This document shows, one piece after another, positions 1-64,000 of a stretch of DNA of 64,000 nucleotides; within the stretch, counting starts at the first letter, position 1; each line of letters opens with the position of its first letter. This stretch comes from Acidobacteriota bacterium (GTDB taxonomy: Bacteria; Actinomycetota; Acidimicrobiia; Acidimicrobiales; Ilumatobacteraceae), in the NCBI GenBank assembly GCA_018970175.1, contig JAGWWV010000005.1, positions 1-64,000 on the forward strand, given 5' to 3'. The position numbers were made by a program, and so were the translations under genes. The notes beneath the pieces are model-generated. The model searched no databases. It had not been told where the DNA came from and saw only the letters and a program-made list of their open reading frames with translations.

Positions 1-154
1 CGTGTTCGCCCGCATTGAAGCCAGCGGTGCCGCCTCGCGCGCGCTCCACGAAGCGTGCGGCTTCCGCTTGGTCGGCGTCGAGGTCGAAGTCGGCCGCAAG
101 TTCAACCGGTGGCTCGACGTCGCCGTGATGCAGTGCCTGTTGACCGAACGTTGA
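1..154 (+). CDS. GNAT-family N-acetyltransferase, C-terminal fragment (5' truncated by window)
   Basis: Open frame ...VFARIEASGAASRALHEACGFRLVGVEVEVGRKFNRWLDVAVMQCLLTER*; 'A..LHE.CGF..VG' is typical of GNAT C-termini. Confidence 0.75.
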   Translation, partial: VFARIEASGAASRALHEACGFRLVGVEVEVGRKFNRWLDVAVMQCLLTER

Positions 155-160
155 AAACGA

Positions 161-197
161 AAAACGACTCCGTCCGTTGACCGGGCGGAGTCGTTTT
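161..197 (+). terminator. Rho-independent terminator
   Basis: Perfect 12-bp stem AAAACGACTCCG / CGGAGTCGTTTT just after the acetyltransferase stop; T-rich end. Confidence 0.8.
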
Positions 198-233
198 CGG
201 GTTGGGCTGTTTTTAGTGCGGAGCCACCCGCAG

Positions 234-315
234 TGGGCCGGGAAGGATTTGAACCTCCGTAGGCAATGCCGGCAGATTTACAGTCTGCTCCCTTTGGCCG
301 CTCGGGCACCGACCC
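234..315 (-). tRNA. tRNA-Tyr (GTA), class II with long variable arm, CCA not encoded
   Basis: Minus strand GGGTCGG...GACTGTAAATC...GGAGGTTCAAATCCTTC CCGGCCCA: acceptor stem GGGTCGG/CCGGCCC, anticodon GTA, T-loop TTCAAAT. Confidence 0.9.
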
Positions 316-355
316 TTTGCGGGGGGAAGGCTACAGGCTCGCTAGCGTTTCGCAC

Positions 356-844
356 ATGCCCTCATTCGACGTCGTGTCCGAAGTCGACCGCCAGGAACTG
401 CGCAATGCGGTCGACCAGGCCCAGCGGGAAATGGCCAATCGGTTCGATTTCAAGAACACCAATTCCTCGATCGAACAGAACGAACTGGTCATCACCATCC
501 GCACCATCAGCGAGGAAAAGGCCCGCGCCGTGCGCACCCTCCTCGAGGAGAAGTTCGTGAAGCGCGGAATGTCGCTGAAGGGCATCGACTGGGGAAAGTT
601 CGAGCAGGCCTCGGGCGACACCGTCCGCCAGGTGGTGACCGTGAAGGTCGGCATCAACTCCGACAAGGCCCGCGAGATCAACAAACTCATCAAGGAAAAG
701 GGCCCCAAGGGCGTTTCCAGCCAGACCCAAGGCGAACAGATCCGCGTGACGGGCAAGAAACGTGACGACCTTCAGGCCGTCATTGCCTTGTTGAAGGGGT
801 CCGACCTCGAGGTGCCTCTGCAGTTCGAGAACTTCCGCGACTGA
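356..844 (+). CDS. yajQ: YajQ family nucleotide-binding protein
   Basis: MPSFDVVSEVDRQELRNAVDQAQREMANRFDFKNT... matches the YajQ family; start moved inside the listed ORF. Confidence 0.93.
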   Translation: MPSFDVVSEVDRQELRNAVDQAQREMANRFDFKNTNSSIEQNELVITIRTISEEKARAVRTLLEEKFVKRGMSLKGIDWGKFEQASGDTVRQVVTVKVGINSDKAREINKLIKEKGPKGVSSQTQGEQIRVTGKKRDDLQAVIALLKGSDLEVPLQFENFRD

Positions 845-847
845 CGA

Positions 848-2791
848 TCAGTCTTCGCTGGACTGCGCCGCGCGGTTCTGCAACTCCGTCACCACGCTCG
901 CGTCGGCAAGTGTCGTCGTGTCACCGAGGTTGCGCCCCTCGGCAACGTCGCGAAGAAGTCGTCGCATGATTTTTCCGCTGCGGGTCTTTGGAAGATCGGG
1001 CGTGAAGTAGATCGTCTTCGGTTTGGCGATCGCACCGATTTCCTTTGCGACGTGGTTGCGCAAGTCGGTCTCGTTCACTTCCGCACCACCACGCAGCGTG
1101 ACGTAGGCGATGATCGCCTGCCCGGTTGTTGCATCGTTCGCACCCACCACTGCGGCTTCGGCAACGCTGGGATGCGACACCAACGCCGACTCGACTTCGG
1201 TCGTGGAGATGCGGTGCCCCGACACGTTCATGACGTCGTCGACGCGACCGAGCAACCAGAGATAGCCGTCGTCGTCGAGCTTGGCACCGTCACCGGCGAA
1301 GTACCGACCCGGGAAGCGGCTCCAGTAGGTCTCTTTGTAACGTTCGGGGTCGCCCCAGATGCCGCGCAACATGCCGGGCCACGGGTTCGTGAGCGTGAGG
1401 TAACCGCCGCCCTTCGTCACCGTGTTGCCGGCTTCGTCGACGACTTCGGCCCCGACGCCGGGCAGTGCGAACGTCGCCGACCCCGGCTTCGTGGTGGTGG
1501 CACCGGGCAGAGGGCTGATCATGATGCCGCCGGTTTCTGTTTGCCACCAGGTGTCGACGATCGGACAGTTTCCACGGCCGATGTGCTCGTGGTACCACAT
1601 CCACGCCTCGGGGTTGATCGGTTCACCGACGCTGCCGATGACACGCAGTGACGACAGATCGTGCTTGGCGGGTTCCTGGGTTCCCCACTTCATGAACGTG
1701 CGGATCGCAGTCGGTGCGGTGTAGAAGATGGTCACGCCGTACTTCGCGATGATGCTCCACAGGCGGTCGTTTCCCGGGAAATTCGGAACTCCTTCGTAGA
1801 TCACCTGCGTCGCACCGTTCGACAGCGGTCCGTAGACGATGTACGAATGCCCGGTCACCCAACCGACATCGGCCGTGCACCAGTACACATCGGTCTCGGG
1901 GTGCAGGTCGAACACGTACTTGTGCGTGTAGGTGACGTGGGTGAGATAGCCGCCGGTGGTGTGCATGATGCCCTTGGGCTTGCCCGTCGTGCCGCTGGTG
2001 TAGAGAAGAAACAACAACTGCTCGGAGTCCATGGGTTCGGCCGCACACTTCGGATCGGCAGTCGCCATGAGCTCGTGGTACCAGTGGTCGCGACCCGCCT
2101 TCATCGAGACGTCGTTGTTGCCGCGCTTCACGACGACGACGTGTTCGATCGAAGGAGTCGACGCAACCGCTTCGTCGGCCTGGGGTTTGAGTGGGAAGAC
2201 GTCTCCCCTGCGCCAACCCCCATCGGCGGTGATCAACACCTTCGCGCTCGCATCGTTGATGCGGTCGGCCAGTGCCTGCGAACTGAATCCACCGAACACG
2301 ACCGAGTGCGCCGCACCGATTCGCGCACAGGCGAGCATCGCGACGACAGCTTCGGGGATCATCGGCAGATAGATGTTGATGCGATCTCCGCGTACGACTC
2401 CGAGACCACGCAGCACGTTGGAGAAACGTTCGACCTCGGATAGCAGTTCGGCGTAGGTGATGGTGCGGGTGTCGCCCGGCTCGCCCTCCCAGTGAATGGC
2501 GACCTTGTTGCCTCGACCCGCCTCGACGTGGCGGTCGAGACAGTTGTATGCGACGTTCAGCGTTCCACCGACGAACCACTTGCTGAAGGGAAGATTCCAG
2601 TCGCACGTCTGCGACCACGGCGTCGACCACGACACGAGTTCCTCGGCCTGGCGGGACCAGAAAGCTTCGTAGTCGGCATTCGCCTCGTCGTAGAGATGGG
2701 TGCCAACGACGAGCGCGTTCTTCTTGAATGCCGCGCTGGGTGGGAATTTCCGCTGCTCGAGGAGGAGAGCTTCAATCGTTTCATCCGCCAT
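848..2791 (-). CDS. acs: Acetyl-CoA synthetase
   Basis: [65 protein letters not shown] motifs; likely start [19 protein letters not shown]. Confidence 0.95.
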
Positions 2792-2867
2792 TGCGCCAAC
2801 CCTAGTGGGGCCTTCGAGAGCGTCGGCCCGGATGGCGACCACTTCCCGGTCGGAGTAGTTTCGTCAC

Positions 2868-3578
2868 ATGGCCAAGCCTGCACGTCGTTCCAACGCAAAG
2901 CCCGCCGCAAAGAAGCCCGCAACGAAACGAGCCGGCGTTCCCAGCAAGACGGCGAAGAACGTCATCCACATCGATGGTCGCGACCGACGCCCGTGGGCAC
3001 TCGTCAGCAAGGAGCGGCTGCTCGACGCAGCGACCGAGGAAATTGCCGCCGTCGGATTCGAGCGCGCACGTCTTGCAGAAATTGCCGAACGCGCCGAAAT
3101 GACACCCGGGTCCGTCTACACATGGTTTGCCAACAAGGAAGAGTTGTTCCGCGCCGCACTCGAAAATGCTCTCTCGGCGCAGGTTCGCAGCAACGCGGAG
3201 TTCCTCGAAAGCGCGGGGCTCACCGGCACCGACTGGTTGCTGAAGATCGCCGCAACCGTGCCGCGCAACGCGGGTGACGCCGGCCCGACCCCCGCACAGC
3301 AGCTGCTGATCGAGGCCTACTACGCCTCGTGGCGCGATCCTGCCGCCCGCGAGATTCTGAAGCCCCGCATTCGCGAGCACTACGCGATGTATCGCCGCAT
3401 CGTCGACGAAGCGCAAGCCGATGGCGCCATTTCGCGCGCGATCGAGTCACACACATTGGCCTCGTTGTTGCTCGCGATTCCCGTTGGCCTCTCGATCATC
3501 ACGATGGCCGGTGTCGATCGGCCCGACGACGAGAGCTGGATCGAGATCTTCAGCCGATTCGATAAGTCAATGCGCTGA
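2868..3578 (+). CDS. TetR/AcrR family transcriptional regulator
   Basis: Basic N-terminus then LLDAATEEIAAVGFERARLAEIAERAEMTPGSVYTWFANKEELF HTH; divergent from acs. Confidence 0.88.
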   Translation: MAKPARRSNAKPAAKKPATKRAGVPSKTAKNVIHIDGRDRRPWALVSKERLLDAATEEIAAVGFERARLAEIAERAEMTPGSVYTWFANKEELFRAALENALSAQVRSNAEFLESAGLTGTDWLLKIAATVPRNAGDAGPTPAQQLLIEAYYASWRDPAAREILKPRIREHYAMYRRIVDEAQADGAISRAIESHTLASLLLAIPVGLSIITMAGVDRPDDESWIEIFSRFDKSMR

Positions 3579-4581
3579 AGCCTCCCAGGCCGGCGGGGTC
3601 GAGCAGCGCTGCGGCCTCGCTGATGCGTGAACGCATCTTCATTGCCGCGAGATCCGGTCGTGCTGCGGCTGCTTCCCAGGCGACTCGACCTTCCTCGACC
3701 AGTTCGTCGATTCCCCACAGCCGGAGAAACTGCGCTTGGGTACGCAACGATTCGGGTTCGGCGACATCGTCGAGCTGGTCGAGCATCACCTGCGCGGTGA
3801 TGTCCTGTTCGCCCGGGTTCGCGAGATAGTGCGCGCCGCGTTCGTGCTGCACGTAGGTCCGCAACCACTCGCGCCACGGTGAGGTGGCAGCAGTCAGGGT
3901 GAGAGGTGTGCAGTAGTCGAAGACGAGAATGCGGCCACGGTCGAGAACGCCGAGTGCATCGCGCAACCATTCTCCTGCCGCCCTCTGGATCGGGGCCCTC
4001 GCGCCGTGGGGGGCCGAGACCGGAAGAACCGACGGCGTCTCGACGAACGGACGCAGCACTTCAACGAACCGGTCGCCACTTGCGGCAACCCACGCCTCGC
4101 GCCAACCGGTGTCGAACACCGCGAGATCGAACGGCAAGTTGTCGAACAACTCGTTTGCGATGACGACCCCCGTGATCGGCTCATCGGGCATCGTTGCGCG
4201 CGATTCGACACCTTCCGGGTGGCGTGCCCGCTGTGTCGCCGACACCTCGACGGCCACATAGCGTCCGTTTCGCAGACACTCCGGCTGCGCCGCCAGGATC
4301 GACCGCGCAAGCGTTCCCGGCCCGGCCGCCGCTTCCACGATGCTGAAGTTCGCTGGCGCGCCGAATTCGGCCCACCACGCATCGAGCGCCTTGGCGATCA
4401 CCGTTCCGAACAGTGGGCCGACCTCGGGCGAAGTGAGGAAGTCTCCCCTCCGACCGGCGGAACCTGCACCTGAATAAAACCCGCCCTCGCCGTAGAGCGA
4501 GAGTTCCATGAAGCGGCGGAACGGAATCGCCCCACCCGACGCGGAAATCTCCGCGCGGAGTCGGTCAGCCGCCGAGGCCAC
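3550..4581 (-). CDS. midA: Class I SAM-dependent methyltransferase, MidA/NDUFAF7 (COG1565) family
   Basis: MELSLYGEGGFYSGAGSAGRRGDFLTSPEVGPLFGTVIAKALDAWW...IVEAAAGPGTLARSIL...VIANELFDNLPFD; GTG start at 4581 overlaps the nuoN stop; the N-terminus of the longer listed ORF lies in nuoN and is rejected. Confidence 0.87.
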   Translation of the reverse strand: MASAADRLRAEISASGGAIPFRRFMELSLYGEGGFYSGAGSAGRRGDFLTSPEVGPLFGTVIAKALDAWWAEFGAPANFSIVEAAAGPGTLARSILAAQPECLRNGRYVAVEVSATQRARHPEGVESRATMPDEPITGVVIANELFDNLPFDLAVFDTGWREAWVAASGDRFVEVLRPFVETPSVLPVSAPHGARAPIQRAAGEWLRDALGVLDRGRILVFDYCTPLTLTAATSPWREWLRTYVQHERGAHYLANPGEQDITAQVMLDQLDDVAEPESLRTQAQFLRLWGIDELVEEGRVAWEAAAARPDLAAMKMRSRISEAAALLDPAGLGGFSALTYRIG

Positions 4582-6076
4582 TGGCGAAGGTGGCGAGATC
4601 ACCGAAGTGCAACGCGACTCCCGGCAAGACGCCGAGTGCCAGTGTTGCGAGGGTGGTGATCGAAAGCGCCAACACGAGCGGTGCGGGCGTGCGGATGGGT
4701 GTCGTATCGCCGTCGGGAGCCGGACGCATCCAGATCTCGCGCATGACGTTGCCGTAATAACCGAACGCAACGACAGAGTTGACCGCGCCGACGACCGCGA
4801 TTGCGTACGCCCACCCAGTGCCGGCTTCGAGGACCGCCTGGAACGCGGAGAACTTGCCGATCCATCCACCGAGCGGCGGGATGCCGGCGAGCGAACCAAG
4901 GAAGATGGTCATCACGACACCGAGACCCGGCGCGTAACTGAAGAGTCCGCCGAACGACGAGATCTCACCGCTCCGGGTCTTGCGGCTGACGGCGAGAATG
5001 ACGGCAAACGTGCCGAGGTTCGTTGCCGCGTAGACGATGAGATAGGTGACGACCGAGCGCAGCACGGCTTCGCCGGCGCCACCCTCGGCGGCAACCGCGA
5101 GCGGCATGAGAATGAAGCCACCCTGGCTGATCGACGAGTACGCAAGCATGCGCACGACGTTCGTCTGGCGAAGCGCAAGGACGTTGCCGACGGTCATGGT
5201 GAGAACGGCCAACACCCAGATGAGCGGCTGCCACACGTCGGAGCCGCCGGGGACCGCCACGTAGAGAACGGTCACCAGCGCGACGAAACCCGCGGCCTTC
5301 GATGCAACCGACAGGAACGCCGTGACGGGAGTGGGGGCACCTTCGTAGGTATCGGGAGCCCAGGTGTGGAACGGCACGGCCGACACTTTGAACGCAAAGC
5401 CCACGACGATGAACACGATGGCAAGAATTCGCACCGCCGTGAGGTCGCCCGAAATCGATGCTCCGATGTCGGTGAGGAGGGTCGAATTGGTGACGCCGTA
5501 GAGCAGCGACATTCCGTAGAGCATCACGGCCGACGCGAAGACACCGAGCAGGAAATACTTGACACCTGCTTCGTTGCTCTTTGCGTCGCGTTTGCGCCAC
5601 GCCGCGAGCATGTAGGCCGGAATCGACAGGAACTCGAGCGCGACGAACACTGAGACGAGGTCGCGGCTGGACGTCATCATCATCATTCCGAGGATGCTCG
5701 CCAACATGAGGACCCAGTACTCGCCTTGGTAGTACTCGCCTTCTTCGATGTAGGTGGTCGACAGCAAGACGATGACGTAACCGGCGAGAAGGAAAAGGCC
5801 CTTCAGAATCAGGCTGAAGTCGTCGATGACGTATCGACCATCGAACATGGACCGCACTCCTGCATCATCGAGTGCGAGCGTGAGAACGGGGATGAATGCT
5901 CCGAGCAGGGTGAAACCCGCGAGGCTGGCCAGCAGCCACTTGCTGCGTTCGGCAAGGAACAAGTCGACGAGCAGCACGACGCACAGGCCGAGGGCCACGA
6001 CGATCTCGGGCGCAAGGCCGTGGTAATCGACGCTGGGCGCCGTCCAGGGCGTAGCTGCCAGAAGCGAGGAGAGCAC
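4565..6076 (-). CDS. nuoN: NADH-quinone oxidoreductase subunit N (cluster 1)
   Basis: Multi-TM antiporter-like protein, WAPDTYEGAPTPVTAFLSVASKAAGF motif; position last in nuo cluster 1. Confidence 0.94.
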   Translation of the reverse strand: MLSSLLAATPWTAPSVDYHGLAPEIVVALGLCVVLLVDLFLAERSKWLLASLAGFTLLGAFIPVLTLALDDAGVRSMFDGRYVIDDFSLILKGLFLLAGYVIVLLSTTYIEEGEYYQGEYWVLMLASILGMMMMTSSRDLVSVFVALEFLSIPAYMLAAWRKRDAKSNEAGVKYFLLGVFASAVMLYGMSLLYGVTNSTLLTDIGASISGDLTAVRILAIVFIVVGFAFKVSAVPFHTWAPDTYEGAPTPVTAFLSVASKAAGFVALVTVLYVAVPGGSDVWQPLIWVLAVLTMTVGNVLALRQTNVVRMLAYSSISQGGFILMPLAVAAEGGAGEAVLRSVVTYLIVYAATNLGTFAVILAVSRKTRSGEISSFGGLFSYAPGLGVVMTIFLGSLAGIPPLGGWIGKFSAFQAVLEAGTGWAYAIAVVGAVNSVVAFGYYGNVMREIWMRPAPDGDTTPIRTPAPLVLALSITTLATLALGVLPGVALHFGDLATFASGLGG

Positions 6077-6080
6077 TTCG

Positions 6081-7628
6081 TCAGCCTCCGATACCGGCGA
6101 CGATCGTGGCGACCGCCGGGTCGATGATCTTGAACATGAGGTTCGGCATCACACCAAAGACGACAATCGCGATGAGTAACGGTGTCCATGCGATCCACTC
6201 GAACATGTTGACGTCGTGGATCTCGTCGTGATCGTCACTGTGGCCGTGGCTCGTGAACTCGGGGTTGGGTTCACCGAAGGCGGTGCGCTGGTAGAGCCAC
6301 AACAGATAGGCCGCGGCGAAGACCGTGCCGAGGGCAGCGATCACCATGTACACGCGGAAGATCTCTTCCGATAGTCCCGGTGCGGGGTTGTAGGCCGAGA
6401 GAATCGCGGGGAACTCGCCCCAGAATCCGGCGAGGCCGGGGAGTCCGAGCGATGCCATGGCGCAGAAGCCGAGAATCCAACCGAGTTTTGGAACCTGCTT
6501 GAGCAAGCCACTGAGGCGCGCGATCTCGAGCGTGTGGTAGCGCTCCTTCACGCTGCCGGCAACGAAGAAGAGCATGCCGGTGATGAGGCCGTGGGCGACC
6601 ATGCCGAAGACCGCCGCGTTCATGCCGAACGACGTCAATGTCGAGATGCCGAGCATGACGAATCCCATGTGCGCAACCGATGAGAAAGCGATGAGGCGCT
6701 TCATGTCGGACTGCGCGAGACATCCGAGAGCACCGTAGATGATGCCGATCACGGCGAGCAGACCGATCCACGGTGCCCATTCGACGGCGGCATCGGGAAG
6801 AATCGGAATGGCGATGCGCATGAAGCCGTAGGTGCCGAGTTTCAGGAGAATCGCGGCCAGGATGACCGAGCCTTGGGTCGGCGCTTGGGTGTGTGCGTCG
6901 GGGAGCCACGTGTGGAACGGGAACATCGGGACCTTCACCGCGAAGCCGATGAACATTCCGGCGAAGATCCACACCTGGGTATTCTTCGCGATCGCTCCGC
7001 CGTTCTCGACGAGATACGGGATGGCGAAGCTCTCGGCGCCCGTCTTGAAGAAGAGTGCGAGGAACGCCACCAGCATGAGGGCCGAACCGAACATGGTGTA
7101 CAGGAAGAACTTGAGCGACGCGTACTGACGGTTCTCGCCTCCCCACACTCCGATCATGAAGTACATCGGCAGGAGCACGAGTTCGAAGAATACGAAGAAG
7201 AGGATCAGGTCCTGGGCGATGAAGGTTCCCGCCATGCCCGTCTGCAGCACCAGCATGAGAATGAGGAACGCCTTCGGATTGCCCGGCGATGGGATGTGAT
7301 TCCAGCTGTAGATCATCACAAGAACCGTGATCACCATCGAGAGGAAGTACAGCGGCAGGCTGATGCCGTCGAGGCCGATGTAGTACGTGCTCTTGATCAC
7401 CGAAATCCAGTTGGTCTCGGCGACGAACTGCATCTTGCCTGCCTGGTCGTAGTCGAACTGCGTCAGCGTGTACACGCCGACCGCGAGAGTGGCGAGCGCC
7501 GTGATGAGCGCCACCGCCTTGTTCAACTGTTCCTCGGCCTTCGGGATGAACAGCATCACCAGCACACCGGCTAGCGGTAGGAAGGTGCCGACGCTGAGCA
7601 CCCAGTTGGCGTCACGGAGTTGGTCCAT
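6081..7628 (-). CDS. nuoM: NADH-quinone oxidoreductase subunit M (cluster 1)
   Basis: FHTWLPDAHTQAPTQGSVILAAILLKLGTYGFMR motif. Confidence 0.95.
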   Translation of the reverse strand: MDQLRDANWVLSVGTFLPLAGVLVMLFIPKAEEQLNKAVALITALATLAVGVYTLTQFDYDQAGKMQFVAETNWISVIKSTYYIGLDGISLPLYFLSMVITVLVMIYSWNHIPSPGNPKAFLILMLVLQTGMAGTFIAQDLILFFVFFELVLLPMYFMIGVWGGENRQYASLKFFLYTMFGSALMLVAFLALFFKTGAESFAIPYLVENGGAIAKNTQVWIFAGMFIGFAVKVPMFPFHTWLPDAHTQAPTQGSVILAAILLKLGTYGFMRIAIPILPDAAVEWAPWIGLLAVIGIIYGALGCLAQSDMKRLIAFSSVAHMGFVMLGISTLTSFGMNAAVFGMVAHGLITGMLFFVAGSVKERYHTLEIARLSGLLKQVPKLGWILGFCAMASLGLPGLAGFWGEFPAILSAYNPAPGLSEEIFRVYMVIAALGTVFAAAYLLWLYQRTAFGEPNPEFTSHGHSDDHDEIHDVNMFEWIAWTPLLIAIVVFGVMPNLMFKIIDPAVATIVAGIGG

Positions 7629-7641
7629 GCCGAATTGCTCC

Positions 7642-10119
<2,478 letters not shown>

Positions 10120-10121
10120 GA

Positions 10122-10421
10122 TCAGCCCTTCATCTCCGACAGCTCTTCGAGGCCGATCGACTTGCGGTTGCGGTACACGAGCAGAACGAGCGCAAGACCG
10201 ACGCCGACTTCAGCGGCAGCCACGGTGATGATGTAGAGCGCGAACACGTGGCCATCGACGCTTCCGTTGCGCAGCGCGAAGGCGAGGAGGTTCAAGTTGA
10301 CCGAGTTGAGGATCAATTCGATCGACATGAGCACCATGACCGCGTTGCGGCGGGCGATGACGCCGTAGACACCGATGCAAAAGAGCACGGCACCGAGAAT
10401 GAGGAACTGATTGACGAGCAT
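10122..10421 (-). CDS. nuoK: NADH-quinone oxidoreductase subunit K (cluster 1)
   Basis: 99 aa, GVYGVIARRNAVMVLMSIELILNSVNLN. Confidence 0.95.
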   Translation of the reverse strand: MLVNQFLILGAVLFCIGVYGVIARRNAVMVLMSIELILNSVNLNLLAFALRNGSVDGHVFALYIITVAAAEVGVGLALVLLVYRNRKSIGLEELSEMKG

Positions 10422-10424
10422 CGG

Positions 10425-10919
10425 TCAGTCCTTCCGCGCCAGGACGATCGCGCCGATGACGGCAACGAGGAGAACGAACGAAAGGGCCCAGAAGGGCAGC
10501 AGGTACGGTCCGAAGATCTGGTCAGAGATCTGCTCGGTCGACACGATGGCCGCGTCCTTGGGCAGTTCCTCGTCGCCGAAACCCGAAACGAGGGCCAAGG
10601 TCAGCACGCCGAGGAGCAGGCCCGCCGACGGCACGCCGAGCCACCACGACTTGTTGTTGAGCTCGCGCTCCGCACCGATTCGGGCGCGGGTGAGCATCGT
10701 GCCGAAGAGGAAGAGCACCATCACTGCCCCGATGTAGACGAGCACCTGTGTGATGGCAATGAACTCGGCGGCGAGGATCACGTACTGGGCAGCGGCACCG
10801 GCGAGCACGAGCACGAGCCACAGCGCCGCGTGAACCACGTTGTTCACCGTGACGACGCGGAGCGCGCCCCACACCATGATTGCGGCGACGATGCCGAACG
10901 CGATGTTCTGGGCAACCAT
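10425..10919 (-). CDS. nuoJ: NADH-quinone oxidoreductase subunit J (cluster 1)
   Basis: NNVVHAALWLVLVLAGAAAQYVILAAEFIAITQVLVYIGAVMVLFLFGTML. Confidence 0.93.
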   Translation of the reverse strand: MVAQNIAFGIVAAIMVWGALRVVTVNNVVHAALWLVLVLAGAAAQYVILAAEFIAITQVLVYIGAVMVLFLFGTMLTRARIGAERELNNKSWWLGVPSAGLLLGVLTLALVSGFGDEELPKDAAIVSTEQISDQIFGPYLLPFWALSFVLLVAVIGAIVLARKD

Positions 10920-11410
10920 TACTTCTTGCCCTTCTTCTCGGCGCCGGCCTCGAGATCGGGCGCCTCGGGAACGGTCTCCATCCACTCGCCGAGCTTGGCC
11001 TTGTCGTGCAGCAAATCTGCGATGCGCGGTTCGGAGTACTCGTACTCGGGGCTCCAGAACAGCGCGTCGAACGGACACACCTCGACACAGATGCCGCAGT
11101 ACATGCACAACGCGTAGTCGATGTCGAAGCGGTCGAGCTTGTTCACCTGACGCGGCTTGCCCCCGGCGCGGCGCGGCGGTGCAAGTTCCTTGTGGCCCTC
11201 GATGTAGATGCACCAGTCGGGACACGAGCGGGCGCACAACATGCACGACGTGCAGTTGCCCTCGTGAAGGGCGATGACGCCGCGGGCGCGGATGGGTGGG
11301 GTCTCTTTTTCGTGCGGGTACTGCACGGTGTTCGCACCCTTGGTGACGGTTTCCACCATCGTGCCGAGCGTGACACCGAGACCCTTCAGGAGGCCGGGGA
11401 TCTTCGCCAT
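10919..11410 (-). CDS. nuoI: NADH-quinone oxidoreductase subunit I (cluster 1), 2x[4Fe-4S]
   Basis: [20 protein letters not shown] and [19 protein letters not shown]. Confidence 0.94.
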
Positions 11411-12462
11411 TAGAACGCCACCTTCAGAACCGAGGTCGCCATGATGTTGACGAGGGACAGCGGGATGAGAACCTTCCATGCGAAGCGCTGGAGTTGATCT
11501 TCGCGGAAACGCGGGTAGCTGAAGCGCACCCACATGATGACGAAGACGAGAAGCATCATCTTGGTGAACATGATGAGCGGGCCAACCACGTTCATCCAGT
11601 TGTCGACGCTGTCGATGCTGGTCCAACCGAACCACGCGAATGGCACGCCCCAGCCACCAAGGAAGAGAATCGATGCGATGAGGGCGAAGACGCCTGCAGT
11701 CGCGAACTCACCGATGAAGAAGATGAGGAAGCGGAAACCCGAGTACTCGGTCATGTACCCCGAGACGAGTTCGGATTCGGCAATCGGCATGTCGAACGGC
11801 GTCTGAGTGAGCTCGGCCTGCACGGCGATCATGAAGATGATGAAACCGACGAACTGGGTGAGGATGTAGGGATTACCGAGTCCGTCCCAGCCGAAGATCG
11901 AACCGGCGTTCTGAGCGACGACGATCTGCTGGAGGTTCATCGTGCCGGCCTGAATGACGACGCCAATGACCGCGAGAACCATGGGCAGTTCGTAGGCGAT
12001 GAGCTGACCCGCGGCCCGCAGACCACCGAGGAGCGAGTACTTGTTCGCACTCGACCAGCCGGCAATGAGAATGCCGAGCACCGAAACCGACGACACCGCG
12101 AGTGCGTAGAAGACACCCGCCTCGAAGTCCGTGAACCAGGCATCGGGTCCGAAGGGAACGACGGCCACGAGGAGGAACGTGCTCGAGAGCACGATCAACG
12201 GCGCGATCTTGAAGATGAACCGGTCGGCACGTTCGGGGTAGAGGTCTTCTTTCTGCAGCCATTTGCCCACTTCGGCGAACAACTGGAGCGAGCCGAACGG
12301 CCCGGCCTCCATGGGGCCCAGACGACTCTGCATGAACGACATCATCTTGAAGAGAAACACGTACACGATGGTTCCCGCGGGCAGGAGCACCGCGACGATG
12401 CCACCGAGGACACGCAGCAACGACTGCGCCCAGTACGGAATGCTGGCGATGAGTCCGAGCAT
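11410..12462 (-). CDS. nuoH: NADH-quinone oxidoreductase subunit H (cluster 1)
   Basis: [75 protein letters not shown]. Confidence 0.94.
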
Positions 12463-13634
12463 CACCGATCGATGTCCCCGAGGATGAAATAGAGCGACGC
12501 GAGGATCGTGATGATGTCGGGCACGTACACGCCCTTCAACAGCCACGGCACGATCGAGATGTTGTTGAAGCTCGCCGAGCGGATTTTCACGCGGAACGGA
12601 CCGAGTTCACCCTTCGACACGACGTAGTAGCCCATCTCACCGAGCGGATTCTCGGTGGCCACCCAGGCTTCGCCCTCGGGCACCTTGATGATGCGCGGAA
12701 CCTTGGCCATGACGGGGCCCGACGGCAACGAGTCGAGGAGCTTCTCGACGATGAACGTCGACTCACGAACTTCCTGCAGGCGGATCCAACAACGCGCGTA
12801 CGAGTCGCCGTCGGGATGCGTCCACACCTTCCAATCGATCTTGTCCCACGCCATCGGAAGCTTCTGGTCGCGACGGAGGTCCCAGTCGACACCGCTGCCG
12901 CGGAGGTTGGCGCCGGACAGGCCGTACTGAAGAGCGACGTCGCGAGGAATCACACCGATTCCGCGTGTGCGGGCCTCGAAGATTTCGTTGCCGAAGAGGA
13001 GGCCTTCGATCTCGTCGCAGAACTTGCGCATCTTGCGCATGACGGCGCGTGTTTCGTCGATCCATCCCGCCGGCAGGTCGTCCTTCAGGCCGCCAATTCG
13101 GTCGAAGTTGGGGTGGAAACGACCACCCGTCGCACCTTCGATGAGGTTGAGGACGTATTCGCGGTCGCGGAAAGCGAAGAACACCGGGGTGATTGCGCCG
13201 AGCTGCACGCCAAGGTCGCCGAGAAACAGCGACACGTTTGCGATTCGCGACAGTTCGAAGAGAATCGTGCGGATCCACTGGGCACGGGGCGGCGCCTCGA
13301 TTCCCATCAACTGCTCGGCGGCCAGAATGAAGGGCACCTCGTTCGCGAAACTACCGAGCCAGTCGATTCGGTTGATGAGCGCAGTGACCTGCGGGAACGT
13401 GCGCACTTCGGTCAGCTTTTCGTAGCCGCGGTGCATGTAACCGCACGATGGCTCGGCCCACAGAACCTGCTCACCGTCGAGACGCGCGATGATGCGCAGC
13501 GTGCCGTGGGTGGCGGGGTGTTGAGGGCCGATGTTGAGGGTCATCCCCTCGGTTTCCAGCTCGACGTTCACGCGCGCATCCGCGGCCTGCGACGCGATGT
13601 ACGCGAGCTGCTGGCGATCACCCAACATCGTCAT
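12462..13634 (-). CDS. nuoD: NADH-quinone oxidoreductase subunit D (cluster 1; HRG-type)
   Basis: NIGPQHPATHGTLRIIARLDGEQVLWAEPSCGYMHRGYEKLTE...LRGSGVDWDLRRDQ...GDIDR. Confidence 0.95.
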   Translation of the reverse strand: MTMLGDRQQLAYIASQAADARVNVELETEGMTLNIGPQHPATHGTLRIIARLDGEQVLWAEPSCGYMHRGYEKLTEVRTFPQVTALINRIDWLGSFANEVPFILAAEQLMGIEAPPRAQWIRTILFELSRIANVSLFLGDLGVQLGAITPVFFAFRDREYVLNLIEGATGGRFHPNFDRIGGLKDDLPAGWIDETRAVMRKMRKFCDEIEGLLFGNEIFEARTRGIGVIPRDVALQYGLSGANLRGSGVDWDLRRDQKLPMAWDKIDWKVWTHPDGDSYARCWIRLQEVRESTFIVEKLLDSLPSGPVMAKVPRIIKVPEGEAWVATENPLGEMGYYVVSKGELGPFRVKIRSASFNNISIVPWLLKGVYVPDIITILASLYFILGDIDR

Positions 13635-14242
13635 TCTGCGCCTCCTTCATCATCGCCACCGCCGGGCAGGGGCTCGACGTCGACGATGCCCGGCCAGGGC
13701 TTCACGATGCGTGCGAGCAGCGGAAAATCCTTGCGCAACGGGTGTCCCTCGAAGTCGCTCGGGAGATACATGTTGCGCAGATCGGGATGTCCGGCGAAGT
13801 TGATGCCGAACATCTCGTGTGTTTCACGTTCGTGCCAATTCGCGCCGGCGAACACACCGACCCAGGAGTCGACCGTCATCGCGTCGTCGGGCACGTCGGC
13901 CTTCAGGGTGACGCCGTGGTGCGTGCGGTGGTTGACGAGGCGCGCAAACACCTGCATGCGCGTCGACCCACCGGCATATCCCTGGCGGATCGTCGGGTCG
14001 ATGGGTTCGCGCTCGACCGTCGGGTCTTCTTCGCCACGACCGTACGGCGACGGCATCCAGTCGATGGCCGACAAGAAGCAGAAGTAGTCGTAGCCCAACT
14101 TTTCGCGCAACGTTTCGGCAACCTCGCGCCATGCGGACGTCTTCACGCGCACCCAAGTGTCGACGTTGCCTTCGGGTCCCTTTTCGAAGGTTTCCTCGAC
14201 GGCATCGCCGAGAACTGCGGCGATCTCAGCGAGCGACGACAA
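13631..14242 (-). CDS. nuoC: NADH-quinone oxidoreductase subunit C (cluster 1); start codon uncertain
   Basis: [43 protein letters not shown] at 14242 chosen so that it overlaps the nuoB end. Confidence 0.9.
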
Positions 14243-14777
14243 CGGGCTCCCCTTTTCGCTCGGCTTCTGCGGCAGCGGCAAGCGACACGGTGCCTTCGCC
14301 ACGCCAGCGCGCTCCCATGTCTTCGTTCTTGATGCGCTGTTGCAAGAGCACGATGCCCTCGAGAAGCGCCTCGGGTCGCGGCGGACATCCGGGTACGTAC
14401 ACATCGACCGGAATGATCTGGTCGACACCCTTCGTGACCGAGTAGCTGTCCCAGTAGGGCCCACCACAGTTCGCGCAGCTACCCATCGAAATGACGTACT
14501 TCGGTTCGGGCATCTGCTCGTAGAGGCGCTTGACCGCGGGCGCCATCTTGTCGGTAACCGTGCCCGAGATGACGACCAGGTCGGCTTGTCGCGGGCTGGC
14601 CGGCAGCGGAATGACGCCGAGTCGCATGACGTCGTAACGCGGTGAGCCGAATGCCGCACCCATTTCGATCGCGCAACAGGCCAGACCCCATTGGTAGACC
14701 CACAGCGAATACGAGCGTCCCAGGTTGAAAAGAGAGTTCAGCGATTTGGGCAGGCGGCCACGATCTACGAGTCCCAT
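14226..14777 (-). CDS. nuoB: NADH-quinone oxidoreductase subunit B (cluster 1)
   Basis: [19 protein letters not shown]...[35 protein letters not shown]. Confidence 0.95.
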
Positions 14778-14817
14778 GTGTGTGTCTTTCTCTCGATCCT
14801 TGAATGCCCCGCGCGGA

Positions 14818-15183
14818 TCAGACCCAGCGCAGGACCCCCTTGCGCCAGGCGTAGACGAGTCCGAGCAGCAGCACGGCCACGAACACGCCCATTTCGACCA
14901 AACCAAAACTTCCGTAGCGCTCGAGTTGCGTCGCCCACGGAAACAGGAACACCGCCTCGACGTCGAACACGACGAAGAGGAGGGCAAAGACGTAGTAGCG
15001 GATTTGGCTCTGTGACCAGCCCTCGCCGACCGGGTCGACACCGCTCTCGTACGGCATGCCCTTTTCGCGGTTGGGCTTGACGGGTCGCAGGAGTGAGGCG
15101 ACCCACAGCAAGAGACCGCCGAGGAGGAAGGCTGCGAGTCCGAACCACACCACCGTGAGGTAGGACCGGAGAAAGGGGGACAT
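14818..15183 (-). CDS. nuoA: NADH-quinone oxidoreductase subunit A (cluster 1)
   Basis: [41 protein letters not shown]. Confidence 0.93.
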
Positions 15184-15255
15184 CGCCTCCGAAACTACTA
15201 CCCACCCCCCGTCTGGCGTGAAACAAACGGGACAACCGCCGCTCATCGGAGTTCG

Positions 15256-15942
15256 TCAGTGAACAGTGACGCAGTGCTCGATGAACCAGTCGACGAGCCG
15301 GCGCGCCGCGCTGGCCGACACGTGCGCATGTGAATCGGTTTCCGCCGCGAGCACCGAGGGTTGGCGGCCGATGCGGGCCAGTTCCTCTGCGCCGGGGCCC
15401 GATGACCAGCGCTCGACGATCGTCGGCGTGATCTCCGGGTGGAACTGGACACCCAGGCTCGACCTCAGGAGAAAGGCCTGACACCCCTGGGGTCCGACGG
15501 CGAGTTCCGTCGCCCCGGGCGGCGGGATGAAACGGTCGTAATGCCACTGAAACCAAGGGTTTTGCCCGAAAATCGAGCCGTTTTCGCGGTCTGCGGCGAC
15601 CGAGTACCACCCGATTTCGGGCGTGGCGGCCCGTTCGACGCGTCCGCCCAGGGCGTGGGCAAGCACTTGGGCCCCGAAGCAGATCCCGAAGATCGGCGTC
15701 CCCCGTTCATGGGCATCGCGTAGGACCCGCGCCTCGCCGGCGACGAAGGCGGCGACATCCTCCCAATAGACCGACCAGTCCGACCCGAGAGGGACAACGA
15801 GGCCGATGTCCTCGGGAAGGTGGCTCCAGTCCCGGGCGTCTTCTCGGTTCCAGAGCGAGAGTTCCCATCCCAACTCGCCGAGGCGCTCGGCGACCACTCC
15901 GCCGTCGGCATCGGCGTGGTTGGCAATGATGATCGCGCGCAC
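15256..15942 (-). CDS. Class I glutamine amidotransferase-like protein (GMP synthase-type GATase1)
   Basis: GICFGAQVLAHALGG nucleophile elbow, GVQFHPEITP His/Glu motif; GTG start at 15942. Confidence 0.88.
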   Translation of the reverse strand: MRAIIIANHADADGGVVAERLGELGWELSLWNREDARDWSHLPEDIGLVVPLGSDWSVYWEDVAAFVAGEARVLRDAHERGTPIFGICFGAQVLAHALGGRVERAATPEIGWYSVAADRENGSIFGQNPWFQWHYDRFIPPPGATELAVGPQGCQAFLLRSSLGVQFHPEITPTIVERWSSGPGAEELARIGRQPSVLAAETDSHAHVSASAARRLVDWFIEHCVTVH

Positions 15943-15961
15943 AGGGGTACGGTAATTCTGA

Positions 15962-17170
15962 ATGGGTTCGGCACCAATCTCTCGCGACGAGATCCTCGCT
16001 GCGCGCGCGGCGGGTGCGGCGTACGTGAAGCGAACTCCGGTCACCGAATCGGCGGCCCTCACCGCCCTGTGCGGCGGCAACGTCGTCGTAAAGGCCGAGA
16101 ATCTGCAGCGCACCGGTTCGTTCAAGATCCGCGGCGCCATGAACAAGGTCGCCACCCTGGGTACTTCTGCATCCAGTGGCGTCGTGGCGGGGAGTGCCGG
16201 CAACCATGCCCAGGCCATCGCCTTTGCCGCTCAGGTCAACGGGATCGCCTGCGAGATTTTCGTGCCGGCGGGCGCGTCGATTTCAAAGATCGCCGCATGT
16301 CGCGGCTACGGAGCGACGATTTCCGAGGGTGGTGACTCGCTCGACAACGCGGTCGCACTGGCGAAAGAGCGCGCCGCAGCAACCGGCATGAACTTCTGCC
16401 ACCCCTACGACGACCCGGCGGTGGTCGCGGGTCAGGCGACACTCGGTCTCGAGCTCGTCGAAGACATCGCCGACCTGCGTACCGTCATCATTCCGCTCGG
16501 GGGTGGTGGCCTGACGGGCGGAGCCGCGATCGCACTCAAGTCGCACGACCCGCGTATCAAGGTGATCGGCGTGCAGGTCAGTGCATGTGCGCCGTACGCA
16601 CACCTTCCCGCGCCCGAGGGTCCCGTCGTCACCCTGGCCGACGGCATCGCCGTCAAGAAACCGGGGGTCGTCACGCGGCCAATCATCGAGGAGTACGTCG
16701 ACGACATCGTCGTCGTGGAAGAAGACGACGTGGCCGACGCGATGATTCTCCTGATGGAGCGCGGAAAACTCCTCGTCGAGGGAGGTGGTGCGGTCGGCGC
16801 ATCGGCACTGATGCGCGGACTGGTTCGGCCGGCAACCGACGGCGTCACCTGCGTCGTTTTGTCCGGTGGCAACGTCGATCTCGGTCTTCTTCCGGGCCTC
16901 GTACGACGTCACGAAACGCAGGCCGGTCGGCGGCTCCTCATTTTTGCGCGCATCCCCGACCGCCCGGGTGGCCTCGCCAACCTTCTCACCCTCCTCGCGG
17001 GTCATGGCGCAAACCTGATCGAAGTCGAACACGTTCGTGAAGGTGTCGACCTGCACGTTCGCGAGACCGGCGTGCAGATCGTTCTCGAAACCCGTGGCAC
17101 CGAACATGCCGACGTCGTCGTCGACGCGGCGCGGCGTGCAGGTTACGAAATCGAAGAACTCGAGCGTTGA
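15962..17170 (+). CDS. ilvA: Threonine ammonia-lyase (PLP fold type II) with C-terminal ACT domain
   Basis: KAENLQRTGSFKIRGAMNK PLP-Lys motif, SAGNHAQAIAF, IPLGGGGLTGG, C-terminal ACT (RIPDRPGGLANLLTLLAGHGANLIEVEH). Confidence 0.92.
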   Translation: MGSAPISRDEILAARAAGAAYVKRTPVTESAALTALCGGNVVVKAENLQRTGSFKIRGAMNKVATLGTSASSGVVAGSAGNHAQAIAFAAQVNGIACEIFVPAGASISKIAACRGYGATISEGGDSLDNAVALAKERAAATGMNFCHPYDDPAVVAGQATLGLELVEDIADLRTVIIPLGGGGLTGGAAIALKSHDPRIKVIGVQVSACAPYAHLPAPEGPVVTLADGIAVKKPGVVTRPIIEEYVDDIVVVEEDDVADAMILLMERGKLLVEGGGAVGASALMRGLVRPATDGVTCVVLSGGNVDLGLLPGLVRRHETQAGRRLLIFARIPDRPGGLANLLTLLAGHGANLIEVEHVREGVDLHVRETGVQIVLETRGTEHADVVVDAARRAGYEIEELER

Positions 17171-17173
17171 CGC

Positions 17174-18685
17174 TCAACGTCCGGCGAGGTTGATCACCTG
17201 GCGGGTCGCATCGAGCAACCAACCTGGCACCACACCAACCACCAGCGTGAAGACGACTGCCGCGGTGACCGCGAGACCGGAGAGAAACGGCACGCGCGGC
17301 GCGGCCCCTTCACCCTCGGCATCGTCCATCCATGCGCTCACCATGATGCGAAGGTAGAGATACGCACCGATGACCGACGAGAGCATCGCGATGATCGCGA
17401 TTGCATAACTGCGGGTTTCAACCGACGCCTGGATGACACCGAACTTCGCGACGAACCCCGACGTGAGCGGCATGCCGGCTTGGGCGAGAAGGAACACGGT
17501 GAGTGCAAGAGCAAGAGCCGGACGTCGACGTCCGAGTCCGCGCAGATCACCGAGATTCGACGCGACGTCGCCCTTGCCCGACACGAGACCGACGATGGTG
17601 AACGTTCCGATGACGAGCACCGTGTAGAGAAGCAGGTAAGTCATCGCCGAGGCAATGCCGTCGCTTGCACTTGGTGACGTCGTATGCGACGCAGCCTCGA
17701 CCCCGAGAAGAATGAATCCGGCGTGGCTGATTGACGAGTACGCGAGCATGCGCTTGACGTTGGTTTGTGTGACCGCCAGAACGGAGCCGACGACCAGACT
17801 GAGGACGGCGAGCACCCACACCACGGGACGCCAATCGTCGACGCGACTTTCGAGGGCGGTCACGCTGATGCGCAGGAACGCGGCGAACGCGGCGGTCTTG
17901 CCGGCCGACGCCATGAACGACGTCACCGGCGTCGGTGCGCCTTGGTAGACGTCGGGTGTCCACACCTGGAACGGCACCGCGGCAACCTTGAAGGCCAGGC
18001 CGACGAGAAGCAACCCGATTCCGACCAACAACAAGACGTCGTTGCGCGGGAACACCTGCGACGTCGACAGGGTCTCCATGATGCGACCGAGGTTCGTGTG
18101 GCTCGTTGCTCCGTAAATGAGGGCGATGCCGTACAGGAAGAACGCCGATGAAAAACCGCCGAGGATGAAGTACTTGAGCCCGGCTTCCTGGCTTTCTTCG
18201 CGGCGCCTGTTGCTCGCCGCGAGAACGTAGAGGGCAAGGCTCAGGGTTTCGAGACCGAGGAACAAGACGACGAGGTCCTGCGAGGCGACCATCACGATGC
18301 CGCCGATTGCGGCTGCGAGGTACAGCACGAACAATTCAGGCCCGTCCTCGTTTTCGCGTACGAGGTAGTCGCTGGTCGTCAGGCTGGCCAGGAGCACCGC
18401 AATACAGATGGTGATGGTGCCGAGAACCGCGAAGTGGTCGAATGCAAGCGCGTCGCCGATGATCGTCTCGGGCTTGCCGTCACTCAGGTTGTCCCACAAG
18501 AAGAAACAAAAGACGATTGCGGTCGCAGCGGTTGCCGCACTGACGATGCCGTACAGACCGCGCGGCCACTGCGGAAGCAGCGATCCGAACAGCATGAGAA
18601 TGCACGCGCCGGCCAGCAGTGTGAGGAGCGGGCTGAGGGTGAACCACGGAATCGAGGGTCCGACAAGGGTTTCTGCTGCGAACAT
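17174..18685 (-). CDS. nuoN: NADH-quinone oxidoreductase subunit N (cluster 2)
   Basis: FQVWTPDVYQGAPTPVTSFMASAGKTAAFAAFLR motif. Confidence 0.94.
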   Translation of the reverse strand: MFAAETLVGPSIPWFTLSPLLTLLAGACILMLFGSLLPQWPRGLYGIVSAATAATAIVFCFFLWDNLSDGKPETIIGDALAFDHFAVLGTITICIAVLLASLTTSDYLVRENEDGPELFVLYLAAAIGGIVMVASQDLVVLFLGLETLSLALYVLAASNRRREESQEAGLKYFILGGFSSAFFLYGIALIYGATSHTNLGRIMETLSTSQVFPRNDVLLLVGIGLLLVGLAFKVAAVPFQVWTPDVYQGAPTPVTSFMASAGKTAAFAAFLRISVTALESRVDDWRPVVWVLAVLSLVVGSVLAVTQTNVKRMLAYSSISHAGFILLGVEAASHTTSPSASDGIASAMTYLLLYTVLVIGTFTIVGLVSGKGDVASNLGDLRGLGRRRPALALALTVFLLAQAGMPLTSGFVAKFGVIQASVETRSYAIAIIAMLSSVIGAYLYLRIMVSAWMDDAEGEGAAPRVPFLSGLAVTAAVVFTLVVGVVPGWLLDATRQVINLAGR

Positions 18686-18687
18686 GC

Positions 18688-20295
18688 TCAGCCTCCGTGC
18701 CCTTCGGACTTCTCATCCGACTTCTTGTCGGACGAGTGGTCGACGGGTGCGATTTCCTTCTCGGTGAACTCGAGGTCGCGACCCGTACGTTCCTCGACGT
18801 GGGTGACGAGGGCCTTCACACTCGGCTCGATGCGATCGAGCATCGGCTTCGGGAAGACACCGGTGAAGACGATCGCCGCGATGAATGCAAGGAGGAGCAT
18901 CCCTTCCCGTGGACGAAGCTCTTCGAAAGTCGAGTTTGCTTCGTCGGGTTCGCCATGGAAAACACGTTGGTAGGCCCACAGCAAATAGAGCGCCGCGAGG
19001 ATGACACCGGTGGCGCCGATGACGACCCACCAGCGAGCGTTGCCGAACGATCCGATGAGGATGAGGAACTCTCCGACGAAACCGTTGAGGCCGGGCACGC
19101 CGATCGAAGACAGCATGACCACCATGAACGCCGCCGCAAAGATCGGCGCCACGCTCTGCAGGCCCTTCAGTTCCGAAATCTCCCGGGTGTGGCGACGCTC
19201 GTAGATCATGCCAACCAGCAAGAAGAGTGCGCCGGTGGAAACGCCGTGGTTCACCATCTGCATCACGCCACCCGTGATCGCCTGCGACGTGAAGGCGAAC
19301 GTACCGAGGACGATGAACCCGAGGTGCGCGACGGACGAGTATGCGACGAGTCGCTTCAGGTCCTTTTGCATCGTGGCTGCGATCGCGCCCCACAGAATGC
19401 CCACGACGGCAAGCGTGAGGAAAAGTGGTCGCGCCCACACCGACGCCTCGGGGAAGAGGTAAAGACCGAAACGCAGGAAGCCGTAGGTACCCAACTTCAA
19501 CAAGACACCGGCGAGAATGACCGAACCGCCGGTCGGCGCCTGCGTGTGCGCATCGGGCAGCCAGGTGTGCAGCGGGAAGAGCGGCACCTTGACGGCGAAT
19601 GCGATGGCGAACGCCATGAAGAGCCAACGCCCGGTCGAGGTTGCGAAGTCGGCGCCCTCCCCGAGCTTCACGAGATCGAACGTGACGTAACCGAGGCTGT
19701 TCTTTGCGAGAACCGCCGTCGCGATGATGCCGACCAGCATGAAGGCCGAACCGAACATCGTGTACAGGAAGAACTTCGTCGCGGCGTAGACGCGTTGGTC
19801 GTAGCCCCAGCCACCGATGAGGAAGTACATCGGCACGAGAACGATTTCGAAGAAGAGGAAGAAGAGGAAGAGGTCGAGGCTGATGAAACTTCCCATCACA
19901 CCGGCCTCGAGGACCAGCATCCATCCGAGGTATCGCTTGTGATCGTGGTGCGGGTCGATGCCGGCGATGACGAGCGGAAAGAGGAAGCCCGTCAGTACGA
20001 CGAGGAAGAGGGAAATACCGTCGACACCGACGTGCCAGCCGATGCCCCAGTCACGGATCCATGGGTGCTGCGACACGAACTGGAATCCGGCGTCGGCAGT
20101 TTCGAACGACGAAAGAAGCCAGACGCTGAGGCCCGCCGTGATGGTGCTCGCGACAAGGGCGACGAACTTGGTCGACTCGGGTCGACGGTTGCTCGTGAGA
20201 ATGGTGAGGATGCCGCCGATCGCCGGGACGAGAACGAGCGCCGTCAGGATCGGAAACGAGAGACTCGCGCCGTGAGCTGCTTCTGCGGCGTACAT
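18688..20295 (-). CDS. nuoM: NADH-quinone oxidoreductase subunit M (cluster 2)
   Basis: LHTWLPDAHTQAPTGGSVILAGVLLKLGTYGFLRFGL; start refined to MYAAEAAHG. Confidence 0.95.
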   Translation of the reverse strand: MYAAEAAHGASLSFPILTALVLVPAIGGILTILTSNRRPESTKFVALVASTITAGLSVWLLSSFETADAGFQFVSQHPWIRDWGIGWHVGVDGISLFLVVLTGFLFPLVIAGIDPHHDHKRYLGWMLVLEAGVMGSFISLDLFLFFLFFEIVLVPMYFLIGGWGYDQRVYAATKFFLYTMFGSAFMLVGIIATAVLAKNSLGYVTFDLVKLGEGADFATSTGRWLFMAFAIAFAVKVPLFPLHTWLPDAHTQAPTGGSVILAGVLLKLGTYGFLRFGLYLFPEASVWARPLFLTLAVVGILWGAIAATMQKDLKRLVAYSSVAHLGFIVLGTFAFTSQAITGGVMQMVNHGVSTGALFLLVGMIYERRHTREISELKGLQSVAPIFAAAFMVVMLSSIGVPGLNGFVGEFLILIGSFGNARWWVVIGATGVILAALYLLWAYQRVFHGEPDEANSTFEELRPREGMLLLAFIAAIVFTGVFPKPMLDRIEPSVKALVTHVEERTGRDLEFTEKEIAPVDHSSDKKSDEKSEGHGG

Positions 20296-22205
20296 CAGGC
20301 GATCCCCCTGTAGACGAACCAAACCAGCATGACGAGCACCGCGATTGCGATGATCGCCGCGTAGGCACGAACGAATCCGCTCTGCACGCGTCGGGTGACG
20401 CCGCTCGCCGATCGGACCGCGACCCCGGTTCCGCGCACCGCACCATCGATGACCTTCGCATCGGCCCATGCGACGGCATCGAACGCCCTGCGTCCGGGAC
20501 CACCCATGAAGTTCGAGACGAGACGGTCGTAGAACCAACCGTTTGCGAGGAGCTCGGGCTCGATCGCCTTCACCTTCTTCTTCGCATACACCGAGACGGC
20601 TGCGGCGATTCCGGCCAAGGCAACGAGGATTGCAACGCCCATGAGCACGTACTTGTTGTCATAGGCCCATGAACCCTTGATGCTCGCTTCGCCGTGTTCG
20701 ATGACGGGTTCGAGCCACTTCTCCAGGAAATGCAGGTCCTTGGTGAACGGCAGCTGCAGGGCGCCACCGACGATGGAAAGGCCGGCGAGAACGACGAGCG
20801 GCAGCAACATGATTCGCGGGCTCTCGTGCGGCTTGAAGTCGCCGTGAGCACCGTGTTCTTCACTGTGGTCGTTCCAGCGAGCCTCACCGAAGAACACCAT
20901 GATGACCTGACGGGTCATGTAGAAGGCGGTGAGCAACGCGGTCACCAAACCGACCACGTAGAGCGCCCTGTTGTTGGCGTACACGTAGAGGAGAATTTCG
21001 TCCTTCGACCAGAACCCGGCGAACGGCGGCACTCCGGCAATCGCCAGCCAGCCGATGATGAAGGTTACGGCGGTGACCGGCATCAACTTGCGAAGCGCTC
21101 CCATGCGTCGCATGTCTTGTTCGTGGTGCATGCCATGGATGACCGAACCCGAACCCAGGAAGAGCAGGGCCTTGAAGAAGGCATGGGTGACCATGTGGAA
21201 GATCGCCGCTACGTATGCGCCCGAGCCGACGGCAAGGAACATGTAACCGAGCTGCGAGACCGTCGAATACGCGAGCACCTTCTTGATGTCGTTCTGCGCG
21301 ACTGCGATGGTTGCCGCAAAGAGCGCCGTTGCCGCGCCCACCACCGCGATGATCATCGGGGCCCATGTGTAGGCCTCGTGGATGACGGGGTTCATTCGTG
21401 TCATCAGGAATACACCCGCGGTCACCATGGTCGCCGCGTGGATGAGGGCGGAAACCGGGGTGGGACCTTCCATCGCGTCTGGCAACCAGATGTAGAGAGG
21501 CAACTGCGCGCTCTTTCCGCACGCTCCGACGAAGAGCATGAGCGCAATGGCCGTCGCGGTCACCTGACTGAGCGAGCCACCGATCGCGGCATCGTTGATT
21601 CCCTTGTACGACAGCGTTCCGACCGAGGCAAACGCGAGGAACATGGCGGTCATGACGCCCCAGTCACCCACACGGTTGGTGACGAAGGCCTTCTTGCCGG
21701 CGGTGGCCGCACTCTCGCGCGTGTGCCAGAAGGAGATGAGGAAGTACGAGCACGTGCCGACTCCCTCCCAACCGAGGAACGTAACGAGAAGGTTTTCGCC
21801 GAGTACGAGCATCAGCATCGAAAAGGCGAACAAGTTGAGGTAGATGAAGAACTTCGAGAACTTCGGATCGCCGTGCATGTAGCCGACGGCGTAGAGGTGA
21901 ATGAGCGTGCCGATTCCGGTGACGAAGAGTGCCATCGTGATCGACAGCGGATCGGCGAGGAACGCCATCTTGACTTCGAGCGAACCCACCGGGATCCAAG
22001 TGAACAAGTCGATGACGTGCGAGCGCTCTTCCGCACTCTTCGACAGCATGTCGAAGAACGTGAGGGCGGTGACCACGAACGCTCCCCCGCACATTGCCGC
22101 CGCCAGGTATCCGGCGCGGGGCTCACCCAACCTGCGTCCGAAGAGCACGAGCAGGAGGAAACCGGCAAGCGGCAGAGCGGGGATCAACCAGACGACGTCG
22201 AGCAT
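20295..22205 (-). CDS. nuoL: NADH-quinone oxidoreductase subunit L (cluster 2)
   Basis: LYIWLPDAMEGPTPVSALIHAATMVTAGVFLMTR. Confidence 0.95.
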   Translation of the reverse strand: MLDVVWLIPALPLAGFLLLVLFGRRLGEPRAGYLAAAMCGGAFVVTALTFFDMLSKSAEERSHVIDLFTWIPVGSLEVKMAFLADPLSITMALFVTGIGTLIHLYAVGYMHGDPKFSKFFIYLNLFAFSMLMLVLGENLLVTFLGWEGVGTCSYFLISFWHTRESAATAGKKAFVTNRVGDWGVMTAMFLAFASVGTLSYKGINDAAIGGSLSQVTATAIALMLFVGACGKSAQLPLYIWLPDAMEGPTPVSALIHAATMVTAGVFLMTRMNPVIHEAYTWAPMIIAVVGAATALFAATIAVAQNDIKKVLAYSTVSQLGYMFLAVGSGAYVAAIFHMVTHAFFKALLFLGSGSVIHGMHHEQDMRRMGALRKLMPVTAVTFIIGWLAIAGVPPFAGFWSKDEILLYVYANNRALYVVGLVTALLTAFYMTRQVIMVFFGEARWNDHSEEHGAHGDFKPHESPRIMLLPLVVLAGLSIVGGALQLPFTKDLHFLEKWLEPVIEHGEASIKGSWAYDNKYVLMGVAILVALAGIAAAVSVYAKKKVKAIEPELLANGWFYDRLVSNFMGGPGRRAFDAVAWADAKVIDGAVRGTGVAVRSASGVTRRVQSGFVRAYAAIIAIAVLVMLVWFVYRGIA

Positions 22206-22209
22206 GGAT

Positions 22210-22539
22210 CTAACCCTTCAGCGCCGCGAGGTCGTCGGCTGTCGCCTGCTGACGGCGACGCATGATGGACACGATGATGCCGAGACCGACAACGACCTCG
22301 GCCGCGGCAACGACGAGGACGAAGAAAACGGCCGTCTGGCCGTCGATGTCGGTGAGTTCCGTGGCGAGCGCGACGAACGTGAGGTTCACGGCGTTCAACA
22401 TGAGCTCGATGCACATGAACATGATGAGCGGGTTGCGGCGAACGAGAACGCCGATCATGCCGATCGCAAACAGACCCGCTGCGAGAACCAGATACCAGGT
22501 CGTGGTGGGCACCACTGCGGCCGCAATCATGCCAATCAT
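22210..22539 (-). CDS. nuoK: NADH-quinone oxidoreductase subunit K (cluster 2)
   Basis: [30 protein letters not shown]. Confidence 0.95.
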
Positions 22540-23078
22540 GCGGAGGTCCTGTCGGACTTGCGGCGACGTGCGAGAACGACGGTTCCGACGACGGCGACAA
22601 TGAGAAGAACTGAGGTCAATTCGAAGGCCACGACGTAGTCCCCGAAGATCGACCGTGCGATCTGACGGATGTTTCCGTCGGGATCCTGCAGGTTCGCAAC
22701 TTGAACACCGTCACCCTTGAATCTGAACGACTCGCGCGCACGGACGACAGCGGTCGTGAGAACCGCGAACACTCCGAGACCCAGGATCACGGCAAGTGGA
22801 CGCTGAATCCGGCCGAGTGGCTCGGTACGGAGGTCTTCGGCACGGTCGACGCCGAGCAGCATGATCACGAAGAGGAAGAGGACGACGATCGCGCCCGCGT
22901 AAACGATCACCTGAACCGCGGCGAGAAAGTTCGCTTCGCGCGAAACGAACAACACCGCGATACCAAAGAGGGTGAGAATCATGCTGAGGGCCGCGTGAAC
23001 CGGATTCGAGCGCAACACGACACCAAGCGCGCCGACGAGAACCATGAGCGCGGCGCAGACGAAGACGAACAACTCCAT
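22536..23078 (-). CDS. nuoJ: NADH-quinone oxidoreductase subunit J (cluster 2)
   Basis: [53 protein letters not shown]. Confidence 0.94.
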
Positions 23079-23720
23079 TCAGCGACCGTCCCGATCGGTT
23101 TGCGCCGGCTCGGCCGCACGGATGCCATGGCCGAGCTCGCCGCTCCACGCCACGATGCCTTCGAAATCGGCATCGCCGCTGGGTGACGTTGCACGCATCC
23201 AGCCCGACGTGTGCTGGTCCTCCCCCGGCCGCCAGTCTTCCCAGGGCAAGTGCTGGGGCTTGCCCGAATCGTCGACGAGCAACTCGGACTTGGTGTAGAT
23301 CGCGTCGCGACGGTTCGTGAACGAGAACTCGAAGAGCTTGGTTTCGGTGATCGCTTCGGTCGGACAGGCCTCGACGCACATGTCGCAATGGATGCAGCGG
23401 AGATAGTTGATTTCGTAGACGAAACCGAAGCGTTCGCCCGGTGACGTCGGATCGGCGGGGTCGTTGTCCTTGCCGCGCACGTAGATGCACTTCGCCGGAC
23501 ACACGCCGGCACACAGTTCGCAGCCGATGCACTTCTCCATGCCGTCTTCGTAACGGTTGAGAACGTGCCGGCCATGGAGGCGCTCGGGCTTGTCGATCTT
23601 TTCGTCGTGCTTTTCCTTCTTGCCACGACGGAACATGCGCCCACCCGAGTATTCGGTGGTCACACGGTTGCGCTTGCCGTGCTGGCGGACCGTGACGAGG
23701 AATCCTCCGAGATAACCCAT
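23079..23720 (-). CDS. nuoI: NADH-quinone oxidoreductase subunit I (cluster 2)
   Basis: [40 protein letters not shown]. Confidence 0.95.
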
Positions 23721-24953
23721 CTAGAACTGCACCCCCTCGGCTTCGCGGTTGCGGTCACTCGACCGGAAAGCGAGCTGCATCATGATGAACGCGATGATGA
23801 TCACCGCGAGTGACAAGGGCACGACAAGCCACTGATCCCAGCCACGATCGTCGGCGAGCCGCTGCGCGGCGAGGAGCATGAACCAGCCGAGCGATGCGGG
23901 GATGAGGAACTTCCATCCGAGGTCCATCAGTTGGTCGTAACGGAAACGCGGAAGCGTGCCGCGGAACCACACGTAGATGTAGAGGAAGACCAGCACCTTG
24001 AGGAGCAGCCACACCGTGCCCTCGAGGGCGTTCGGGATGAGCGGGATGTCGAGCGTCGTGTCACCGATCGTGATCGGCTGCGGGCCACCGAAGAACAAGG
24101 TCACGATGAACGCCGACATCGTGATCGTGTTCATGAATTCGGCAAGGAAGAAGAGGGCGAACCGAATGGACGAGTACTCGGTGTTGAAACCGCCAACCAG
24201 TTCCTGCTCGGCTTCGACGAGGTCGAACGGTGGGCGGTTCAGTTCGGCAGTCGCAGAGACGAGGAAGATGAGGAATGGAACGACGCCTGTCGCGACGAGG
24301 TTCCACGACCCGATCGACGACTGTGCGTCGACGATGCCGCTCGTCGAGAGCGTCCCGCAGACGAGAATGACCGCGGCGAGCGAAAGACCGAGTGACGCCT
24401 CGTAACTGACCATCTGCGCCGACGCGCGGACCGAGCCGAGAAGCGGATACTTCGAACCGCTTGACCAACCCGCAAGCATGATGCCGTAGACCGCGATCGA
24501 CGAGATGGCGAGTGCGAAAAGAACGCCGACGGGCGGATCGGCGAGCTGGACTCGCGTCGTTTCACCGAACCAGGTGACGAATCCCCCGTTGCCGTCACGG
24601 AAGTCCCCGCCGAGCGGAATGATGGCGAACGCCAGAAACGCCGGAACGAACGAGAGATACGGGGCCAGACGGAACACGAACTTGTCGGCCTTTTCGGGAA
24701 GCAGATCTTCCTTGAAGAACAACTTGATGCCGTCGGCGAGCGTTTGCAACAGACCGAAGGGGCCGGCTTTGTTGGGACCGATGCGGTTCTGCATGCCGGC
24801 GATCGCCTTGCGCTCGAACCACACCATCAGCATCGTCGCCACGAGTCCGACGACGAACACGACCAACACCTTCATCAAGACGATGAGCAGCGGAGTCCAG
24901 AGAAGGTCACCGTCGAGGAGCGGGTCGATCGCAAGAAACGAGGGAACGTTCAC
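23721..24953 (-). CDS. nuoH: NADH-quinone oxidoreductase subunit H (cluster 2)
   Basis: MQNRIGPNKAGPFGLLQTLADGIKLFFKEDLLPEKADKF; ELNRPPFDLVEAEQELVGGFNTEYSS. Confidence 0.95.
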   Translation of the reverse strand: MNVPSFLAIDPLLDGDLLWTPLLIVLMKVLVVFVVGLVATMLMVWFERKAIAGMQNRIGPNKAGPFGLLQTLADGIKLFFKEDLLPEKADKFVFRLAPYLSFVPAFLAFAIIPLGGDFRDGNGGFVTWFGETTRVQLADPPVGVLFALAISSIAVYGIMLAGWSSGSKYPLLGSVRASAQMVSYEASLGLSLAAVILVCGTLSTSGIVDAQSSIGSWNLVATGVVPFLIFLVSATAELNRPPFDLVEAEQELVGGFNTEYSSIRFALFFLAEFMNTITMSAFIVTLFFGGPQPITIGDTTLDIPLIPNALEGTVWLLLKVLVFLYIYVWFRGTLPRFRYDQLMDLGWKFLIPASLGWFMLLAAQRLADDRGWDQWLVVPLSLAVIIIAFIMMQLAFRSSDRNREAEGVQF

Positions 24954-27280
24954 TTCAGGTTCTCCACTCGCACGTCGATCACGGGTTGGTCGCTACTGAT
25001 GAGCTCGCGGATGTCGGCACCGGTCTGGTTGAACGGCACCCACGCAGTGCCCTTCATCACGCCGACGTCGGCGCGCACGGGCAACACGATCGATGTTCGT
25101 GAGGTCGACACACGCACGTCGCGACCCGCAGCGGTACCGATGGCCTCGATGTCGCGCGGGTTGAGGTGGATGGCGGCCCCCGAACCGAGGTTTGCAAGGG
25201 ACTTGCTGGTCACCGTGCCGACGGCGCGGTCGTACATCTTCCGCGACACGACGAGTCGAAGGTCGTACGAATTGCGATCGGGGGCGACCAGGTTCGTCGC
25301 GCTGAGCGCGGCACGACCCGACGACTCCATCGGTTGCGCCGCGAGATCGGTCAGCGAGCCCACGCCGAGGTCGTGACCCAGACGTTCGGCGAGTTCGATC
25401 GCAACCATCCAGTCGGGGCGGCTCGTCCCCTTTGCGGTGACGCGCTGGGACAGACAGCTGATTCCACCCTCGATGTTCGTGACGCTGCCCGTGCGCTCGG
25501 CGTATGCCGACACCGGAAGAAGAACGTCGGCGAGCACCGACGAAGCCGAGGGGAACGTGTCGAGAGCGACGATGCTGCGCGCCGACGCCAGGGCACGGCG
25601 GGCCAGGTCGGCATCGGGTGCGTCACTCAACGGGTCGGCGCCGAGAAGAACCAGACACTCGACGCGACCGTCGGCAGCGGCGCGGAGAATGTCGCGCGCA
25701 TCACCCGAGGTCGGAGCAAGACCCTGTTCGAGGGCACCGCGTACGTTGCCGCGCCGCAACACCGGAAGAACCCGAAGCGCCGGAATGCCGGCAGCGAGTG
25801 CGTTGTACGCCTGAAGCGTGAAGTCGACCGACTCGGCAAGATTGCTTCGTCCGAGGACGACCACGACATTGCCACCGGCGAGCTGCCCCGCGATCGACGG
25901 ATCCGCGAGCGCAGCCTTGACCGCTGCAACCTGATTGCCGGGTTCGTAGGGGACGAATTTCCACGCATGTCGCGTGAGACCCGAGGCCTTCGGTGCGATT
26001 TCGATGATGCGCACACCGCGCTTGGTTGCCGCGTCACGAAGGCGCAGATGAAGAACCGGCAACTCTTCTTTCAGGTCGGGAGCGAGGAGAACAATGGTTC
26101 CCGCCGACGCCGCGTCGTCGATGGATGCCTGCGGCAATTCAAAGATCTCGGCGGGCAGTCCGTCGTCGATCTGCGGGTCGCGCAACGAAACCCCGATCGC
26201 ATCGGCCAGCATCGACCACGCGCGGACATCCTCGTTCGCCAAACGAGCGCCACCGAGAATTGCCACGCTTTCCGCGCCACGCGACGAGACTGCGAGACGA
26301 ATCGCACGGGCTGCGGCCTCGAGTGCATTTGCCCACGACGTTTGCGCAAGACCCTTGTCGGTCTTCAGCATCGGACTGGTCAACCGCTCTTCGCTTCCGA
26401 TCGACTCGAAGTTGAAGCGTCCACGGTCGCACAGCCAACCCCAGTTCAAGGTTCCCTCGCCGGGAACATCGGGGTTGTCGATGCCTTGCAAACGAACGAT
26501 CTGATCGCGGCTCGATTGAACCGACACGCGACAACCAACGGCACAGGTCGTGCAGGTGCTCTCGGTTTCTTCGAGATCCCATGGACGCGCCTTGAAGCGG
26601 TAGGGCTTCGCCGTCAACGCACCAACGGGGCAGATCTGCACCGTGTTGCCCGAGAAGTACGAAGCGAACGGTTCGTCGGGGAAAGTGAGCACCTGTGTGT
26701 TGTTGCCACGGTGGGTGAACGAGATGAGCGGGTCACCCGCGACGTCGCTTGCGAAACGTGTGCACCGGTCGCAGAGAATGCAGCGCTCGCGGTCGAGATA
26801 AACGAGGTCGCTGATCGCGATCGGCTTTTCGTAGTGACGCTTTTCTTCGACGTAGCGACTCTCGCCGGGTCCATGGGAGAACGCCTGGTCCTGCAGGGGG
26901 CACTCGCCGCCCTTGTCGCACACCGGGCAGTCGAGCGGGTGATTCGCGAGCAACAACTCGAGGACGCCCTCTTGTGCGCGCTTCACCTGGTCGGTTTCGG
27001 TACGAACGACCTGACCGTCGGCAACCGGGGTCATGCACGACACGACCATCATCGGTCCGCGTGGTCCGTCGACTTCGACTATGCACTGCCGACACATCCC
27101 GACCGACTTCATGCGCGGGTGGTAGCAGAACCGCGGGATGAAGTCGCCCGCACGATCGGCTGCCGCAATGATGAATTCACCCTTGCGAGCCGCCACCTCG
27201 CGGCCGTTCAAGTTGATGGTCACCGCATTCGGGTCGACGATCACTTCCTGGGCGTCGCTTGATTCCGTGGTGCTCATCAC
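24950..27280 (-). CDS. nuoG: NADH-quinone oxidoreductase subunit G (cluster 2)
   Basis: N-terminal [2Fe-2S] FCYHPRMKSVGMCRQCIVEVDG, CPVCDKGGECPLQDQ, CILCDRCTRF, N7-type CTTCAVGC...C. Confidence 0.94.
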   Translation of the reverse strand: MMSTTESSDAQEVIVDPNAVTINLNGREVAARKGEFIIAAADRAGDFIPRFCYHPRMKSVGMCRQCIVEVDGPRGPMMVVSCMTPVADGQVVRTETDQVKRAQEGVLELLLANHPLDCPVCDKGGECPLQDQAFSHGPGESRYVEEKRHYEKPIAISDLVYLDRERCILCDRCTRFASDVAGDPLISFTHRGNNTQVLTFPDEPFASYFSGNTVQICPVGALTAKPYRFKARPWDLEETESTCTTCAVGCRVSVQSSRDQIVRLQGIDNPDVPGEGTLNWGWLCDRGRFNFESIGSEERLTSPMLKTDKGLAQTSWANALEAAARAIRLAVSSRGAESVAILGGARLANEDVRAWSMLADAIGVSLRDPQIDDGLPAEIFELPQASIDDAASAGTIVLLAPDLKEELPVLHLRLRDAATKRGVRIIEIAPKASGLTRHAWKFVPYEPGNQVAAVKAALADPSIAGQLAGGNVVVVLGRSNLAESVDFTLQAYNALAAGIPALRVLPVLRRGNVRGALEQGLAPTSGDARDILRAAADGRVECLVLLGADPLSDAPDADLARRALASARSIVALDTFPSASSVLADVLLPVSAYAERTGSVTNIEGGISCLSQRVTAKGTSRPDWMVAIELAERLGHDLGVGSLTDLAAQPMESSGRAALSATNLVAPDRNSYDLRLVVSRKMYDRAVGTVTSKSLANLGSGAAIHLNPRDIEAIGTAAGRDVRVSTSRTSIVLPVRADVGVMKGTAWVPFNQTGADIRELISSDQPVIDVRVENLK

Positions 27281-28674
27281 TCACCGCCCACGGCAGTGAC
27301 GGGAATCCGGTTGCGCGTGGTGACCCGCGCTGCGAACTCTTCGGGGAACAGTGTGAGTGCCGAGTTGACCGGCGCGTATGCCGACGGTCCGACGAAGCAG
27401 ATCGTCGTCATCTTGTAGGGGAAGGGAACGGCACCGAGACCGAGTCGTTCGCTCGACGCGTGCGGGAAATCACCCGGACAGATGGACGTTCCCACTTCGA
27501 TGAGTTGTTCGAGGTCGGCATCCGTGCCGTTGCCCTCGACGATGCGGGTGAGAATGCGTTCGAGCCAGGTGCCACCCTCGCGACACGGCGTGCACTTTCC
27601 GCACGATTCGTGTGCGTAGAAACGCGTGAGCGTGAGCGCGGCGTGGGGAATATCGGTGGTCTCGTCCATCACCATGATGGCGCCGGAACCGAGCATCGAC
27701 CCGGCGGGACCAACTTGGCTTGCCTCGAACGGAAGGTCGAGCTGGTCGGGGAGGAACCACGGTGCGGATCCACCGCCCGGGACGAACGCCTTCAGTTTGT
27801 TGCCGTTGCGAATGCCCTGACAGAACTCGTCGCCGTAGAGGAGATCCCTGAACGTCGTCGTGCCGTTGACGATTTCATAGACACCGGGACGCTTGACGTG
27901 ACCCGACACGGCGACCATGCGCGTTCCGGGCGACGTTTTCGTGCCGATTGCCGTGTACGCCTCGGCACCGTTGCGCGCGAGCCACGGCAGGTTCGCCAAC
28001 GTCTCGACGTTGTTCACGATCGTGGGCTGGCCGTACAAACCGATTGCCGCCGGGAAGTAGGGCGGCTTGAGTCGTGGCATTCCGCGGTTGCCTTCGAGAC
28101 TTTCGATCAGGGCGGTTTCCTCGCCCACGACGTACGCTCCCGCACCCCAGTGCAGGACGATGTCGACGGAGAAGTTCGAACCGAGAATGTTTCGTCCCAC
28201 GTAACCCGCGGCGTAGGCCTCGTTCAGTGCCGCGGCGACGCGTTCCTGGGCCGTCGCCATCTCGCCGCGGATGTACAGGAAACAGCGCGTGAGTCCGGCG
28301 GCGTAGCACGCAATGAGACAACCTTCGATCAACTGGTGCGGGTCGCGCTCCATGAGGAGTCGGTCCTTGTAGGTGCCCGGCTCGCTCTCGTCCCCGTTCA
28401 CGACGAGATACCGCGGGAAGTTCCCCTGGGGCATGAGACCCCACTTGGTGCCGGCCGGGAATCCCGCGCCGCCACGACCGAGAACGGTTGCGTTCTTCAC
28501 CTCTTCGTGCACGTCGGCGGCCGGCCGCGCCAACGCGGCGCGCAGACCCTTGTAACCATCGGTGGCGAGGTAGCGCTCGAGCGTGTGGGAGTCGGCGTAT
28601 TCGAAGCGCGAGGTCACGATCTTCGGACGGTCACCGGCAATGAACCCGGCGGCATGTGCGTAGGTACCGGTCAC
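27277..28674 (-). CDS. nuoF: NADH-quinone oxidoreductase subunit F (cluster 2)
   Basis: LGRGGAGFPAGTKWGLMP, NGDESEPGTYKDR, GAGAYVVGEETALIESLEG, ESCGKCTPCREG; GTG start at 28674 overlaps nuoE. Confidence 0.95.
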   Translation of the reverse strand: MTGTYAHAAGFIAGDRPKIVTSRFEYADSHTLERYLATDGYKGLRAALARPAADVHEEVKNATVLGRGGAGFPAGTKWGLMPQGNFPRYLVVNGDESEPGTYKDRLLMERDPHQLIEGCLIACYAAGLTRCFLYIRGEMATAQERVAAALNEAYAAGYVGRNILGSNFSVDIVLHWGAGAYVVGEETALIESLEGNRGMPRLKPPYFPAAIGLYGQPTIVNNVETLANLPWLARNGAEAYTAIGTKTSPGTRMVAVSGHVKRPGVYEIVNGTTTFRDLLYGDEFCQGIRNGNKLKAFVPGGGSAPWFLPDQLDLPFEASQVGPAGSMLGSGAIMVMDETTDIPHAALTLTRFYAHESCGKCTPCREGGTWLERILTRIVEGNGTDADLEQLIEVGTSICPGDFPHASSERLGLGAVPFPYKMTTICFVGPSAYAPVNSALTLFPEEFAARVTTRNRIPVTAVGGE

Positions 28675-29285
28675 AGCGCGGCCTTTCCGTTCATCCATGC
28701 GGGCTCCTGGCCGGGAGCCTCGGGGGGCACCGCGCCGACCGAGCGATCGGCGGGAATGTGTTGACGCACCCGCGCAAGGGTTCCGTGCGGCGGAATTTCC
28801 TCGGCCAACTTTCCGGCAGCCAGGTCGTCGATGAGGGCATCGAGTTGCTGGGGCGTCATGCGGAAGCGGTAGCGATAGTTGACCTGCAGACACGGTGCCT
28901 CGGTGCACGCGGCCTGGCACTCGGCGTGTTCGATCGTGAACAAACCGTCTGCAGTCGTGCCGCCGGCCTTGATGCCCAGGCGGTGCTCGGCATGGTGGAG
29001 CAGCTCCTCGGATCCCATGAGCGCACACGACATGGTTCCGCAGATGTTGATCACGTACTTGCCGACCGGTTCGAACTTGAACATTTCGTAGAACGACGCC
29101 GTGCCGAGAACCTCAGCGGGGGTGACTCCGACCAGTTCGGCAATGTGCTTCATCGCCGCATCGGTGACGTAGCCGTTCTGCTCCTGCGAGAGGTGCAGCA
29201 GTGGAATGAGTGCGGACTTGGGCCGCGGATAACGCGCGATGATTTCGTTCGCGATTGCGACGTTGGTGTCGGTCAGCCGGCTCAT
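28671..29285 (-). CDS. nuoE: NADH-quinone oxidoreductase subunit E (cluster 2)
   Basis: Thioredoxin-like [2Fe-2S]: ICGTMSCALMGSEELL...IEHAECQAACTEAPCLQVN. Confidence 0.94.
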   Translation of the reverse strand: MSRLTDTNVAIANEIIARYPRPKSALIPLLHLSQEQNGYVTDAAMKHIAELVGVTPAEVLGTASFYEMFKFEPVGKYVINICGTMSCALMGSEELLHHAEHRLGIKAGGTTADGLFTIEHAECQAACTEAPCLQVNYRYRFRMTPQQLDALIDDLAAGKLAEEIPPHGTLARVRQHIPADRSVGAVPPEAPGQEPAWMNGKAAL

Positions 29286-30631
29286 CGGTCGACCTCGCCG
29301 AGAACGGGATCGACCGAAGAGATGACCGCAACGGCGTCGGCAACGAGGCCGTCGCGCATCATGTGCGGAAGACACTGGATGTTGACGAAAGAAGGCGCGC
29401 GCATGTGCATGCGGTACGGCTTCGACGAGCCGTCGCTCACGATGTAGCAGCCGATCTCGCCGCGGGGGCTCTCGATACCCACGTAGACCTCGCCCTCGGG
29501 GACCTTGAACCCCTCGGTGAAGATCTTGAAGTGGTGGATCAAGGCTTCCATCGACTCGTCGATGCGCGCACGCGGCGGCGGAGTGACCTTCTTGTCCTGG
29601 ATGCGGTAGTCGCCCGACGGCATCCGATCGAGAATCTGGCGCACGATCTTCATCGACTCACGGATCTCGTTGAGGCGGATCGCGTAACGATCGAAGGCAT
29701 CGCCGTACGAACCGACGATCACGTCGAAGTCGACTTCGGTGTAACGCAGGTAGGGCATGTCGCGACGCAGGTCCCACGGGACGCCGGTCGAACGCAGAAT
29801 CGGTCCGGTTGCGCCGAGTGCAACCGCTTCCTGGGCCGTGATGACGCCGACGCCCTGCAGACGCTCGCGCCAGATTGGCTGCTCGGTCATCAAGATGTCG
29901 TACTCGGCAAGACGCTCGGGGAGCCGGTCGAGAATGTCGAGAACGTCGTCGCGCCAACCCGCGGGGAGATCGGCCGCGAGTCCGCCCGGGCGGATGAAGT
30001 TGTGGTTCATCCGCAGACCCGTGACCTTCTGGAAGAACCGGAGGACTTCCTCGCGTTCACGCCAGCCGTAGATCATCATCGACACCGCACCGATGTCCAT
30101 GCCGTTCGTCGCAAGGAAGAGCAGGTGACTGCTCATGCGATTCAGTTCCGACAACAGCATGCGCATCCACACCGCACGCTCGGGAATGTCGCCGTCGATT
30201 CCGAGAAGCTTTTCGACCGCCATCGAAAAGACGAGTTCGTTGTTCAGGGGCGACAGGTAGTCCATGCGCGTGACGTTCGTGCCGCCCTGCATGAAGGTGA
30301 GGTCCTCGCCGGTCTTTTCCATACCGGTGTGCAGATACCCGATGATCGGCTTGCAACGCAATACGCGTTCACCCTGGAGTTCGAGCATGAGGCGCAGAAC
30401 TCCATGGGTGCTGGGGTGTTGCGGACCCATGTTGATGATCATCGACTGATCCTCGGGAACTTCCGTCGGGTCGACGTTCTCGGTGGCCAGTGCGGCGGCC
30501 TGTGATTCGGACATTCGTAGCACGGACCCGACTTCGCGCATCACTTCACGCGCCGTCAATTCGCTGCGCGAACGCATCTCTTGGTTGCCTTCGGCGGTGG
30601 CCCCGGGTGTCGCGGTAATGAGATCGGTCAC
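29282..30631 (-). CDS. nuoD: NADH-quinone oxidoreductase subunit D (cluster 2; HTG-type)
   Basis: NMGPQHPSTHGVLRLMLELQGERVLRCKPIIGYLHTGMEKTGE...LRSTGVPWDLRRDMPY...GEVDR; GTG start at 30631. Confidence 0.95.
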   Translation of the reverse strand: MTDLITATPGATAEGNQEMRSRSELTAREVMREVGSVLRMSESQAAALATENVDPTEVPEDQSMIINMGPQHPSTHGVLRLMLELQGERVLRCKPIIGYLHTGMEKTGEDLTFMQGGTNVTRMDYLSPLNNELVFSMAVEKLLGIDGDIPERAVWMRMLLSELNRMSSHLLFLATNGMDIGAVSMMIYGWREREEVLRFFQKVTGLRMNHNFIRPGGLAADLPAGWRDDVLDILDRLPERLAEYDILMTEQPIWRERLQGVGVITAQEAVALGATGPILRSTGVPWDLRRDMPYLRYTEVDFDVIVGSYGDAFDRYAIRLNEIRESMKIVRQILDRMPSGDYRIQDKKVTPPPRARIDESMEALIHHFKIFTEGFKVPEGEVYVGIESPRGEIGCYIVSDGSSKPYRMHMRAPSFVNIQCLPHMMRDGLVADAVAVISSVDPVLGEVDR

Positions 30632-31131
30632 GACGGACTCCCCTTGAATTGAACGGGAATGCGACCAATCGCATAGTCCTTTCGCAGCGGGTGGCCGTTC
30701 CAGTCTTCGGGCATGAGAATTCTCGACGGGTCGGGGTGGCCGGTGAAGGTGATACCGAACATGTCGTAGACCTCGCGCTCCATCGCTTCCGTTCCGGGAT
30801 AGAGATCGAACGCCGAGGGCAAGGTTGCGTCTGCTTCGGGTACCGCCACGCGGACGCGAATCCGCTCGCGACGTTCGAGCGAAATCAGATTGAGAACGAC
30901 TTCGAACCGTTCGCTTGGCTTGCCGACCCGCGAGGCGTACGTCGAATAGTCGACCGCAGTGAGATCGGTGCACAAGACGAAGGAATCGTCAACCAAAGCC
31001 TTCAACGTCGCGACGTAGTTTTCGCGTGTCGGATGAATGACCACCTGACCCCGCGAGTCGGTGACGTGACAGCCGTAACGCGTCGGGGCCGATTCAGGTG
31101 CGTGGTTGGTCACTGCGGTGTCCTCGCTCAT
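30628..31131 (-). CDS. nuoC: NADH-quinone oxidoreductase subunit C (cluster 2)
   Basis: EREVYDMFGITFTGHPDPSRILMPEDWNGHPLRKDYAIG. Confidence 0.94.
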   Translation of the reverse strand: MSEDTAVTNHAPESAPTRYGCHVTDSRGQVVIHPTRENYVATLKALVDDSFVLCTDLTAVDYSTYASRVGKPSERFEVVLNLISLERRERIRVRVAVPEADATLPSAFDLYPGTEAMEREVYDMFGITFTGHPDPSRILMPEDWNGHPLRKDYAIGRIPVQFKGSPS

Positions 31132-31133
31132 CG

Positions 31134-31718
31134 TCAACGACTTCCGAGAATGACGGGCGTACTGACCGACCCGGCGGGGATTTCGTGGATGTGAACGTTG
31201 GCGCCCGCACCGGTTTCCTTGCGGCGGCGCAGGATCTCTCCGTCTTCGATCAACTGGTGGAGGGTCTCGATCGCGTGGATCAAGGTTTCGGGCGTCGGAG
31301 GGCAACCCGGTGCGTACACATCGACCGGCACGACCTGATCGACACCCTGGACGATCGCGTAGTTGTTGAACATTCCGCCGCTCGATGCGCACACGCCCAT
31401 CGAGATGACCCACTTCGGCTCCATCATCTGGTCGTAGACCTGACGAAGAACCGGGGCCATCTTTTGGCTGACGCGACCGGCGACGATCATGATGTCGGCC
31501 TGACGCGGGGAAGCACGGAAAACCTCCATGCCGAACCGGGCGAGGTCGTAGTGCGCGGCACCGGTCGCCATCATTTCGATGGCGCAGCACGCGAGACCGA
31601 ACGACGCCGGCCACGACGACCGTGAACGTGACCAGTTGACCAGGTCTTCGATACGCCCCGTGAGGAAGTTGTGCTGCAGGCCACCGAGGCCCTCATCGAG
31701 AACGTCACGCACGCCCAT
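31134..31718 (-). CDS. nuoB: NADH-quinone oxidoreductase subunit B (cluster 2)
   Basis: [43 protein letters not shown]...[34 protein letters not shown]. Confidence 0.95.
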
Positions 31719-32203
31719 CAGGCAGCCGCGCCTTCCTGATCGGGTTCGAGACGACCCTCGGCTCCCACGCGGCGGATGGTCGATGTGGTCGTGCGTGTCG
31801 CGGACACGACACCTTCGAACGACGCGTCGGTGCGACCCGCCCGCTGCAGCGGTCCCCAGTCGAGTGCGCCGCGGGCGACGACGTAAACGAAGGCGACGAA
31901 GAACACGCCGCTGAACGCCAGCATTTCGAAGAATGCGAACGATCCGAGGAACTCACGGTCGACCGCGTAGGGGTAGACGAAGATGATCTCGATGTCGAAC
32001 ATGATGAACAACATCGCGACGATGTAGAACGACACCGGGAAACGCTGGGGTGGCTCGCGACCCGGCACGATGCCACACTCGTACGGAGCTTCCTTGGCTG
32101 CGTTAGGACGCTTCGGCGCAAGCAGAACCGATGCAATGAAACTGAGCGCACCAAAGAGGATGGCCAGAACAAGCAAAGCAATGATCGGGAGGTACTGCCC
32201 CAC
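31718..32203 (-). CDS. nuoA: NADH-quinone oxidoreductase subunit A (cluster 2)
   Basis: [43 protein letters not shown]. Confidence 0.95.
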
Positions 32204-32217
32204 GACGCGCGCCCGTC

Positions 32218-33042
32218 CTAGACCTTCGCCGGATTCAACTCACCCGCAACGTTTTCCTGAAGGAACCGATCACGACGGTGGAGGAGCCAGCAGAGGATGA
32301 GGAAAATGATCGTTGATCCGATGGTGATGAACACCGCGGGCTGACGCTTCGAGCCGAGGTCACGGATCATGAGCAGGTAGCGATGCGGTTGAGATTCGTC
32401 AATGACGGGTCGGGCAGGCGCACGGCCCGGCTCGGTACGTTGCGGCACGAGTGATGCCAGTTCAACGAGTGCATAGCGCGGCTTGTGGAAGAACGCCGTG
32501 AAGTCGAGCGAGTCGGAAACTTTCGGCCAACGCTCACCGCCACTGTCGTACACCGACACCGCGGTGTACTCGCCGGCCGCGTACTCCTTCGCTCGGTTCT
32601 GGATGATGTCGTCGGCCGAGGCGACAGCTTGGCCGCGACGCGGGTCGGCATCGTCGAGCCGGGTCCAACCTTCGTCGACCAACGCTGCTTGGGCGGCCTT
32701 GGCGACTTCGGTCGGTGCGGCACCTGCATCGATTTTGATCGGGGCGCCGATGACCTCGGCGCGGTCGAGTAGTCGTGCGTCACGAACGATCGAAATTGGA
32801 GCAGCAGGCTTCCACGACGGCTCACGACCTTTGAGACCGATGCCGTAGGTCCACCAAATGGCGCCCATCGTTGCCATCCAACCGAACAAGCCCGCGAGTG
32901 CGACGAGGAAGCCGAGGCGCGCGCCGAGGTTGGTGCCGAGCAGGAGATACACACTGCCCATCAGTGCAACAACGCCGATGATGACGGTGAGTGCGCCGCG
33001 GATCTCGGGTTCCCAGCCGACCGCCAGGAGTGTTGACAACAT
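32218..33042 (-). CDS. Conserved-looking membrane protein of unknown function, N-terminal TM cluster plus one C-terminal TM
   Basis: Hydrophobic segments at both ends; 14 bp upstream of nuoA and ends next to the cytochrome c gene; no family recognised. Confidence 0.75.
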   Translation of the reverse strand: MLSTLLAVGWEPEIRGALTVIIGVVALMGSVYLLLGTNLGARLGFLVALAGLFGWMATMGAIWWTYGIGLKGREPSWKPAAPISIVRDARLLDRAEVIGAPIKIDAGAAPTEVAKAAQAALVDEGWTRLDDADPRRGQAVASADDIIQNRAKEYAAGEYTAVSVYDSGGERWPKVSDSLDFTAFFHKPRYALVELASLVPQRTEPGRAPARPVIDESQPHRYLLMIRDLGSKRQPAVFITIGSTIIFLILCWLLHRRDRFLQENVAGELNPAKV

Positions 33043-34104
33043 CTAGAGACCCCTCACGTATTCAACGATCGCCTTGATCTGCTCGTCGGTGTACGTCGCA
33101 CCGAAACCGGGCATGCGTCCGCTGCCCTGTCCCTGTTCGCCGTACTTCTTGCCAAGCTCCGAACCGTTGTGAATGAAGGCGATCATGTCGTCCTGGCTCG
33201 GGAACTGACGCACTGTCGATCCGCCCGTGAGGTTCGGACCGAATGCGCCACCGCCGGTTGTCTGGGCATCGCCGTACGACCAACCCTTCGTGTGGCACCG
33301 AGCGCAGGAGTAGACGCCTCCGTCAAGGTCGAGGTTGAAGAGCGCCTCGCCCACTGTCTTGTAGGCACCAGCCTTCACGAGGCGCTCCGCCTCTGCCTGG
33401 ATTTCGTCGGTCTTTGACTTTGGCATCGACCCGCCGGAGCACAACTTCGGGTTGTCGTTTGGACTGTCGCAACCTTCGCGGGGAATTTGGATGCTCTTCA
33501 AGTAATCGAGCAGCGTCTGGATTTGTTGGTCGTTCATCGGGCCGCCACCGATGGTTCCCCATGGTGACATCGGTGAGAATGGACGGCCGTATTGCAGGAT
33601 GAAGCGAACTTCTTCCTCCGAGTAGCGCTGATACACCGTGTTGAGCGCAGGCGCCTTCCAGCTGACAGCCTTCACTTCGCCGGTCTTCGGGTCGGTGACG
33701 GCGTACGGAGCGTTGCCCCCGTTGGCCTTCATACCTCCGTGGCAGCCTGCGCAGTTGAATCCACCATTCGCGGTCACGTCGAACAACTTGCCGCCCCAAC
33801 TGGCGAAACGCTTGTTCCATCCGAACTCTGCATTTGATTGGCGGCTCGGCTCGAGCACCCAATAAAGAGGAAGCGAAATCGTGATGACAGCGAGGAACGC
33901 AAGGCCCAACAACTGGGTGCGCTCGAGCTTCTTGCCCTCGAGTACCTCGTCGTCGTAGTACGGCTTGCGGTTGGCGGCGAGTTCAAGTTCGGACCCGTAC
34001 TCGCGGCGCGAGCCACGAATGTTGAAAGCCGCGTAGATGACCCATGCGACGACGATGGCCGCGAGGACAATCCATGCAACGTTGGTCGTGAGGTTGGCAA
34101 CCAT
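33043..34104 (-). CDS. Membrane-anchored diheme cytochrome c, Rieske/cyt b complex associated
   Basis: N-terminal TM; two CXXCH sites: FNCAGCHGG and YSCARCHTKG. Confidence 0.9.
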   Translation of the reverse strand: MVANLTTNVAWIVLAAIVVAWVIYAAFNIRGSRREYGSELELAANRKPYYDDEVLEGKKLERTQLLGLAFLAVITISLPLYWVLEPSRQSNAEFGWNKRFASWGGKLFDVTANGGFNCAGCHGGMKANGGNAPYAVTDPKTGEVKAVSWKAPALNTVYQRYSEEEVRFILQYGRPFSPMSPWGTIGGGPMNDQQIQTLLDYLKSIQIPREGCDSPNDNPKLCSGGSMPKSKTDEIQAEAERLVKAGAYKTVGEALFNLDLDGGVYSCARCHTKGWSYGDAQTTGGGAFGPNLTGGSTVRQFPSQDDMIAFIHNGSELGKKYGEQGQGSGRMPGFGATYTDEQIKAIVEYVRGL

Positions 34105-34106
34105 GG

Positions 34107-34961
34107 TCAGTGACCACCTCCGCCGGCGGCAAGGCAGTGCGGACCCTCGGCCTCTTGACCGGTTGTGTTGGTGCCGATCGGCGGTCCGCCGAAGACGGCG
34201 CCCGTGTCGATGACAAGCACGCCGTTGTTCACGGCGACACCGAAGCGATCCATTCCTCGCGGAGCAGGACCACCCTTCTTTTCACCAACGCGGTTGTACA
34301 TCGAGCCATGGCAGCCACATTCGAACCACTGCGAACTTGCACAGTTCGGCACACGGCATCCGAGGTGCGGGCACTTCTGGTACAGCGCAACGACGCCGGC
34401 CTGCATGCCCGAGAACACCGCGGCTTGCTTGCCGTAGATCGCTTGGGCCTTCGCAACCGAGTCCTTCGGATACTCGGTCACCCACGCACGCGCCTCGGGG
34501 TAATACATGAAGCCCTTGTTCGACTTGATGCCCTGGATGACATCGTCGATCTTGCCGACGGCGATCTTCGAACCGAAACCGCCCGAAGATCCCTTCCAGA
34601 GGAAGCCGATGAGCGACGCGCCGAATGCCCCGAGTGATGCGCTCATCAACGTGACGGTCGCACGGTTGAAAAAGGCGCGACGTGTTTCGCCGATTGCTTC
34701 CGGGTCGGGCGCGACCCACTCGGTCAACTCGACCGAATCGCGTACGGCGAGGTCGGTTGATGTCGCCGTCGCTGCCGACTCGTAGGCACGACCGGTGGCA
34801 CCCGACGACGACGCGGCGGCGCTTCGGTCACGCTTTTTCGTCTCGCGCGACAACGCACCTGCGCCGCGCACCTCGGACTTGCGTGCCGCGGTGACGAAGA
34901 CGAGTCCGCCCAACACGACGATCGCAGCGACCGCCAGGGCGATGATGAGGGGAGTGCTCAT
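34107..34961 (-). CDS. qcrA: Rieske [2Fe-2S] iron-sulfur subunit
   Basis: CPHLGCRVPNCASSQWFECGCHGSMYN Rieske motif. Confidence 0.92.
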   Translation of the reverse strand: MSTPLIIALAVAAIVVLGGLVFVTAARKSEVRGAGALSRETKKRDRSAAASSSGATGRAYESAATATSTDLAVRDSVELTEWVAPDPEAIGETRRAFFNRATVTLMSASLGAFGASLIGFLWKGSSGGFGSKIAVGKIDDVIQGIKSNKGFMYYPEARAWVTEYPKDSVAKAQAIYGKQAAVFSGMQAGVVALYQKCPHLGCRVPNCASSQWFECGCHGSMYNRVGEKKGGPAPRGMDRFGVAVNNGVLVIDTGAVFGGPPIGTNTTGQEAEGPHCLAAGGGGH

Positions 34962-34993
34962 GTGTGTGTTCCTCTCACTTCACTGATTCCGGG

Positions 34994-35710
34994 TCACAAC
35001 TCGAAGAAGATGCCGTCGCGCCACGGGAAGACGAAGTTGAATCCCGGACCGCGGAAGAACGAACCGATCATGACGAGCACCGCCCAGAACATGAGGTGAA
35101 CCGTCATGAGGCTGGTGATGAACTTGCGATCCTCGGGCTTGTTCGACGGGTTCTTGTCGAGGTAAGGCGCGAGGATGAGCGCAATGAGACCCATGCCCGG
35201 CAGCGTCACGCCGGCGATCATCGGGTGGAACATCGTGAGCAGCTCTTGCAAACCGAGGAAATACCACGGGGCCTTCGACGGGTTCGGAGTCTGGTTGACG
35301 TTTGCCGCTTGGAGCAGCGGAGCGTTGACGAACCACGAGAAGACGAAGAGGAATGCGAGGCAGGCAAGTGAGGCGACGAACTCGACTGCAAGAAGATGCG
35401 GCCAGGTGTGCACCTTGTCGACCGGTGCTGCCTTGACTTCCTGAATCGAACCCGACTTCACGACCGTGAGCAGTCGCTGCGTGTGACCACCGGGTCCAGC
35501 GCCGATGGGAAGCCCGCCCGCGGCAGGTGCGGCGACGACGGCGGTTGGCCGGTCGGCAACTGCGACGCCGGAACCGGCTGCCTTCGTGCGGTCGAGCAAC
35601 TGATCGGAAATCCGATCGTTGCCCGCAGCGGATGCGGCGTCGTCGCCTCCCGCGGCCTTTTCGCGAGCGGCTTGTGCTCGCTTCAGAAGATGTTCGGGGA
35701 TCTCAGTCAT
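34994..35710 (-). CDS. Cytochrome b C-terminal domain protein (b6f subunit IV-like)
   Basis: Long polar Ala-rich N-terminus, then TM helices with KAPWYFLGLQELL at the PEWY position and GMGLIALILAPYLDKNP. Confidence 0.87.
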   Translation of the reverse strand: MTEIPEHLLKRAQAAREKAAGGDDAASAAGNDRISDQLLDRTKAAGSGVAVADRPTAVVAAPAAGGLPIGAGPGGHTQRLLTVVKSGSIQEVKAAPVDKVHTWPHLLAVEFVASLACLAFLFVFSWFVNAPLLQAANVNQTPNPSKAPWYFLGLQELLTMFHPMIAGVTLPGMGLIALILAPYLDKNPSNKPEDRKFITSLMTVHLMFWAVLVMIGSFFRGPGFNFVFPWRDGIFFEL

Positions 35711-35725
35711 TGACGTGAACCTCCA

Positions 35726-36511
35726 TCACAACGGACCGGAAATGCCGCCGTCCTTGCGGACGCGCCAGAAGTGGATCGCCATGAAGATGACGATGACGAA
35801 CGGAAGCATGATGACGTGCAGCACGTACCAGCGAAGAAGTGTTTCGGAGCCGATTTCGACACCGCCGAGAAGCACGAATCGAACTTGACTACCGAAGACC
35901 GGGGTGTAACCCATCATGTTGGTTCCCACCGCGACCGCCCACAGCGCCAGTTGGTCCCACGGCAACAGATAGCCGGTGAAGGAGAGCAGAAGCGTGAGGG
36001 TGAGAAGGATGACGCCGATTACCCAGTTGAACTCGCGCGGGGGCTTGTAGGCACCGTGGTAGAAGACGCGCGCCATGTGCAAGAAGACGGTGAGCACCAT
36101 GAGGTGTGCACCCCATCGGTGCATGTTGCGCACGAGCAAACCGAAGGTCACCGACGTCTGCAGGGTCTGGATGTCCTGCCACGCGTTTGCCGCGGTTGGT
36201 CGGTAGAAGAACATGAGGAAGATGCCCGTCACCGTGAGAAGAATGAAGAGGAAGAAGGACAGGCCTCCCAAGCACAGCGTGTAGCTGACCTTCACGGCGT
36301 GACGCTTCACCTTCACCGGGTGAAGGTGGTACAGCACCGAGTTCATGATCACGTACGAACGGTTGCGTGGCGAGTCGGTGTAGCCCTTGCGGAAAATCGA
36401 TCCCGGTCGGAAGATCGAGTTCCACGCTTGGCTTCCCTGAACCTGTTCACCGATCTTCGAGACGCGGTCCTTCAGCGTCGGTGTTGGTTGGTCGTCAATC
36501 GTCTTTGCCAT
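35726..36511 (-). CDS. Cytochrome b N-terminal domain protein (b6-like)
   Basis: SYTLCLGGLSFFLFILLTVTGIFLMFFYRPT...NMHRWGAHLMVLTVFLHMARVFYHGAYKPPREFNW...LPWDQ...GISGPL. Confidence 0.92.
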   Translation of the reverse strand: MAKTIDDQPTPTLKDRVSKIGEQVQGSQAWNSIFRPGSIFRKGYTDSPRNRSYVIMNSVLYHLHPVKVKRHAVKVSYTLCLGGLSFFLFILLTVTGIFLMFFYRPTAANAWQDIQTLQTSVTFGLLVRNMHRWGAHLMVLTVFLHMARVFYHGAYKPPREFNWVIGVILLTLTLLLSFTGYLLPWDQLALWAVAVGTNMMGYTPVFGSQVRFVLLGGVEIGSETLLRWYVLHVIMLPFVIVIFMAIHFWRVRKDGGISGPL

Positions 36512-36522
36512 GAGGGGTGCTC

Positions 36523-36936
36523 CTAGAAACGCATTCCGTAGGCGTAGCCATGGTTGTTGGTACGTGTGTGAGAGTCGCCGGTGGCGGCGGGTGCGCCGAC
36601 CTTTCCGAGAATGATGACGCCGGTGGGACAGCGGTCCACGCACAGCGCACAACGCGTGCAGACATCGTCATCGATGATGAACATCACGTTGTCACGGGGG
36701 TCGAGGCCCGGCTGTTCGGTACCGATCGATTCGGCTACCGCGCCCGGGTCGACCATGTGGATGCACTTCCACGGGCAGATGTCGACGCAGCCCTCGCACA
36801 TGATGCATTCGGATTGGTCGATATGGATGAACTGCTTGGGTTTGACGGCCTTGGTGAGGTAGTCGGCGTCGACTTCAACCAACTGGTACTCGGTCGACCA
36901 ATCAGGCATGGGTGGGTTCGCGTCTGTCTTTGCCAT
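36523..36936 (-). CDS. 2x[4Fe-4S] ferredoxin-type protein
   Basis: CIMCEGCVDICPWKCIHM and CTRCALCVDRCPTGVIIL. Confidence 0.9.
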   Translation of the reverse strand: MAKTDANPPMPDWSTEYQLVEVDADYLTKAVKPKQFIHIDQSECIMCEGCVDICPWKCIHMVDPGAVAESIGTEQPGLDPRDNVMFIIDDDVCTRCALCVDRCPTGVIILGKVGAPAATGDSHTRTNNHGYAYGMRF

Positions 36937-36999
36937 GTTGTGTCTCCTTTCCCTTCTCTTGTTGGTCTGCTCGTTGGTGTCGTGCGAAGAACGTTCGGA

Positions 37000-37476
37000 T
37001 CAGGTCTTGCGTACGAGTGGGCGGCCGTAGGTGGACGTTTCAATTTCCTTCGCCTGCACTTGACCGCGCTTTTGCCACCACACCGCGAGGTACATGAAGA
37101 GGCCGATGTAGATCGCATGGATGACGACAACGATGATGTCGCGCACGGCTTCGTAGGAGATCTCGAAGGGAAAACTCCCGCCACTCGACTGTGCCCGGAG
37201 AATTCCACCAGGGCCAAGAAGCGGCTTGTCCTTGCGCCATCCGAGGTTCTTGTCGGCGTGGTCGATCCATTGGTGCGGCACGACGCCGAAAGCGAGGAAC
37301 AACACGGCAAAGATGTAGGCCGAGCCGATCATCGCCTCGCCCCACGACACCTTGGCCCCGGGCTTGCGGCGCTTTCCGTACGGAATGACGACAAGAGCGA
37401 GCGCAGTGGTGAAGACGAACGAAAAAACGAACGCCTGGTTCACTCCCGGCCACTTGAGTACGTCGATTGCCAGCAT
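37000..37476 (-). CDS. Multi-TM membrane protein of unknown function, first gene of the cytochrome b cluster
   Basis: 158 aa with several hydrophobic segments; ATG at 37476; same direction and spacing as the cluster. Confidence 0.75.
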   Translation of the reverse strand: MLAIDVLKWPGVNQAFVFSFVFTTALALVVIPYGKRRKPGAKVSWGEAMIGSAYIFAVLFLAFGVVPHQWIDHADKNLGWRKDKPLLGPGGILRAQSSGGSFPFEISYEAVRDIIVVVIHAIYIGLFMYLAVWWQKRGQVQAKEIETSTYGRPLVRKT

Positions 37477-37591
37477 TGCGCCGAAGATCCTTTCCGGGCC
37501 CTCTTCCGAGGGGACTCACAAGCCCTGAAACTTCAAAGTGAACACTAGTCAGCGCCCATCGGCCCCCCACTATTTCAGTGACTTTCTCTTT

Positions 37592-37618
37592 TGCACGTGC
37601 ACCATGTGACGCATGCGT
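37592..37618. promoter_or_regulatory. Two 10-bp perfect palindromes in the divergent intergenic region upstream of the respiratory cluster
   Basis: TGCACGTGCA (37592-37601) and ACGCATGCGT (37609-37618), centres 17 bp apart, between two divergent respiratory genes. Confidence 0.45.
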
Positions 37619-37661
37619 TTGATTCCATGTTCCCGTGCGCGGGGGATTATGGTGAGAGACC

Positions 37662-38483
37662 GTGACCGAAATCCCCGAGCACCTTCTCAAGCGTTCCCGT
37701 GATCGGCGCGCTGGCGGCTCGGGAGATGCAGCCCCGGCGGCTTCGGGCGACTCAACCCCCGCAGTTCCCACGGCAGCGACTCCCGCAAAGTCCGCCCCCA
37801 AAGCCGAACCCGCCCCCAAGGTGGCCAAGCCCGACTCTCCCGTCGTCGCCGCCGCCAAGGCGCGTCGCAAGATCCCGTTCTGGGCAATGGCGACGTTGAG
37901 CTTGCTACCGGTCTGGGGTTTTTTGTACTATTTAGCTATTAAGCCGACCGAAAAGGTCGTCGAGGGCCCCTTGGCTATGGGAACCGAAGTCTGGGGTGGC
38001 TGCGCAGGCTGTCACGGAGCTGCCGGTCAGGGCGGCGCAGGTCGAGTCCTTTACCAAGGCGAGGTCTTAAAGACGTTCCCCCACATCGAGGACATGCTGA
38101 ATTTTGTTTACACGGGCAGCCAGGCCTATGCATCGGCGGGAATCAAGGTGTACGGCGACCCCAATCGCGAGGGCGGAGCCCACGCCCCGTTGTCCTACAA
38201 CGGCAACCCCATGCCGCAGCAGGGTGAGAAATACGGCGGCGGACTCACCGAATACGAGATTCTCGGAGTGGTCTGCCATGTGCGCTACGACCTGGCCGGT
38301 GCCGACCCCAAGGACGAAAAGTGGGCCGCCGAGTACGAGCACTGGTGCTCCCCCGAGTCGGAGATCTTTGCCGCACTCGAAAGCGGTGCAACTTCTTTCG
38401 ACAAGATCGCCGAGGACTTCAAGGCAATGATGCCTCCTCCGAATGCCATTGGCGTCGAACCGCGCGAGACCACCGCCAAGTAA
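37662..38483 (+). CDS. Membrane-anchored monoheme cytochrome c
   Basis: Single TM, then WGGCAGCHGAAGQGGAGRVLYQGEVLKTFPHIEDML; N-terminus MTEIPEHLLKR. Confidence 0.88.
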   Translation: MTEIPEHLLKRSRDRRAGGSGDAAPAASGDSTPAVPTAATPAKSAPKAEPAPKVAKPDSPVVAAAKARRKIPFWAMATLSLLPVWGFLYYLAIKPTEKVVEGPLAMGTEVWGGCAGCHGAAGQGGAGRVLYQGEVLKTFPHIEDMLNFVYTGSQAYASAGIKVYGDPNREGGAHAPLSYNGNPMPQQGEKYGGGLTEYEILGVVCHVRYDLAGADPKDEKWAAEYEHWCSPESEIFAALESGATSFDKIAEDFKAMMPPPNAIGVEPRETTAK

Positions 38484-38510
38484 CTACTCACCACGACACC
38501 GCCTTCGGTG

Positions 38511-39104
38511 TCAGTCCGCCGTGCAGGTGACGGTGTCGATCTCGTCCGTCGAGAGGTTGAGTGAAACCTCCATGTCCGAGCCGAACCGGTCGATGAATTC
38601 GCGAAGCGACGTCGTTGCCGAGTCGCACTCGCGTTTCGTCGGCGTGGCGAGAGGTACGACCCATCCGTTCGCGAGCACCGCATCGTCACCGTCGTTCAGC
38701 ATGTCGACGACGGGTGGAAGCGCAAGTCGCGCGAGAGGTTCATCGCCCGTCGCGGGAGTGAGCGCAAACCACACCGGCGCATCGCCCAACATTTCGGCAA
38801 GCAGCACACAGGCGTTGGGCATCGCATAATCGGTGCATGAAATCTCACCGAGCGTGGCTTCGGCGATGTAGAGAGTTCGTCCGTCGTCCATCGCGAGACG
38901 CGCGGTGCCGGTCGTCATGCCGTCCTTCGCAGCCCAATTGGGATCGGCCTGAACGGTGACCACCGACGCCGTGTACGAGACGAAGTGCGGACGACTGTTC
39001 ACGGAGTCACCGCTACCTCGTATGGCAACGAACCACCAGCACAGCGCCGCGACGAGTGGAAGACATATCGCGAGAAGGAAGCGCCGGGAGAGGATCTGGC
39101 GCAC
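38511..39104 (-). CDS. Hypothetical single-TM protein
   Basis: Basic N-terminus and one TM/signal anchor (LLAICLPLVAALCWWFVAI), then soluble domain; no family recognised. Confidence 0.65.
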   Translation of the reverse strand: MRQILSRRFLLAICLPLVAALCWWFVAIRGSGDSVNSRPHFVSYTASVVTVQADPNWAAKDGMTTGTARLAMDDGRTLYIAEATLGEISCTDYAMPNACVLLAEMLGDAPVWFALTPATGDEPLARLALPPVVDMLNDGDDAVLANGWVVPLATPTKRECDSATTSLREFIDRFGSDMEVSLNLSTDEIDTVTCTAD

Positions 39105-39107
39105 GGC

Positions 39108-40463
39108 TCACTTCCCCGCGCGGGATGCTGCCCTGTGCACGCGTTCGACGAGGTCGTCGAGCACCGCATCGTCGTGGCCAACACCGACGAAGAGTGCTTC
39201 GTACGCGCCGGGCGCGAGAGCAACGCCCTCGGCGAGCATCGCATGGAAGAAACGCGCGTACAGCGATTCATCGGTTTTCTTCGCGTCGTCGAAGTTGACG
39301 GGAAGGCCGCCGCGGGCGGCGTCGCCGAAGAACATGCCGACGAGTGTGCCGACGACCGGGAATTGTGTGGGGATGTCGGCTGCAGCGCACGCATCGCGCA
39401 GCATCGACGCCAACCGTCGGGCCCGGGCCGCAAGCTCCATGTAGACGTCGTCCGTGAGTTCGTTCAGTGCGGCAAGACCTGCTGCGGTGGCGAGCGGGTT
39501 GCCCGCAAGTGTGCCCGCGTGGAAGACCTTGCCGATCGGCGACAGGGTCGCCATCACCTCGCGTCGTCCGCCTACTGCGCCGATCGGTAGACCACCGCCG
39601 ATGACCTTGCCAAAGCACGTGAGATCGGGGCGTACGTCGTATTTCTCCTGCGCACCGCCGGGTCCGAGGCGGAAGCCCGTGATGACCTCGTCGAAGATGA
39701 GCAACGCGCCGACACGGTCGCATTCACGTCGCAATCCCGCGAGAAAGCCGGGACTCGGCGCGACGACGCCCATGTTCGCCGCAACGGGTTCGACGATGAC
39801 CGCCGCAACGCGATCGTCGAGGGTTGGCACGACGTTGTACGGAGCGACGATGGTGTTGGCGACCGCCTCGTCGGGAACACCCGCGGTTCCGGGCAGGCCC
39901 AACGTGGCAACTCCGCTTCCACCCGCGGCGAGAAGCGCATCCGTGGCACCGTGGAAATTGCCGCTGAAGGTGACGATGCGCTTGCGTCCCGTTGCACCGC
40001 GCGCGAGACGGATCGCGGTGCTCGTGGCTTCGGTGCCGCTGTTCATGAGACGAACCTGTTCGCAGCTCGCCACACGCGACGAGATTGCTTCGGCAAGTTT
40101 CATCTCGCGGGGCGTCGGAGCACCGTACGAAGTGCCATCCGATGCCGCGGCGCGTAACGCAGCCGTGACGGCCGGGTGTGCGTGGCCAAGAATCACTGCT
40201 CCGTAGCTTTGAACCAGATCGACGTAGCGATTCCCCTCGACGTCGACGACGTGGGCACCCTCGGCGCGGGCGACGATGTACGGACTACCGCCGACGGCCT
40301 TGAAGGCGCGGATTGAACTGTTGACGCCACCCGGAATTGCCCGGGCGGAGCGCTCGTAGAGTTCGGCGTTCGACCGAACGCCCGCCCCCGTGCACAAAGT
40401 CGGCACGCAACCTGCGGTCCGGCATGCGGTCTCGTCGCAAAACGGAATCGGTGTGGCTGCCAT
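39108..40463 (-). CDS. hemL: Glutamate-1-semialdehyde 2,1-aminomutase
   Basis: SARAIPGGVNSSIRAFKAVGGSPYIV, FGKVIGGGLPIGAVGG PLP-Lys motif; long ORF extension to 41078 overlaps hemB and is rejected. Confidence 0.95.
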   Translation of the reverse strand: MAATPIPFCDETACRTAGCVPTLCTGAGVRSNAELYERSARAIPGGVNSSIRAFKAVGGSPYIVARAEGAHVVDVEGNRYVDLVQSYGAVILGHAHPAVTAALRAAASDGTSYGAPTPREMKLAEAISSRVASCEQVRLMNSGTEATSTAIRLARGATGRKRIVTFSGNFHGATDALLAAGGSGVATLGLPGTAGVPDEAVANTIVAPYNVVPTLDDRVAAVIVEPVAANMGVVAPSPGFLAGLRRECDRVGALLIFDEVITGFRLGPGGAQEKYDVRPDLTCFGKVIGGGLPIGAVGGRREVMATLSPIGKVFHAGTLAGNPLATAAGLAALNELTDDVYMELAARARRLASMLRDACAAADIPTQFPVVGTLVGMFFGDAARGGLPVNFDDAKKTDESLYARFFHAMLAEGVALAPGAYEALFVGVGHDDAVLDDLVERVHRAASRAGK

Positions 40464-40486
40464 CGGGAAGAGTCGTCTCCGTCGTC

Positions 40487-41464
40487 TTACTGGGCCGTCT
40501 CGGCGAACCAGCGCGCAAGGTAGGTGAGAATCATGTCCGCACCGGCTCGCTTGATTGCCGTCAGGTGTTCGAGAGCAACCGCATCGTGGTCGATCCAGCC
40601 GTTGGCTGCCGCGGCCTTGATCATCGAGTATTCGCCGCTCACGTGATACGCGGCGACCGGAAGAGTCGTCATCGCCCGAATGGCAGCAATGACATCGAGA
40701 TACGCAAGGGCCGGTTTCACCATCACGATGTCCGCACCTTGTTCGATGTCGGCGGCCACCTCGGTGAGCGCCTCGCGGAAATTGCGCGGATCTTGTTGAT
40801 AGCCCTTGCGGTTTCCGCCACCCGCAATCTGTACGTCGACGGCATCGCGGAACGGCCCGTAGAGCGCCGACGCGTATTTGGCTGAGTACGCCATGATCGC
40901 CGTGTCGGCAAACCCCCCGCCGTCGAGACCCGTTCGAATTGCGCCGACTTGCCCATCCATCATGCCGCTCGGCGCGACGACGTGTGCACCGGCGGTTGCC
41001 TGGGCGAGCGCCGCCTTCACGTACACCTCGAGGGTCGCGTCGTTGTCGACGTCGCCCTTGTCGTTCACGATGCCGCAATGACCGTGCGAGGTGTATTCGT
41101 CGACGCAGAGGTCGGCCATCAAAACGATACGGTCGTCGAAACGTCCGCGAAGGCGACGCAACGCAACCTGGACGATTCCGTTGGGATCGAATGCGCCCGA
41201 ACCGACGGGGTCCTTTGCGAGTGGAATACCGAACAAGATGACGGCGCGCAGGCCGAGATCGATCAGTTCCTCGATCTCGCGCTCGAGTGAGGCGAGCGAG
41301 TGCTGAACGACTCCCGGCAGCGAGTGGATGGGCTGGGGCTGGTCGACGCCTTCGCGCACGAAGAGCGGTGCGATCAGGTCGTTCGTGCCCAGGCGGGTCT
41401 CGGCGACGAGCTCACGCATGGCCGCGGTCGAACGCATGCGACGGGGGCGCGAGACGGGAAACAC
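40487..41464 (-). CDS. hemB: Delta-aminolevulinic acid dehydratase (porphobilinogen synthase)
   Basis: RPRRMRSTAAMRELV, DLCVDEYTSHGHCG, VAPSGMMDGQVGAIR, MVKPALAYLD. Confidence 0.96.
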   Translation of the reverse strand: MFPVSRPRRMRSTAAMRELVAETRLGTNDLIAPLFVREGVDQPQPIHSLPGVVQHSLASLEREIEELIDLGLRAVILFGIPLAKDPVGSGAFDPNGIVQVALRRLRGRFDDRIVLMADLCVDEYTSHGHCGIVNDKGDVDNDATLEVYVKAALAQATAGAHVVAPSGMMDGQVGAIRTGLDGGGFADTAIMAYSAKYASALYGPFRDAVDVQIAGGGNRKGYQQDPRNFREALTEVAADIEQGADIVMVKPALAYLDVIAAIRAMTTLPVAAYHVSGEYSMIKAAAANGWIDHDAVALEHLTAIKRAGADMILTYLARWFAETAQ

Positions 41465-41473
41465 GGTTCAATG

Positions 41474-42220
41474 CTACGGGCTGAACGTCGAAGCGAGAGC
41501 GCCGACGATGCCGGCGATCGAGGCCTCGTCTGCCATTGTGCCGACAACGAGACCGGCCTCCTCGGCGACGGCTCTCGTGACCGGTCCGATGACGACGATG
41601 ACGCCATCGAATGTGCGACCAACGAGACGGGCCCAGTTCTTTGCGGCACTTCCCGAGGCGAAGACCACGGCGTCGGCACCTCGCGCACGCGCCAACTCGT
41701 CGTCGGTGGGTTCGGTGTCGATCGTGCGGTACACGTCGCATCGCACCACCGTCCAGCCCTTGCGTACGAGACCATCGACCAGCGTGGAGTCGGCACGTTC
41801 GCCCTGGACCACGACGACATTGCCGTCGCCGGTGGGAAACTCTTCGACGAGCGAAGCCGCATTGGCGCGGCGAGAAACAAAATCGACGGCGTGGCCGATC
41901 GCATCTGCGGTTGCCTCGCCGATCGCGGCAACCGCTGGCATGGCGCAGCCCTCTTCGTGCAATGCCGCGACGACGCGCGCCCCGTTCGGCGACGAAACGA
42001 CGACCCATGCGATGTTCTCGGCATCGGCGAGTTGAGTTCTGAGAGTCGAGATGCCCGATGGAACCTCGACGATGTCGATCAGCGGCATCGAAACCACTTC
42101 TGCACCGACACTCGTGAGCACCTCGGTGAGTTCTGCCTGTTGGTGTCGTGGGCGGGTCACGACGATTCGACGCCCGACGAGCACATCGCCAATTGATTCG
42201 TGGGCCGACACGGACGTCAT
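41474..42220 (-). CDS. hemD: Uroporphyrinogen-III synthase
   Basis: GRRIVVTRPRHQQAELTEVLTSVGAEVVSMPLIDI; position in hem cluster. Confidence 0.9.
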   Translation of the reverse strand: MTSVSAHESIGDVLVGRRIVVTRPRHQQAELTEVLTSVGAEVVSMPLIDIVEVPSGISTLRTQLADAENIAWVVVSSPNGARVVAALHEEGCAMPAVAAIGEATADAIGHAVDFVSRRANAASLVEEFPTGDGNVVVVQGERADSTLVDGLVRKGWTVVRCDVYRTIDTEPTDDELARARGADAVVFASGSAAKNWARLVGRTFDGVIVVIGPVTRAVAEEAGLVVGTMADEASIAGIVGALASTFSP

Positions 42221-43119
42221 CGTCCCGACACTTCGCGTCGCGATACCCGCGCGAGTTCCGCCGCGACGAGCCGCGCCGTGTCGGGGTCGGACACATCGGC
42301 CTGCATCACGACCGATCGTGCGCCCGGAGAGTCGGCCTCGGCAAGAAACGTCGTGATGGTTCCCGCACCATCCACGTGCGCGCCGACGGGAAGCGAACAG
42401 CCGCTACCGAGCACGGCAAGGAACGCGCGCTCGGTTTCGACCGCATGACGGGTTGGTGCGTGATCGATGGCAACGAGTGCCTCGCGGGTTGCCGCATCAC
42501 CGAACCGGTGCTCGACTGCGACACAACCCTGGCCAACCATGGGGACGAAAACGGTCGGTTCGAGATGTTCCGCAACCTTTTCGGTGAGACCAAGGATCTC
42601 GAGGGCCGCAACGGCCATGACGATCGCCCCGTTCTCGGGAATCCGCTCCAAACGGGTTCCGATGTTGCCCCGAAGTTCGACAAACCGAAGATCGGGACGC
42701 GCGGCGCGCAACTGTGCCCGGCGTCGTGCCGAGCCCGTTGCCACGGTCGAACCACTGGCCAACGACGACAAGGTCGACCCGATCAACGCATCGCGGGCGT
42801 CGCGGCGAGCGCACCAAGCACCCACGACGAGCCCCGGGTCGCCCTCGGTCGGCAGGTCCTTCGCGGAATGAACGGCCACGTCGGCACGACCGTCGAGTAC
42901 CGCCCGCTGCACCTCCTTGACGAAGATGCCCTGTCCGGCCATCTGATGCAAGGGAACCTCGGCGCGTACGTCACCGGTGCTCTCGACGAAGACAAGTTCG
43001 CAGGGCAACGCGGTCGCGGCGGTGATTGCCTCGGCGACGTACCCGGCCTGCGTCCGCGCCTGCGGGCTCGGACGTGTGGCGATCCGAATCGTTCGGGCGT
43101 CGCTGTTCTTGGCCGACAT
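42217..43119 (-). CDS. hemC: Hydroxymethylbilane synthase (porphobilinogen deaminase)
   Basis: RIATRPSPQAR, AVHSAKDLPTE, FVELRGNIGTRL, ERAFLAVLGSGCSLPVGAH; start MSAKNSDARTIR. Confidence 0.94.
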   Translation of the reverse strand: MSAKNSDARTIRIATRPSPQARTQAGYVAEAITAATALPCELVFVESTGDVRAEVPLHQMAGQGIFVKEVQRAVLDGRADVAVHSAKDLPTEGDPGLVVGAWCARRDARDALIGSTLSSLASGSTVATGSARRRAQLRAARPDLRFVELRGNIGTRLERIPENGAIVMAVAALEILGLTEKVAEHLEPTVFVPMVGQGCVAVEHRFGDAATREALVAIDHAPTRHAVETERAFLAVLGSGCSLPVGAHVDGAGTITTFLAEADSPGARSVVMQADVSDPDTARLVAAELARVSRREVSGR

Positions 43120-43123
43120 CGCG

Positions 43124-44401
43124 TCAGTGCAGGTCGAAGAGATCCCGCAGCGCGTCTGCGAGACGTTCACCCTGCGGAGTACCGGCGTTCTCCTTCAGCC
43201 GAATCGTCGGCTCGTGGAGCAACTTCGCGGTGATCCCTCGCGCGAGAGATTCGACGGCCTCGGCTTGTTCGGGGGTGAGTTCGGCGAGCCGCTTGGCGTG
43301 GCGTTCCGTTTCCGCCAACCGCACCTCGTCGGCCGCAGCGTGCAGAGCCGCGATCAACGGTGCGGCCTGGCGGGCGGTCGAATCGAGCGCGTAGCGCTCG
43401 ACCTCTTCGGCGACGATGGCCGAGACCTTTGCTGCTTCGCCCTCGCGGCTCTCGACGCCGGAGCGCACCCAATCGCGAAGATCGTCGAGGTTGCGCAGTT
43501 CGACGCCGTCGATTGCGCCGACCGCCTCGTCGACGTCGCGAGGCACGGCAATATCGACGATGAAGAGGGTCCGACCCGAGCGCACCGACATGATCGGCTC
43601 GATCGTCTCGCGGTCGAGTACGAAACTGCCCGCGCCGATGCACGTCACCACGACATCCGTGTCGAGAAGCGCCTCACGAAGTTCCGATATCGGGCGCATC
43701 TCGGCGCCGAGACGCTCGGCCAGATCGCGTCCGCGTGACTCGGTGCGGTTGATGACGGTCACCTCAGTCGTCGAGTTCTTGGTCGTCGTGTTCATGGTGA
43801 GGGCAACGGCAACGCCTTCGCCCATCGTGCCGGCACCGACGATCAACACCTTGCGGTACGCCAACGTGCCGAGAAGTTCACGGGCCATCTCGACTGCTGC
43901 GAACGAGATCGAGGTCGTCGACCGCGAGATGCCGGTCTCGCTGCGTGCCCGCTTGCCCGTCTCGAGAGCGTGGCGGAAGAGAAGGTTGAGCGTGGTGCGT
44001 GCCGCGCCCGATTCCTGGGCAAGGGTCCATGCATCGCGGACCTGACCCAGGATTTCGTTCTCACCGATGACCGCCGAATCGAGACCGCAGGCAACCTCGA
44101 AGAGATGCCGTACCGCCGCGTCGTCGTGCTGGCTGTAGAGGTGCTGATGAAGTTCGTCGCTGCGCAGGCCGCCGAGTTCGCAGAAGAACTCGGCGATGTC
44201 GTCGTAGGCGGCGTGGAACTTCTCGGTGACCGCGTAGACCTCGGTCCGGTTGCACGTCGACAAAACGACGGCTTCGCGGATGTTGTCCTTCGACGACAGC
44301 GCATGAAGTGCCTTGGGCATGGCCTCGGCGCCAACGGCGACACGCTCGAGGACCCGCAGGGGGCTCGTCCGGTGGTTCACACCGATGACCACTACCGACA
44401 T
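43124..44401 (-). CDS. hemA: Glutamyl-tRNA reductase
   Basis: VIGVNHRTSPLRVLERVA, VLSTCNRTEVYAV, ENEILGQVRDAW. Confidence 0.95.
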   Translation of the reverse strand: MSVVVIGVNHRTSPLRVLERVAVGAEAMPKALHALSSKDNIREAVVLSTCNRTEVYAVTEKFHAAYDDIAEFFCELGGLRSDELHQHLYSQHDDAAVRHLFEVACGLDSAVIGENEILGQVRDAWTLAQESGAARTTLNLLFRHALETGKRARSETGISRSTTSISFAAVEMARELLGTLAYRKVLIVGAGTMGEGVAVALTMNTTTKNSTTEVTVINRTESRGRDLAERLGAEMRPISELREALLDTDVVVTCIGAGSFVLDRETIEPIMSVRSGRTLFIVDIAVPRDVDEAVGAIDGVELRNLDDLRDWVRSGVESREGEAAKVSAIVAEEVERYALDSTARQAAPLIAALHAAADEVRLAETERHAKRLAELTPEQAEAVESLARGITAKLLHEPTIRLKENAGTPQGERLADALRDLFDLH

Positions 44402-44413
44402 AGCAACTCCACG

Positions 44414-45115
44414 CTAGGCGCTGACGCCTCGAACGGGGGCACTGGCGGCCTCGCGGGCGGCCGCATTGACTGCCCGCCGCTGCTCGTAATAGCCGAGAAT
44501 CTGTAATTCACCCGCCAAATCGACCTTGCGAACCGAGACCCCCCGCGGCACGGCGAGGACCGTCGGGGTGAAATTGAGGATCGAACCCACCCCGGCGCGG
44601 ACCAAGCGGTTCGCCGCCTCTTGGGCCGCTTCGGACGGCGTGGCAAGAACCCCGATGCTCACATTCTTGGCTTGAACGACCTGGGAGAGTTCGTCGAGAT
44701 GTCGCACGCGTGCGCCACCCGCCAGACCACCGATTTTTGATTCGTCGGTGTCGAAGACTCCCGCGATGGAGAATCCGCGTTCGGTGAAGCCGCCGTGGTT
44801 GGCAAGTGCCTGGCCCAGATTGCCGGCTCCGACGATGACGATGGGCCAATCGTGGTTCAGCCCGAGCTCGCGTTGGATTTGATACGTGAGAAACGCGACG
44901 TCGTAGCCCACGCCACGGGTTCCGTAGCTCCCCAAGTACGACAGATCCTTGCGAACCTTCGCGGCGTTCATCCCCGCAAGTTCCGCAAGCTGATCACTGG
45001 ACACCTGCACGACGCCCTCGTTGGAGCGTTCACCAAGGATGCGCAAATACAGAGGCAGGCGCGACAAAGCGGCCTCGGGAATGCGACGGCGGGGGGATTC
45101 CGACACGGGCGTCAC
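44414..45115 (-). CDS. rex: Redox-sensing transcriptional repressor Rex
   Basis: RIPEAALSRLPLYLRILGERSNEGVVQVSSDQLAELAGMNAAKVRKDLSYLGSYGTRGVGYDV; GAGNLGQAL Rossmann; GTG at 45115. Confidence 0.95.
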   Translation of the reverse strand: MTPVSESPRRRIPEAALSRLPLYLRILGERSNEGVVQVSSDQLAELAGMNAAKVRKDLSYLGSYGTRGVGYDVAFLTYQIQRELGLNHDWPIVIVGAGNLGQALANHGGFTERGFSIAGVFDTDESKIGGLAGGARVRHLDELSQVVQAKNVSIGVLATPSEAAQEAANRLVRAGVGSILNFTPTVLAVPRGVSVRKVDLAGELQILGYYEQRRAVNAAAREAASAPVRGVSA

Positions 45116-45178
45116 GTTATGCCTTCGAGTACCGAACGAGAAAGTCCTCGTCAGGATTCGACGTATAACCTGCGGCAC

Positions 45179-45955
45179 ATGTCCCCCGACGACTCCGTCG
45201 CTGCAGCTCTTGCGGCGAGCGCATGTCTCGTCGCGAGTGCCTTTTGTCTCGTCACCCTCGATCGCTGGTTGCGGCGACGCGCACCCCACGACCTGGCGTG
45301 GACGATTGCGATGGTTCTGTTCGTGGTTGGCGCGGCTTCGTTGTGGTGGGCGGAAAGTCGGGGCTGGAACTCCGCGGTCTTTCGACTCTTTTTCCTGACG
45401 GGCGCGGTTCTCAACGTCGCGTGGCTGGCCCTCGGAACCGTCTACTTGCTCTTCGGTCGTCGCGTGGGTGACCCCATTCGAACCGGTCTCGTGTGTCTTT
45501 CGGGATGGGCAACCGGAATCGTGATGACCGCACCAATGAAGGCCCCGGTCGACCCCGTCGGCTTCCCCACCGCAAAGGAACTCTTCGGAACGACACCGCG
45601 CGTCCTCGCAGCCGTCGGATCGGGGGTCCCCGCGATGGTGATCATCGTCGGAGCCCTGTGGTCGGCTCTTCGCGTGGCGCGCGGGCAAGTTCCCGCTGCG
45701 ACGCCATCGGCTCGGCGAGCCGCCACCAGCCCGCGACTTCTCGCCCTCGGCAACGTGCTCATCGCCGCCGGTGCACTCATCTTGTCGGCCAGCGGAACTC
45801 TCGCAGGGCGCCTCGGAAAGGACAGGGCATTCGCCGTCACCCTCGTCGCGGGCGTCGTCGTGTTGTTCGCGGGCTTCGTGGTGGCATCAAACGCCGTCGG
45901 CAGCCGCCCGCGAATCAGCGCAGCGCTCGCCGCAGCACTTTCCCCGTCACATTGA
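45179..45955 (+). CDS. Multi-TM membrane protein, hypothetical
   Basis: 258 aa with several hydrophobic helices; ATG at 45179. Confidence 0.75.
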   Translation: MSPDDSVAAALAASACLVASAFCLVTLDRWLRRRAPHDLAWTIAMVLFVVGAASLWWAESRGWNSAVFRLFFLTGAVLNVAWLALGTVYLLFGRRVGDPIRTGLVCLSGWATGIVMTAPMKAPVDPVGFPTAKELFGTTPRVLAAVGSGVPAMVIIVGALWSALRVARGQVPAATPSARRAATSPRLLALGNVLIAAGALILSASGTLAGRLGKDRAFAVTLVAGVVVLFAGFVVASNAVGSRPRISAALAAALSPSH

Positions 45956-47432
45956 CGGGCAACTCGTCGACGAACTGCACCTTCGTCGGGCACTTGTAGC
46001 GCGACAGTTTCTTGCGTGCGTGGTCGATGACCGCGTCTTCGTCGAGATGCACGCCGGTCTCGGCGACGACGAAGGCCTTCACCGCCTCGCCCGTGTGCGG
46101 ATGTGCCACCCCGACGACCGCACACGCCCTCACACCCGGTTGTTCGGCGATCGCCGCTTCCACTTCGGCCGGATAGACGTTGAAACCCGACACGATGATC
46201 AGGTCCTTTGCCCTGTCCACGACGAATAGGTTGCCGTCGTCGTCACGAACGGCGATGTCACCGGTGCGCAACCAGCCGTCGGGAGTCAAGACACGCGACG
46301 TTGCCTCTTCGTCGTTCCAATAGCCGGGAAACACGTTGGGGCCCTTCACCCAGATTTCACCTTCGTCGCCGGCAAGTGAATCGTCGCCGCTCTCGTCGAC
46401 GAGTCGTATCCGCACAGCCGCGATGGGTACACCGATCGAGCCGCGCGGTGACCGAACGACACCGTCGACGATCCGCGCGGTCGTGACGACCGGTGCGGCT
46501 TCGGTGAGGCCGTAGCCCTCGGCGAGCACGATGCCGCACTTGTGCTCGAGAAGGGCCGCCATGTCCTCGGGCATCTTCGCCGCACCCGTGACGGCAAGAC
46601 GCACCGTCTTCATCGACGACTTGTCGACTCCGGGCATCTGCGCGAGCGCGGCCCACATCGCAGGTGCACCTGCCATCACGGTGATGCCTCTCTCGACGAT
46701 CGTCTCGATTGCGCTCGCCGGGTCGAACCGCTCAACGAGAACGATCGTGCCCCCGGTGGCCATGACGCAACCGAACATCACGTTCAAACCGAAGATGTGG
46801 AACATCGGCAGGACACCGAACGACGTGTCGTCGGCGAACATCGGGGTCGCACCGAGCGTCTGGCGAATGTTTGCAACGAGGTTTCCGTGCGTCAACATCG
46901 CGGCCTTCGGAGCGCCGGCGGTTCCACTGGTGAACATCAGCACCGCAAGATCGTCGGGGTGAACGTGCGCTTCGGGCATCTCTGTTCCCCGCACCAACTC
47001 GTCAAACGAGTCGGGTGTAATGACACGTTCGACACTCGGCATCGACGTCGCGGAAATCCGAGACCAGGCGGGCACAGCCGACGGACCGACGATGACCGCG
47101 TTTGCCGCCACCTCGTTGATCTCACGCTCGAGTTCCTCGGCCGTCGCAACCGGATTCATCGGAACGGCAACCGCACCCATTCCCACCGTTGCAAGGAACG
47201 CAACGGCGAAATGACGCCCGTTCGCCGCGATGATCGCGACACGATCACCTCGCGTGATGCCGACCGACTGGAGGCTTCCGCGGAACCGTCGCACCTGCGA
47301 GGTGAGTTCCCCGTACGTGGTGGGCCGTCCGCGACTGATGATCGCCACCTTGTCGGTGACGTGGCCCACGATGATCGAAGCCAAATTCGTGGAGGAATGG
47401 TTGTCCGGGCCGCGGTTCTCGCTTGTCGGCAT
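45915..47432 (-). CDS. AMP-dependent acyl-CoA synthetase/ligase (long-chain fatty acid-CoA ligase-like)
   Basis: MFTSGTAGAPKAAMLTHGNL, YGLTEAAPVVT, GDIAVRDDDGNLFVVDRAKDLIIVSGFNVYPAEVE, VTGKVLRRALR. Confidence 0.92.
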   Translation of the reverse strand: MPTSENRGPDNHSSTNLASIIVGHVTDKVAIISRGRPTTYGELTSQVRRFRGSLQSVGITRGDRVAIIAANGRHFAVAFLATVGMGAVAVPMNPVATAEELEREINEVAANAVIVGPSAVPAWSRISATSMPSVERVITPDSFDELVRGTEMPEAHVHPDDLAVLMFTSGTAGAPKAAMLTHGNLVANIRQTLGATPMFADDTSFGVLPMFHIFGLNVMFGCVMATGGTIVLVERFDPASAIETIVERGITVMAGAPAMWAALAQMPGVDKSSMKTVRLAVTGAAKMPEDMAALLEHKCGIVLAEGYGLTEAAPVVTTARIVDGVVRSPRGSIGVPIAAVRIRLVDESGDDSLAGDEGEIWVKGPNVFPGYWNDEEATSRVLTPDGWLRTGDIAVRDDDGNLFVVDRAKDLIIVSGFNVYPAEVEAAIAEQPGVRACAVVGVAHPHTGEAVKAFVVAETGVHLDEDAVIDHARKKLSRYKCPTKVQFVDELPVNVTGKVLRRALR

Positions 47433-47479
47433 TCTTCCCCCGGGACTTTCAGAACCCCGATGCCCGGCCGGACCGGACG

Positions 47480-47563
47480 TCAGAGCATCAACAACTGCAC
47501 GATGCCGGCAACCAGGATGACGCCGATCAAGAGAGCGACGGTCAAGGTGGTGGCTGGCCTCAC
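47480..47563 (-). CDS. Possible 27-aa single-TM microprotein
   Basis: GTG start, V/MRPATTLTVALLIGVILVAGIVQLLML*; not in supplied ORF track because of length. Confidence 0.35.
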   Translation of the reverse strand: MRPATTLTVALLIGVILVAGIVQLLML

Positions 47564-47572
47564 GCGTTAAAC

Positions 47573-48457
47573 CTACTGGCGCGGGGCCCCGGGTGCGATT
47601 TTTCCGAACGACACCCGTGTCGTGGTGCCGCTACCCGTACCCGGTCGCACGACGACCTGGTCCCCACTCGCCACGCCCAGATCCTGCGCCGCCGAGTCCT
47701 GCCGCTTTGCCACTGCGAGCATTCCGTAGGAATCGATGACGAGGCCGAGCGCCCCCTCGGGAATGTCGTCGAACGCGGACACGACGGCGACACTGCGGTC
47801 GGTGCCATCGACGACGATCGTCAGGCGGTTCGACCCGGCCATCAGACCAACGACGTCGTCGGGACCCAAGTTGAGCTGACAGTTGCCGTAGACGTCGACC
47901 CAGGTGACCTCGGCGATGATCTCGCTGTCACCGATTTGTGGCAGGCCGACGAGACCCGGCATCAAGGTGTCGGGGTCGACCAACTCGCCGAGTTCATGCA
48001 GCGACGTACCGTTGCAGAGATGTGCCGCCACCGGCGCAAAGACGTCACGACCGGCAAAGGTTGCGCTGGGAGCGGGAAGGTGCAGTTCGGTGTTCGACAA
48101 CACGACGGCGCGTTCGACGCCACCCACCATTGCCGCAGCCGGAACGAGTAGTCCGTTGTCGGGCCCGACGAGCACACCCTCGCCGCCGGCGACTTCGAGT
48201 GCGATCATCTTGCGCTTCGTCGCAACGCCAGGGTCCACGACTGCAACGACGACTCCGCGCGGCACGTATTGAATTGCGCGCGCCAACATGAGTGACGCAC
48301 CGCGGACATCGTACGCGCGCACGTTGTGGCCGATGTCGGTGATGCGCGCATGCGGTGCAATGTCGGCGATGACGGACTTCATCACGCCGACGAACTCGTC
48401 ATCGAGGCCGTAGTCGGTGAGCAACGCGACGTGATCGAAGTTGCGTGGCGCGTTCAC
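47573..48457 (-). CDS. S-adenosyl-L-methionine hydroxide adenosyltransferase family protein (DUF62)
   Basis: LLTDYGLDDEFVGVMKSVIADIAPHARITDIGHNVRAYDVRGASLML, VVDPGVATKRKMIAL, GPDNGLL. Confidence 0.92.
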   Translation of the reverse strand: MNAPRNFDHVALLTDYGLDDEFVGVMKSVIADIAPHARITDIGHNVRAYDVRGASLMLARAIQYVPRGVVVAVVDPGVATKRKMIALEVAGGEGVLVGPDNGLLVPAAAMVGGVERAVVLSNTELHLPAPSATFAGRDVFAPVAAHLCNGTSLHELGELVDPDTLMPGLVGLPQIGDSEIIAEVTWVDVYGNCQLNLGPDDVVGLMAGSNRLTIVVDGTDRSVAVVSAFDDIPEGALGLVIDSYGMLAVAKRQDSAAQDLGVASGDQVVVRPGTGSGTTTRVSFGKIAPGAPRQ

Positions 48458-48483
48458 GCGTCAAGTGTGTCGCGTGACGGGAG

Positions 48484-48529
48484 AAAAAACGAAGGGGCCG
48501 GTGTCAACCCCCCGATGACACCGACCCCT
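48484..48529 (-). terminator. Rho-independent terminator, minus strand
   Basis: AGGGGTCGGTGTCA...TGACACCGGCCCCT stem (one mismatch) followed on the minus strand by TTCGTTTTTT. Confidence 0.7.
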
Positions 48530-48716
48530 CGGCGCGGCCCTTTCGGGCGCGACTCCCGACCGGCGAACCGGTCGGTGATCTGCCTCGTACCATACGGCCT
48601 CACGAGGGGGTGAGAAAAGCGTCACGGCGCTTTTTCACAAAAAAGTTTCGTGCTCGTGCAAAGTTGCACAAAGCGAAAAACCGCCCGACTTTTACTGCTT
48701 AATTCCGTGACGCGAT
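48484..48716 (-). ncRNA. Candidate structured RNA or leader between proC and the DUF62 gene
   Basis: Series of inverted repeats: GCGTCACGG/CCGTGACGC (48619-48627 / 48705-48713), CTCAC/GTGAG (48599-48614), CCGACCGG-CGAA-CCGGTCGG (48556-48575), GCGC(G)GCCC-TTTC-GGGCGC (48532-48550), terminator at 48484-48529. Confidence 0.35.
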
Positions 48717-48718
48717 GC

Positions 48719-49510
48719 TCAACGTCCGAGTTCGATGCTGCGGGCCGTTGCAGCGCGAACCGCGGCGAGAAACGCTTCGCGGCCGCCGGCGTCGGAAAGT
48801 GCCGCAAGTCCCGCAGCAGTGGTGCCGTTCGGAGAGGTGACGTTCTCACGCAGACGCGTCGGGGACTCCAGGCTGCGGGCAAGCAAGGTCCCGGCGCCCA
48901 GAAACAACTGGCGCACGAGCGACTCGGCAGTCGCGGGATCGAGGCCCTCGGCCACGCCCGCGGCGATCAACGCCTCGGCCACATAGAAGAGGTACGCGGG
49001 ACCCGATCCGGTGAGGCCGGTCACCGCGTCGAGCAGGCGTTCCTCGACCTGTACCGCAAGGCCGACGCTGCCGAGGACATCGGTGGCAAAGCCCGCCGCA
49101 GACGGCCCGCAATCGGGCCCGAGGGCAAATGCCGAGGCACCCTCGCCGACGAGCGCGGGGGTGTTCGGCATTGCTCGGATGACGGCGACTCCGGGACCCG
49201 CCGCGGCGGCGAGTTTCGCAAGGGTCACGCCCGCCGCAATCGACAAAACGGTGGTGGCTCCGTGGACGACTGCCTCGCGCGTGGCCGCGGCCGCGTCGGC
49301 CGGCTTCACCGCGATGACGGCATTCGTACACGGGCCGATGGTGGATGTGATGGTCGCACCCGGAAACGACGAGGCGAGAGCGGCGTGTTTCGTCGCGTCG
49401 ATCTCGACGATCGTCAGATCCGCCACGGAAAGGCCGGCCTCGATGAGACCACGCGCCAGGGCGCCGCCCATGTTTCCGCCCCCGACGATCGAGATTCCAC
49501 CGACAACCAT
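48719..49510 (-). CDS. proC: Pyrroline-5-carboxylate reductase
   Basis: GISIVGGGNMGGALARGLIEAG, VIRAMPNTPALVGEGASAF, LTGSGPAYLFYVAEALI. Confidence 0.94.
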   Translation of the reverse strand: MVVGGISIVGGGNMGGALARGLIEAGLSVADLTIVEIDATKHAALASSFPGATITSTIGPCTNAVIAVKPADAAAATREAVVHGATTVLSIAAGVTLAKLAAAAGPGVAVIRAMPNTPALVGEGASAFALGPDCGPSAAGFATDVLGSVGLAVQVEERLLDAVTGLTGSGPAYLFYVAEALIAAGVAEGLDPATAESLVRQLFLGAGTLLARSLESPTRLRENVTSPNGTTAAGLAALSDAGGREAFLAAVRAATARSIELGR

Positions 49511-49529
49511 GGGCGCAGACTAGTTCCGT

Positions 49530-49991
49530 TCAGGATGCGAAACGGCTGGCAAATCCGATGCGGATCAGCACCGGGAAGTGTCGTTCGACCGTCGCGTACA
49601 GCGTTCCGAGAACTCGATCGAGTTCGGGTTCGCTGACCGACGAGATCAAGAGCTCGCCGCGAAGGAACAACGCATCTTCGATCCCGATGGAAAAGGCCGC
49701 GCCGACCAACTTGTTGTTGCGACGCAGCGCCTGCTCGTAGAGACGTTCCGCGTTCTCCTCGGGTGCCGGCATCACGTAGGTCTCGTACTGCAGCGTTCGT
49801 TGGCCGAGCGTGAGCCACACGGTCGTGAACTCTTTTTCTTCGCCCTTCATCCGCACGAACCAGTGCATGTCGTCGTCGGGGTCGCGGCCGACCTCGAGGC
49901 ACAGCGAGTTGTTCTCCTTGTACGTGGCGAGCCATTCGTCGATCTGTCGCGCCAGTATCCCGCGGTCGGCTTCCGCCCAGATCTCGCTCAT
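49530..49991 (-). CDS. YbjN-domain (sensory-transduction/secretion-chaperone-like) protein
   Basis: FVRMKGEEKEFTTVWLTLGQRTLQYETYVMPAPEENAERLYEQALRRNNKLVGAAFSIGIEDALFLRGELL; next to mshA. Confidence 0.8.
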   Translation of the reverse strand: MSEIWAEADRGILARQIDEWLATYKENNSLCLEVGRDPDDDMHWFVRMKGEEKEFTTVWLTLGQRTLQYETYVMPAPEENAERLYEQALRRNNKLVGAAFSIGIEDALFLRGELLISSVSEPELDRVLGTLYATVERHFPVLIRIGFASRFAS

Positions 49992-49997
49992 GTTCAA

Positions 49998-51212
49998 CTA
50001 CCGACAGGCGACGCGTTCGCGGGTGGTGACGTCGGTGTAGGCACGGCGCAACCTCGCGGCCGCGAAGCTCCACGTGTAGCGCCGCGCCTTGTCGGCAGCG
50101 CGCACACCCATCGCACCGGCGGCAACCGGATTCGCGATGATTGCATTCACGTGCAGCGCGAACACGTCGGGGTCGCGGTCGGCGACCAAGTGACCCGTGA
50201 CCCCGTCATCGACGATGGTGATGAGGCCGCCCACTCCGCTGGCAACCACGGGCACTCCACAGGCCGCGGCCTCGAGCGCAACGAGACCGAAACTCTCGCT
50301 GCGTGACGGCACGATGACCACGTCGGCGGCGCGGTAATACGTCGACAAGATGTGGTGGGCCTGCGGCGCCACGAAGTCGATGCGGTCGACGACGCCGAGC
50401 GATTCGGCAAGAGCATGCACCCGGGTGACTTCGGCGTGACCGTCGGCTCCGCTTGCGCCGCCCACTACGACCAGCCGGGCACGTGGATTGTCGAGCCTCG
50501 CGAGCGTCTCCACCGCCACGTCGAGACCCTTCAGGGGTTGGATTCGACCGACGAAGAGCATCACCGGAACGTCGGACGGAATACGCAGCGCATGGCGTGC
50601 GCCACGCTTTTCACCCGGCGCGAAGAACGCGTGCTCGACACCGGGGGCGACGATCTCGATCGACCCGGGCGGATTGCCGTAGAGCGAACGGAACTGGCGC
50701 TCTTCTTCGGTGCACGACACACAGATCGCGTCGGTACAACCGATGATCGACGCTTCGGCTTCTTCGCGCGACGCGGGTTCGGGGTCTCCGCCCTGGGCCT
50801 TCACCCGCGCAAAAGTGTGAAAGGTCATCACGAGCGGCAGGTCGAGTTCGTGCTTCAGACGGTGGCCGGCCATTCCTGAGAGCCAGTAATTCGCGTGCAA
50901 CACATCGACCCCTCCCGAGGCCTCAATGTGCCTGCGCACACCGTCGGCGAACGGATCGACGACGGAGAGGAGGTCGTGCTTCGGCAGATCGAAGTCACCT
51001 GCTTCGACGTGAACGACGCGATGGTTCGGCTCGACGTTGACGACTTCGGGCAGGCCCGGTCGCCACGCACGGGTGTAAGTGGTGCAATCGAGGCCGGCGT
51101 GTGCCAACGCGGAGACGAGTTCCCGCACGTAGACGTTCATGCCACCGCCGTCACCGACGCCCGGCTGGGCGAGCGGCGAGGTGTGCATCGAGAGAACGGC
51201 GACGCGCTTCAT
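49998..51212 (-). CDS. mshA: D-inositol-3-phosphate glycosyltransferase (mycothiol biosynthesis)
   Basis: SMHTSPLAQPGVGDGGGMNVYVRELVSALAHAG; GT4 motifs FVGRIQPLKGLDVAVETLA, VPSRSESFGLVALEAAACGVPVVAS. Confidence 0.92.
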   Translation of the reverse strand: MKRVAVLSMHTSPLAQPGVGDGGGMNVYVRELVSALAHAGLDCTTYTRAWRPGLPEVVNVEPNHRVVHVEAGDFDLPKHDLLSVVDPFADGVRRHIEASGGVDVLHANYWLSGMAGHRLKHELDLPLVMTFHTFARVKAQGGDPEPASREEAEASIIGCTDAICVSCTEEERQFRSLYGNPPGSIEIVAPGVEHAFFAPGEKRGARHALRIPSDVPVMLFVGRIQPLKGLDVAVETLARLDNPRARLVVVGGASGADGHAEVTRVHALAESLGVVDRIDFVAPQAHHILSTYYRAADVVIVPSRSESFGLVALEAAACGVPVVASGVGGLITIVDDGVTGHLVADRDPDVFALHVNAIIANPVAAGAMGVRAADKARRYTWSFAAARLRRAYTDVTTRERVACR

Positions 51213-51213
51213 G

Positions 51214-51576
51214 TCAGCCGGCCGCCGGATTGACGTACGTGCGGTACACGCTGAGGAGAGTGTTCTTCTGTTCGATCGACAGCAACGGGTCGGCGAGAAC
51301 AGCCTCTTCGACCGACGGAGCCGGAGCGGTTGCGCGCGCACTGTCACCGTCGAGAAAGCCGGCCCGGACGTACAACGTCTCGGCCGAGACGTGCAGAGCA
51401 CGGGCAATCTGCTGGAGGATCTCCGCCGACGGCTTGCGCAGTCCGCGCTCGATCTGTGAGAGGTACGGATTCGACACGCCAGCGAGCCGCGAAAGATCGC
51501 GGATCGACTGCTGGGCAGCTTCGCGACGCTGACGAATGAAGTCACCGAGGTCGACGAGTCGCTTGTCCATCGGCAT
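51214..51576 (-). CDS. XRE-family helix-turn-helix regulator
   Basis: LGDFIRQRREAAQQSIRDLSRLAGVSNPYLSQIERGLRKPSAEILQQIARALHVSAETLYVRAG. Confidence 0.93.
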   Translation of the reverse strand: MPMDKRLVDLGDFIRQRREAAQQSIRDLSRLAGVSNPYLSQIERGLRKPSAEILQQIARALHVSAETLYVRAGFLDGDSARATAPAPSVEEAVLADPLLSIEQKNTLLSVYRTYVNPAAG

Positions 51577-51646
51577 CTGTCTAGTGACGAAAATGCGGAT
51601 TGGCTACTTCGGCGAAATACCCGGATTGTCGGGTATTTCGAGCCTG

Positions 51647-52138
51647 TCAGTCGAGAAGGCTGTCGACCGTTGCGCCGCCACTCTTGTAGCGGTCGACGAG
51701 CTCGCGACTCAACGCGTCGATACGAGCGAACAAATCCCTGCGATCGGCCGACTGGGCGGACTCGAACCCCGACAATGCGGCCTCGAGGGAGGTCAGTTCG
51801 ACTTCGTCGAGATCGGCAAAGTCGGCGAAGTGGAGACGATCACAGATCTCTGTCAGTTCGACCACTCGGGGGTGGTCGGCGCTGACGTCGGTGTCACGTG
51901 GCGGTCGGATCGAACCCGCGCCTTGTTGTTGCCCGAAGACCGCCGCGAGTGCGCCAGGTTCGGCGGTCGCGTGCGAGCCGCTTCCACGACGGACCCGCTC
52001 TTCACGCACGATGTCGAGCCGGCCCTGCGCGATGCGACGAACGAACGACACCACGTCTTCTTCCTGCTGCAGACGAGCGCGCAACGCACGGAGCTCACCG
52101 AGCGACAGCGACGTCGGGTCGACGGATGCGTCCGACAA
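51647..52138 (-). CDS. rsiG: RsiG-like (aerial mycelium formation protein family) putative c-di-GMP-responsive anti-sigma factor
   Basis: LGELRALRARLQQEEDVVSFVRRIAQGRLDIVREE; two E(x)3S(x)2R(x)3(Q/x)(x)3D matches. Confidence 0.78.
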   Translation of the reverse strand: MSDASVDPTSLSLGELRALRARLQQEEDVVSFVRRIAQGRLDIVREERVRRGSGSHATAEPGALAAVFGQQQGAGSIRPPRDTDVSADHPRVVELTEICDRLHFADFADLDEVELTSLEAALSGFESAQSADRRDLFARIDALSRELVDRYKSGGATVDSLLD

Positions 52139-52168
52139 GGGATCTTCGGGTGGAGCGATGCTCGTACT

Positions 52169-52408
52169 CTAGAACCCACCGGAAACCGGTGGGAGGACGG
52201 CCACCTCATCGGCTGCACACAGTGGCGCATCACGATGTGTTTCGTCGCCGTTGCACCACACGCGACAGGTAGCGAGCACCGCAACGAAACCGGCGCCATA
52301 CCGTTGGCTCGCTTCGTCCAACAGCGCACCCACGGTCGGTGCATCGATGACGTCCGAGCCCCGACCTGCGGCCTCGCGGGCGGCGGCAAAAAGACGCAGG
52401 GTCGCCAT
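52169..52408 (-). CDS. moaD: MoaD/ThiS-family ubiquitin-like sulfur carrier protein
   Basis: LRLFAAAREAAGRGSDVI...ADEVAVLPPVSGGF*. Confidence 0.85.
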   Translation of the reverse strand: MATLRLFAAAREAAGRGSDVIDAPTVGALLDEASQRYGAGFVAVLATCRVWCNGDETHRDAPLCAADEVAVLPPVSGGF

Positions 52409-52482
52409 GTGCCACAGGGTATTGGTGATTCGCGGGCCGAGAGGCGGCAGTCGCGGCGCATCAGCGGAATAGCCTGCAGGTC

Positions 52483-53106
52483 GTGCCGTCCGCCCGATTC
52501 CTGCTCGTTCGCCACGGCCAGTCCGAATGGAACTCGGCCGGTCGGATGCAGGGCCACGCGGACTCTCCGCTCACCGCAGAAGGACGGCGCCAGGCCTCTG
52601 CCGCCGCCCGCAAGTTGAAGGGTTTCGACTACGTCACCTCGAGCGACTTGTCGCGTGCCTCCGATACCGCGGTGATCATTGCCCGCGAGCTGTCCATTCC
52701 GCGCTTGGCGCCGCGTTCCGGACTGCGCGAAATCGACGTCGGCCCTTGGCAGGGCCTCACACGCCGCGACATCGAACGCCAGTTTCCCGGGTTCCTCGAC
52801 AACGACATGCGGCCACCGGGCTACGAGGCCGACGAGTTGGTGTTCGAACGGGTTCGCCGCGTCCTCGTCGAACTTGCGCACGAACACCGGACACCCGACC
52901 ATCGACGCGACGTGGCGCCCGGCGCGGGACTCGTCGTCACCCACAGTGGAGTCATTCGCGTGATGCGGCGTGTGCTCGGCTGTCCCGACCAACGCAACCA
53001 CCGCAATCTCGAGGGTTGCTGGTTCGGCGTGTCCGACGACGGCACCCTGAGCGTCGAGGAATCGGTCAACGTTCTGCGCAACGCAACGATCAGCAACACG
53101 CTCTGA
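52483..53106 (+). CDS. Histidine phosphatase (phosphoglycerate mutase-like) family protein
   Basis: FLLVRHGQSEWNSAGRMQGHADSPLTAEGRRQA RHG motif; LVVTHSGVIR. Confidence 0.92.
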   Translation: MPSARFLLVRHGQSEWNSAGRMQGHADSPLTAEGRRQASAAARKLKGFDYVTSSDLSRASDTAVIIARELSIPRLAPRSGLREIDVGPWQGLTRRDIERQFPGFLDNDMRPPGYEADELVFERVRRVLVELAHEHRTPDHRRDVAPGAGLVVTHSGVIRVMRRVLGCPDQRNHRNLEGCWFGVSDDGTLSVEESVNVLRNATISNTL

Positions 53107-53108
53107 CG

Positions 53109-54281
53109 ATGCACCGCTTCGACGAGTCGTTCTCCCCTGTCGTGCGCCGGCACGTCGTCCTGTTGACGATCGCTCGCACCACCGCGAATGCCGCCTACCG
53201 ATTCGCGCCACCGTTTCTCGCGACGATCGCCCGCGGTTTCGACATGTCGATTTCCCAAATGGGCATCGCGCTCACCGTGTCGGAGCTGACCGGGCTTGCA
53301 TCACCCTTCATCGGTCAACGCATCGATGCGATGACTCGTCGTCAGGCGATGCGCCTGTCGCTCCTCGGGGTTGCACTCGGCGCCGTGCTCGCGGGCGCAG
53401 CTCCGAATCTCGCCGTTTTCACGCTTGCGATCATCGTGCTTGGCGCCTCGAAAGTGGGCTTCGACGTCGCGCTGAGCGCATGGATTGCCGATCACGTCCC
53501 GTGGAACCGCCGCAGTGCCGTCGTCGGCTTCACAGAGATCTCCTGGGCACTCGGCATGCTCGTGGGCGTCAGTTCGCTCGGCCTCATCACGGCCGCCTTC
53601 GGTTGGCGTTACGCGTACATCGTTGCTGCGGTCGGTGTCCTGATGTTGGCGTGGCGCGTCAGCGGGCGCCTCCCGGCGGTCGATGATGTCGTCCACCAGC
53701 ACGACGAACCGAACACCGGCGAACACGGGGTGTTGCGACCCGGCAGTTGGCTCGCCATCGCGTCGTGTTTCACCCTCATGGGGGCGATCCAGTGCATCTT
53801 CGTCACATTCGGACCGTTCCTCGAGGACTCCTTCGGCTTCACCGAGGCGGGGCTTGCAGCCGTCGGATTTTCACTCGGCCTCGCCGAACTTGCTTCGTCC
53901 ACCTCGAGCGCCAGGTTCACGGATCTGTGGGGCAAGCAACGCAGCGTGGCCATCGGTGCAGCCATCATGATTCCGTCCGCGTTGCTCATTGCGTTGCTCG
54001 GTGAACACCTCGGCCCCGCACTCATCGGTTTGGCCTTCGTCGTTCTCGGCTTCGAGTTCGCCATCGTGAGCCTGCTTCCCGTTGGAACGCAGCTCGTTCC
54101 CGGCCGACGGGGCCGCGGAATGGGTTTGCTGTTGGGTGCCGGAACGCTGGGGCGAGCGTCGGTGTCGATTGCTGCGACGCGGCTCTACGACACATACGGA
54201 GTCGAGCCCGCCGCAATCGGTTCAGTGCTCTTTGCGGCCGCCACCGCGTTGCTGATTCTCAGCCACGGTAGGCATTCGTGA
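53109..54281 (+). CDS. MFS transporter
   Basis: ~12 hydrophobic segments; RRSAVVGFTEISWALGMLVG, LGFEFAIVSLLPVGTQLVPGRRGRGMGLLLGAGTLGRA. Confidence 0.88.
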   Translation: MHRFDESFSPVVRRHVVLLTIARTTANAAYRFAPPFLATIARGFDMSISQMGIALTVSELTGLASPFIGQRIDAMTRRQAMRLSLLGVALGAVLAGAAPNLAVFTLAIIVLGASKVGFDVALSAWIADHVPWNRRSAVVGFTEISWALGMLVGVSSLGLITAAFGWRYAYIVAAVGVLMLAWRVSGRLPAVDDVVHQHDEPNTGEHGVLRPGSWLAIASCFTLMGAIQCIFVTFGPFLEDSFGFTEAGLAAVGFSLGLAELASSTSSARFTDLWGKQRSVAIGAAIMIPSALLIALLGEHLGPALIGLAFVVLGFEFAIVSLLPVGTQLVPGRRGRGMGLLLGAGTLGRASVSIAATRLYDTYGVEPAAIGSVLFAAATALLILSHGRHS

Positions 54282-55908
54282 TCGGCAGTCGCCGGTCTTT
54301 ACCGAACGCCTTCGTCGAGATACGTACGCCCGGAGGACACTGACGGCGCTTGTACTCGTTCATGTCGACGAGCCGGGCAATGCGACGCACGAGTGCCTCG
54401 TCATGGCCGAGGGCGATGATGTCGGTCGCCGTCATGTCATCTTCCACGTACATCTCGAGGATGGGGTCGAGCACCTCGTACGGGGGCAGCGACTGGTCGT
54501 CGCGTTGGTCGGGACGTAGTTCCGCCGACGGTGGCTTGTCGATGATCTCGTGCGGAATGATTTCGCGACCCGCACGACGGTTCACGTGATGGCACAGGTC
54601 GTACACCGTGAGTTTGAACACGTCCTTGATGACCGCATACCCACCGACCGAGTCGCCGTAAAGGGTGAAGTACCCGACGGCCATTTCGCTCTTGTTGCCC
54701 GTCGTCAACACCATCCAACCGTGCTTGTTGGAAAGCGCCATCACCACGGTGCCGCGAACGCGGCTCTGCAGGTTCTCCTCGGTGAGGTCGGCTGACTTCC
54801 CCGCAAACGACTCGGCGAGCATGTCGAGATACGCCCCGAATGCGGGCTCGATCGGAATGAGGCGCAGGTCGACTCCAAGATTTGTGGCGAGCTTCACCGC
54901 GTCGGTCTTTGAACCCTCGCTCGAGTAGCGCGAGGGCATCGACACACCGTGCACGTGTTCTGCACCGAGTGCATCGACCGCGACCGCGGCAACGAGCGCA
55001 GAATCGATTCCCCCCGACAGTCCGAGCACGACGTCGGTGAAGCCGTTCTTCCGCACGTAATCGCGCGTTCCCAGAACCAACGCGTCGTACACACGGGCGA
55101 GCTCGTCGCCGTCGGCACCGAGGGCAGCCGCAACCGGCGACACGTCTCCACCGTCTCCGATGTCGACGACCAACAGATCCTCGGTGAAGAAGGGGCTCTG
55201 CGCGGCGATCAGACCATGTGCATCGGCGACCAACGACCCACCGTCGAACACGAGCTCATCTTGTCCGCCGACCTGGTTGACGTACGCGAGAACGACGCTA
55301 TTGGCCCGGGCGCGCGCAGAGACGAGGTCGCGGCGCACCTCGGGTTTTTCGCGGTGGAACGGAGACCCGTTGATGCTGATGATTACCTGCGCGCCTTGCT
55401 CGGCTTGTTGCGCGACCGGTCCCTCGGCCCAGAGGTCTTCGCAGATCGACACCGCAACGCAGCGACCGGCGACGTCGAAGGTGCGTTGGCCGTCGGGGCC
55501 GGGTACGAAGTACCGCTCTTCGTCGAAGACGCTGTAGTTCGGCAACAACTGCTTGCGGTAGATCCCGAGCAGCTTTCCGTCGCGGGCCACTGCCGCCGCG
55601 TTGAACAACAGCCGCTCGGCGACGCCGTTCACGGTCATCTCCGCGTGGTCGACGAAGCCGACGACGAGCGTCGTCGACCCCGTCGACGCAACGAGAGCAT
55701 CGAGCGCCCGACGGTTGTCACCGATGAAACTTGGCTTGAGCACCAGGTCCTCGGGTGGGTAGCCCGTGACCGCGAGTTCGGGAAAGGCAACGACGTCGCA
55801 CCCGGCCGAGGCCGCCTCGGCATAGACGCGCGAAATCACAGCGGTGTTGTCCGCCAGGTTCCCCACGGTGGGGTTGATTTGGGCCAGTCCGAGGCGCAGC
55901 TTCGCCAC
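54259..55908 (-). CDS. nadE: NAD+ synthase, glutamine-dependent (nitrilase + synthetase domains)
   Basis: LAQINPTVGNLADNT, PELAVTGYPPEDLVLKPSF; VLGLSGGIDSALVAAVAVDALG; GNKSEMAVGYFTLYGDSVGGYAVIKDVFK. Confidence 0.95.
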   Translation of the reverse strand: MAKLRLGLAQINPTVGNLADNTAVISRVYAEAASAGCDVVAFPELAVTGYPPEDLVLKPSFIGDNRRALDALVASTGSTTLVVGFVDHAEMTVNGVAERLLFNAAAVARDGKLLGIYRKQLLPNYSVFDEERYFVPGPDGQRTFDVAGRCVAVSICEDLWAEGPVAQQAEQGAQVIISINGSPFHREKPEVRRDLVSARARANSVVLAYVNQVGGQDELVFDGGSLVADAHGLIAAQSPFFTEDLLVVDIGDGGDVSPVAAALGADGDELARVYDALVLGTRDYVRKNGFTDVVLGLSGGIDSALVAAVAVDALGAEHVHGVSMPSRYSSEGSKTDAVKLATNLGVDLRLIPIEPAFGAYLDMLAESFAGKSADLTEENLQSRVRGTVVMALSNKHGWMVLTTGNKSEMAVGYFTLYGDSVGGYAVIKDVFKLTVYDLCHHVNRRAGREIIPHEIIDKPPSAELRPDQRDDQSLPPYEVLDPILEMYVEDDMTATDIIALGHDEALVRRIARLVDMNEYKRRQCPPGVRISTKAFGKDRRLPITNAYRG

Positions 55909-55944
55909 GGCGTGAGGCTACCGAGGGGCCTCTCCCTGTGCGTC

Positions 55945-55960
55945 TTTACACAGCGTTCAC
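55945..55960 (+). promoter_or_regulatory. Possible GlnR-type site upstream of glnII
   Basis: TTTAC-acagcg-TTCAC fits the AC-n9-AC core of actinobacterial GlnR boxes, ~78 bp before the glnII start. Confidence 0.3.
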
Positions 55961-56037
55961 AATCGGGACATGGAAGGGAAACTGCCCGACGGCAGGATTG
56001 GGACGTTCAAATACCCCTCATTGCGAAGGAGACCCCA

Positions 56038-57048
56038 GTGCCCTATCAGGCGGAATACATCTGGATCGACGGTACCGAGCCCACGCCGTTGCTGCGCTCG
56101 AAGACAAAGATCCTGAAAGACGACGTAACCACCCCTCCGATGTGGGGATTCGACGGTTCGTCGACGGAACAGGCCACTGGCGACAAGTCGGACTGCGGTC
56201 TCAAGCCGGTGTTCTGGTGCCCAGACCCGATCCGTGGCGGCAAGAACATTCTCGTGCTCTGCGAAGTCATCCTCGCCCAGACGGGTGAGCCGCACCCAAC
56301 CAACACCCGTGCGGCGTGCGTCGCCGCGGCCGAGAAGTACAAGTCGGCCGAGATGATCTACGGCATCGAGCAGGAGTACACGATGATGCGCGTCGATGGC
56401 ACTCCGTTCGGCTTCCCCGCAGGTGGCGGCATGCCCGCGCCGCAGGGTCCGTACTACTGCGGCGTCGGCGCGGGTCGCGTTGTTGGTCGCCAGATCATCG
56501 AAGAGCACACCGAGGCGTGCATGGAAGCCGGCCTGCTCATCGAAGGCACGAACGCAGAAGTGATGCCCGGTCAGTGGGAATTCCAGATCGGTGCCGCCGA
56601 TGCGATCACCGTCTCCGACCACCTCACCGTTGCGCGCTGGTTGCTGCACCGCATTGCCGAGGACTACGACGTCGTCATCTCGCTTGCCGCCAAGCCCCAG
56701 AAGGGTGACTGGAACGGTGCCGGAGCGCACACGAACTTCTCGACGAAGGCGATGCGCGAGGACAAGGACATGAAGGCCATCACGGCCGCATGCGAGGCCA
56801 TCGGAACCCGCGTCATGGAGCACGTCGAGAACTACGGCCACGACATCCAGAGCCGCCTCACGGGCAAGCATGAGACTGCCCCGTGGAACAAGTTCAGCTA
56901 CGGCGTGTCGCACCGCGGCGCTTCGATCCGCATCCCGTGGACCGTCGCACGCGACGGCAAGGGCTACGCGGAAGACCGCCGCCCGAACGCCAACTGCGAT
57001 CCCTACGTCGTCACCCGCCTCATTCTCGAGACGGTCTGCGGCGCCTGA
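56038..57048 (+). CDS. glnII: Glutamine synthetase type II (eukaryotic-like)
   Basis: YIWIDGTEPTPLLRSKTKIL, PPMWGFDGSSTEQATG, GPYYCGVGAG, MPGQWEFQIG, GAGAHTNFST; GTG start. Confidence 0.95.
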   Translation: MPYQAEYIWIDGTEPTPLLRSKTKILKDDVTTPPMWGFDGSSTEQATGDKSDCGLKPVFWCPDPIRGGKNILVLCEVILAQTGEPHPTNTRAACVAAAEKYKSAEMIYGIEQEYTMMRVDGTPFGFPAGGGMPAPQGPYYCGVGAGRVVGRQIIEEHTEACMEAGLLIEGTNAEVMPGQWEFQIGAADAITVSDHLTVARWLLHRIAEDYDVVISLAAKPQKGDWNGAGAHTNFSTKAMREDKDMKAITAACEAIGTRVMEHVENYGHDIQSRLTGKHETAPWNKFSYGVSHRGASIRIPWTVARDGKGYAEDRRPNANCDPYVVTRLILETVCGA

Positions 57049-57081
57049 TTCGTCACACCGACGAACAACCGAGAACGTGTT

Positions 57082-57107
57082 CCGGGGGCCTTCGGGCCCC
57101 CGGTTCG
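57082..57107 (+). terminator. Strong hairpin terminator after glnII
   Basis: CCGGGGGCC-TTCG-GGCCCCCGG 9-bp perfect stem with UUCG tetraloop; weak T-tract. Confidence 0.6.
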
Positions 57108-57153
57108 CATTCCGGCCCACCGAATTCGCGCGAAACAACGGCAGACTTGGGAG

Positions 57154-58509
57154 ATGAGCGAGATGCTCGAGCAGCAGGAACAGCAGCGTGACTACGTCCT
57201 TCGCACCGTCGAAGAGCGCGGGGTACGGCTCGTACGACTGTGGTTCACCGACATCCTCGGCAACCTGAAGTCGTTTGCGATCAGCCCGGCCGAACTGGAA
57301 AACGCCCTCATCGACGGCATGACCTTCGATGGTTCGTCGATCGAGGGATTCAGTCGCGTACAGGAAGCCGACGTTCTCGCCATTCCCGATCCGAACACGT
57401 TCGAAGTCCTGCCGTGGGCCGACCCGAAGGGCACCGAAGCGCGGGTCTTTTGCAACATTCACAATCTCGATGCGACACCGTTCGACGGCGATCCACGCCA
57501 AGTACTGCGCCGCAACCTCGATGCCGCCGTTGCCAAGGGGTTCTCGTTCTACGTCGCCCCCGACATCGAGTACTTCTACTTCGCCCCTCCGAAGGCGGGG
57601 GAGATCCCCCAGCCCCTCGACGAAGGTGGCTTCTTCGACCTCACCACGTCCGACATGTCGAGCTCGCTGCGCAAGGAAACCATCCGCACGCTGGAAACCA
57701 TGGGAATACCCGTCGAGTACAGCTTCCACGAAGACGCACCGAGCCAACACGAGATCGACCTGCGCCACACCGACGCCCTCACGATGGCCGACAGTGTGAT
57801 GACCTTCCGTCTGGCCGTGAAGGAAGTCGCCGCAGCCCACGGTGTGCACGCCACGTTCATGCCAAAGCCCCTCGAGGGCGTGCAGGGTTCGGGCATGCAC
57901 CTCCACCTGTCGCTCTTCCGCGGTAGCGAAAACGCCTTCTACGACGAGTCCGACCCGTACAACCTCTCGGCAACCGCAAAGTCGTTCATGGCGGGGCTCT
58001 TGCGTCACGCGGCCGAGATCACCGCGGTGACCAATCAAACCGTGAACAGCTACAAGCGACTCGTTCCCGGTTTCGAGGCACCAGTCCACATCTCGTGGGC
58101 ACGCAACAACCGCAGTGGTCTCATTCGCGTACCGGTGCCGAAGAAGGGCAACCCGCTCGCCACGCGCATCGAGTACCGCTCGCCCGACCCGGCCGCCAAT
58201 CCCTATCTCGCGTTCTCGGTTCTCCTCGCCGCCGGCCTGAAAGGCGTGGCCGAGGGTTACGAACTGCCCGTCGAGGCCGACGCAAACCTCTTCGAGATGG
58301 ACGACATCGCGCTCACGAAGTTGGGCGTCGAGCAGTTGCCCCAGTCGTTGTCCGATGCGCTCAATTTGATGGAGCGCTCGGAACTGGTTCACGACGCGCT
58401 CGGCGAACACATCTTCGAATGGTTCCTGCGCAACAAGCGCAACGAGTGGCGCGGTTACAAAACGCAGGTCACGCCCTTCGAGATCACGCGTTACCTGAGG
58501 TCGCTGTAG
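57154..58509 (+). CDS. glnA: Glutamine synthetase type I (GlnA2-like, no NLYDLP adenylylation motif)
   Basis: RLWFTDILGNLKSFAI, FDGSSIEGFSRVQEADV, GVHATFMPKPLEGVQGSGMHLHLSLF; C-terminus resembles mycobacterial GlnA2. Confidence 0.93.
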   Translation: MSEMLEQQEQQRDYVLRTVEERGVRLVRLWFTDILGNLKSFAISPAELENALIDGMTFDGSSIEGFSRVQEADVLAIPDPNTFEVLPWADPKGTEARVFCNIHNLDATPFDGDPRQVLRRNLDAAVAKGFSFYVAPDIEYFYFAPPKAGEIPQPLDEGGFFDLTTSDMSSSLRKETIRTLETMGIPVEYSFHEDAPSQHEIDLRHTDALTMADSVMTFRLAVKEVAAAHGVHATFMPKPLEGVQGSGMHLHLSLFRGSENAFYDESDPYNLSATAKSFMAGLLRHAAEITAVTNQTVNSYKRLVPGFEAPVHISWARNNRSGLIRVPVPKKGNPLATRIEYRSPDPAANPYLAFSVLLAAGLKGVAEGYELPVEADANLFEMDDIALTKLGVEQLPQSLSDALNLMERSELVHDALGEHIFEWFLRNKRNEWRGYKTQVTPFEITRYLRSL

Positions 58510-58512
58510 GCA

Positions 58513-59208
58513 ATGCCGACCGCGTCGCCCGATTTCCTCGTCGTCTGGCCCGACCCGCCGGCCGCCGACCTCGCGCGCACGCTCGACCTTGCCGGTTACC
58601 GCTGGAAGGCGGTCGCCTCCCCCGAGGAAGCCCTCGAACACGAACCCGCGGGTGGTTGGGCCGGAGCCATCGTGACGTGCGACCAGAACGCCGAGGGTGC
58701 ATGGGCGTTTTGTCGCACCCTGCGTCGTCGCGACACCATGCCGTGCCCCATCCTCCTTCTCATCTCCGGGGCCGAACTCGGTCAGCTGGAAATGCGTGAC
58801 GATTCCTTCGACGACTTCTGCCTCACTCCGTTCCACCCGCGCGAACTCGAGGCACGCCTGCGTCACCTCACGTACTCCGAGGGCGCAGTCGTTCGTGCCG
58901 AACTCATCGAGTACGGCGGCCTCGTTCTCAACCTCGAGACATACCAGGCGACATTCGAGGGCAACTCGCTCGATCTCACGTACATGGAGTACGAACTGCT
59001 CAAGTTCCTCGCACAGAACCCGGGCAAAGTGTTCACGCGAGAGATGCTCCTCTCCCGTGTGTGGGGCTACGAGTACTACGGCGGCGCCCGTACGGTCGAC
59101 GTCCACATCCGCCGCTTGCGTGCGAAGCTCGGCGAGGAACACGCCAACCTCATTCAGACCGTTCGCAGCGTCGGGTACCGCTTCGGTCAGTCGCGCTGGA
59201 ACGGCTGA
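58513..59208 (+). CDS. OmpR-type winged-helix response regulator with degenerate receiver (GlnR-like)
   Basis: C-terminal LTYMEYELLKFLAQNPGKVFTREMLLSRVWGYEYYGGARTVDVHIRRLRAKLGE...IQTVRSVGYRF; receiver with WPD for the acidic pair and T for the conserved Lys. Confidence 0.87.
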   Translation: MPTASPDFLVVWPDPPAADLARTLDLAGYRWKAVASPEEALEHEPAGGWAGAIVTCDQNAEGAWAFCRTLRRRDTMPCPILLLISGAELGQLEMRDDSFDDFCLTPFHPRELEARLRHLTYSEGAVVRAELIEYGGLVLNLETYQATFEGNSLDLTYMEYELLKFLAQNPGKVFTREMLLSRVWGYEYYGGARTVDVHIRRLRAKLGEEHANLIQTVRSVGYRFGQSRWNG

Positions 59209-59778
59209 TCAGCCGCGCAGTGCTTCGACGCCGAGAATTGTGGCGAACACGAAGAACGCAACCGACGCACCGATCTTGATCGCGCGTTCGGGCAGACGGG
59301 AACCAAGCGCGCGGCCCACCACGATGGCAAGTGCGTCGGCGGCAACCATCCCGATCGTCGAGCCGAGCCAGGTCCCCACGACCCCCTCACGTGTGGCGAG
59401 AGTGACCGTGGCGAGCATCGTCTTGTCGCCCAGTTCGGCGAGGAAGAACACGGTCCCCACGGAAACAATGACGTTGCGCGTCGTGCGCTTGGCCCGTTCC
59501 TCGTCCTCGTCGCTCAGTTCGTCGCCGCGCAACGTCCAGAGTCCAAAAACGATGAAGGCAAGGGCGGCGATCGCGTTGATGGGTCGGGTCGGCAACGCCG
59601 CGCCGACGATTGCACCGATCGCGACCGATGCAAGGTGCACGATCGCAGTTGCGATCGTGATTGCGATCAGCACCGGTGCCGGCTTGTAACGAGTCGCGAA
59701 GGCGAGGGCCATGAGTTGGCTCTTGTCGCCCAGTTCAGCGACGAAGATGACCCCGAAGCTGACGAGGAACGCGTTCAC
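59209..59778 (-). CDS. GDT1/UPF0016 (TMEM165) family membrane transporter
   Basis: Two copies of the ELGDKS/T motif: FVAELGDKSQLMALAFA and FLAELGDKTMLATVTLA. Confidence 0.93.
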   Translation of the reverse strand: MNAFLVSFGVIFVAELGDKSQLMALAFATRYKPAPVLIAITIATAIVHLASVAIGAIVGAALPTRPINAIAALAFIVFGLWTLRGDELSDEDEERAKRTTRNVIVSVGTVFFLAELGDKTMLATVTLATREGVVGTWLGSTIGMVAADALAIVVGRALGSRLPERAIKIGASVAFFVFATILGVEALRG

Positions 59779-61148
59779 TCGGCGATTCTCTGGATGCGCT
59801 TGGCGACAACGGTGTGCAGCCGCAACATCTCGTCGACGCGTCGGCTCACCAGTTCCCCGTTGCGCACGACGGGCCGTCCGTGGACGATCGTGTCGCGCGC
59901 CGCGACCGGACCGCAGCGCAACCAGGCTTCGATGGGATCCGCAACGGCCCCCGCGAAGGAGGGTCCGGTCAACGACCACACGGCAATGTCGCCGACGGCG
60001 CCCACGCTCAACTCGCCGATTTCGCCGAGGCGACCAAGGCAACCCGCGCCACCGATGGTCGCGCACTCGAGTGCCATACGCGCGGTTCCCGCGTCGGCAC
60101 CGCTGCGCAACTTGGCGAGCAACATCGCCTGACGGGCCTCCAACCACAACGATGCGCTGTCGGCCGACGCCGAACCGTCGACACCCAGACCGACATGAAC
60201 ACCGGCGGCACGTAGATCGACGACCGGTGCGATCCCCGACGCGAGAATGAGGTTGCTGCTCGGACAATGCGCCGCACTGATTCCTGCACGGCCGAGACGT
60301 TGCACCTCGTCGTGAGTCGGCATCACACAGTGCGCCACCCACGTGCGATCGGTGCACCAACCGGTGCGTTCCAGGTACTCGGTTGGCCTGCAGCCGAACG
60401 TCGCAACGGAGAAGTCGTCGTCTTCGCTGTTCTCGGCGAAGTGCGTGTGCAGTCGAACGTCGAGCGACTCGGCAAGTTCAGCGGAACGTCGCATGAGATC
60501 CTCGGTGACGCTGAAGGGTGAACACGGCGCAAACGCGACGCGCACCATCGCACCGTGGGAACGATCGTGATACTTCGCCACGGCTTCGGCGGACTGCGCG
60601 AGGATCGTGTCGTCGTCTTGGACCACGTGATCGGGCGGCAAGCCACCGTCCTTTTCCGACAGCGACATGGACCCGCGCGTCGGATGGAACCGCACGCCGA
60701 TGTCGCGGGCGGCGGCGATCTCGGCACCCAGCAAATCGCCGGCGCCACGCGGGTAGAGATAGAGGTGATCGGTCGAAGTTGTGCATCCCGACAGGGCAAG
60801 CTCGGCGAGGCCGACCCAGGCACTCACGTACACGGCTTCTTCGTCGATTGCCGCCCACAGCGGATAGAGCGTCTTCAGCCAACCGAACAATGCGGCGTTG
60901 GTCATGGGCGGGTAGGCCCGCGTGAGGTTCTGGTAGAGGTGGTGATGGGTGTTGACGAGACCCGGAGTCACAAGACAGTCGGTCGCATCAATGACGGTGT
61001 CCGCCTCGGGCGGTGTGTCGGTCGACGCGCCGACCGCAGACACCAAACCATCGGTGACGGCAATCCAACCGCCGGGGAGTTCGCGACGTTGCGCATCGAC
61101 CGTGGCAACGAGACGCGCATTGCGCACCAGAAGGTCGGCGCGCGGCAC
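59775..61148 (-). CDS. Amidohydrolase, 8-oxoguanine deaminase/AtzB-like
   Basis: TPGLVNTHHHLYQNLTRAYP, GCTTSTDHLYLYP, HTHFAENSEDDDF, VAHCVMPT, GLGVDGSASADSASLWLEARQAMLL. Confidence 0.9.
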   Translation of the reverse strand: MPRADLLVRNARLVATVDAQRRELPGGWIAVTDGLVSAVGASTDTPPEADTVIDATDCLVTPGLVNTHHHLYQNLTRAYPPMTNAALFGWLKTLYPLWAAIDEEAVYVSAWVGLAELALSGCTTSTDHLYLYPRGAGDLLGAEIAAARDIGVRFHPTRGSMSLSEKDGGLPPDHVVQDDDTILAQSAEAVAKYHDRSHGAMVRVAFAPCSPFSVTEDLMRRSAELAESLDVRLHTHFAENSEDDDFSVATFGCRPTEYLERTGWCTDRTWVAHCVMPTHDEVQRLGRAGISAAHCPSSNLILASGIAPVVDLRAAGVHVGLGVDGSASADSASLWLEARQAMLLAKLRSGADAGTARMALECATIGGAGCLGRLGEIGELSVGAVGDIAVWSLTGPSFAGAVADPIEAWLRCGPVAARDTIVHGRPVVRNGELVSRRVDEMLRLHTVVAKRIQRIAE

Positions 61149-61150
61149 GG

Positions 61151-61306
61151 TTACACGTTCAGGTCGAGCAGTTCGCTGTCGGCGTGACGCACCTCACCGT
61201 CCTTGTACAGGAGGTGTCCAAGCACGGCCGCGATTGCGGCCGTCGACAACCCGACAATGACGGGGAACGCGAGCAGTGCGATAACGAGAATGATTGCGCC
61301 CGGCAT
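61151..61306 (-). CDS. Small membrane protein, 51 aa
   Basis: MPGAIILVIALLAFPVIVGLSTAAIAAVLGHLLYKDGEVRHADSELLDLNV; compact fit between RidA and the amidohydrolase. Confidence 0.6.
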   Translation of the reverse strand: MPGAIILVIALLAFPVIVGLSTAAIAAVLGHLLYKDGEVRHADSELLDLNV

Positions 61307-61311
61307 GACCC

Positions 61312-61776
61312 TCACCGTACAGGCTTGTAGGCCCAGGCTTCGATTTCGACCTGGCCGCCGAACGGAAGGGATGCGACGCCGATCGTGCTGCGCGCCGGTC
61401 GGCTCTTGCCGAATCCCGCGACGTAGGCCTCGTTGAAGGTGGGGAACGTGTCCATGTCGGTGAGGAAACACAACGTCTTCTTCACGTCGTTGATCGTGAC
61501 TCCCGCCTCGGCGAGCCGGGCCTTCAGATTCACGACTGCCTGTGCGGTCTGTGCGGCAACGCCCTTGGCGAGCACGCCGTCCTTCAAACCCAGTTGGCCC
61601 GACACGATGACCCAATCACCCGCGCGCACAACCGGCGTGTACGGACCAACCGGTGCGGCGGCCTTCGGTGCCTTCGTTTTCTTCGTGGCTTTCTTTGCGG
61701 ACGTCTTCTTCACGGCTTTCTTTGCCGATGATTTCTTTGCCGTTGTTTTCTTGGTCACGGTCTTCTTCGCTGCCAT
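61312..61776 (-). CDS. RidA family protein with Lys/Ala-rich N-terminal tail
   Basis: APVGPYTPVVRAGDWVIVSGQLGLKDG...ARSTIGVASLPFGGQVEIEAWA; N-terminal MAAKKTVTKKTTAKKSSAKKAVKKTSAKKATKKTKAPKA. Confidence 0.9.
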   Translation of the reverse strand: MAAKKTVTKKTTAKKSSAKKAVKKTSAKKATKKTKAPKAAAPVGPYTPVVRAGDWVIVSGQLGLKDGVLAKGVAAQTAQAVVNLKARLAEAGVTINDVKKTLCFLTDMDTFPTFNEAYVAGFGKSRPARSTIGVASLPFGGQVEIEAWAYKPVR

Positions 61777-61798
61777 ACCGCAACCTTATAGTTCGGAC

Positions 61799-62710
61799 AT
61801 GGAGAATGTCTCTCGCACGGCTGGCCTGTCGCGACGACGGTTTCTCGCACGTGGTCTCGGAGCCGGCGCGGCCACGTTCTTCGCCCCCCAGATCCTCGCC
61901 GCGTGCGGCGGCGGAAGCAGTGGTGGTGCGGCCGATCTGGCGGGAATCAACCTCGTCAAAAGATTTCCCGGCGACATCCTCGTGCCGGGTCGACTGAGGC
62001 TGCCGTTCTCACTCGCCGACTCGAGTGGTGTTCTCACCGCCGACTCGACCACGGCGATTCCCGAGACACTCAGCTTCTTGATCACCGACATCGACGGCAA
62101 CGGCATCGGCTACGACGACCCATTCGTCGTGGAGTCCCACACCACCAATCTCCCCCAGCCGTACTGGCCCCTCGAACTCACAGTCGACGCGCCCGGCATC
62201 TACGTTGTGAATCTTGTCGGTAGCGACCAACCCGGGGCCTCGATCCAAGTGGTCGACCGCGAGGAAGTCACGGTTCCCCTCGTCGGCGACCCGCTTCCGC
62301 CGGTCGACACACCGACGACGGCCGATGCGCGCGACGTCGACCCGATCTGCACGCGCGAACCGGCGTGCCCTCTGCACGATGTGTCGCTTCGCGACGCGTT
62401 GACGATGGGCAAACCGGTCGCCTACCTCCTCGGCACCCCCGCGTACTGCCAAACGGGCACCTGTTCACCGGCCCTCGATGCGATTCTCCAAGTGCGGGAA
62501 AAAGTGAGGGACGCAGTGACGTTCATCCACGCCGAGATCTACACCGACCGAACCGCAGCGACTCCGGCGACCGCGGTGACGTCGTACAACATGACGTACG
62601 AGCCGGCACTCTTCATCACGGACACAACGGGAAAACTCACGGATCGACTCGACGCAATTTTCGATGCCGACGAAGTGCGGGCCGCGTTCACCCGCAACGG
62701 AATTAGCTGA
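61799..62710 (+). CDS. Tat-signal lipoprotein with a thioredoxin-like C-terminal region
   Basis: SRRRFLARGLGAGAATFFAPQILAAC Tat + lipobox; C-terminal PVAYLLGTPAYCQTGTCSPALDAIL...EPALFITDTTGKLTDRLDAIF. Confidence 0.78.
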   Translation: MENVSRTAGLSRRRFLARGLGAGAATFFAPQILAACGGGSSGGAADLAGINLVKRFPGDILVPGRLRLPFSLADSSGVLTADSTTAIPETLSFLITDIDGNGIGYDDPFVVESHTTNLPQPYWPLELTVDAPGIYVVNLVGSDQPGASIQVVDREEVTVPLVGDPLPPVDTPTTADARDVDPICTREPACPLHDVSLRDALTMGKPVAYLLGTPAYCQTGTCSPALDAILQVREKVRDAVTFIHAEIYTDRTAATPATAVTSYNMTYEPALFITDTTGKLTDRLDAIFDADEVRAAFTRNGIS

Positions 62711-63023
62711 AGCTGTTGCCGCAACCGCAGGTGCGTGTTGCGTTCGGGTTGTTGATCGCAAACCCGGCTTCTTGCAGACCGTCCTTGTAGTCGAGGCTCG
62801 CTCCTTCGAGGAGCTGTGCCGACGCGGGGTCGACGATCACCTTGACGTCGCCGAACGTCGCCAGCGTGTCGTCGGAGGCAACGTCGCCGTCGAAGTACAT
62901 CTCGTAGGAGAAGCCCGAGCATCCGCCCGGACGAACCGCCACGCGGAGGGCGAGGTCGTTTGCGCCCTCGGCCTCGAGCAGTTGCTTGACCTTCGTTGCT
63001 GCTGCATCGGTGAGAGTGATCAT
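62703..63023 (-). CDS. erpA: Iron-sulfur cluster insertion protein (ErpA/IscA/HesB)
   Basis: ITLTDAAATKVKQLL...LRVAVRPGGCSGFSYEMYFD...NPNATRTCGCGNSFS. Confidence 0.94.
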   Translation of the reverse strand: MITLTDAAATKVKQLLEAEGANDLALRVAVRPGGCSGFSYEMYFDGDVASDDTLATFGDVKVIVDPASAQLLEGASLDYKDGLQEAGFAINNPNATRTCGCGNSFS

Positions 63024-63052
63024 GCGAAAAATGATACCGATACATTTGGGGC

Positions 63053-64000
63053 ATGGAAAGCGCACCTAACAAAAACCCCTCCGACGGGGCTCCGTCAGGC
63101 ACGCTGCCAACGGCCGATGCGCTGCGCAACCTCCTCCGGGCCGTCATCGACCCCGAACTCGGCGACAACGTCGTCGATCTGGGCATGGTGGGCGACGTTG
63201 GCGTCGGTGCCGACGGGGTCGTCACGATCGGCTTCAAACTCACCATCAAGGGGTGCCCGCTGCGTGCCCAGTTGAAAAAAGATATCGAGTCGCGACTCCA
63301 GGTCCATCCCGCAGTGACGAAGGTCGTCATCGATTGGGGCGAGATGACCGCCGACGAGCGCAGCGCCGTCATGACCCGTGCGCGGTGGAACGCCCGCGAG
63401 AACGCCACTGAAACCGCCGTCCCGCTCGGTGCACGGGTTCTCGCGATCGCGAGCGGCAAGGGTGGCGTCGGGAAGAGTTCCGTCACGGTGAACCTCGCCG
63501 CCGCACTCGCGATGCGCGGTGCAACCGTCGGCGTTCTCGACGCTGACATCTGGGGCTTTTCGATTCCCCGCATGCTCGGCATGCCCGACCGCCTGCAGGC
63601 CGAACGTGTCGATGGACGCGACAAGCCGATGATCCTGCCGAACGAACGTCGCGTCGGCCGAGGTCTCCTCAAGGTGGTGTCGACGGGCATGCTCGTCGAC
63701 GACGAGAGCACGGCACTCATGTGGCGAGGCCTCATGCTCACCAAGGCGGTCGAACAGTTCCTGAACGACGTCCACTGGGGCGAGCTCGACTATCTCCTCA
63801 TCGACATGCCTCCCGGCACCGGCGACGTTCAGATGGGTCTCGCCCGCATGCTCCCGCGCACCGACTTGGTCATCGTCACCACGCCGGCAATCTCGGCCCA
63901 GAAAGTCGCAATCCGCGCCGCCGACATGGCCCGTCGCAGCTTTCTTCGCGTTGCGGGTGTCATCGAGAACATGAGCACCTTCCGCTGTGACCATGGCGAG
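63053..64000 (+). CDS. apbC: Mrp/NBP35 family Fe-S carrier ATPase with N-terminal MIP18 (DUF59) domain; runs off window
   Basis: LLRAVIDPELGDNVVDLGMVGDVGV then AIASGKGGVGKSSVTVNLAAALAMRG...DADIWGFSIPRML...LIDMPPGTGDVQ; open to window end. Confidence 0.93.
   Translation, partial: MESAPNKNPSDGAPSGTLPTADALRNLLRAVIDPELGDNVVDLGMVGDVGVGADGVVTIGFKLTIKGCPLRAQLKKDIESRLQVHPAVTKVVIDWGEMTADERSAVMTRARWNARENATETAVPLGARVLAIASGKGGVGKSSVTVNLAAALAMRGATVGVLDADIWGFSIPRMLGMPDRLQAERVDGRDKPMILPNERRVGRGLLKVVSTGMLVDDESTALMWRGLMLTKAVEQFLNDVHWGELDYLLIDMPPGTGDVQMGLARMLPRTDLVIVTTPAISAQKVAIRAADMARRSFLRVAGVIENMSTFRCDHGE

Follow-up and report, generated by a model that had tools for sequence, protein, structure and literature searches.

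A twin-motif RsiG and its probable WhiG partner in a freshwater actinobacterium of the order Acidimicrobiales, with a secreted SpoIID-type protein as candidate target

The window, i.e., the whole stretch of 64,000 nucleotides analysed here, contains on its minus strand a short open reading frame with two predicted c-di-GMP-binding motifs, each situated on a long predicted helix. The features of this frame and of the adjacent genes are as follows.

51647..52138, minus strand: rsiG, encoding a twin-motif RsiG-like anti-sigma factor of 163 aa, with an uncertain TTG start (Pfam, PDB match, AlphaFold model)
52013..52060, minus strand: c-di-GMP motif 1, EDVVSFVRRIAQGRLD, residues 27–42, an exact match to E(x)3S(x)2R(x)3Q(x)3D
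51716..51763, minus strand: c-di-GMP motif 2, ESAQSADRRDLFARID, residues 126–141, in which Phe occupies the stacking (Q) position
51983..52102, minus strand: helix alpha1, residues 13–52, first half of the coiled coil (AlphaFold model)
51683..51805, minus strand: long C-terminal helix (alpha5 in Streptomyces), residues 112–152, second half of the coiled coil (AlphaFold model)
51214..51576, minus strand: Cro/C1-type HTH regulator, the next gene downstream of rsiG and a conserved neighbour (Pfam HTH_3; synteny)
49998..51212, minus strand: MshA-like glycosyltransferase, a conserved rsiG neighbour across the order (TIGR03449, 379.7 bits, below the cut-off of 462.5; synteny)
52169..52408, minus strand: MoaD/ThiS-like frame of 79 aa just upstream of rsiG (gene prediction; function suggested by sequence only)

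The frame and both motifs had been placed at these positions by the first-pass annotation, in agreement with the sequence of the minus strand. In most loci of the order that were compared, rsiG adjoins the HTH gene and the MshA-like gene. Immediately after rsiG in one relative (L155, G036:C3:546-572), an exact WhiG-type promoter precedes mshA by about 104 bp, which may reflect autoregulation or chance. Elsewhere in the window, two clusters of the NADH dehydrogenase (complex I) type, recognized by inspection, are localized close together on the minus strand (4565–14302 and 17174–31718), and one of them appears to be without some subunits. The predicted frame at 61607–62710 is of low complexity, with repeated FFADDFFA, and probably does not correspond to a real protein.

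The identity of the frame as a twin-motif RsiG, as proposed in the first pass, is backed by a profile match, by a PDB match and by the predicted structure. The Pfam RsiG profile PF22802 matches it in two stretches (83.7 bits, E 7e-24, cut-off 27); no RsiG match was obtained for the frame from NCBIfam. In a sequence search of the PDB, the best match is RsiG of Streptomyces venezuelae (6pfj/6pfv; E 8e-11, residues 10–162), followed by Rubrobacter RsiG, which is matched by the first helix only. The AlphaFold model, built from 56 sequences, has a mean pLDDT of 89.4 and a pTM of 0.81, and forms an antiparallel coiled coil carrying both motifs. A Foldseek comparison of this model with the PDB gave four matches with E <0.001, all of them S. 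venezuelae RsiG chains from 6pfv and 6pfj (E 2e-5 to 3e-4, TM about 0.68), and the next match has an E-value of 1.5.

In the 92,820 residues of all the window's six-frame open stretches of at least 60 aa, a single strict motif and two copies of the relaxed form E(x)3S(x)2R(x)7D are present, in each case within rsiG. When the RsiG protein is shuffled, 0.011% of the products contain two relaxed motifs; a chance origin of the motifs is rejected on the basis of these shuffles and of the window-wide counts. The 48-residue stretches around motifs 1 and 2 are 31% identical without gaps (15/48), in line with the intragenic duplication from which the twin-motif form has been proposed to originate, and the corresponding comparison within S. 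venezuelae RsiG gives 33% identity (PMC8325347). Coiled-coil matches are of low specificity and the frame is short, but a coiled-coil protein unrelated to RsiG, with motifs acquired by chance, is hardly credible in view of the Pfam and PDB scores, the RsiG-specific predicted fold, the motif residues that are invariant across the order, and the co-occurrence with WhiG.

The genome assembly (2.25 Mb, 89.7% complete) contains a single copy of rsiG. Both the WhiG-like sigma factor, named in the first-pass annotation as decisive if absent, and the diguanylate cyclases sought along with it are present. One sigma factor of the FliA/WhiG class scores over the cut-off in this genome (259.9 bits vs. 189.6).

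C56:7895-8632: whiG (FliA/WhiG-class profile, 259.9 bits)

The closest PDB match of its product is Streptomyces WhiG (237 bits vs. 162 bits for FliA), and the gene is localized in a comM-dprA-xerC-whiG-rpsB-tsf-pyrH-frr block, where gene names were assigned by inspection. In the crystal structure, c-di-GMP is contacted by residues K57, G61, and R62 of S. venezuelae WhiG (PMC8325347); all three are retained here as K38, G42, and R43. Within the WhiG group of the order, these positions are occupied by K in 19 of 20, G in 16 of 20, and R in all 20 sequences, whereas a second group of FliA-like sigma factors has neither the glycine (0/17) nor the arginine (0/17). This second group (about 174–206 bits) is found in many Acidimicrobiales and is below the cut-off in the window's genome. 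The genome also encodes two GGDEF-EAL proteins, with the sequence GGDEF in the first and SGDEF in the other, which are predicted to provide c-di-GMP synthesis.

RsiG was identified in 96 of 148 Acidimicrobiales genomes. WhiG, called at scores above 230 bits given that the scores split into two separate groups, is present in 85 of the 96 genomes with RsiG vs. 3 of the 52 without it. GGDEF proteins are encoded in all 96 genomes of the former set vs. 31 of the 52 in the latter. The respective Fisher P-values, 1e-24 for WhiG and 1e-11 for GGDEF, ignore shared ancestry. The frame almost certainly encodes RsiG with WhiG as its partner, and it is a further RsiG of an already described type, from a freshwater Ilumatobacteraceae-type actinobacterium of the order Acidimicrobiales.

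Two peculiarities of other RsiG loci are worth recording. In one genome (G080), RsiG loci were found at two positions, L049 (G080:C62:784-1275) and G080:C50:27272-27769; the contamination of this assembly is put at 5%, and the doubling may be an artefact. Two RsiG loci in one genome have been reported for Acidothermus only (PMC8325347). Records titled Bifidobacterium breve (L017, L018) contain an RsiG locus that is 64% identical to that of the window, with the same gene order, and are probably mislabelled MAGs.

The first-pass annotation had regarded the Q of the motif as optional. This is inaccurate, as the published motif has a base-stacking residue at this position, which is Q, with H in some cases for motif 1; the RsiG motif glutamines stack on guanine bases, and the Q to H substitution in motif 1 is stated to be the sole departure from the consensus (PMC8325347). 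In motif 2 of the window's RsiG, the E, S, R, and D are present, and Phe is the single departure from that consensus. Among 93 sequences (92 Acidimicrobiales RsiG and that of S. venezuelae), the Ser and the Arg never vary in either motif, and the stacking position of motif 1 is occupied by Q (84), H (8), or G (1). At the stacking position of motif 2, the 92 Acidimicrobiales proteins have His (56) or Phe (36) and never Gln, which is found in S. venezuelae only. A quick tree yielded at least six interchanges between Phe and His on supported branches, and 10 by parsimony. The simplest inference from this alignment is that an aromatic side chain, His or Phe, would perform the motif 2 stacking in Acidimicrobiales RsiG. 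The Phe is a clade variant, and there is an indication that the published RsiG motif has been drawn too narrowly at a single position, the residue that stacks in motif 2.

It could be argued from the published consensus, which has Gln here and allows His solely in motif 1 (PMC8325347), that Phe has weakened or removed c-di-GMP binding at the second half-site, leaving an anti-sigma factor that is c-di-GMP-independent or differently tuned. We consider this improbable, as motif 2 of the window's RsiG retains its Glu, Ser, Arg, and Asp, a GGDEF protein is encoded in every genome with RsiG, and the consistent presence of His or Phe in 92 sequences, with at least six switches between them, is what would be expected if an aromatic stacker suffices. 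The window's RsiG is very probably c-di-GMP dependent, although its affinity for c-di-GMP could differ, because the Gln seen at the motif 2 stacking position in the solved structures is replaced by Phe.

We then considered which genes such a WhiG might transcribe. Exact matches to TAAA-N14..16-GCCGATAA were found at 60 sites across the 148 Acidimicrobiales genomes, mostly with spacers of N15 or N16, and 39 of these sites are in genomes with WhiG. In the latter genomes, such sites precede genes of flagella (flhA, L156; flagellin, L176; likely flgB by inspection, L165), genes of type IV pili (type IV pilin, L164; pilM, L169), and a gene encoding a PAS-GGDEF diguanylate cyclase (L170). Many of the other exact sites in the order are likely due to chance. 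Pili and c-di-GMP enzymes are common to this set and to that of Rubrobacter, and flagella are added in Acidimicrobiales.

The window's genome contains no exact match to TAAA-N14..16-GCCGATAA. With at most two mismatches and the N16 spacer, 48 sites were found genome-wide vs. 33 in the reversed control, two of the sites having one mismatch. For the N15 spacer, the numbers were 32 vs. 60; with two mismatches there was no excess over the reversed control, and the matches were mostly situated in coding sequence. Since WhiG-type sites are not clearly enriched genome-wide, the regulon is small or degenerate.

The element TAAAGACTGCACCTTGGCGCGCCGAGAA at C8:18189, one of the two single-mismatch sites with the N16 spacer, deviates from the consensus at one position of 12. 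It is situated between genes, and its end is separated by 32 bp from the ATG of a gene encoding a secreted-looking protein of 785 aa with SpoIID and two peptidoglycan-binding domains, as well as a weak GDSL match below its cut-off. We collected SpoIID orthologues from the family and read 67 upstream regions in gene orientation. Twelve of these regions contain a site with at most one mismatch and 22 a site with at most two, whereas 200 permuted consensus sequences give means of 0.04 and 0.61, respectively, over the same 67 regions; the matches are concentrated at spacers N15 and N16. In the window's genus, a one-mismatch site precedes the SpoIID gene in eight of nine genomes, at 32–64 bp and with diverged spacers. 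Sites with one to three mismatches were observed in all seven genomes of genus g119, and sites with at most two in g116, g4, g5, g118, g129, and g132 as well. The promoter is absent upstream of the SpoIID gene in the remaining genome of the window's genus (G214) and in genera g117, g123, g135, and g131. Among individual genomes with both RsiG and WhiG, G134 also has the SpoIID promoter site, G102 has a three-mismatch candidate only, and G006 and G064 have no convincing site before the SpoIID gene.

Because eight of the nine genomes of the genus have a near-perfect WhiG promoter before the SpoIID gene, the target in the window's lineage is probably a cell-wall enzyme. That WhiG itself reads this gene is moderately likely, the predicted link between promoter and sigma factor being well supported but not proven.

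Pili were considered as targets as well. Neither PilB nor PilT was found in the window's genome, and the two T2SSE ATPases over the cut-off are both of the Tad/CpaF type, leaving type IV pili unsupported as a target here. The same genome contains two Tad/Flp-type pilus loci (L085 and L086, on G000:C47); these were rejected as targets for want of a WhiG-type site upstream of the Tad genes.

Sequence, predicted fold, partner genes, residue conservation, and promoter sequences are established here, while we infer that RsiG binds and regulates WhiG, the best-supported direction of control being that already known for this pair. When loaded with c-di-GMP, RsiG would clamp WhiG. A fall in c-di-GMP would release the sigma factor, which would then transcribe from promoters of the TAAAG-N15-GCCGATAA type. 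In the window's genome, the best-supported target of released WhiG would be the secreted SpoIID/peptidoglycan-binding protein, the GCCGAGAA element being its predicted promoter and transcription presumably starting just downstream. Such a switch would probably act on the remodelling of the cell wall or on the state of the surface, and not on sporulation. No spore formation is known from the window's freshwater lineage. Taken together, the full explanation, an RsiG–WhiG c-di-GMP switch with a SpoIID-type wall target, is in our view quite likely.

Alternatively, the switch may operate as described while the SpoIID promoter is incidental or is read by another sigma factor, the actual regulon consisting of Tad-type pili or unknown genes. 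The absence of genome-wide promoter enrichment, the two Tad/Flp-type loci on C47, and the order-wide targets, which are mostly appendages, speak in favour of such a regulon. We nevertheless regard it as unlikely: the SpoIID site and its correct spacer are conserved between genera, while a permuted consensus gives almost no matches, no FliA-class sigma factor other than WhiG exceeds the cut-off in this genome, and the Tad genes are not preceded by any detected WhiG-type site.

The switch with a SpoIID-type target can be compared with two characterized systems. The c-di-GMP-dependent anti-sigma factor of WhiG from S. venezuelae (6pfj, 6pfv) is about 30% identical to the window's RsiG, has the same predicted fold with twin motifs on two antiparallel long helices, and, as predicted here, acts with a WhiG whose c-di-GMP contacts are conserved. 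Its affinity for c-di-GMP has been given as 6.5 uM for RsiG alone and 0.39 uM in the presence of WhiG (PMC8325347). It differs in having Gln in motif 2 instead of Phe, and in that its targets are sporulation regulators, whereas the predicted target here is a SpoIID-type secreted protein. RsiG of Rubrobacter radiotolerans (PDB 7lq2-7lq4) shares motif 1 and comes from a non-sporulating actinobacterium, in which WhiG-type promoters precede genes for pili and diguanylate cyclases (PMC8325347). In contrast to the window's RsiG, with both motifs in one chain, it has one motif and forms a homodimer.

Implications of the twin-motif form need some qualification. The first-pass annotation had taken its occurrence in a lineage without known sporulation to imply another sigma factor target. 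The promoters do point to non-sporulation genes, but they would be read by an ordinary WhiG, and it is the genes under this sigma factor that appear to differ. The surprise was also overstated: twin-motif RsiG has already been reported in three of four Acidimicrobiales (PMC8325347, PNAS 2021), single-motif RsiG is limited to Rubrobacteria and Thermoleophilia with the twin-motif form normal elsewhere, and a pilus regulon of RsiG–WhiG has been demonstrated in the non-sporulating Rubrobacter (PMC8325347). The Acidimicrobiales proteins of that study are from the same order and of the same twin-motif form as the one described here, but that study gives no characterization of them; in the accessible part of the paper, neither the His/Phe state of motif 2 nor the target genes are described. 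New in this work are the order-wide distribution of RsiG with WhiG and GGDEF proteins, the presence of His or Phe and never Gln in motif 2, the exact promoters that precede genes for flagella, type IV pili, and a diguanylate cyclase in the order, and the SpoIID promoter at the level of the genus. We found no open-licence paper mentioning both Ilumatobacter and WhiG, and none that connects WhiG with a gene of the SpoIID type. Among the papers listed, a review on sporulation (PMC7985256) is the only one in which RsiG, WhiG, and SpoIID all occur.

RsiG–WhiG is the sole sigma/anti-sigma pair known as a target of c-di-GMP, and its known outputs are sporulation in Streptomyces and pili in Rubrobacter (PMC8325347). 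The SpoIID promoter provides a directly testable candidate WhiG promoter. If the assignment is true, this pair would have a third output in freshwater Acidimicrobiales, a wall enzyme of the SpoIID type, which would suggest a way for the switch to pass from surface to developmental roles and back.
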